IMG/VR virus record: IMGVR_UViG_3300006805_000117
Location: 1-29,084 of that record
Source of the DNA: a virus
Direction: 5' to 3' (one strand)
DNA: 29,084 nt
Below, one piece after another: positions 1-29,084 of the stretch (position 1 is its first letter; the number at the start of each line of letters is the position of its first letter). The notes under the pieces are model-generated. The model did not search any database and had not been told where the DNA came from. It worked only from the letters and a program-made list of their open reading frames with translations. The position numbers were made by a program, and so were the translations under genes.

Positions 1-45
1 ATGAGGAGCGAGAGCGACACATCTCGGCGACCGGAGAAGATCTGA
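1..45 (+). CDS. 3' end of an unidentified upstream gene
   Basis: Frame 1 is open from the window edge to a TGA at 43-45, giving only 14 residues, which is too short to identify. The stop overlaps an ATG at 45 in a TGATG arrangement, the same tight coupling seen at many junctions further on. That arrangement is the only reason to think this is a true gene end. The ATG at position 1 may simply be an internal codon. Confidence 0.3.
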   Translation: MRSESDTSRRPEKI

Positions 46-221
46 TGATCGTCGCCGCCTTCGCCTTTGGCTGTATCGATCAATCGCCGGTGGCCACGTC
101 TTTTCCGGCTGGGCTGACCACGGAAGGCGTCACCATGATCTTGGGGTGCCTTGCCGAGTCGGCGAACGAGTTTTTCTTTAGACCACATCCGCTCAATCGC
201 CCAAGCGGAAAGGATCATTGA
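45..221 (+). CDS. small hypothetical protein, 58 aa
   Basis: This short ORF starts at ATG 45, overlapping the upstream stop, and ends at TGA 219-221, overlapping the ATG of the methyltransferase gene. Both junctions are TGATG couplings, which supports translation. The product has a hydrophobic start (MIVAAFAFGCI), a mixed middle and a basic tail ending KDH. I do not recognise a family. The early cysteine after a short hydrophobic stretch is not a convincing lipoprotein signal because there is no positively charged N-terminus. It could be chance, since it is short, but the tiling argues otherwise. Confidence 0.42.
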   Translation: MIVAAFAFGCIDQSPVATSFPAGLTTEGVTMILGCLAESANEFFFRPHPLNRPSGKDH

Positions 222-1141
222 TGCTGGCCTACTACAATGAAAGCGACCCCTTCGCGGCGGAGTGGCTGCGGCGCCTCATCGCCGGGGGCCGCCTTCCCGC
301 CGGCGACGTAGACGGGCGGAGCATTCGGCGGGTCCGCCCGGGTCACGTGATCGGGGCGGCCCATGCTCACTTCTTCGCCGGGATCGGGGGGTGGCCTCTT
401 GCGCTTCAACTTGCTCAGTGGCCGGAGAGCTTGCCGGTGTGGACCGGCTCCTGCCCCTGTCAACCCTTCTCCCAGGCCGGCGCTCGAGGCGGAGCCGACG
501 ATCTCCGCCACCTCTGGCCAACGTGGTTTCGTCTCATCCGCGAGTGTCGCCCTCCAATTGTCTTTGGGGAGCAAGTTGCGAGCCCTGATGGGTACGGGTG
601 GCTCGACACTGTATCGACTGACCTGGAGGGAGAGGGCTACGCCGTCGGGGCGGCCGATCTTGCAGCGGCTGGCGTCGGCGCCCCGCACAAGCGACAACGC
701 CTCTTCTTCGTGGCCTACGCCCCTGGCGACGGACGGGCGCTCCTCGGTGAGGAGCAAGGAGCGGAGCCCAGCAACGTACGGCGTGAGCCTCACCGACGCC
801 GCCCGGCGGGTGGGGTGGGCGACACCGGTAGCGACCGAGATCGGCAACACGCCGGAGAACTACGCGGCGATGAAGGCAAGGATGCGGAGCGGGGCTCGGA
901 CGGCCGTCACGCACCCGAGCCTTCAAGCCCAGCTCGTGATCCCTGGGCCGATGCCGAGTGGCTCCAGTGCACCGACGGAGTCTCGAGGCCAGCTCAACCC
1001 GGCGCATTCCCGCTGGCTCATGGGGTACCCAACCGGGTGGGAAAACTTCGCGGATTCGGAAACGCGATCGTGCCCGAGCTTGCAGCTCGGTTTATTCGGG
1101 CCTCCGCCCAAGCGATCGCCGAAGGGGTGATGTCATGGTGA
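221..1141 (+). CDS. dcm: phage DNA (cytosine-5) methyltransferase
   Basis: The protein (306 aa) transfers a methyl group from S-adenosylmethionine to C5 of cytosine in DNA. Visible C5-MTase motifs, in order: motif I FFAGIGG near residues 51-57; motif IV SCPCQPFS with catalytic Cys80; motif VI as FGEQV around 115-119, where the usual ENV is EQV; motif VIII APHKRQRLFFV around 154-163; and motif X GNAIVPELAA near the C-terminus. The N-terminal YYNESDPFAAEWLR segment is typical of the phage branch of this family. The target-recognition region (about 170-270) is low-complexity and charged, probably because the same DNA encodes another protein in frame 3. Start ATG 221 is coupled to the preceding ORF. 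The likely role is self-methylation against host restriction or marking phage DNA. No cognate endonuclease is visible. Confidence 0.9.
   Translation: MLAYYNESDPFAAEWLRRLIAGGRLPAGDVDGRSIRRVRPGHVIGAAHAHFFAGIGGWPLALQLAQWPESLPVWTGSCPCQPFSQAGARGGADDLRHLWPTWFRLIRECRPPIVFGEQVASPDGYGWLDTVSTDLEGEGYAVGAADLAAAGVGAPHKRQRLFFVAYAPGDGRALLGEEQGAEPSNVRREPHRRRPAGGVGDTGSDRDRQHAGELRGDEGKDAERGSDGRHAPEPSSPARDPWADAEWLQCTDGVSRPAQPGAFPLAHGVPNRVGKLRGFGNAIVPELAARFIRASAQAIAEGVMSW
363..1130 (+). CDS. overlapping-frame phage protein of the STLYRLTW / LNPxHSRWLMGYPxxW family
   Basis: A 255-aa ORF lies entirely inside the cytosine methyltransferase gene in another frame. It is not a random shadow. It has blocks I know as conserved in a phage protein family, usually annotated hypothetical or, misleadingly, as DNA methyltransferase: GSTLYRLTWRERATPSGRP near residues 79-97, repeated WPTP/WATP elements, and the signature GQLNPAHSRWLMGYPTGWE near the C-terminus. 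Similarity begins around residue 48, exactly opposite the methyltransferase PCQPFS region. The function is unknown. Start ATG 363 has no good Shine-Dalgarno, so the true start could lie further in, or translation may depend on re-initiation. It ends 12 bp before the methyltransferase stop. Confidence 0.68.
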   Translation: MLTSSPGSGGGLLRFNLLSGRRACRCGPAPAPVNPSPRPALEAEPTISATSGQRGFVSSASVALQLSLGSKLRALMGTGGSTLYRLTWRERATPSGRPILQRLASAPRTSDNASSSWPTPLATDGRSSVRSKERSPATYGVSLTDAARRVGWATPVATEIGNTPENYAAMKARMRSGARTAVTHPSLQAQLVIPGPMPSGSSAPTESRGQLNPAHSRWLMGYPTGWENFADSETRSCPSLQLGLFGPPPKRSPKG

Positions 1142-1548
1142 AGCAAGCGATCCTCCTCCTCTCGTTTTCTGTCGCATGCTCTCCGCTCTCGGGGATCGAG
1201 GTGCGCCGAGGAGACTCGATCCTCGGCGTGCTCACCGAATGCACCCGAGGCGAGCGGCAATCGGTGGTGTGGGCCACCTCGAGCACCATCACCCTCACCG
1301 TCGGGCATGGGCTCGATCCCATGCCGGCGGCCCTCGTAGGCGTCGGAGGCCGGGGAGAGATCCGAGGGATGCGGCTCTGGTACCCGCCAGAGGACGCCCT
1401 TGGGGTGGGTGCTCGGGGCTCCATCCGCATCGGAGTGGTGGACGCCTACGGAGTGGAGGTCGAGGGCGCCGTGTCCTGTGAGCCGGAGCGGGATTCACTC
1501 CCTTTCACAGGTAACTCACAGGTTATCCACAACCCAAAAAGCGAGTGA
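1135..1548 (+). CDS. putative secreted protein or lipoprotein, 137 aa
   Basis: Start ATG 1135 overlaps the end of the methyltransferase gene. The N-terminus MVKQAILLLSFSVACSPLSG has a lysine, a hydrophobic core and a Cys at residue 15 in a lipobox-like SVAC context. The -3 residue is not the usual Leu, so lipidation is plausible but not certain. The mature part is beta-rich and glycine-rich and carries two further cysteines (ECTRGE and SCEPE), which could form a disulphide. I do not recognise a family. Upstream in-frame codons belong to the methyltransferase region and lack the signal, so the ATG at 1135 is the sensible start. It could be an envelope or superinfection-exclusion protein, but nothing in the sequence proves that. 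Confidence 0.6.
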   Translation: MVKQAILLLSFSVACSPLSGIEVRRGDSILGVLTECTRGERQSVVWATSSTITLTVGHGLDPMPAALVGVGGRGEIRGMRLWYPPEDALGVGARGSIRIGVVDAYGVEVEGAVSCEPERDSLPFTGNSQVIHNPKSE

Positions 1549-1590
1549 TCCTTTTGTGGTCTCGCGGCCTTCGACGCCGCAATTCACAGG
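1505..1590. repeat. TCACAGG repeats with a consensus DnaA box
   Basis: TCACAGG occurs at 1505-1511, 1516-1522 and 1584-1590. The first two are exactly 11 bp apart, one helical turn. Immediately after the second copy lies TTATCCACA (1523-1531), a perfect match to the bacterial DnaA-box consensus. The cluster covers the last codons of the lipoprotein gene and the start of the AT-richer gap. It may be a replication or regulatory site; this is inference. Confidence 0.35.
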
Positions 1591-1693
1591 ATCGGGCCCC
1601 CTCTATCACTACTGTATCTGATCTGATTAAGAGATCCCGGAAAAGCAAAGTGGTTGCATTTTAAAGCGGTGTTGAGTTAGGGGTGTGGCACGA
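1549..1693 (+). promoter_or_regulatory. intergenic region, probable promoter area
   Basis: At 145 bp this is the longest gene-free stretch in the window, and its second half (about 1600-1680) is clearly more AT-rich than the surrounding genes. It precedes a possible DNA-binding regulator, so a promoter is expected here. I could not find a convincing -35/-10 pair. A short hairpin (GCGGC at 1564-1568 with GCCGC at 1576-1580) has no T-run, so it is not a good terminator. An interrupted GATCT/AGATC palindrome lies at 1620-1636. Confidence 0.3.
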
Positions 1694-2098
1694 ATGGGCG
1701 CGAAGGTAACGAAGTCGGTGCGCCTTGAGGAGGCGATCGATCAGGCTGTGAAGGCCGCCGCCTTCGCTTCGAGGCGGAGTTACATCGGTCAACTCGAGTG
1801 GTGCGTGATCGAGTCCCTTGGGCTCGACACGCAAGCGCTGGCGTTGCCGGTGGAGCGAGTTACGAAAACGGATGCCGTGGCGAGCTGGGATCGGATCGTC
1901 TCCGAGATCAGCGAGAGCCGGCGGACCGGTCAGGCGTTGACGCTCTCCCCCCGGGAGCGTGCGGCCCTTCGGTCGGTCGGAGGCACGGCGAGGATTGGAC
2001 AAACAAGGCCGTCGCAACTCCTCACGTTGCGGCGGAGCTACACCCGAGCCTTTTTGGCTTGGGGCGGAGGGACTACCGATGGGAAAGCGAACACTTGA
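1694..2098 (+). CDS. putative ribbon-helix-helix DNA-binding protein
   Basis: The 134-aa product begins with a short basic strand (KVTKSVRL) followed by two predicted helices, one around EEAIDQAVKAAAFASRRS and the next around IGQLEWCVIESLGL. This resembles the Arc/MetJ ribbon-helix-helix layout, though similarity is only at pattern level. The C-terminal part is basic and serine/arginine-rich and not recognised. ATG 1694 is preferred over GTG 1685 because AGGGGTG at 1679-1685 sits about 8 bp upstream. It is the first gene after the AT-richer gap and overlaps the next gene by 20 bp. It is plausibly a regulator of this operon. Confidence 0.5.
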   Translation: MGAKVTKSVRLEEAIDQAVKAAAFASRRSYIGQLEWCVIESLGLDTQALALPVERVTKTDAVASWDRIVSEISESRRTGQALTLSPRERAALRSVGGTARIGQTRPSQLLTLRRSYTRAFLAWGGGTTDGKANT

Positions 2099-2399
2099 GG
2101 TGCTCGCCGAGGTCGCTCAGGAGCGACACCGGCAAGATGTCAAATGGGGGGTCAACCAAGATCACCCCGACGGGACCGGCGGAGACTTTCGGGAGCACGA
2201 GGCGATCCTCGCGAAAACAGGATGCGACCTCTTGGCCAAAGAGGGGCGGGTCACCTGGGCCGCGATCCTTGAGGAGGAGCAAGCCGAGGCCTTCGCCGAG
2301 ACCGATCCCGCGGCGCTTCGGGCGGAGTTGATCCAAGTCGCCGCCGTGGCGTGTCGGTGGATCGAGGCGATCGACGGTCGCCAGGGAGAGAAAGGATGA
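2079..2399 (+). CDS. MazG-like phage protein, 106 aa
   Basis: The product resembles a common small phage protein with the pattern VLAEVAQERHRQDxKWG at the N-terminus and WIEAID at the C-terminus. The middle has an acidic helix (LEEEQAEAFAE) followed by ELIQVAAVA. This recalls the EExxE ... ExxD metal-binding helices of MazG-type nucleotide pyrophosphohydrolases, although the second acidic position is a Gln here. If enzymatic, it would hydrolyse NTPs or dNTPs. The start is ATG 2079 with GGAGGG upstream. It overlaps the preceding gene and couples to the next through ATGA at 2396. The assignment is from remembered family patterns only. Confidence 0.5.
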   Translation: MGKRTLEVLAEVAQERHRQDVKWGVNQDHPDGTGGDFREHEAILAKTGCDLLAKEGRVTWAAILEEEQAEAFAETDPAALRAELIQVAAVACRWIEAIDGRQGEKG

Positions 2400-3049
2400 A
2401 CGAGATGGACATCACCCCAGAGATGCTAGCGGTCGCGGTCTTCGCCCCCAAAGAGAAACACGGCGACGATGGCGCCGATCAGAAGCCGGAGGAGCTTCGG
2501 CTGACTCGCGTGCTCCTCTCGGCCGACGGGACCACAGTCGCCACCGACGATACGATCGTGGCCCTCGTGCGACGCCACACCCCGAAAGGCGAGGAGCCGA
2601 AGAAGGGGGCTGAGCCCTTCACGTGCCTCCTACCGTCGGATCAACTCCGGCGGGTGAGCGGAGCCGCCGCCAAGCTCGGCGCCGACGAGCTTACGATCCG
2701 CCGCAACGGATCGAAGGCCACGGTGGAGGCCCGGACCGAGCAAGGGGAGGCGAGCGTACAACTCGACGCCTTCGATCCCACCGACTTCCCGGGCCCTGAG
2801 CGCTTCTACCAGAGTCAAGGCCAACTCAAGGCTACGGTCGCCCTCGACTCCCGATACCTCGCCGGCATCGCCAAACTGAGGGCCCAGGTGGGCGGACACG
2901 GCCCGGTGCTCTTCTTCGTGCACGGCGAGAATTCCAACGTGGTCGCCGCCTGGCGGGCCGACCTCCACGAGGCCCGGGTGGTGCTCGCCTCCACCAAAGT
3001 CGATCCCGCCGAGTGGGAGGCGTTGGCGCCGAAGAAGGTGGCCAAGTGA
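2396..3049 (+). CDS. possible DNA sliding-clamp-like protein
   Basis: The 217-aa protein alternates short beta strands and helices in the manner of beta-clamp/PCNA domains. LLSADGTTVATDDTIVALV is followed by LPSDQLRRVSGAAAK, then LDAFDPTDFPGPERFY, which resembles the ...EFP... strand of clamp domains. A second cycle follows: VALDSRYLAGIAKLRAQ with GPVLFFVHGENSNVVAAWR. The length suits a two-domain clamp such as T4 gp45 rather than the three-domain bacterial DnaN. If correct, it would tether a polymerase at replication forks. No polymerase or clamp loader lies in this window. This is a fold-level guess; a structural protein with similar topology is possible. The start is ATG 2396, an ATGA overlap. 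Confidence 0.4.
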   Translation: MNEMDITPEMLAVAVFAPKEKHGDDGADQKPEELRLTRVLLSADGTTVATDDTIVALVRRHTPKGEEPKKGAEPFTCLLPSDQLRRVSGAAAKLGADELTIRRNGSKATVEARTEQGEASVQLDAFDPTDFPGPERFYQSQGQLKATVALDSRYLAGIAKLRAQVGGHGPVLFFVHGENSNVVAAWRADLHEARVVLASTKVDPAEWEALAPKKVAK

Positions 3050-3315
3050 GCGCCTTTCAAAAAGGGATCATGATCAGCCCCCGATCGAACGGGGCGAGGG
3101 TGCGGGTCCAGGCGGAGATGCCGGCGGCCGAGCCAGGGACGGACCGGCTACCCCAGGTCCGCAACGCCCTTCTCGCCGCGGTCCAGCAAGCTTCGGCGCC
3201 AGCGGTCGAGGAGGCGATCCGCTCCGTCATGGTGGCCGAGCGCAATGCCGAGTTGAGCAAGGTAGCGGCGGCGGCGCCCCGGCTTCGGGTGTCGCTTCTG
3301 GTGGAGGTGCTTTAG
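3046..3315 (+). CDS. hypothetical protein, 89 aa
   Basis: It starts at GTG 3046, overlapping the upstream TGA in a GTGA junction, and ends directly before the next gene's ATG. The product has a basic N-terminal segment, then a long helix-prone alanine-rich stretch (about residues 35-70, VRNALLAAVQQ onward) and a hydrophobic C-terminus (RLRVSLLVEVL). No recognised domain. An internal in-frame ATG at 3070 is an alternative start, but the GTGA coupling favours 3046. Confidence 0.55.
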   Translation: MSAFQKGIMISPRSNGARVRVQAEMPAAEPGTDRLPQVRNALLAAVQQASAPAVEEAIRSVMVAERNAELSKVAAAAPRLRVSLLVEVL

Positions 3316-3825
3316 ATGGCCACGAAGAAGAAACAGAAGGACGCGAAGACCGGGCGGGAGAAGAAGCTTCAGGCCGCCAAGCGATCGAAGAAGGCCGACA
3401 CCATCAAGGCGAAGGTGGACCGGCTCCAGAAGGTCGCCGAGTCAATGGGGGGCAAGCCGGTCCTTCGGGTGGTGCTCCCGACGAAGACCGACGAGAGCAC
3501 GGGCGCCAACGTCAAGCGGGCCGTCTCGACGCTCCAGGTGGAGTGGCCCAGCGAGATCGACCTCTCGGCCTTCCGGCGGGTGGTTCAAGATGGGGTGTCG
3601 CCCTCGGACACGGCGATCCGCTTGCAGTGTCGGCGCTGCAATCAAACGGAGGAGATCCTCGCCAAGGATGCGCTGGCGATCTCCGCCGACAACCCACCGG
3701 TGGGCTTCCCGCTCGAGGCCTTCCGGGATTGGGCGCGAAGGGCAAAGAAGAAGCATCGCCGTTGCGGGGGCGCCGAGACCAAAGGGACCCAACAAAGCTT
3801 GGGGTTATGGGAGAAGATCCGATGA
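3316..3825 (+). CDS. hypothetical basic protein with a CxxC motif, 169 aa
   Basis: The gene begins immediately after the previous TAG. The first 45 residues are very lysine-rich (KKKQKDAK, KRSKKAD), suggesting nucleic-acid contact. A central region with alternating strands (VLRVVLP, STLQVEW) follows. Then come LQCRRCNQTEE and, about 50 residues later, KHRRCGG. CxxC plus a later Cys and neighbouring His could bind zinc, but a clear fourth ligand is not certain. No family is recognised. It is coupled to the GroES-like gene by ATGA at 3822. Confidence 0.55.
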   Translation: MATKKKQKDAKTGREKKLQAAKRSKKADTIKAKVDRLQKVAESMGGKPVLRVVLPTKTDESTGANVKRAVSTLQVEWPSEIDLSAFRRVVQDGVSPSDTAIRLQCRRCNQTEEILAKDALAISADNPPVGFPLEAFRDWARRAKKKHRRCGGAETKGTQQSLGLWEKIR

Positions 3826-4217
3826 ACATCTCACCACGAAACGGCTACATGTTGATCGAGTACAAGGAGAGCCTGACTCGAGAGTTCACGACGGCGGCCG
3901 GGATCCTGATCAGCAAACGATCCCCCGCCTACTTGACCGGGATCGTGCTCGACGCCGGCGAAGGCACGCTCTCCCGTGACGGCACGATCCGGCTTCCCCC
4001 GCCGGCGAAGGTCGGCGAGTGGGTGCTCCTTCGGGACAACGCCGGCACGGCACGGGAGCTCGGCTTTATGGGGCCCGGCTCGAGGCGGGCCCTGGTGCAC
4101 CCGGATGACATCCTCGCCGTGCTCGATCGGGCCTCGTACGAGCAGACCCGAGACCTTCCCGGCGCTGAGTTGTACCAAGCCCCCGCGGCCTCGGCCTTCG
4201 AGGTGAGCGATGAGTGA
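3822..4217 (+). CDS. GroES-like co-chaperonin
   Basis: The 131-aa product follows the GroES (Cpn10) pattern along its length. An N-terminal strand (PRNGYMLIEY) matches the PLxDRVLVxx strand. The region LTREFTTAAGILISKR corresponds to the mobile loop followed by GGIVLP. GIVLDAGEG matches the GxVVAVGxG strand, KVGEWVLLRDNAGTARE matches KVGDxVLFxxYAGTE, and the end HPDDILAVL matches the family's ESDILAVL. A roughly 30-residue C-terminal tail is extra. GroES proteins cap GroEL and assist folding; phage versions such as T4 gp31 help fold the capsid protein. No GroEL gene is visible here, so it would act on host GroEL. It sits among unknown early genes in a coupled operon. Confidence 0.75.
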   Translation: MNISPRNGYMLIEYKESLTREFTTAAGILISKRSPAYLTGIVLDAGEGTLSRDGTIRLPPPAKVGEWVLLRDNAGTARELGFMGPGSRRALVHPDDILAVLDRASYEQTRDLPGAELYQAPAASAFEVSDE

Positions 4218-4671
4218 GCAAAAGCAGATCGAGATCGTGAGCCCCGACGGCGAGATCTTGTCCGCCACCGATCCTCTCCGTCTCGCCCCGGCTTTCGCCG
4301 AGGCGAAGGCGCTTGAGTCCCAGGCGAAGGGGTGGTCGGCGATCCTCAAGGCGGCGATCGTCAAGCTCGTCGAACACACCCCAGGCCGAGGCCGTACCCG
4401 TCGCCTCTCCGCCGCCGGCGTGACGATCAAGGTGACGCTCCCCAAGGAGGAGATCGACGCCAAAACACTGATGGAGGCGTGGACGAAGTGGCCCGAGTTG
4501 GCGCCGAAGTATCTTCGGATCGCCGAGGTTGCCCCGATCGCCGTCGAGGTCGAGAAGCTCTGGGGCACCACGGGGGACGCCGAGCTCGAGGCGTTCAAGG
4601 CTCACCTTCGATCGGGTCTGAGTCTCGGCACCTACGCCAACGTTGAGATCGAGAAGGACGAGCGCCAATGA
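4210..4671 (+). CDS. hypothetical protein, 153 aa
   Basis: It starts at ATG 4210 with GAGGTGAG just upstream and overlaps the GroES-like gene by 8 bp. The N-terminal part is polar, followed by a long helix (AFAEAKALESQAKGWSAILK) and a basic beta-type segment (RTRRLSAAGVTIKVTLPKEE). No recognised domain. Its position in a run of coupled early genes suggests a role in host takeover or DNA metabolism, but the sequence does not say which. Confidence 0.6.
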   Translation: MSEQKQIEIVSPDGEILSATDPLRLAPAFAEAKALESQAKGWSAILKAAIVKLVEHTPGRGRTRRLSAAGVTIKVTLPKEEIDAKTLMEAWTKWPELAPKYLRIAEVAPIAVEVEKLWGTTGDAELEAFKAHLRSGLSLGTYANVEIEKDERQ

Positions 4672-5036
4672 CGAGCAAGCGAAAAGACCGGTTGGGCTCG
4701 GATCCCGAGTCGCCCTGGACCCGGGGCAAGCGGCCGCCTCGAGCGGAGCGACTGGCCCGGCCCGCCATGAAGCGATCGCTCGGGGCGCTCCAAAAGCTCC
4801 AGGGCTACATCGCCACCCGGCCCAAGGGCCAGGCGACGATCCGGGCGTGCATGATCCGATTCTCGTGGGATCAGGACTACACCACCGGGATGGTCTCGAT
4901 CCTGATGAAGGCGTCGATCGTGACGGCGGGGGAGGAGGAGAAGTCAACGGTGGAGGCGGTCGACCTCGAGCAACAAACACCCCTCTTTGCCGACCCGAAT
5001 CGGCTCCTGATCACCGACGAGGAGGCCGCCCGATGA
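4668..5036 (+). CDS. hypothetical protein, 122 aa
   Basis: It is coupled to the preceding gene by ATGA at 4668. The first 35 residues are strongly basic (TSKRKDR, KRPPRAERLAR). The middle, GQATIRACMIRFSWDQDYTT followed by MVSILMKASIVTAG, could be a helix-helix-strand arrangement like a winged helix, which would suit DNA binding, but no family match is evident. The C-terminus is acidic (TDEEAAR). The proposed DNA-binding role is inference only. Confidence 0.58.
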   Translation: MTSKRKDRLGSDPESPWTRGKRPPRAERLARPAMKRSLGALQKLQGYIATRPKGQATIRACMIRFSWDQDYTTGMVSILMKASIVTAGEEEKSTVEAVDLEQQTPLFADPNRLLITDEEAAR

Positions 5037-5323
5037 ACGGCGCCGAAACGAAGGAGCAGCCCCGGAAGGTGACCCGGGTGGAGTTGATGGGCCTCTACGT
5101 GAGCCAGCTCGGGCTGGTGTCGAGGCTCCAAGAGGCGATCGTGGTCATGGTGCGAGACCCGCTCGCCCAGGTCCGATGGGACGAGAAGGGCGTTAACCGG
5201 GTGCTCTCGATCGGCGAGGCCCGCCAGCGCTACAAGGCCGAGGCTCAAAGGGCCCTCGAGATGTTCGATCAACTCTGGGCCTCAGGGCTCAAGGCCGCTA
5301 CCCAGAAGGGGCCGCCTCAGTGA
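5033..5323 (+). CDS. hypothetical protein, 96 aa
   Basis: Start ATG 5033 overlaps the preceding stop and has GAGGAGG upstream. The product is predicted largely helical (VELMGLYVSQLGLVSRLQEA; RYKAEAQRALEMFDQLWASG). No domain is recognised. It ends in a GTGA junction with the next gene. Confidence 0.58.
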   Translation: MNGAETKEQPRKVTRVELMGLYVSQLGLVSRLQEAIVVMVRDPLAQVRWDEKGVNRVLSIGEARQRYKAEAQRALEMFDQLWASGLKAATQKGPPQ

Positions 5324-5532
5324 GCCGCAAACCGAAGGCGCCGGCGCCGGCGCTGGTGAAGATCTCCGCCGAGGTGCGCTCCCGCGAGTGGCCCCACCCG
5401 CACGAGGCTGAGCTCGTGGCTCGGCTCCTCGACGGAGAGCCCGCCCACGCCGTGTTGCCGAGCGCCGGGACCTCGGGGATGCGGTGCCTCGAGATCCTGG
5501 CCCGGCTGGTGAAGGAGGCCCGCGATGGCTAA
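5320..5532 (+). CDS. small hypothetical protein, 70 aa
   Basis: It starts at GTG 5320, overlapping the upstream TGA, and ends 8 bp into the methyltransferase gene. The product is basic at the N-terminus (SRKPKAP), with predicted helices HEAELVARLLDG and MRCLEILARLVKEARDG. No known family. The last codons contain AAGGAGG, which serves as the ribosome-binding site of the methyltransferase downstream. Confidence 0.5.
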   Translation: MSRKPKAPAPALVKISAEVRSREWPHPHEAELVARLLDGEPAHAVLPSAGTSGMRCLEILARLVKEARDG

Positions 5533-6313
5533 CTGGTATTTGAAGGATGGCGATTGCGTCGCCGGCATGGCGTCGATCGGCGATCTTTCGGTGGACCACG
5601 TAATCACCGATCCGCCCTACAGCAAACACGTTCACTCAAACGTGATCAGCAACGCGAAGGCGGCCGACGGCGGGAGCTTCTCGAAGGACGGCCCCGCCAA
5701 GAAGACCCCTCTCCCTTTCGGCCACCTCAAGCCGTCGGTCCGTCGGGCTTGCGCCGAGCACTTCGCCCGGGTGTGCCGGAGGTGGTGCCTTGTCTTTTGC
5801 GAGGTGGAAGGCGCCCACCGTTGGAAGCGGGACCTCGAGCAAGCCGGGATGCGGGTGGTGCGGATCGGGGCGTGGGTCCGGAAGGGATCGATGCCCCAGG
5901 TGACGGGCGATCGCCCCGGGGTGGGCTTCGAGGCGATCGTGATCGCTCACTCCGCCGTCCGGGGCCCCGAGGGCCGCTACCTCGAGCCTATGCGGTGGAA
6001 CGGGGGCGGCCGAGCTGGGGTGTGGGAAGCGGCGATCGCCCAGGCGGGCCGAGGCGGACCGGAGCGGGTGCACCCCACGCAAAAGCCGGAGCCGCTTCTC
6101 GAGGCCTTGGTAAGAGACTTCACCGATCGTGGGGATCTGATCCTCGACCCCTTCGCCGGGTCGGGGACGCATGGTGTCGCCGCCCTACGTCAGGGCCGGC
6201 GATTCGTCGGGTGGGAAAAAGATCCGGTCTACCACCAGGCGGCGAGTACCAGACTGGCAAACACCCGGGAGCAACTCGGGCTTTTTGGAGGGACAAACGA
6301 TGTCACTACGTGA
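5525..6313 (+). CDS. site-specific DNA amino-methyltransferase (N6-adenine or N4-cytosine), beta class
   Basis: The 262-aa protein has catalytic motif IV as VITDPPYS near residues 26-33 and the AdoMet-binding motif I as DPFAGSGT near the C-terminus, followed by GWEKDPVY. Motif IV before motif I defines the beta class. HPTQKP before motif I is typical of this DNA_methylase N-4/N-6 family. It would methylate the exocyclic amino group of A or C within a specific DNA site. No restriction endonuclease is adjacent, so it is probably an orphan anti-restriction or regulatory enzyme. AAGGAGG lies upstream of ATG 5525. The recognition sequence cannot be read from the protein; GATC is worth testing because it is heavily over-represented in this genome. 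Confidence 0.9.
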   Translation: MANWYLKDGDCVAGMASIGDLSVDHVITDPPYSKHVHSNVISNAKAADGGSFSKDGPAKKTPLPFGHLKPSVRRACAEHFARVCRRWCLVFCEVEGAHRWKRDLEQAGMRVVRIGAWVRKGSMPQVTGDRPGVGFEAIVIAHSAVRGPEGRYLEPMRWNGGGRAGVWEAAIAQAGRGGPERVHPTQKPEPLLEALVRDFTDRGDLILDPFAGSGTHGVAALRQGRRFVGWEKDPVYHQAASTRLANTREQLGLFGGTNDVTT

Positions 6314-6719
6314 GCGGGCTTTGGTGTTGGTGGAGCGGGTCCGGCGGGTCTTGGACGAGCAAGCGGCGGCCGGGAAGGAGCCGGGCGAATACGGCGAGCT
6401 ATCCGACGTGATCGCTGGGCAGGAGCTGGGGGCGCCCCTGGTGGCCCAAGGCAAGCTCACCGAGGATGACTATCACCTCGGCCTGATGAACGCCTCGGCG
6501 ATGGCCCTCGAGCCCTACGGCGAGATCAGCAAGAAGGAGATCGAGGAGATCCAGGCGATGGTGGTGGAGCGCCTCAAGCGCCACGTCGACATCCGATCCG
6601 CCTACGAGAAGCCCGACGCCCCGCCGGTCCCCGAGCCCCGCACCGTGACCGGCGACATCGATCCTTCAATGGTCGAGGTCGAGGTGATCACCGGCCAAGA
6701 GCCGGGGGGTGGGGCATGA
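6300..6719 (+). CDS. hypothetical protein, 139 aa
   Basis: It starts at ATG 6300 with TTTGGAGGG upstream, overlapping the methyltransferase gene by 14 bp. The first 110 residues look helical and mixed-charge (LRERALVLVERVRRVLDEQ; ISKKEIEEIQAMVVERLKRH). The C-terminus is proline-rich and acidic (DAPPVPEPRTV). I do not recognise a family. It is coupled to the HD-domain gene by ATGA at 6716. Confidence 0.6.
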   Translation: MSLRERALVLVERVRRVLDEQAAAGKEPGEYGELSDVIAGQELGAPLVAQGKLTEDDYHLGLMNASAMALEPYGEISKKEIEEIQAMVVERLKRHVDIRSAYEKPDAPPVPEPRTVTGDIDPSMVEVEVITGQEPGGGA

Positions 6720-7429
6720 AGGACGAGATGCAACACGTCGCCGCCGTGAGCGGCCGGGACTACAAGGCGATCACCGGGGCGGAGATGGCGACCCGAAAGC
6801 CGGCGCCTTGGATTCAAACCTTCACCGGGCAACGGTTCACCTTCGACCCCATCGATCCACACGCGATCAACGTGGAGGACATCGCCCACGCCCTCAGTCG
6901 AGCAAACCGATGGGCCGGGCACACCGCGGTCCCTTGGACGGTCGCGCAACACTCGATCCTCGTGGCGCTCCTTGTGCCTGAGAGGCACCGGAGGGAGGCA
7001 CTCTTTCACGACGCCTCGGAGGCCTACCTCGCCGACGTCGCCGCACCGGTGAAGGCGATACTCCCCGACTACCAGGCATTGGAGAAGCGCCTCGAGCACG
7101 CGATCGCCATCCGCTTCGGCCTCACCTTCCCGCTCCCGGATGTTGTGCGCTTTGCCGACTGGGCTGTTTTGCAGCTCGAGCGGAGAACGATCGCCGACTG
7201 GGAGGGATACCCGCCACGGTGGGACACCGATCCGCCCGGCGGCCTTGAGGAGGTCGGCCTACCGGCGATCCCGACCGCCTTCGCTTGGGCTCCACAACCC
7301 CAGGTGAAGTCAGGCCTCTTTTTGGCGTTGAGTGGGATCCAGGAGCCGGACCTACTCACCACGGCCCGATGGATGGGCGTCTCTGAGGAGTGGATCGAGG
7401 CCGCCGCCCTGTGGGGGGCTCGCTGGTAG
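6716..7429 (+). CDS. HD-domain phosphohydrolase (YfbR-like 5'-nucleotidase)
   Basis: The 237-aa protein has metal-binding residues in the HD order: His69 in AGHTAVPWTVAQHS, His79, and the doublet His98-Asp99 in LFHDASEAYLADV. The segment FDPIDPHAINVEDIAHALS before the first His is characteristic of the phage and YfbR-type subgroup. Such enzymes remove phosphate from deoxynucleoside monophosphates and can adjust nucleotide pools or support modified-DNA synthesis. The C-terminal 80 residues are not recognised. The start is ATG 6716, coupled to the upstream gene; a second Met at residue 5 is an alternative. It is the last gene before the packaging module. Confidence 0.85.
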   Translation: MKDEMQHVAAVSGRDYKAITGAEMATRKPAPWIQTFTGQRFTFDPIDPHAINVEDIAHALSRANRWAGHTAVPWTVAQHSILVALLVPERHRREALFHDASEAYLADVAAPVKAILPDYQALEKRLEHAIAIRFGLTFPLPDVVRFADWAVLQLERRTIADWEGYPPRWDTDPPGGLEEVGLPAIPTAFAWAPQPQVKSGLFLALSGIQEPDLLTTARWMGVSEEWIEAAALWGARW

Positions 7430-7452
7430 ACTAGGGGAGGCCCGGGCGCTGA

Positions 7453-8190
7453 ATGCTGAAGCCCAAGAAGCGGAGCGCCAAGCGGCCCCTTGCTGCAAAG
7501 CACCGGGAGCCGGGGAACATCGGCCGCCCGAGGCTCCTCACCCCCCAACTCGAGAAGAAGATCCTCGGCCTCGTGAGGCGGGGGCTCTTCCTCGAGACGG
7601 TGGCGGTCTCCGTCGGGATCCACCGGGGGAGCCTCTTTGCCTGGCTCGCCCGTGGGCGGGAGGAGGCTCACCGCATCGCCCTGGGGGCAGAGCCCGATCC
7701 CCGAGAGGCGCCCTTCCTCGACTTCCTCAACGCGGTCCAGATCGCCCAGGCCGAGGGGGAGATCCGGGCCTTCAAGATCGTCGAGGCCGCCGCCAAGACC
7801 GACTGGCAAGCGGCGTGGAAGCTCCTCACGCACGGCCCAGGCCGGGTTCGCTGGGGGACCCGGCCCGAGCCCGAGGCGCCACCGATGCCGGTCCGGGTGG
7901 TCGAGGCCCCGGCCGAGGTGACTCAAGCGACAGGAGCCCGCCCCGGTGAAGTCGACACTATTCGATCCCTTCTCTTCTCTGACGCCGGAAGAGATCTCCT
8001 CGATCGCGCTACGCAACTCGTGGAGGGCCGAACCCAGCGCCATGGGGGCGCATCTGTCCGAGGGGCGATTCCAGAGACCACGCCACGTGCAAGCGATCTC
8101 CAAACAGATCCGGAAGGCGCTCACGACACCGGGGAGCCGGACGATCATCACGACGCCCCCCCAGGTCGGCAAGACCACGACGGCGGTTAA
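7453..8190 (+). CDS. terS: terminase small subunit
   Basis: The product (245 aa) has a basic N-terminus, then a helix-turn-helix region (about 30-70: GRPRLLTPQLEKKILGLVRR, then TVAVSVGIHRGSLFAWLARG) as in phage TerS DNA-binding domains. A long helical oligomerisation segment follows (PFLDFLNAVQIAQAEGEIRA). It would recognise the packaging site and recruit TerL. Position directly before TerL supports the call. GGGGAGG lies about 15 bp before ATG 7453. Oddly, its last 82 codons overlap the TerL gene in another frame, and that tail is low-complexity and Asp/His-rich. The tail may be dispensable or a by-product of a lost stop. Confidence 0.72.
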   Translation: MLKPKKRSAKRPLAAKHREPGNIGRPRLLTPQLEKKILGLVRRGLFLETVAVSVGIHRGSLFAWLARGREEAHRIALGAEPDPREAPFLDFLNAVQIAQAEGEIRAFKIVEAAAKTDWQAAWKLLTHGPGRVRWGTRPEPEAPPMPVRVVEAPAEVTQATGARPGEVDTIRSLLFSDAGRDLLDRATQLVEGRTQRHGGASVRGAIPETTPRASDLQTDPEGAHDTGEPDDHHDAPPGRQDHDGG

Positions 8191-9403
8191 GTGGGGATCG
8201 ATCTGGGCCTTCGATCTCCTCCAAGATCCGAAGATCGCCTTGTGCTCCTACGGAACGAACTACTCCCGCGATTGGGCGATCGACATTCGGGACACGATCG
8301 TCGAGCACGCCCCGACGCTCGGATGGGGCATCTCGCCGACGAAGGCCCGAGCGGCTCAGTGGGCCACCACCGAGGGCGGCGAGTTTTTCTCCACCTCGAT
8401 CGACGGCGAGTTGACCGGCAAGAAGGTCGACATCCTCTTCATTGATGACCCGTACAAAAACTGGGCCCAGGCCTATTCGGAGGCGTACCTCGACAAGGTG
8501 CGGAAGTGGTGGGGCTCGGTCGCGTACACCCGCCTAGCGCCTAACGCCGCCGTGGTCCTCATTATGACCCGGTGGAACGCAAAGGATCTTGCCGGCGAGC
8601 TGATCAAGAAGTCGCGGGAGGGCGGCGACCAATGGGACGTGATCAACTTCCCCGCGATCGCTGGCCGGGACGATCCCATGGGCCGAGCTCCAGGTGAGAG
8701 CCTTTGGCCCGAGCGCTACTCGGTGGCGGACTACGAGCGGATCCGAGCGAACGCTACGGAGTTGATCTGGTGGCCCCTCTACCAAGGCAAGCCGAGGGCT
8801 TCGATCTCCAAACACTTCGAGCGCCTCCGCTACTACGAGAAGATGTCGGACCTCCGGAAGGCCGATCGGATCATCCAAACGTGGGACCTGCCCCAGAAGG
8901 ACAAGTTGGATAGCGACTGGGCCGCCGGCCAAACCTGGGCCCGGCTCGAGGAGGAGGGCCAGCTTCGAGCCTATCTCCTCGACGGGATGCACGAGCACGC
9001 CGCCAGCCCGAGAATCATTCAGATGGTGCGGGGGCTCTATCGCCGCTGGCCCGGGGCCGATCTCGTCCAGATCGAAGATGCGGCGGCCGGGCCCTCGGTG
9101 TACGCCCACCTCCGCCCGGAGATCTCGGTGCTCGACCTCAAGGCGGCGATCTTCTCGAAGGAGGTTCGGGCCCAGGCCGTGGTCCCCTTCGTCGAGGCTG
9201 GCCAGGTGGTGGTCCCCGACCCCGTCGCCTTCCCGTGGGCCGCCGAGCTGATTCAGGAGCTGCTAGACTTCCCCGATGCCGACCACGATGATCAAGTGGA
9301 CGCGGCAACCATGGCGGTAACTGAGCTACTCTTTGAGGCTCCCGACGTTTCGGCCGAAGCGCTCGAGGCGCAACCGTGGATCTCAAGGTGGAGGGGCAGA
9401 TGA
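7946..9403 (+). CDS. terL: terminase large subunit (ATPase-nuclease)
   Basis: The 485-aa packaging motor has an N-terminal ATPase with Walker A TTPPQVGKTTT (about 69-79), Walker B VDILFIDDP (161-169) and the motif III coupling segment VLIMTRW (204-210). A C-terminal RNase-H-like nuclease follows, with acidic residues Asp314 (QTWDLPQ), Glu377/Asp378 (QIEDAAAG) and Asp446-Asp452 (DADHDDQVD). The length is normal. It translocates DNA into the prohead and cuts it. Start GTG 7946 has AGGAG 9 bp upstream, while the next Met (codon 33) has none, so the long start is preferred despite a 245-bp overlap with terS. It is coupled by ATGA to the next gene. Confidence 0.93.
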   Translation: MKSTLFDPFSSLTPEEISSIALRNSWRAEPSAMGAHLSEGRFQRPRHVQAISKQIRKALTTPGSRTIITTPPQVGKTTTAVKWGSIWAFDLLQDPKIALCSYGTNYSRDWAIDIRDTIVEHAPTLGWGISPTKARAAQWATTEGGEFFSTSIDGELTGKKVDILFIDDPYKNWAQAYSEAYLDKVRKWWGSVAYTRLAPNAAVVLIMTRWNAKDLAGELIKKSREGGDQWDVINFPAIAGRDDPMGRAPGESLWPERYSVADYERIRANATELIWWPLYQGKPRASISKHFERLRYYEKMSDLRKADRIIQTWDLPQKDKLDSDWAAGQTWARLEEEGQLRAYLLDGMHEHAASPRIIQMVRGLYRRWPGADLVQIEDAAAGPSVYAHLRPEISVLDLKAAIFSKEVRAQAVVPFVEAGQVVVPDPVAFPWAAELIQELLDFPDADHDDQVDAATMAVTELLFEAPDVSAEALEAQPWISRWRGR

Positions 9404-9543
9404 CAAAGCAAGGTAACGGGTGCGCCTCCGAGCGAGGCGCCGCCGCTCTCGGGGTGTCGGTTGAGACCTACGATCGTCTCATCGCCGATGCGGTTGACGC
9501 CGCCCTCCCGAGGCTGATCGAGGCCCTCAAGGGGAAGGTGTGA
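9400..9543 (+). CDS. small hypothetical protein, 47 aa
   Basis: ATG 9400 overlaps the terL stop in an ATGA junction, and the stop at 9541-9543 overlaps the next gene's GTG. The product, with segments RGAAALGVSVETYDRLI and LPRLIEALKG, looks like a short helix-turn-helix or helical pair. No known family. The perfect tiling between neighbours supports it as a real gene. Confidence 0.55.
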   Translation: MTKQGNGCASERGAAALGVSVETYDRLIADAVDAALPRLIEALKGKV

Positions 9544-9809
9544 AGCTCACGCCAGCCCAAGCCCGAGAGCGGCTCGAGGAGGCGAAGGCCGCCTACTCCG
9601 ACGCCGTGAACGAGGCCGCCCTCGCTCTGGCGATCCACGCCGCCGCCCTGAGGACCCTCCGCCAAAGCTCGGCCCGGAGCGCCTCGGCCAAAGAGAGCCA
9701 AGAGAAAGTGATCGTGGATCGGCTCATGGCGGCGGCGGAGCGCTTCGAGGAGGCTCGAGGCGCCTTCGCTACGGCCGAGCTTGCGATCCAAGGAGGTAGA
9801 CCGGAATGA
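9540..9809 (+). CDS. small coiled-coil protein, 89 aa
   Basis: It starts at GTG 9540 in a GTGTGA junction with the previous gene. The product is almost entirely alpha-helical, rich in Ala, Glu and Arg (QARERLEEAKAAYSDAVNEA onward), with heptad-like spacing that suggests a coiled coil. The function is unknown. It sits between terL and the morphogenesis gene, where phages often carry small accessory genes. It ends in ATGA at 9806. Confidence 0.55.
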   Translation: MKLTPAQARERLEEAKAAYSDAVNEAALALAIHAAALRTLRQSSARSASAKESQEKVIVDRLMAAAERFEEARGAFATAELAIQGGRPE

Positions 9810-10033
9810 AGCCCGCGAACGAAGTAACCCCCGCCGATGTGCTCGCCGTACTGTCGACGGGGCCGGCGTCATCCTACGAGATCGCCAAGGCCCTGTGCGT
9901 CTCCTCCGAGTGGGTGAGCGATGCGCTCGGCAAGCTCAAAAACAGATCGAAGGTGCGGCGGACCGACGAGGATGGCCCGGCCAACCCCGGGGGCCGGTTC
10001 CGAGCGAAAAGGTGGGCCCTATGCGGTGGGTGA
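9806..10033 (+). CDS. small winged-helix DNA-binding protein, 75 aa
   Basis: The segment TPADVLAVLSTGPASSYEIA followed by LCVSSEWVSDALGKLKN and then a basic wing (SKVRRTDEDGPANPGGR) has the helix-helix-recognition helix-wing order of MarR/ArsR-like winged helices. It probably binds DNA, and the target is unknown. AAGGAGGT sits about 10 bp before ATG 9806, the strongest ribosome-binding site in this cluster. It could be a late-gene regulator or an accessory packaging protein. Confidence 0.6.
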   Translation: MKPANEVTPADVLAVLSTGPASSYEIAKALCVSSEWVSDALGKLKNRSKVRRTDEDGPANPGGRFRAKRWALCGG

Positions 10034-10098
10034 TGTGGGGTCGGGATCTGGCGCTCCTGGTGATCGCCTCGTGGTCGCTCTGGCGGGTGCTCCAGTGA
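10021..10098 (+). CDS. putative 25-residue single-span membrane peptide
   Basis: A 25-codon ORF bridges the winged-helix gene (13-bp overlap) and the morphogenesis gene (GTGA overlap). It encodes MRWVMWGRD followed by a hydrophobic run LALLVIASWSLW, which is enough for one membrane span. Its tiling with both neighbours mirrors other junctions here, which is the main support. It could equally be a leader for translational coupling. Confidence 0.35.
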   Translation: MRWVMWGRDLALLVIASWSLWRVLQ

Positions 10099-10859
10099 GC
10101 GATCTCCTCAAGCGAGCCTCGCTCACCGGGACCGCCGAATTCGCCGAGCGTCGGGCCCGAGGCCTGGCCCGGCTCGTTAAGCCATGGCTCGATCGGGTGG
10201 TGCGCTCGGAGCTTCGACTCGCCAAGGCCGACCACCAGGAGGAGCTACGCCGCCTCCTTCTTCGCTTCGGGGTCACCGTGATCGACGAGTCGGGCCAGCG
10301 GGTAGGGGGCTCCGAGCTGCAGCGGGGGCGCCTTTACCAGGACCTGATTCGGGGGCGAGAGATCACCATCTCTTGGCTCGACGAGTGGGCCCAGTCGGTC
10401 GAAAACTCGGCGGCGGAGACGCTCGCCGACGTGCGGTCCGAGCTTCAACGGATCACCCGGGAGGCGCTCCTCGAGGCCGAGATGCGGTCCGAGTCGAAGC
10501 TCACGGCGGTCGAGACGGCCCGGGTCATCCGCCAGGCGGCCGGGAAACACGGGAGCTTCTCCTTCGAGCGAGCCCTCCGCATCGCCCGGACCGAGACCTC
10601 GATCGCCGCCAACACGGGCCAGGTGATCGCGTATGACGAGCTGGGGATCACTCAAATCGAGTGGCTCGCCTTCAAGTCGCCGATCTGGCCGAGGCGCCAC
10701 GATCGGATGGCGGGAAAGAAGGTGGACCTCGGCGAGCTATTCACGCTCCCGAGCGGGGCTCAGTGCCGGCACCCGGGCGACCCGTCCCTCCCTGTGGGCG
10801 AGCTTGTGAATTGCCGATGCTCGACGGCGCCCGTGAGGCGCAAGCGCCCAAAGCGCTGA
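10095..10859 (+). CDS. phage head morphogenesis protein (Mu gpF / SPP1 gp7-like)
   Basis: The 254-aa product ends with the Mu-F domain signature: RIARTETSIAANTGQ, then RRHDRMAGKKVDLGE, then ELVNCRCSTAPV. The RTE, HDxxxG and NCRC elements are the recognisable core. These minor head proteins associate with the portal and are needed for assembly or DNA ejection. The N-terminal 130 residues are helical and charged. It starts at GTG 10095 by GTGA coupling. It lies directly upstream of the portal gene, whereas in many phages it follows the portal. Confidence 0.8.
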   Translation: MSDLLKRASLTGTAEFAERRARGLARLVKPWLDRVVRSELRLAKADHQEELRRLLLRFGVTVIDESGQRVGGSELQRGRLYQDLIRGREITISWLDEWAQSVENSAAETLADVRSELQRITREALLEAEMRSESKLTAVETARVIRQAAGKHGSFSFERALRIARTETSIAANTGQVIAYDELGITQIEWLAFKSPIWPRRHDRMAGKKVDLGELFTLPSGAQCRHPGDPSLPVGELVNCRCSTAPVRRKRPKR

Positions 10860-10881
10860 TCCTTGCCAGAGCCGCCGACGT

Positions 10882-10894
10882 GGGACACGGTGCC
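10882..10894 (+). repeat. start-associated motif, copy 1 (before portal)
   Basis: GGGACACGGTGCC lies 5 bp before the portal ATG. It is an imperfect inverted repeat (GGxAC-N3-GTxCC). The identity with copy 3 extends 23 bp through the start codon (10882-10904 equals 20973-20995). No ordinary Shine-Dalgarno is present; GGTG is the only weak match. Confidence 0.7.
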
Positions 10895-10899
10895 GGCCG

Positions 10900-12585
10900 A
10901 TGGCCAAGCGCACCAAGAGCCGACGAGTCAACAAAAGCCCCCAAGGCGCCCGGGCCCGGCAACGTGCGGCCGACCAATCGCCGCTCACCGCGTACGGCCT
11001 GACGGGCTCGAGGTGGGCCGGTCGGACCCGCCTCGCCGGCGAGTACACCCCCGAGCTTCGGGGCCGCCAGCGCCAGCGCACCTATACCAAGATGCTGGCG
11101 ACCTCGAGCCACCTTGGCCCGTCGGAGCTCCTCTTTAAGGCCCTCGCATCCAAGCCCGACTACCGCAACGCGGCGGCGATCGATGGCGACCCCGAGGCCG
11201 AGGAGCTTGCGATCCGCTTCGACGAGATCCTTGACGATATGGATGTGCCGCTCTCGACGGTGGCGGCCGAGTCGATCACCGGTCACTCGCGGGGCTTCTG
11301 GATCGGTGAGGTGCTCCTCAAGATGCGCCGGGGCCCCGACTCCACCTCCGAGTTGACCCGCTCGAAGTACAACGATGGTCTCTGGGGTGTGCAACGGATC
11401 GAGAGTCGCTCGCAGGATTCGATCGATGAGTGGGATATGGGCCCAAACCAACGGGCGGCGTTCGGCTTCTGGCAGGACGTCCCCGGCATCCCCGGACGCC
11501 CTTACGTGCCGATGTGGAAGTGCCTCCACCTCACCCCATGGAATTTCAACGGGAGCCCCGAAGGCAACGGCGGAGCGCTGGCGCCGGCCTATCGGCCCTG
11601 GTGGATGAGTACTGACCTCGAGGAGATCGAGAAGATCGGCGCCGAGCGTCACGCCGCTGGCCTCCCCGTGGCCTTCGTCCCCCCGGAGCTACTCTCGAGC
11701 CGCAACGTCAACGATGTCGCCACGCTCGACGTGATCCAAGATCTCGTGCGGAAGGTGAGGATGGACGAGACCGCCGGCGTGGTGTTTCCTGGCCCGAAAA
11801 ACAAGAAGGGCGAGGACACCGGATTCGGCTTCCAGCTTATGAGCTCGGCCCGCAACGTTGCCGAGAGCGACGTGATCATCAAGCGAGAGCACACCTTGAT
11901 GCTCACCTGCTACCTCACCACCTTCCTTTCCTTGGGCCAGCAAAACGCCGGCGGGTCCCAATCGCTCTCTTCCGATCTGACCGACCTCGTCTCCCAGGTG
12001 ATCGGCTCGTGCCTCGCCCTCTTTGTTCGGGAGGTTCAGTCGAAGCTCTACCCCATGATCGCTCGGCTCAACGGGTGGAACCTCCAAAAGCTCCCGACGC
12101 TCACGCACACCGATATCGAACGCCAGGACGCCCAGAAGTTTGCGGCGGCCCTCGGTACCCTCGTGACGGCCGGCGTGCTCCCGGCCTCCCCGAGCGTCGC
12201 CACCTTCGCCCTCGGCGAGTTGGGTTGGGACCTCGACCTCGACGCCGACCTCCCGATGATGATGCCGACCACCCCGAGCGTCGGCGCCGATCCGACGGTA
12301 CCGGTCCAGGAAGAGAAGGTGGTCTCGCCCGAGCAACTTCGGAGCATGCTCACCTTGCGGGAGGTCGGCACGCATCTCGGTGTTGGGCGAGGTGCGATCA
12401 TGGCGCTGATGCGGGCCGGGAAGCTCGAGAGCTACCGGGTGGGGCGGAGCTGGCGCTTCGATCCGAAGGACGTTGAGACCTACCGCCAGCAAGCCCGGTT
12501 TTCTGGATCCTTGACGCCGGCGACGGGTGCGGGACACGGTGCCCCCGAAAATGGCTCGGGGGATCAAGGCGCCGGCTCTCCGTAA
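10900..12585 (+). CDS. portal protein with C-terminal excisionase-type HTH domain
   Basis: Residues about 60-470 resemble DUF935/Mu-gp29-like portals: SHLGPSELLFKALASKPDYR, HSRGFWIGEVLLKM, LTPWNFNGSPEG, then AYRPWWMSTDLEEIEKIGAE with ERHAAGLPV. The portal forms the dodecameric DNA channel at one capsid vertex. Residues about 484-533 are a separate domain, LTLREVGTHLGVGRGAIMAL, then KLESYRVGRSWRF and PKDVETYRQQ. This matches the excisionase/MerR-type HTH_17 fold that binds DNA. A flexible Gly/Ser-rich tail ends the protein. Portals do not normally carry this domain. It starts at ATG 10900, preceded by the 13-bp repeated motif instead of a normal Shine-Dalgarno, and overlaps the protease gene by 35 bp. 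Confidence 0.82.
   Translation: MAKRTKSRRVNKSPQGARARQRAADQSPLTAYGLTGSRWAGRTRLAGEYTPELRGRQRQRTYTKMLATSSHLGPSELLFKALASKPDYRNAAAIDGDPEAEELAIRFDEILDDMDVPLSTVAAESITGHSRGFWIGEVLLKMRRGPDSTSELTRSKYNDGLWGVQRIESRSQDSIDEWDMGPNQRAAFGFWQDVPGIPGRPYVPMWKCLHLTPWNFNGSPEGNGGALAPAYRPWWMSTDLEEIEKIGAERHAAGLPVAFVPPELLSSRNVNDVATLDVIQDLVRKVRMDETAGVVFPGPKNKKGEDTGFGFQLMSSARNVAESDVIIKREHTLMLTCYLTTFLSLGQQNAGGSQSLSSDLTDLVSQVIGSCLALFVREVQSKLYPMIARLNGWNLQKLPTLTHTDIERQDAQKFAAALGTLVTAGVLPASPSVATFALGELGWDLDLDADLPMMMPTTPSVGADPTVPVQEEKVVSPEQLRSMLTLREVGTHLGVGRGAIMALMRAGKLESYRVGRSWRFDPKDVETYRQQARFSGSLTPATGAGHGAPENGSGDQGAGSP
12531..12543 (+). repeat. start-associated motif, copy 2 (before protease)
   Basis: GGGACACGGTGCC is repeated exactly, 7 bp before ATG 12551 of the protease gene and inside the last codons of the portal gene. 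The flanking bases differ from copies 1 and 3, so identity is limited to the 13-mer. No Shine-Dalgarno is seen. Confidence 0.7.
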
Positions 12586-13948
12586 GGCCTTCACGGTCTC
12601 CGGACGGATCACGAAGATCGACAAAGCCCAACGGCTGATGCTCGGGTGGGCCTCCACCTCGACGATCAATCACAAGCTCGTCACCGACCACGACAAAGAC
12701 CGAATCACCCCCGCCGAGATGGAAAAGGCGCTTTACGCCGCCGTTGAGCGGGGCGTGGTGCTCGGCGACATGCACGATCGCCTTGGCGTCGGGCACCTCG
12801 TCGAGGCCGTGGCCCTCACCAAGGAGAAGAAGGCCGCCATGGGTCTTGGGGACGATGGTCACCAAGGGATGTGGGTCGGCTTCCGGGTGACGGATGACGC
12901 GATGTGGGCGGCCGTCGAGAAGGGGGAGCGCCCGGAGTTTTCGATCGGCGGCGAGGCCAACCGGACACCGGCGCCCGATGAACCCGGAGCCTTTGACCTG
13001 ACGGACATCGAGATCCACGAGATCTCGGGCGTTGACGCCGGCGCCGGGATTCACGTCCCGGTCGTGATCACCAAGAGACGGGGCCGAGGCTCCGAGGGAG
13101 AAGCGATGAAACTGCACAAGCGATTGGCCAAACTGGCCAAGACCCTGGAGAAGCTCGGCGCCAGCGACGAAGGCCAAGCGATCATCATCAAGTTGAACGA
13201 GTGGGCCGGGACCCTTCGCAAGGAAGTGGGCTCGCTCGCCGAGTTGGCCCAGATCCAAGAGAAGCTCACCCCCGACGAGTGGGCGATGGTGCTCGAGGCG
13301 ATCCAGTCGGGCGTGCCGCTCGCCGGCGCCGCCGAGCCGGTGGAGGCCGCTCTCGACCCCCAGGCCCCGGCCGGTGATCAACCCCCGCCGATGCCCCCCA
13401 AGCGGAAGAAGGCCGCCGAGAGCGACGAGGATCCCGCGGTGGCGGAGATCTCCAAGTCGCTCGAGGCCGTGCGGAAGGAGCTGGCGGCCGAGCGGGCTCG
13501 GAGCGAGCGCTTCGAGAAGGAGCGCCGGATCGAGAAGGCGAAGGCCTTCGTCGAGAAGTCCCTCCCCCACCTCCCCGGCGATCCGGAGCTGCACACCGAG
13601 GCGGTCTCCTTCCTCGAGGATGCGATCAACGCCAACGGCGAGCGCCTCATCCGGGTGCCGGCCGAGCTGGCCAAACACCTGCAAGAGACCCTCGTCAAGG
13701 CGAGCACGGCGGTCGGCGCCGCCGCGATCCTCAAGACCCACGGCGCCAACCCGTTCACCGTCCACCGGGGCGGCGAGAGCGAAGGTGGCGACACCTTCGA
13801 CGGCTTCACGAAGGAGGAGGCCCGGGCCGAGCTCGAGAAGCGCTCGGCGGCCCTCCGCAAGAGCAACCCCAAGCTGACCGCTTCCGCGGCCTGGATCGAG
13901 GCGTGCTCCCAAAACGAGCGCCTCTACGAAATCACCAATAGCCGGTGA
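12551..13948 (+). CDS. XkdF-like prohead protease fused to scaffold domain
   Basis: The N-terminal part of this 465-aa protein (about 14-175) matches the XkdF family of prohead serine proteases: LMLGWASTSTI, then VLGDMHDRLGVGHLVEA, then MWVGFRVTDDAMW, then PEFSIGGE. His75 and Ser131 are the likely catalytic pair. The remainder is scaffold-like: helical, with a charged coiled coil (LEAVRKELAAERARSERFEK) and a C-terminal region rich in Glu and Lys. Proteases of this type clip scaffold and capsid proteins during maturation. ATG 12551 is chosen because the 13-bp motif precedes it; an in-frame GTG at 12527 is less likely. An internal start at 13106 probably yields scaffold alone. Confidence 0.82.
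   Translation: MARGIKAPALRKAFTVSGRITKIDKAQRLMLGWASTSTINHKLVTDHDKDRITPAEMEKALYAAVERGVVLGDMHDRLGVGHLVEAVALTKEKKAAMGLGDDGHQGMWVGFRVTDDAMWAAVEKGERPEFSIGGEANRTPAPDEPGAFDLTDIEIHEISGVDAGAGIHVPVVITKRRGRGSEGEAMKLHKRLAKLAKTLEKLGASDEGQAIIIKLNEWAGTLRKEVGSLAELAQIQEKLTPDEWAMVLEAIQSGVPLAGAAEPVEAALDPQAPAGDQPPPMPPKRKKAAESDEDPAVAEISKSLEAVRKELAAERARSERFEKERRIEKAKAFVEKSLPHLPGDPELHTEAVSFLEDAINANGERLIRVPAELAKHLQETLVKASTAVGAAAILKTHGANPFTVHRGGESEGGDTFDGFTKEEARAELEKRSAALRKSNPKLTASAAWIEACSQNERLYEITNSR
13106..13948 (+). CDS. probable nested scaffold protein (internal in-frame start)
   Basis: ATG 13106 lies in frame within the protease gene and is preceded by GAGGGAG at good spacing, a much better ribosome-binding site than the one for the full-length gene. 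The 280-aa product (MKLHKRLAKLAK onward) would be the scaffold part only: helical segments, a proline-rich hinge (PPPMPPKRKK) and the coiled coil. This matches the lambda C/Nu3 arrangement, where scaffold is translated separately and in excess from the same frame. It is supported by position and ribosome-binding site only. Confidence 0.5.
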   Translation: MKLHKRLAKLAKTLEKLGASDEGQAIIIKLNEWAGTLRKEVGSLAELAQIQEKLTPDEWAMVLEAIQSGVPLAGAAEPVEAALDPQAPAGDQPPPMPPKRKKAAESDEDPAVAEISKSLEAVRKELAAERARSERFEKERRIEKAKAFVEKSLPHLPGDPELHTEAVSFLEDAINANGERLIRVPAELAKHLQETLVKASTAVGAAAILKTHGANPFTVHRGGESEGGDTFDGFTKEEARAELEKRSAALRKSNPKLTASAAWIEACSQNERLYEITNSR

Positions 13949-13974
13949 CCCCGGGCTGAAAGGAACACAAGACC

Positions 13975-14355
13975 ATGAGCGACTACATCTCCCAATGCAT
14001 CATCGTTACCGCCCTGGCGGGTGACGATCTGAGCGGCGATCAGTTTCGGGCCGTCGGCCACTCGGCCGCCGCCGACAACACCTTCATCGGCACCACGGCC
14101 CAGGGTCAACGGGTGGCGGCGATTTGCCTCGACGAGCCCACCGCGGGCCAGCAAGGGCGCTTCTGCATCTTCGGCCCCACCCGAGCCCGCTTCGGGGCCG
14201 CCGTGACCCGCAACGCGGTCCTCACTCCCCAGGCCGACGGTGACCTTGAGACCGCCGCCTCGGGCGACTTCCCGTGCGGCTACGCCCTGGAGTCGGGCGC
14301 CGACGGCGGTCGGTATCTGATCTTCTTCTGCCCTTCGATGGTGCCGCTGGCCTGA
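13975..14355 (+). CDS. head decoration / capsid-stabilising protein
   Basis: The 126-aa product has the short repeated beta pattern of DUF2190-type decoration proteins: DDLSGDQFRAVGHS near the start, LDEPTAGQQGRFCIFGPTRA in the middle, then AVLTPQADGD, and finally CGYALESGADG with a hydrophobic end. Such proteins coat the outside of the capsid. Its position between protease/scaffold and major capsid genes is the usual one. AAAGGA precedes ATG 13975. The family match is by pattern, so another small head protein is possible. Confidence 0.62.
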   Translation: MSDYISQCIIVTALAGDDLSGDQFRAVGHSAAADNTFIGTTAQGQRVAAICLDEPTAGQQGRFCIFGPTRARFGAAVTRNAVLTPQADGDLETAASGDFPCGYALESGADGGRYLIFFCPSMVPLA

Positions 14356-14386
14356 TCGGGCGAGCCGAGCTGAAAGAGAGACGACG

Positions 14387-15421
14387 ATGAAAAAGATGTT
14401 CGCCAAGGCCAAGCCCACCTCCTCGATCCGGAAGGGCGTTCCCACCTTCGAGGAGGCTACGTGGGTCGAAAACCTCACCATTATGAGCGTCGATTACGCT
14501 CAGAAGGCCGAGGACTACTTCCACACCCTGACCCCGAAGCTCCCGGTCAAGACCCCCCAGGGCCGATACAAGGTCTTCTCTCGGGCGGACGCCTTCCGCA
14601 CCGAGGCGGGTCCCCGGCGCCCCGGAGCCGAGGCCCGAACCCGTGCCACCGCGATCGCCGAACAGACCTATGCGACGGTCGGCCAGGCGATCAAGACCCA
14701 GCTCGCCGACGAGGATCGACAGGCCGAATGTTCGATGGTCGACGAGCGCCGGAAGGTCAACGAGGTGACTCGAGACCTCCTCCTTCGTCGCGATCTCGAT
14801 TGGGTCTCGGCCTTCTTCGGGACCTCGATCTGGGCGTCGGACATCTCCTCCGGCTTCACCCAATGGAATGCCGCGAACGCGACGATCATCGCCGACGTGC
14901 GGGAGTGGCGCTCGCTGATCCACTCCTTGTGCGCGGCGGAGGCCAACCGGATGGCGATCCCGTCCGACGTCTTCGACGTGGTGATGGAGGACCCCGAGAT
15001 CATCGAACGGATCCCCAACGTGGTGTCGACCTCGGTGGAAGACAAGGCCGCCATCCGCCGGGCCTCGATCGCCGCCTTGGAAGTGCTCTTCGAGGTGGAG
15101 GAGATCAAGGTGGGCAAGGCGATCCGCAACTCGGCGGCCGACGGCCTCACCGCTTCCCAGGCGTACATCGCGAGTGACGCGATCCTCCTGATGGCGGTGC
15201 CGTCCGAGGGCCCGGCGCTCGACGTGCCGAGCGCCAGCTACTGCGCCTCGTGGTCCCCCTTCGACAACGTGGATGCCACGGTGGCCTCCTCGGGCGGAGC
15301 GGCGATCTCGAGCTGGTATGAGGACAAGACCAAGTCGATGTGGTTCCAAGGGGACATGCACTACGACTTCTTCATCCCCGACACCTCGGCCGGTTTGTTC
15401 GCCTCGAACTTGCTCGCCTGA
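14387..15421 (+). CDS. major capsid protein (HK97-fold, gpE-like)
   Basis: The 344-aa protein is in the canonical place after protease and decoration genes. Features fit gpE-like major capsid proteins: an N-terminal helix, VDERRKVNEVTRDLLLRRD (a long spine-helix-like segment), IPSDVFDVVMEDPEI, ALEVLFEVEEIKVGKA, and the C-terminal beta strands WYEDKTKSMWFQGDMHYDF. It forms the icosahedral shell. It has an AAAGAGAG ribosome-binding site before ATG 14387 and is followed at once by an intrinsic terminator, as expected for a highly expressed gene. The N-terminal processing site cannot be placed from sequence. Confidence 0.85.
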   Translation: MKKMFAKAKPTSSIRKGVPTFEEATWVENLTIMSVDYAQKAEDYFHTLTPKLPVKTPQGRYKVFSRADAFRTEAGPRRPGAEARTRATAIAEQTYATVGQAIKTQLADEDRQAECSMVDERRKVNEVTRDLLLRRDLDWVSAFFGTSIWASDISSGFTQWNAANATIIADVREWRSLIHSLCAAEANRMAIPSDVFDVVMEDPEIIERIPNVVSTSVEDKAAIRRASIAALEVLFEVEEIKVGKAIRNSAADGLTASQAYIASDAILLMAVPSEGPALDVPSASYCASWSPFDNVDATVASSGGAAISSWYEDKTKSMWFQGDMHYDFFIPDTSAGLFASNLLA

Positions 15422-15428
15422 TTCAAGC

Positions 15429-15471
15429 GGGGCCGCCGCCGGCGCTTCGGCTGGTGGCGGCCCCTTCGTTT
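15429..15471 (+). terminator. rho-independent terminator after the major capsid gene
   Basis: A 12-bp GC-rich stem pairs 15429-15440 with 15453-15464 (one G-T wobble). It encloses a GGCGCTTCGGCT loop that can pair further and is followed by TTCGTTTT. It begins 8 bp after the capsid stop. It probably gives partial termination, because the tail genes continue 20 bp downstream without an obvious new promoter. Confidence 0.8.
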
Positions 15472-15483
15472 TCGGAGGGACCG

Positions 15484-16332
15484 ATGCGCGCCAAGATCGT
15501 TCAGCCCCGTTTCGACCACGCCCCCACCGAGGGGATGTATTTCGTGGGGCCCGGCCGCCCGATGATTGTGCGGGATGAGGCCGGCACCGTGCGGGAGTGC
15601 CACCCCGGCGACCCGATCCCCGAGGCCTTCGATTTCAAGCCCAACCGTCGCCGCGTCATGCTGGCGAAACACCGGCTCCGTTTCGTGAGCCGCAACGCCC
15701 TCGCCGATGGGGTGCTCCTCCAGCTCGTCGAGGGCCAGACCCCCGAGGCTCGGGCCGAGATGGTGGCCTCGCTCAAGCTCCCGAAGGACGCCCCCGCCCA
15801 GGCCGTAGCGTCGGCCCTGGCGGCCCAGGGCATGGCGGGGCTCGCCCAAGCTCTTCCGCCCGGCGTGCGGCCCACCCGGGTCCGGCCCAAGCGCCAAGAG
15901 CCCAAGCCGGCCCCGAAGAAGGAGGCCACGCCCTCGGCGACCCTTCTCCCTCGAGCCGACTACCCCAACGCCGAGGCCTACGCTAATGCCCTGGTGGCGG
16001 CCGACGGCCCGAAGGTGGAGGCGGCCCTCGCCGATGCCGGGCTCCTCGGCCACTACGTCAACGCCGCTCGTCTCGCCGAGAAGGACGCCGCTCGACGGGT
16101 GAAGGCGCTGGATCGCGAGAGCTTCGAGACCGAGGCGAAGTATCAGGAGGCCGAGGAGAAGGCCCGCCGGATCGTGCTCCCGCCCACCAAGGCCCTCGAT
16201 CTGATCCTCAAGGCTCGCCGAGCCCGGAAGAAGGACGCCAGCGCCACCGACTCGGGGATGGCGGACCTCGCCCGGTGCGTGCTTCTCGAGCCCGAGGCCT
16301 TCGAGTTTCAGCCGAAGCAACGCAAGGGGTGA
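15484..16332 (+). CDS. hypothetical head/neck-region protein, 282 aa
   Basis: It starts at ATG 15484 with CGGAGGGA upstream. The N-terminal 90 residues are beta-rich (GMYFVGPGRPMIVRDEAGTV, then CHPGDPIPEAF). A Pro/Lys linker follows (RPKRQEPKPAPKKEAT), then a helical, charged C-terminal half (VKALDRESFETEAKYQEAEE). The layout suggests two domains joined by a flexible linker. No family is recognised. Position between capsid and head-tail connector implies a structural or assembly role. Pro-Lys linkers of this sort occur in scaffold and minor head proteins. Confidence 0.6.
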   Translation: MRAKIVQPRFDHAPTEGMYFVGPGRPMIVRDEAGTVRECHPGDPIPEAFDFKPNRRRVMLAKHRLRFVSRNALADGVLLQLVEGQTPEARAEMVASLKLPKDAPAQAVASALAAQGMAGLAQALPPGVRPTRVRPKRQEPKPAPKKEATPSATLLPRADYPNAEAYANALVAADGPKVEAALADAGLLGHYVNAARLAEKDAARRVKALDRESFETEAKYQEAEEKARRIVLPPTKALDLILKARRARKKDASATDSGMADLARCVLLEPEAFEFQPKQRKG

Positions 16333-16335
16333 CCC

Positions 16336-16743
16336 GTGAGCTTCTCCTACGATCCCACGCTAGCGGATGCCGTCTCTCGGATCAGGTTTCGCCTCGGCGA
16401 CACCTCCGAGAGCGACCCGCCCCGCTTGCTCGAGGATGAGGAGATCTCGGCGGTCCTGGTGACCGAGGGGAGCGCCGAGCTTCACGCCGCCGAGAAGCTT
16501 TGCCAGGCGATCCTTTCCAAGATCGCCCGGGACGTGAACACCAGCGGGGCTGGGCTCAACACCACCCGAGAGCAAAAGACCACGCACTACAAGGATGTCC
16601 TTTCGGAGATCCGGGCCGAGCTATCGACGCAAGGACAGCCGATCTTCACCGGCAACTCGAAGGAAAACTTCGACGCCGTGCGTGACGATGACGATACCCG
16701 GTACGTGTTGACCCAGCTTCGGCGGGATCGCGGGTGTTGGTGA
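16336..16743 (+). CDS. head-tail connector (gp6-like adaptor)
   Basis: The 135-aa protein has the opening pattern of gp6-like adaptors: DPTLADAVSRIRFRLGDTSE, followed by LLEDEEISAVL and a helix (AAEKLCQAILSKIARDV). Then comes the region around TREQKTTHYKDVLSEIRAEL. These proteins form a ring under the portal and seal DNA after packaging. Start GTG 16336 lies 4 bp after the upstream stop. The position between the capsid gene and the gp10-like gene is standard for siphoviruses. The assignment is by pattern and order. Confidence 0.68.
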   Translation: MSFSYDPTLADAVSRIRFRLGDTSESDPPRLLEDEEISAVLVTEGSAELHAAEKLCQAILSKIARDVNTSGAGLNTTREQKTTHYKDVLSEIRAELSTQGQPIFTGNSKENFDAVRDDDDTRYVLTQLRRDRGCW

Positions 16744-16746
16744 ACC

Positions 16747-17337
16747 ATGGCCCAAGTGGAGCTCCAGACCGACGGCGCCAAAGTTGAGGCGGCCCTCAAG
16801 GCCGCCGGCGCCGAGGTCGCCGCGGGGTTGGCCGAAGTGGTGCTCGGGGCCGCTCAGGTCTTGGCCGGCGAGATGCGCCGACAAGTGGTGTCGAAGCTCG
16901 CCAAGGATCCCACGGGCCAGCTCGCCCAATCGATGCGGGGCTCCCTCCTCGTGCGGAAGGCGGGCGCCGGCGAGGTGTCGGCGATCGCCGGCTCCGACCT
17001 CCCCTATGCGAAGGTCCAAAACGACGGGGACCCGGAGCACGGGATCCACGGTGAGCATCTCCTCGCGATCCCCAACCGGCTCTTGGTGCCGAGGGGGAAG
17101 AGCCCCCGCGACTTCGCGAAGGGTGAGCTACAGCTCGTTAAGACCAAAGGCGGGAGTCTCCTCCTCCTGAAGAAGGGCGCCAAGAAGGGGTCGGATCTGA
17201 TGTTCGTCCTTCGGCGCTCGGTCAACTTGCCCGGCGTACACTACGCCGAGGCCGCCGCCGCCGAAGGCAAAGAGGAGGTCGACGGCTTCATTGAAGACCG
17301 CTTGAATGACCTCCTCGAGAAGGCGAGGCGCCCGTGA
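16747..17337 (+). CDS. HK97-gp10-like neck/tail-completion protein
   Basis: The 196-aa product starts with a long amphipathic helix (AALKAAGAEVAAGLAEVVLG). It continues with the gp10-like features SMRGSLLVRKAG and IAGSDLPYAKVQNDGDPEHG, a strand-rich basic middle, and VHYAEAAAAEG near the end. Members of this family sit at the head-tail interface and are needed to join heads to tails. It begins 3 bp after the preceding stop and is coupled by GTGA at 17334 to the next gene. It is placed as expected in gene order. Confidence 0.62.
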   Translation: MAQVELQTDGAKVEAALKAAGAEVAAGLAEVVLGAAQVLAGEMRRQVVSKLAKDPTGQLAQSMRGSLLVRKAGAGEVSAIAGSDLPYAKVQNDGDPEHGIHGEHLLAIPNRLLVPRGKSPRDFAKGELQLVKTKGGSLLLLKKGAKKGSDLMFVLRRSVNLPGVHYAEAAAAEGKEEVDGFIEDRLNDLLEKARRP

Positions 17338-18251
17338 GCTTCTCCGAGCAAGCGCCCAATCGGGCCCTGATCATCGATGACATCCGGACCTGGCTCCGAA
17401 TGATCACCGAGGCCAACGGGTTCCCTCTCGACGTGGTCACCGTTGACGATCGACTCCGCCAGGCCGACGAGGTCGCCCTTGCCGAGATGCCCTGGCTCGG
17501 CGTGTTCGCCGCCCCGGGCCAGCAAGCGCCCCGCTACTTCCCCTTCGGCCGCAAGGAAGAGATCTTCGATGTGCTCGTAGTGGGCCACGTGAGAGGCTCG
17601 AGCCAGGCCGAGAAGGAGGAGATCGTTTCGCTCCTCGAGTCGGCGATCGAGACCCAACTCCAGAGGGACCCGACCCGTGACGGCTTCTCGGTCGACACGA
17701 TCGCCGTTTCCGCTCCCGACACCGACGAGGCCCAGCCGGACAAGGGCGGCCGGGTTGACAGAGTGGTTGATCTCCAGATCCGTTACCGGTGTTCCTTCTT
17801 CCCTGGGGACGATGCGAGGCAAAGAGTGGCCCACGGCGAACTTTACTTTTCGGGTGCGCCCGATCCCACCAACATCAACACCGGCGCTTATGTGCCGCTC
17901 GAGGGCGCGACCACGCTCGGATCGGCCGTCTCCTTCGACTCGCCGACGGCGGGGCGCCTCCGACACACCGGCGTCAAGACCCGCCTGATGCGGGTGGAGG
18001 CCTCGGGGGTGATCACCCCGTCGATCGCCGGCGCCGTCACCCTCGCCATCCGCCACAACGGGACTGCCCTTCCGGCCTCGGCCACCCCGGTCACCCCGTC
18101 GGGCGCCGGAGCGCCGGTCCCCTTCGCCGTCGCCGTTTTGGTGGAGCTGGCGGAGAACGATTACGTTGACCTGGCGATGATCGCCGGGTCCGCTGGCACC
18201 GTAACCCTGGCCGCCCTCAACTTGTCGGCCGTCCCTGTTTCCCGCTTCTGA
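17334..18251 (+). CDS. tail terminator-like protein fused to a C-terminal jelly-roll domain
   Basis: Residues 1-165 of this 305-aa protein resemble tail terminator proteins: IIDDIRTWLRMITEANGFPL, EIFDVLVVGHVRGSSQAEKE, RVDRVVDLQIRYRC. Those cap the tail tube and attach it to the head. Residues about 180-305 are a different domain. It begins FSGAPDPTNINTGAYVPLEG, continues AVTLAIRHNGTALPASATPV and VAVLVELAENDYVDLAMIAG, and ends VPVSRF. This is the pattern of C1q/TNF-like jelly-rolls found in phage appendages and decoration proteins. The fusion is unusual. GTG 17334 overlaps the upstream stop. The jelly-roll may decorate the neck. Confidence 0.6.
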   Translation: MSFSEQAPNRALIIDDIRTWLRMITEANGFPLDVVTVDDRLRQADEVALAEMPWLGVFAAPGQQAPRYFPFGRKEEIFDVLVVGHVRGSSQAEKEEIVSLLESAIETQLQRDPTRDGFSVDTIAVSAPDTDEAQPDKGGRVDRVVDLQIRYRCSFFPGDDARQRVAHGELYFSGAPDPTNINTGAYVPLEGATTLGSAVSFDSPTAGRLRHTGVKTRLMRVEASGVITPSIAGAVTLAIRHNGTALPASATPVTPSGAGAPVPFAVAVLVELAENDYVDLAMIAGSAGTVTLAALNLSAVPVSRF

Positions 18252-18261
18252 GGAGGAGCCT

Positions 18262-18633
18262 ATGCCGAAGACCATCCGAACCCGAGAGCGCCTCCGAGCG
18301 GAGGTCGACGCCGTGATCGCCGAGGAGTCGCGCCAGCCGGCGGCCCTCACCGAGGCCGAGCGATTCGTCGCCGAAGCCAAGCCCATCGTCTACGTGGGCC
18401 CCGAGAAGGGGACCCACGCCTTCGGCCGCCGCCTCGTCCCTGGCGAGGTGATCCGTTGTTGGCCCGAGGAGGCCGCCGCCAAGGTGCGGTCGGGCCTCTT
18501 TCGGGATGCCACCGCCGAGGAGGCCGCCGCTCACGAGGCCCGGTGTTGCCCGGCGTGCGGCTCGGGGCACGGCCCTTGCCTTGCGTCGGCTCCTGATCCG
18601 GTGTTCGGTCTCGCGATGAAAGAGGAGGGTTGA
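18262..18633 (+). CDS. hypothetical protein with a cysteine cluster, 123 aa
   Basis: It starts at ATG 18262 after GAGGAGGAG. The N-terminal half is helical and charged (RTRERLRAEVDAVIAEE). The middle contains IVYVGPEKGTHAFGRRLVPG and VIRCWPEEAAAKVRSGLF. The C-terminus has CCPACGSGHGPC, a compact Cys/His group that could hold a metal ion. No family is recognised. It lies between the tail terminator and major tail genes, where small assembly proteins are common. Confidence 0.55.
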   Translation: MPKTIRTRERLRAEVDAVIAEESRQPAALTEAERFVAEAKPIVYVGPEKGTHAFGRRLVPGEVIRCWPEEAAAKVRSGLFRDATAEEAAAHEARCCPACGSGHGPCLASAPDPVFGLAMKEEG

Positions 18634-18636
18634 TCC

Positions 18637-19833
18637 ATGTCCGGATGCCAACTTGGCCACGTGCTCGGCCGCGAACAAGTGATCTTCGTGCGGCCCCAGA
18701 CTGGGGAGGCCTATGTGCTCCCTCAGGCGGGACCGCCGACGGAGACGGACGGCGGAGCGCTTCACGTGATCTCGAGCGACATCAATCGAGCTCGCAAGCA
18801 ACAACCCCGGCGAGACGCTCGCCTCGGCCCATACGACTTCGAGACCTTCCCCGATCGCTTCGAGGGCTCCTGGGCCATTCAGGCCCACGTGATCCCGCCG
18901 GCGGCTCTCACCTCCCGGCCCGACGCCCACCATCTTTTGGTCGGCGCCTTCGGGACCCACACCTTCAACTCGGGCACCTCGATCGCCTACACCTTGAGCA
19001 ACTCGGGGTTGTGTCGGCCGCTCTCGATCCTTCGCCTGGCCAACCGGTCGGCGGCGATCTTCTCCGAGGCGCTTCGGCTCTGTCCGGTGAACCTTTTCCG
19101 GACCTCGTTCAACGGGACCGAGCCCCCCCAGTTTGCCTTCGAGGGTCCGATGGCGGAGTGGGTCGGCACCGGCCCGGCCGAGGTCGACGAAACGGGGACG
19201 ACCCAGACCGAGATCGACATCACCCCGGCGACGATCGACAACCTGATGCGAGGCTCCACCTATGGGAGCCGGATCCAGGTCGGCGTCAACACCAACGGTG
19301 GATCGGGCTACGAGGTGACGAACGTTGATCGTGTCAACGATGACGTCACGGTGAGCCCGGGTGTTACGGTGACCGACGGCGACGCGATCATCCCGTACGC
19401 CCCGACCCCCACGCTCTCGAGCGCCCCCCTGATCGGGCACACCGTCGGCGGGATGACGATCGACGCCGTGGATGTTCCGGTGGTGCAGGGCGAGATCATC
19501 CTCAATCGGAACCTCACCACCCCCCAGCTTTTCGGGACCGACACCTTCGACGATGCGACCCCCGGCTTTGCCGACATCACCGGGAGCTTCACGATCGAGG
19601 CCCGGGCCGATTGGACGCTCGAGATGATCCGGGCGACCTACCGTGAGGAGCGGTCGATCTCGGTGGTGTACGGCACCGGGGCCGGGCGGACCGTGACGCA
19701 CGCCGGCGCCCAATTCATTGCCGACGAGGACAAGATCGACCTCGGCGGCGAGCGGGGCCAATTCGTGATCCCGGGGCGCTTCTTGGCCTCGGCCGAAGGT
19801 GCGCTCGACGCCCTGAGCCTCACGTTCACCTGA
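18637..19833 (+). CDS. major tail tube protein
   Basis: The 398-aa protein is mainly beta-structured. Segments such as PYDFETFPDRFEGSWAIQAH, HHLLVGAFGTHTFNSGTSIA and GEIILNRNLTTPQLFGTD fit siphovirus tail tube proteins, as does its place before the tail assembly chaperone genes. It stacks as hexamers to form the tube. Start ATG 18637 follows a strong ribosome-binding site (AGAGGAGGG). At 398 aa it is longer than many tube proteins, so an extra surface domain is possible, but I cannot assign one. A different frame open over 18630-19328 is a shadow. Confidence 0.75.
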   Translation: MSGCQLGHVLGREQVIFVRPQTGEAYVLPQAGPPTETDGGALHVISSDINRARKQQPRRDARLGPYDFETFPDRFEGSWAIQAHVIPPAALTSRPDAHHLLVGAFGTHTFNSGTSIAYTLSNSGLCRPLSILRLANRSAAIFSEALRLCPVNLFRTSFNGTEPPQFAFEGPMAEWVGTGPAEVDETGTTQTEIDITPATIDNLMRGSTYGSRIQVGVNTNGGSGYEVTNVDRVNDDVTVSPGVTVTDGDAIIPYAPTPTLSSAPLIGHTVGGMTIDAVDVPVVQGEIILNRNLTTPQLFGTDTFDDATPGFADITGSFTIEARADWTLEMIRATYREERSISVVYGTGAGRTVTHAGAQFIADEDKIDLGGERGQFVIPGRFLASAEGALDALSLTFT

Positions 19834-19957
19834 TCCCTTCTTGACGGGGAGAGCTAGTCCCTCCGCCTCGTCAGGGCCCCGCATGGCCAGGGTGTGGGGT
19901 TACGGGGGCATTGACCTAGGGGGCCGCCTGGCCCGGCCTCCGCTAAAGCGAGGGACT
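19834..19957. other. 124-bp non-coding gap upstream of the tail assembly chaperone
   Basis: The frame used downstream stays open through this stretch, with possible starts at TTG 19841 and ATG 19883. The codons there (CTA, AGA, AGT) are rare in the window, and the clear ribosome-binding site GCGAGGG precedes ATG 19958. I see no convincing promoter; TTGACG at 19841 has no partner -10. No terminator was found. Confidence 0.45.
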
Positions 19958-20485
19958 ATGGACATCACCGAGATCGGCGCCTTCTCCGAAGATGGGGTGC
20001 GCTACTACCCAAACCACGATGACGCTCACGCGAAGATCGCGCGACTTCGCCACCTTCAAGGCCTACCGCAACTCGACGCCGACGAGATCGCCGAGGTGGA
20101 GACGATCGAGGGTTGGCTTGCTGAAGAAGCCCTTTACCTCGAGCTCGAGCCGCTCTCCTCGGAGGACTACCAGAAGATGCGCGCCAAGAGCCCGCACCTC
20201 CGAAAAGGTCTCCAGCTCCAGCAAGGCAAAAACGGGCCGGTGATCGATGGCTCCTCCTTCGAGACCCGTCACGATGCGTTCGTCGAGGATCTCCTCCGAT
20301 CCAGGGTGAAGCGGGTGGGAAACTGTCGCGCCAAAACGGGGCCCCAGGAGTGGCGAGCGATCACCACGATCGATGAACTTCTGGCCACCCTCAAGCGATC
20401 GGACCGGGCGACTCGAGCGCTCCTCGAGGATGTGCACGAGGCCTTGATCTCGATCTCTCACCTCGAGGCCGGCCTAAAAAACTGA
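19958..20485 (+). CDS. tail assembly chaperone, short form (gpG-like)
   Basis: The 175-aa product is encoded between the major tail protein and the tape measure, the fixed place for tail assembly chaperones. It is helical and charged, with segments DEIAEVETIEGWLAEEALYL and TIDELLATLKRSDRATRALL. These chaperones bind the tape measure and help tail tube polymerisation. The gene ends CTA AAA AAC TGA, a -1 frameshift heptamer touching the stop codon, so some ribosomes should continue into the longer form. Start ATG 19958 is preferred over an in-frame ATG at 19883 on codon usage and ribosome-binding site. Confidence 0.75.
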   Translation: MDITEIGAFSEDGVRYYPNHDDAHAKIARLRHLQGLPQLDADEIAEVETIEGWLAEEALYLELEPLSSEDYQKMRAKSPHLRKGLQLQQGKNGPVIDGSSFETRHDAFVEDLLRSRVKRVGNCRAKTGPQEWRAITTIDELLATLKRSDRATRALLEDVHEALISISHLEAGLKN

Positions 20486-20970
20486 TTCGCCTCGCCGCCG
20501 CCTACTCGGCCTCGGGGCACCCGTCCACTCGGTGGCGGTGCTCGCAATGCGATCCGGGCTACCAACCGGATCCGCTCGAGCCGCCAGAGGAGGAGGCGAG
20601 GCGGGTCCGGAATTGCGCCGGCGACCCAAAGGCGGGGCTCCTCGAGACGCTCCCGTTTGCCCCCGGCGTGAGGATGTGCCCCCGAGCGCTGATCCCCGGA
20701 TCGGCGTGGGAAGCGATCGAGGTGTGGAGCCGCTGGCGCCTCCTTCGGGTGCTCCCGTTCCCCGGCCCGCTCGAGGCCCAACCGGTTTGGGTGCTCGAGG
20801 CGATCGAGGCCGCCGAGCTGGGGACCCGTGGCCCGAGCGACCACGTGGCCCCAGAGCCGCTCGAGGTCGAGGAGGAGGCCGAGGCCCAGGGCGATGAGCC
20901 GAAGGCGCTGGCGGGCTTGAGCCCCGCCCTGCAAGCCTACTTCGCCCGGAAGGTGGACAACGCCACTTAG
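19958..20970 (+). CDS. tail assembly chaperone, -1 frameshift product (gpGT-like)
   Basis: After a -1 slip at 20476-20482, translation continues in frame from CTG 20482 to the stop at 20968-20970, giving about 337 aa. The extension begins LIRLAAAYSAS and includes a four-cysteine stretch (CSQC, then NCAGD, then MCPRAL). It also has WEAIEVWSRWRLLRVLPFPG and WVLEAIEAAELG, a typical T-type extension. The extension frame has no ATG, GTG or TTG from 20482 until GTG 20668. So its first 60 or so codons can only be translated by frameshifting. As in lambda and many siphoviruses, the G:GT ratio would be set by the slip efficiency. The tape measure follows directly. Confidence 0.8.
20476..20482 (+). promoter_or_regulatory. 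-1 programmed ribosomal frameshift site A AAA AAC
   Basis: The heptamer AAAAAAC in the phase (CT)A AAA AAC is a textbook -1 slippery site. It is directly followed by the zero-frame stop TGA (20483-20485). A very GC-rich segment lies downstream, which may form a stimulating structure. Confidence 0.85.
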
Positions 20971-20972
20971 CC

Positions 20973-20985
20973 GGGACACGGTGCC
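20973..20985 (+). repeat. start-associated motif, copy 3 (before tape measure)
   Basis: GGGACACGGTGCC lies 5 bp before the tape measure ATG, in the 20-bp gap after the chaperone extension. It is part of a 23-bp identity (20973-20995) with the sequence around the portal start. No standard Shine-Dalgarno is present. Confidence 0.7.
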
Positions 20986-20990
20986 GGCCG

Positions 20991-22718
20991 ATGGCGGACA
21001 TCGTTTTCGGCATCCTGATCAAGGGTAAGGACCTCGCCTCGAAGGCCTTCGACGCAACGGCCACCAGCGCTCGGCGACTGGGGACGTCGATTCGGGACGC
21101 CGGATCCAAGGCGGCGAAGGCGGCGAAGGAGATCGCCGGCTCGGCCGTCAACATCAACGCGATGATGGAGATCGGGAAGAAGGTCTTTGGGGCCCTCTCC
21201 CGTGGCTTCCAAGCCGTCACCTCCGCCGCCCTCGAGCAAAGGGCCGCCACCGATCAGCAAGCCAAAGACTGGGCCGAGCTCGGCCGCACGGTGGAGCGGA
21301 TCGCCGGCCTGATCGGCGACATCCTGATCCCCATCGTGCTCGGGGTGGCCGACGCCTTCGCCTCGTCGACCAAAGGCGCCGAGGCCTTCCTTGGGCAAAA
21401 CCGGGCGCTGATCGGATCGAAGATCGTCGAGTACCTCGCCAGCATGGCGAGCACCCTCGTTCGGGGTGTGGCGACCGGGTTGGTGCTCGTCTCGAGGGCG
21501 TGGACCGGTCTCCGAGAGATCGTGGGCCTGGTGAAGTTTGCGGTGGAGGCCGCCTTTGCCGGCATGATCAAGGGCGCCGAGGTTGCGATCGGCGCCTTCG
21601 AGAGCCTCGCCTCGGCCGTTGGCGCTGATGGGCTTGCGGCATCCCTGGCCTCGGCCAAGGAGGAGGCCGCCCTTATGTCGGCGACCTTCGGGGAGTCGGC
21701 GGATCAGCATCTCGCCGAGGTCGCCCGAATGGTGGCCGAGCAAGAAGCGCTCGATGCCGCGATCGCCGACGTCGCCGCGAAGGTTCAGGACGGGATCGGG
21801 CGGGCCGCCGTCGCCGCCTTCGCTCGGCTGAATCAGGAGATCCGCAAGGTCGCTCCCGGCGCTCGAGAGGCGGCGGAGGCCGCAAACAAGCTGGCGATCG
21901 CCTCCCTCAAGGCCCAGGAGATGGCGGCCCAGGGCCACGCGATGCGGGTGGCGCTGGCGGCCGACCTCTACCAGAGCAACCTTGAGCGGATCGCCGAGGC
22001 GGAGGAGCGAGCCGACGCCAAACAAAAGGAGCGCTTCGAGAAGCTCAAGGCCCGGGCTCAGGAGATGGTCTCCGAGGTCACCTCCTTTGCCTCGGGCCTC
22101 GTGGGCTCGGCCCGCTCGGCCTTCGCCGGCATCGGTGAGGAGATGAACGGCCAGATCAAGACCTGGCGGGATGCCTTGGCCTCCTTCCTCGACTCGATCG
22201 CCAGCATGATCATCGAGAAGCTCGTTCAGTCGGGCATCGCCAAGATCGCCGGCCTGATCGGTAGCGCCCTGACGGGGGGTGGGCTTGGGATCTTCGGAGC
22301 GATCGGCGGGGCCATCTCGGGCCTCTTTGGGGCCGGGGCCGTGGGCGTGAACCGGGGCGGGACGATCCGGGGCTACAACTCCGGAGGGATCCACGGGTAC
22401 GCCGGCGCCGGCATCGTCTCCGGTCCGGCGGGCTCCCCCAACCGTGATACCACCCTGGCGGCCCTCACCGTCGGCGAAGGGGTGCTCTCCCGCGAGACTA
22501 CCAAGCGGGTGGTCGCCGACCTGTCGGGCCGTGGGGGCTCTGGCCAAGCGCCGGCGTCGATCGCCGAGTCGCCTCGGGCTCGCCAGGTGATCCGGGAGGT
22601 GAAGGAGACCCGGGCTCTCTACGCCCTCACCAGCCGGGCCCACCTCGACACCTTCCAGCGAAACACGGCCTTGCCTTCCGCCGCTCGCCTCGAGCGCTAC
22701 AGGGCCCAGGGAGCTTGA
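20991..22718 (+). CDS. tail tape measure protein
   Basis: The 575-aa protein is Ala-rich and mostly helical, with a long hydrophobic stretch (GLIGDILIPIVLGVADAFAS) and further membrane-prone segments (IAKIAGLIGSALTGGGLGIF). Its C-terminus reads YNSGGIHGYAGAGIVSGPAG and then TTLAALTVGEGVLSRET, an ending I know from many tape measures. It sets tail length and helps DNA pass the host membrane. By the usual rule of about 0.15 nm per residue the tail would be roughly 85 nm, a short siphovirus tail. ATG 20991 is preceded only by the 13-bp repeated motif. Confidence 0.88.
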   Translation: MADIVFGILIKGKDLASKAFDATATSARRLGTSIRDAGSKAAKAAKEIAGSAVNINAMMEIGKKVFGALSRGFQAVTSAALEQRAATDQQAKDWAELGRTVERIAGLIGDILIPIVLGVADAFASSTKGAEAFLGQNRALIGSKIVEYLASMASTLVRGVATGLVLVSRAWTGLREIVGLVKFAVEAAFAGMIKGAEVAIGAFESLASAVGADGLAASLASAKEEAALMSATFGESADQHLAEVARMVAEQEALDAAIADVAAKVQDGIGRAAVAAFARLNQEIRKVAPGAREAAEAANKLAIASLKAQEMAAQGHAMRVALAADLYQSNLERIAEAEERADAKQKERFEKLKARAQEMVSEVTSFASGLVGSARSAFAGIGEEMNGQIKTWRDALASFLDSIASMIIEKLVQSGIAKIAGLIGSALTGGGLGIFGAIGGAISGLFGAGAVGVNRGGTIRGYNSGGIHGYAGAGIVSGPAGSPNRDTTLAALTVGEGVLSRETTKRVVADLSGRGGSGQAPASIAESPRARQVIREVKETRALYALTSRAHLDTFQRNTALPSAARLERYRAQGA

Positions 22719-22722
22719 TCCA

Positions 22723-23721
22723 ATGGTCTACGCGATCACCCCGATCGACGCCTCGGTGAGGGCCCAAGCCCAAGCCGGGAAGCCCTTCTTTTTGGTGGAT
22801 CAGTGCATCCGTCACCGGGCCAACGTGCCGAGCTGGCGCACCTCCGGATCGTGGGCCTCGGGCTCGGACATCACAGACCCCGATCGCCCGGTACGCCGAG
22901 CCTACGACGGCCAACTCGGGGCCGGGACGTCGCCCAACGATACGATCGTCGGCACCTCCACCCCCGTTTACCTCCTCTTTGACCTGACCGCCGCCGCCGC
23001 CCGTGGCTTCGACACGGCGATGATCGCCGTCGATCTCGGGGGCGTTGGTGACGGCGCCGAGTGTGCGATCCAGATCGCCAATGCCGACAACTTCGCCAGC
23101 GCCCGAACCATCGGAGAGGCCCAATTTTGGGAAGATGGGGGCGGGCGCCAGAAGATCATCGTTTGGGATCTCCGAGACCCGATCGGCGCAATCGACGGGA
23201 TCGACGTCGCTAACGCCCAGTATGTTCGGCTCCGATTCCAGCTCGGCCTGGGGCCGACGTGGGTCGCTCCTCCCGTGGTCTACGAAGTGGCCCTCGGGCG
23301 CCGCTTCCAGCTCTCCCACTTCCCTCGCTACCCTCACGACCCCGAGCAACGGGCCTCGGTCTTCTCCGACTACGTTGCCGATTCAGGGTGGACGCAACGG
23401 GTGATCCGCTCCGTCGGTATGCACCCCGTGAGCCTCTCGCTCCAGCCCCAGGCCGAGGGCCTCAACGGGATCGACGATGTGGACGCGATCCGCCGGTGGT
23501 TCGCGGCGACGAACTACGGCGCCCGAAACTTCCTCTATTGCGACGACCCCGGAGCCGTGGCCTCGGGTGTGGTCACCCCCGCCTCGACGCCGCCCCGAGG
23601 CCTGTGGTGTCTCCCCCCGCCGTCGATCGCCGTGCCGAACATCGGCCCCTTCGTCTACGACTTCTCGACCGAGTTTCGGGAGCTCCCCCCGTACCGGGCG
23701 ATCAATGAGGTTGCGGCGTGA
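22723..23721 (+). CDS. distal tail (Dit-like) protein
   Basis: The 332-aa protein follows the tape measure, where the distal tail protein is expected. The N-terminal half is beta-rich. RFQLSHFPRYPHDPEQRASV and the C-terminal half around VSLSLQPQAEGLNGIDDVDA, with IRRWFAATNYGARNFLYCDD, resemble minor tail proteins that open the tip complex. It probably forms the hub ring that joins tube to fibres. GGGAG precedes ATG 22723, and it is coupled by GTGA at 23718 to the next gene. The assignment is mainly by gene order. Confidence 0.6.
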   Translation: MVYAITPIDASVRAQAQAGKPFFLVDQCIRHRANVPSWRTSGSWASGSDITDPDRPVRRAYDGQLGAGTSPNDTIVGTSTPVYLLFDLTAAAARGFDTAMIAVDLGGVGDGAECAIQIANADNFASARTIGEAQFWEDGGGRQKIIVWDLRDPIGAIDGIDVANAQYVRLRFQLGLGPTWVAPPVVYEVALGRRFQLSHFPRYPHDPEQRASVFSDYVADSGWTQRVIRSVGMHPVSLSLQPQAEGLNGIDDVDAIRRWFAATNYGARNFLYCDDPGAVASGVVTPASTPPRGLWCLPPPSIAVPNIGPFVYDFSTEFRELPPYRAINEVAA

Positions 23722-25622
23722 GCTACACCCCTGGCGCCGCTTGGCTCGAGGCCTTCGAGCGCTCCCCTGTCGAGCCGGTGATCTCGGTGGAGATCGAGCG
23801 GCCGTATAACACCCGGATCGCCTTCCACACCGGCGATCGAGACTACGAGCTTGGTCCCGACTCGGTGCCCTACCTCGACACGGTGACCCCGGTGGAGCGC
23901 TCGATCGGTGTCTACGACCGGAAGATCTCGCTCGGGGTCTTCGAGCTCGAGCTTGTGGACGCCGGCGGCGATGACGGCGCCTTTGCGGTCCAGGCCGGCG
24001 AGGTGGTCTCAAGGCTCGCCGGCACCCTCACCAAGGGCGCCCGGGTGATCTTGAGCGTCGGAGAGGCCGACCTCGACGCCGCCGACTACGAGCCGATCCA
24101 CGAAGGGATGCTGATCGATGACGTGCGGAAGGTCCCTGGGGGCGTACAGATCACGGTGATCGACCCCTTCTCCTTCGGCCTCGACGAGGAGCGGGCGACC
24201 TATTGGCGGCCGGGCCACCCGCTCGCCGTGATTCGGAGCCAGCTCCTGGCGGCCCTTCCGCCGGCGATGCTCACTGACTCGAGCCTCCTCGAGATCAACA
24301 ACCCGGACACGGCCCATCTTGTCGTGAGCCGCTGGCCCTACTTCCTCTCGGGCGATAGCGCCACCGGCGCCGTCGGCGGGGCGGTCCTGAATAACTGGAC
24401 CTTCTACATCCCGTTGCGGATCAACGAAAGAAAGCCGGGCATCGATCAGATCTCCGAGCTTCTCTTCCTCCTTCGGGGCTCGCTCTCGGATGGGCGCTAC
24501 CGATCCAACGGGGCGATCTCCTTCTTGCCCCTCGACCTCGGGAAGGCCGTCACCCGTCACTTCACCTCGGACGAAGTTTTCGGCCTTGAGCAGATCTCCG
24601 GGCCGATGGATGTGATCAACCGGTTCGAGGTCTTGGGGCACTCCTACCCCACCGACACTCAGGCGGCGGCGACCACGGGCGGCGAGAAGACCACCCTCTA
24701 TCGTGGTGTGCACGCCTCCTCACCAACCGATCTGGCCTACCCGTCGGCGAGCCCGACGCCCAAGTTTTACGACCCGGCCGAGCCCTTCTTCTCGAGCTGG
24801 CTCAACGCTTTTCAGGAGCTTGAGGCCCAGCAACTTATCGGCTTCGACGCCGCCGCTACCTCTCTGGCGATCCGCCTCCCGCTTTTCTACGGCTTCACCG
24901 GGACGGCACTCTACGACGCCTCGGGTAATTGGGACCCCCCGCCCAACTCGACGATCCGATCGGAACACGCGATCTCGGGCACCAAGCCGGCCTATTTGCT
25001 GATCACCGACCATGCCGGGACGTCGGAGATCATTCGGGCCGAGGCCTTCGCTTACGACACGGTGCGGGGCCAGCTCGAGATCGGCGATCAGTTTTGGCGC
25101 TGGGGGACCTACTCCTCGATCACCCGTGGCCAGCGGGGGACGGTGGCGGTCGACTGGGAGGACGTCTTTGACTTGGGCTCGGGATCGCCGACCCGGATCT
25201 ACGTCTACGACATCACCCTTGCGGTCTTCGTGGCCGAGTCGGTGGTGGACCGCCACGCCTACGGGGTGCCGGGGATCCGCTTCTGGGCTCCTCTCCACGC
25301 CTACGGCCTGGACCTCGGAGACTTCATCTCCCTTGACTCGCCAGACTTCATGTTTGCGACCGGTAACGACACTCACCAAGATCTCGACGCGAACATCATT
25401 TTTGAGGTGACCCGGGTGGCGGAGCATTGGAGAGGTGAGATGCCGGCGATCGCGATTGAGGCTCACTTCGTGCGAGATACGGCCTACACCCCCGGGGTGC
25501 TCGACGAGGATCCTTTTGCGGGGGACATTCCGATCGGGAGCTTCCCGCCGGGAGAGGTCTACTACGACGCCGACGGCGAGACCTACGTTGACGATCTCGG
25601 TGGCGCCTACACCGACTATTGA
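23718..25622 (+). CDS. tail tip / baseplate hub (Tal-like) protein
   Basis: The 634-aa protein starts with WLEAFERSPVEPVISVEIER and RIAFHTGDRDYELGPDSVPY, a beginning typical of tail-tip proteins next to Dit. Its middle holds mixed alpha/beta segments (GIDQISELLFLLRGSLSDGR; GPMDVINRFEVLGHSYPT), and its end is acidic with Asp/Tyr repeats (YYDADGETYVDDLGG). No peptidase or lysozyme motif is seen, so a cell-wall-degrading domain is not supported. It likely forms the tip that contacts fibres and the tape measure end. GTG 23718 overlaps the upstream stop. Confidence 0.6.
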   Translation: MSYTPGAAWLEAFERSPVEPVISVEIERPYNTRIAFHTGDRDYELGPDSVPYLDTVTPVERSIGVYDRKISLGVFELELVDAGGDDGAFAVQAGEVVSRLAGTLTKGARVILSVGEADLDAADYEPIHEGMLIDDVRKVPGGVQITVIDPFSFGLDEERATYWRPGHPLAVIRSQLLAALPPAMLTDSSLLEINNPDTAHLVVSRWPYFLSGDSATGAVGGAVLNNWTFYIPLRINERKPGIDQISELLFLLRGSLSDGRYRSNGAISFLPLDLGKAVTRHFTSDEVFGLEQISGPMDVINRFEVLGHSYPTDTQAAATTGGEKTTLYRGVHASSPTDLAYPSASPTPKFYDPAEPFFSSWLNAFQELEAQQLIGFDAAATSLAIRLPLFYGFTGTALYDASGNWDPPPNSTIRSEHAISGTKPAYLLITDHAGTSEIIRAEAFAYDTVRGQLEIGDQFWRWGTYSSITRGQRGTVAVDWEDVFDLGSGSPTRIYVYDITLAVFVAESVVDRHAYGVPGIRFWAPLHAYGLDLGDFISLDSPDFMFATGNDTHQDLDANIIFEVTRVAEHWRGEMPAIAIEAHFVRDTAYTPGVLDEDPFAGDIPIGSFPPGEVYYDADGETYVDDLGGAYTDY

Positions 25623-25631
25623 GGAGCGACG

Positions 25632-28046
25632 ATGCCTAATCACCTCTACGCCCTAGACGCCAACCGCCACCCTCCCCAGGGCGCCTCAACGGCGACCTCT
25701 GGCCAGATCATGCAAGCGGCCGGGTCCGACGTGGTCTCTTGGGTCTCGATCGCCGGCGACGTCTCCGGGCCCCCGAATAACCTCGCCGTGGTGGACCTGA
25801 CGATCTCCGGCCAGGCGACCGGATCGATCCTCTACTACAACGGGACCAATTGGGTTCACCTTGCGATCGGCACGGCGAGCCAGGTGCTCGCCGTCAACGC
25901 CGGCGACACGGCGCCCGAGTGGGTCACCGGTGGAGGTGGAGGAGGGATCGGCGGGAACGTCGGTGCCAGCGATAACCGGTTGGTGCGCTCCGACGGTGTT
26001 GGCGGGGTGACGATCCAGGGGTCGGCGGTGAGCCTCACCGACGCGGGGGCGCTCTCCGGGATCACCGGCTACGATCAGACCTCGGGCGCTTTCAACGTCT
26101 CGGGCAACGGGGCCGTCACCATCGGCAACGGTGGCACGGGATCGATCGTGCTCTCGCCGGGATCGGGCGGGCTCACGATCGAGCTCCTCGATAACGACGC
26201 CTCCAACTTCCTGATCGAACAAGGCTCGGATGACTACTTCCGAATCGACACCACCGACGGATCGGAACGGGTGGTGCTCGGGTCGGTCCTCACCACGGCG
26301 AACCTCGACCTTGTGACGGGCAACGATCTCACGATCTCGCCCGGTGGTGACACCGACATTCAGATCGCCGGGTCGGCGGGCTCGGCCACGGCCTTTCGGA
26401 TCCGGGACGGCGCCTCGCTCTCTGACGTCTACCTGTCGATCGACACCACGGCGGATCTTGTCACGATCGGCAACGCCACCACCGGCGCCACCGGCGTCAC
26501 GATCAACACCGGTGGAACGGGGCTCACCGTCAATGTCGCCGACAACGACACGGCGGCGATGTCGGTGCTCCAGGGTGCGAACATCTATTTCCGGGTCGTC
26601 ACCAGCAACTCCGGCGAGCGCTTAATCTTCGGCGACTCCTCGATCGATCAGCGCTTCGACTTCGACGGCGACGGGGCGATCGGCAAGCCGGACGCCAGCG
26701 GCACCGACGTTGCCGGCCTCAACAACCGGATCCGGGCCGGCGCCGGCACCGGCAACGCCACCCCTGGGCTTCTCTACTTCACGACCCCTGGGGCGGGCTC
26801 CTCGGGGGCGACGGTTCAAACCCAGGTGGATCGCGCGATCCTCGGCGGGTCGCTCACTCAAACGAGCTTTTTGCTCGGCAACCCCAACGCCCTCAACCGA
26901 TCCACCACCCCGGTCACCCTCGTTCAGATCCTCGCCACCGACGGCGACAGTGCCGGGACGGCGCCGGCGGCCGACCTCGCGATTCGGGCAGGCAACCACT
27001 ACAACAACGCCGGCGACGGACCGGCCGGCGATCTGGAGCTCCGGGCCGGCTCGACCCTTTCGCCGTCCGTAGGCGCGGCGGCAAGGGCCGGTAACCTCCT
27101 CCTGGCGGCCGGCTCAACCACCAGCAACGGCCAACTCGGCACGATCCAATTCTACACCTCCCCGGCGAGCGGCTCGGACACGCTCCGGATGGAGATCGAC
27201 GCCGCCGGCGTGGTCTCGGTGCTCCACCAGATCGATCTACTCGATCAGGGCAACACGGCCCCGACGGCGCCGGCGCTTGGCGATGCGCGCCTCTACGGGC
27301 GGAGCTACGCCGAGAGGACGATGCCGGAGTACCTCTCCGAGCTCGGTAGCGAGACCACGCTCCAGTCGGCCCTTTGGCAAAAAAACGTGGTCATGTGGAT
27401 GCCCGGGACCGGGACCACCGCTGCAATCTCCTTTGGGACCTCGTGGACGATCGACACCACGCAAGCGCACCCGGCACCGGCGTCCACCAACTTCCTGACC
27501 CAATTCAACCGGGCTACCTTTGCCACGGCGGCGACGGCGGGAGACGCCGCCGGCATTCGGTCTAGCCGTAACATTTTCTGGCGCGGCAACACGGCGGGGA
27601 GTGGTGGCTTCTTCTTCTTCGCCCGGGTTGGTGTCGAGGCCTTCGTCTCGAGCATGCAAATCCAGGTGGGCTTGTTCCCACAGGCGGCGATCGCGGGTGA
27701 GCCGAGCGCCGTCAACAACTCGGCGATCCTGTGTAAGGACTCGACCGATACGAATTGGCAACTCGCCTTTCGGGATGGCACCACAACCACGAAGGTTGAC
27801 CTCGGCCTGGCGGTGGCGGCGAACGATGTTCTAGATGTTTGGCTTTACGCCGCCCCTAATAGCTCGGAGATTATCGCCCGGGTGATCCGTCGTAACAACG
27901 CCTCGGTTTTGGCGGACGATACGACCCACACGGCGAACCTTCCTACGAACACAACCTTCCTTGCTCCCGGGGCTCAGGTGCGAACGACGGTGACCACGGT
28001 GGCCACCCTTGCTGTGATGAAGATCTATTGCGAAAGCGACCTGTAA
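25632..28046 (+). CDS. tail fibre / receptor-binding protein
   Basis: The 804-aa protein begins with a short conserved anchor (YALDANRHPPQGASTATSGQ). A glycine-rich, Thr/Asn/Asp-rich beta region with loose repeats follows (DNDASNFLIEQGSDDYFRI; DNDTAAMSVLQGANIYFRV), then the segment LNNRIRAGAGTGNATPG, common in such fibres. The last 250 residues start near LYGRSYAERTMPEYLSELG. They contain NIFWRGNTAGSGGFFFFARV and CKDSTDTNWQLAFRDGTTTT, a tail C-terminal domain known from other phages. It probably binds the host surface receptor. TGAGGAG before ATG 25632 serves as ribosome-binding site and overlaps the previous stop. Confidence 0.8.
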   Translation: MPNHLYALDANRHPPQGASTATSGQIMQAAGSDVVSWVSIAGDVSGPPNNLAVVDLTISGQATGSILYYNGTNWVHLAIGTASQVLAVNAGDTAPEWVTGGGGGGIGGNVGASDNRLVRSDGVGGVTIQGSAVSLTDAGALSGITGYDQTSGAFNVSGNGAVTIGNGGTGSIVLSPGSGGLTIELLDNDASNFLIEQGSDDYFRIDTTDGSERVVLGSVLTTANLDLVTGNDLTISPGGDTDIQIAGSAGSATAFRIRDGASLSDVYLSIDTTADLVTIGNATTGATGVTINTGGTGLTVNVADNDTAAMSVLQGANIYFRVVTSNSGERLIFGDSSIDQRFDFDGDGAIGKPDASGTDVAGLNNRIRAGAGTGNATPGLLYFTTPGAGSSGATVQTQVDRAILGGSLTQTSFLLGNPNALNRSTTPVTLVQILATDGDSAGTAPAADLAIRAGNHYNNAGDGPAGDLELRAGSTLSPSVGAAARAGNLLLAAGSTTSNGQLGTIQFYTSPASGSDTLRMEIDAAGVVSVLHQIDLLDQGNTAPTAPALGDARLYGRSYAERTMPEYLSELGSETTLQSALWQKNVVMWMPGTGTTAAISFGTSWTIDTTQAHPAPASTNFLTQFNRATFATAATAGDAAGIRSSRNIFWRGNTAGSGGFFFFARVGVEAFVSSMQIQVGLFPQAAIAGEPSAVNNSAILCKDSTDTNWQLAFRDGTTTTKVDLGLAVAANDVLDVWLYAAPNSSEIIARVIRRNNASVLADDTTHTANLPTNTTFLAPGAQVRTTVTTVATLAVMKIYCESDL

Positions 28047-28062
28047 AGAAGGAGGAGATTCG

Positions 28063-28701
28063 ATGCGATTGAAGTTGTGCCTTGGTTTTCTGGTGGCGGC
28101 GGCGGTCCTAGTGATCGCCGCCTTGGTGTCTCCGGCGAGAGCCGATAACGTGATCTTGCCTTCGACGGCGGCGACCCGCCAGAGCACCTCGGATCCGTTC
28201 CTGGTGATCCAGGCGACGATCGACGAAACCGACGTGACGTGTTTCCTCGAGAGCACCGGCGCCGAGCCCATGCTGATCCCGTGGGACGCCCAGGCGGTTG
28301 TCACGTGCGACTCCGAGGGGGTCCTCTTCTTCTGGACCCAAGCGGACAACGGATCGATGACGATCAACAAAACCACCCTGATCGTTGACGACACGGCTAC
28401 GACCGGAGCTCCCGGGGGGGCGGCCCCCAACGGGCGGGTCCCGGGTTTTGAGTACCGCGGGGGCTACCGATCGAGTCTCAACGCTCGACGGATGTTCGAG
28501 AGCCGGGGGGGCGGCGTGAGCGTCGGGCGGAGGATCAACGTATGCTCGAGCGAGGGGCGCCCTTGCGCGGTCGACGCCGATTGCCTCGGCGCCGACACTT
28601 GCTCCACCTCGGGCCTCGCCTTCAACTCGATCACGGGCGCTTACCTATGCGGGGTGGCCTTGGGCGCCTCGCCGGTTGCGTGTCGGGTGACCCTCGAATG
28701 A
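28063..28701 (+). CDS. secreted cysteine-rich protein with Sec signal peptide
   Basis: The 212-aa product has a clear Sec signal: a basic start (MRLK), a hydrophobic core (LVAAAVLVIAALV) and the cleavage site ARA-DN after residue 27. The mature part is beta-rich. It ends with a compact Cys motif CSSEGRPC followed by DADCLGADTC, a disulphide-type pattern like those in extracellular Cys-rich repeats of some Deltaproteobacteria. No enzyme motif is seen. GAAGGAGGAG precedes ATG 28063. A phage gene after the fibre coding for an exported protein is unusual; it may remain in the periplasm or be released. The function is unknown. Confidence 0.68.
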   Translation: MRLKLCLGFLVAAAVLVIAALVSPARADNVILPSTAATRQSTSDPFLVIQATIDETDVTCFLESTGAEPMLIPWDAQAVVTCDSEGVLFFWTQADNGSMTINKTTLIVDDTATTGAPGGAAPNGRVPGFEYRGGYRSSLNARRMFESRGGGVSVGRRINVCSSEGRPCAVDADCLGADTCSTSGLAFNSITGAYLCGVALGASPVACRVTLE

Positions 28702-29084
28702 GGCGCCTTTGGTTGTTGGCGCTTCTTCTGGTGGCCTCGGGGTGCATCTCCGACGCCGAGGCCTACCGCGACCCGGACCGATGGGGGGCGAAGGGGCGGG
28801 GCGGATCCCAGGCTACCGGCGGGGAGTCGATCGGGCCCCTCGACCGCTACACCTGGGATCTTGTGATCGACGGGAGTGCATGCCCGGCGTCGGCGGCTGA
28901 CGGCCTCTCCCACCAGATCAGCGGCACCGATGCCGGGCCGCTTGCGTGGGGCTACGGGGCTGACGCCGGAACCTACACTTGCAACGGCAGCACCTCCCCC
29001 CTCACAAACCTGGGATCCCTCACCGACGAGGCGATGGCGTTCTCGGGGGCCGGAGACAACTGCTGGAACCTCACCAGCTCGTTG
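28698..29084 (+). CDS. lipoprotein, 3' end beyond window
   Basis: It starts at ATG 28698 by ATGA coupling with the secreted protein. MRRLWLLALLLVASGCISD is a convincing lipoprotein signal with Cys16 in a VASGC lipobox-like context. The visible 129 residues include further cysteines (SACPAS, TYTCNGS, DNCWN). The segment GSLTDEAMAFSGAGDNCWNL resembles the start of a LamG/concanavalin-like jelly-roll, so it may bind a carbohydrate or cell-surface ligand. The frame is open to the window edge. Pairing with the exported gene suggests one envelope function, possibly in exclusion or release. Confidence 0.65.
   Translation, partial: MRRLWLLALLLVASGCISDAEAYRDPDRWGAKGRGGSQATGGESIGPLDRYTWDLVIDGSACPASAADGLSHQISGTDAGPLAWGYGADAGTYTCNGSTSPLTNLGSLTDEAMAFSGAGDNCWNLTSSL

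Follow-up and report, generated by a model that had tools for sequence, protein, structure and literature searches.

The window, by which we mean the whole stretch of DNA that was analysed, is an IMG/VR virus contig of 29,084 bases; it is probably a fragment, and the copy counts given here are those of the fragment only. Three of its particle-building genes are preceded, a few nucleotides before the start codon, by one and the same 13-mer, GGGACACGGTGCC (Table 1). An earlier note on this DNA had named these genes portal, protease and tape measure, and family assignments uphold the names: the portal is of the Mu type (Portal_Mu, phrog_113), the protease of the XkdF type (Peptidase_S78_2), and the third product falls into phrog_339 (E 1.6e-6), with no tblastn match to this tape measure in phage records. 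The portal start is backed by an invariant M1 in an alignment of seven portals, and several relatives of the protease have starts that align near its residues 7-12.

Table 1. Copies of the 13-mer, the blocks upstream of them and the genes that follow (block B is scored against TTGACA and its distance is counted to CACGGT, the hexamer inside the 13-mer)
Feature	Sequence	Position	Strand	Remarks
13-mer, copy 1	GGGACACGGTGCC	10882..10894	+	5 nt before portal ATG; same as copy 3 through 10904
13-mer, copy 2	GGGACACGGTGCC	12531..12543	+	7 nt before protease ATG; within last portal-gene codons
13-mer, copy 3	GGGACACGGTGCC	20973..20985	+	5 nt before tape-measure ATG; 2 nt past the tail-chaperone (GT) stop codon
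Block A, copy 1	GCAAGC	10840..10845	+	42 bp before 13-mer
Block A, copy 2	GCAAGC	12489..12494	+	42 bp before 13-mer
Block A, copy 3	GCAAGC	20931..20936	+	42 bp before 13-mer
Block B, copy 1	TTGCCA	10863..10868	+	5/6; 17 nt before CACGGT
Block B, copy 2	TTGACG	12511..12516	+	5/6; 18 nt before CACGGT
Block B, copy 3	TGGACA	20954..20959	+	5/6; 17 nt before CACGGT
Portal gene		10900..12585	+	added C-terminal HTH_17 domain
Protease gene		12551..13948	+	35-nt overlap with portal gene
Tape-measure gene		20991..22718	+	

That there are exactly three exact copies of the 13-mer, each 5-7 bp before one of these ATGs, had also been claimed, and it is confirmed by a scan of the whole record: all three lie on the + strand, none occurs on the - strand, none is found with one mismatch, and matches with two or three mismatches stay near the chance level (30 in all vs 21.5 expected). 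Conservation is all-or-none, with 13/13 positions kept at the three starts and at most 8/13 at every other gene start. The claim of a 23-bp identity between copies 1 and 3, start codon included, is likewise correct; the sequence they share, GGGACACGGTGCCGGCCGATGGC, in which the spacer and ATGGC are kept, has no further match within 3 mismatches, and copies 2 and 3 have 14 bp in common. Read from the sequence, the core of the 13-mer is a near-dyad, CAC-G-GTG; in copy 2 the symmetry reaches further, to GGGaCAC-G-GTGcCCC. Together with the single orientation of the copies and their exact, all-or-none conservation, this core would suit a stoperator-like operator, to which a phage regulator would bind so as to repress or block transcription from the three starts, the site itself being no promoter. 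We hold this to be rather unlikely, however, as so imperfect a dyad can be expected by chance, and as an operator has no need to keep a constant distance from the ATG. The stoperators of cluster A phages are 13-bp asymmetric repressor sites present in many copies genome-wide, whereas only three copies are found here.

It is worth considering how much of this the composition of the genome might produce, since it has 66% GC and a strong codon bias, and ten different 13-mers occur in it at least three times when both strands are counted. Three exact copies of a 13-mer are thus not rare in such a GC-rich genome, and copy number alone proves little; what carries the argument is their position at gene starts. 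When the 32 upstream windows were placed at random 20,000 times, a 13-mer shared by two of them turned up in 2.4% of the placements and one shared by three in none (0/20,000; P <5e-5), and among 140 contigs scanned likewise this one alone had a 12-mer common to three start regions. The exact-repeat test is a conservative one, for in the phage TM4, taken as a positive control, it recovers de novo the known start-associated sequence (SAS) only weakly, as two genes sharing a 12-mer. Although repeated 13-mers are common in this genome, the placements and the uniqueness among the 140 contigs contradict chance repetition, which we regard as extremely improbable.

The repeated unit is longer than the 13-mer. 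An ungapped alignment of the upstream DNA brings out two blocks common to all three copies, which the earlier note did not have: block A, GCAAGC, and block B, a TTGACA-like hexamer. Over the 70 bp upstream of the sites 16 columns are identical, vs 5.8 expected (P 0.0004 for random triples; 1/3276 for triples of other gene starts); in the TM4 control this column-identity test misses most of the ESAS blocks that accompany the SAS of cluster K mycobacteriophages, because the spacers of ESAS vary. Under the null, an exact hexamer at one offset in all three copies, as GCAAGC is, turns up with a frequency of 7.5e-5, and TTGACA-like hexamers stood at a common offset in 0/20,000 random triples, figures to be read with the knowledge that the blocks were noticed after the fact and that the pattern rests on three copies. 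A scan that made no use of the 13-mer found GCAAGC paired with a TTGACA-like hexamer at 15-18 nt in these three places only, both strands included, where 0.06 per strand were expected. The whole runs GCAAGC, 16/17 nt, TTGACA-like hexamer, 17/18 nt, CACGGT, 8/10 nt, ATG, over about 55-60 bp, and can be written as the pattern GCAAGC-N16/17-TTGNCN-N17/18-CACGGTGCC.

The genes upstream of the three sites are unrelated, and the blocks sit in their coding ends or in gaps; at two of the three GCAAGC sites the codon context is the same (CAA GCC). This bears on the view that the similarity is a relic with no regulatory role, left by duplication of a start region or by a short homologous boundary in an exchange of the portal or the tape-measure gene. 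The 23 bp common to copies 1 and 3, start codon included, would be natural in such a relic, and an unrelated contig (L118) has a start region copied along with a small tandem gene; that contig, which had been considered as a second case of a repeated start, was set aside, since it has two small ORFs in tandem whose start region was copied. Yet copy 2 has the 13-mer but not its flanks, and what is conserved consists of islands held at fixed spacing within the unrelated coding ends of three different genes. A recombination boundary for module exchange had been proposed earlier, and here we find composition flat across the sites, with no shift of GC or GC3, and similarity confined to the islands; a relic therefore seems unlikely to us.

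What is observed is thus a repeat that keeps its place before the ATG and, upstream of it, two blocks whose spacing is fixed. The distance from the 13-mer to the ATG and that from the blocks to the 13-mer require one explanation, and a promoter that starts transcripts at or next to the ATG gives both. We therefore propose, tentatively, that the three sites may be copies of one cis-regulatory element, read in the DNA as a late promoter or activator site of the phage, through which the portal, protease and tape-measure genes would be expressed jointly. Among the readings considered, the most likely is that of a phage-specific cis-regulatory start element, a putative promoter or activator site giving near-leaderless mRNAs. 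In detail, the TTGACA-like block would act as the -35; the 13-mer would cover the -10 and the start region, with CACGGT as a -10 in which the important bases A2 and T6 are present; the activator site might be GCAAGC, some 57 bp ahead of the ATG; and transcripts would begin at the ATG or within a few nucleotides of it. Leaderless mRNAs have no need of a Shine-Dalgarno sequence, which would explain why these genes do without one.

Judged as a sigma-70-type promoter, the element is uneven. Its -35 candidates agree with TTGACA at 5/6 positions in every copy, and the 17/18/17 nt from there to CACGGT, within the 16-18 nt of promoters of this type, with 8-10 nt more to the ATG, fit a promoter for a leaderless mRNA. 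CACGGT itself agrees with TATAAT at 2/6 positions, the duplex of the 13-mer melts harder than the genome average (-1.69 vs -1.60 kcal/mol per step), and a scan of positions 9000-23000 for consensus sigma-70 promoters gave nothing at the three sites. With so poor a -10 and a 13-mer so hard to melt, the site would have to rely on an activator or sigma factor specific to the phage. A strong terminator-like stem directly follows the capsid gene (15429-15464); it fits a structural region made up of several transcription units, and with it in place additional starts of transcription further downstream would be of use. Against the promoter reading stand the small number of copies, three only, the post hoc finding of the blocks, and the fact that no relative was found with the element, so that its conservation over time has no support. 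The earlier suggestion that transcription is controlled here nevertheless gains from the blocks, whose fixed spacing fits a role at the DNA level at least as well as one in translation.

The main rival is indeed a translational element akin to that of cluster K. The 13-mer, lying at the position of a ribosome-binding site, would be recognised in the mRNA by a factor of the phage or its host, and would stand in for, or gate, the Shine-Dalgarno sequence from which three low-copy assembly proteins are made. We consider it possible, if somewhat doubtful. It would account for the constant spacing of 5-7 nt to the ATG, for the spacer and ATGGC being kept in copies 1 and 3, for a layout that is that of the published SAS, and for the replacement of the Shine-Dalgarno sequence at exactly these genes. 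The earlier statement that none of the three has a normal Shine-Dalgarno is right for contiguous pairing, which is limited to the four nucleotides GGUG (-4.1 kcal/mol) and ranks near the bottom among the gene starts tested, a few other genes, that of the major capsid protein included, being weak too. The start regions are also among the more structured ones, with ranks 1, 3 and 7 of 32.

Pairing with 16S rRNA and RNA folding, however, give translational control no support beyond chance. A bulged pairing of GGGA and GGUG with the 16S tail (-7.7 kcal/mol for the 13-mer alone) had to be rejected as an alternative Shine-Dalgarno, being equalled by 22% of shuffles and 19% of random 13-mers. GC content accounts for most of the folding around the three ATGs (z -1.0 to -1.5), and the choice of synonymous codons at copies 1 and 3 does not favour it. 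Across the three copies we found neither RNA covariation nor a conserved RNA fold. A hairpin of the MS2 kind, with the AUG in its loop, does appear in the minimum-energy folds of all three and was rejected also: it does not clearly exceed what GC content gives, codon choice at copies 1 and 3 does not favour it, and it goes without covariation. The translational reading, moreover, leaves the blocks 19 and 42 bp upstream unexplained. The translational control proposed earlier is possible, as is a sequence-specific RNA-binding factor for the 13-mer, and a transcriptional mechanism is slightly favoured over it.

As to how far the element extends beyond this phage, the portal, capsid and terminase have at most about 35% identity to phage records, and neither IMG/VR nor the species genomes, when scanned with single proteins, yielded a close relative. 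In 97 distant relatives (about 30% protein identity) the 13-mer does not occur before any convincing gene start; motif-like sequences with at most two mismatches outnumber there those of a reversed control (47 vs 14), none of them before a convincing start. A search of relatives had been proposed as a check, and the motif is indeed absent at orthologous positions, but only very distant relatives were available for comparison, so that this absence does not decide the matter. In IMG/VR the 13-mer followed by 3-9 nt and an ATG is found in 49 contigs, in a single copy each and with at most one near copy per contig, which led us to reject the notion of a widespread element. The longer composite is matched in five contigs, again singly, the 22-mer in no species genome, and phage records gave nothing credible for the 13-mer element. 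Single copies elsewhere and absence in the distant relatives make the element private to this phage as far as the collections searched go.

The helix-turn-helix domain fused to the C-terminus of the portal, at about residues 470-561, is, within the set examined, private to this phage in the same way as the element, and is found in none of its relatives. We may imagine that this domain recognises the 60-bp element, and that the portal, or a shorter product translated from the last part of its gene, controls its own expression along with that of the protease and the tape measure; this is a very improbable conjecture, but if it were true the stoichiometry of assembly would feed back on late gene expression.

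We can therefore describe the element as real, start-associated, present in three copies and a candidate for regulation, with its upstream blocks newly recognised; to judge from its sequence and placement, it looks like a private switch for the joint expression of three particle-building genes. Phages have been known since 2011 to carry start-associated repeats, whose role is still unsettled. The present one seems to be independent of those: its sequence differs, it is located on structural genes, and its upstream blocks stand at fixed spacing. A Shine-Dalgarno core confuses the cases of clusters K and EF; having none, and having blocks at fixed spacing, this element separates a 'better ribosome-binding site' from a 'sequence-specific regulator or promoter'. 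Should it prove to be a promoter of leaderless transcripts, we would learn from it how low-copy assembly proteins can be tuned by a phage inside a long late operon.

Among known systems, the late promoters of P2 and 186 depend on an activator whose site lies some 55 bp upstream of the transcript start, and several late operons share one such element; the mRNAs of P2 have leaders, and its activator site is TGT-N12-ACA. The likeness lies in the similar upstream distance of the candidate activator site and in one element set over several genes, and the difference in the candidate near-leaderless transcripts and in the block, GCAAGC as against TGT-N12-ACA. The 26-bp repeat that Citrobacter phage Mordin has upstream of eight starts was called SAS-like (PMC4611695); it too is placed before translation starts, but it differs in sequence and length, has a GGAG core, and belongs to hypothetical genes of the left arm. 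Nearer in form is the SAS of Microbacterium cluster EF phages, with its consensus GGGAAAGGACCCC, ten copies and the AGGA core of a Shine-Dalgarno (PMC7302621). Length, position, GGGA...CC ends and the link to an upstream block, weakly conserved, are the same, whereas our 13-mer has 8/13 bases in common with it, is present in three copies and not ten, and has no AGGA core; the SAS of cluster EF is, in its turn, of a sequence unrelated between phage groups (PMC7302621).

The closest parallel remains that of cluster K, where a 13-bp SAS, GGGATAGGAGCCC, stands 3-8 nt before the starts, mostly ATG, of non-structural genes, sometimes with an ESAS upstream (PMC3203893). Its copies number 11-19 per genome in K1-K3 and have an AGGAG core that pairs with 16S rRNA, the ESAS being imperfect 17-bp inverted repeats (PMC3203893, PMC12699233, PMC11373665), within which a SigA-like promoter of 17-18 bp spacing was later proposed (PMC11373665). 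The likeness named in the earlier note holds for this layout (PMC3203893): 13 bp with GGGA at one end and CC at the other, near-invariant copies in one orientation, 5, 7 and 5 nt from starts that are all ATG, and a second conserved block upstream, as is often seen in cluster K. It fails for sequence, core and class of genes. The 13-mer differs from GGGATAGGAGCCC by five mismatches where membership allows two (PMC12699233), and the resulting 8/13 identity, the same as with the cluster EF consensus, is equalled by about 1% of the 13-mers of the window, in which matches to the cluster K consensus are at chance level (19 vs 17). It has no AGGAG core, belongs to structural genes and not to the non-structural arm, and is present in three copies in a 29-kb fragment. 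Upstream there are GCAAGC and TTGACA-like blocks in place of an ESAS, with no inverted repeat common to all three copies, and the TTGACA-like block would put the -10 inside the 13-mer and not upstream of it. The element resembles the SAS of cluster K in layout and is not a member of that family.

The tape-measure gene is preceded by the frameshift of the G/GT tail chaperones. The heptamer A AAA AAC, a canonical slippery site for -1 frameshifting, lies immediately 5' of the TGA of the upstream gene, and the -1 frame that follows it stays open up to a TAG. Taken together, the slippery sequence and this open frame identify the G/GT frameshift site.

Features discussed in the text, with positions in the window unless stated otherwise
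Feature	Position
Match to cluster K consensus	7927-7939
Predicted HTH_17 domain	12346-12495
Copy 2 of the 13-bp element	12531-12543 (+)
Portal/protease overlap	12551-12585
Decoration and capsid genes, starts	13975-14480
Terminator-like stem	15429-15464
Gene ending at slippery sequence	19958-20485
Slippery sequence	20476-20482
TAG closing the -1 frame	20968-20970
Tandem ORFs, start regions	181-400 of contig L118

At its C-terminus (residues 483-532, E 2e-9), the portal protein carries a predicted excisionase-like DNA-binding domain, HTH_17, which was found in none of the 10 related portals scanned. The last 35 nt of its gene are shared with the start of the protease gene. The start-associated element doubles as portal coding sequence in its copy 2, whose codons G-H-G-A lie within a Gly/Ala/Pro-rich tail.

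Although their Shine-Dalgarno sequences are weak, the decoration and capsid genes have less structure at their starts (-3 to -4 kcal/mol) than any other gene in the window. A strong stem resembling an intrinsic terminator (15 pairs, 13 of them G-C, then TTCGTTTTCG) lies 8 nt past the capsid stop.

Contig L118, a distant relative, contains two small ORFs in tandem (210 and 401) whose start regions are identical over about 28 bp, apparently through gene duplication.

As for the start-associated sequence (SAS) of cluster K mycobacteriophages, GCGACAGGAGCCC, 6 nt 5' of the large terminase GTG, shares 11 of the 13 consensus bases; matches this close occur in the window at chance level, and the AGGAG of this one is an ordinary Shine-Dalgarno.
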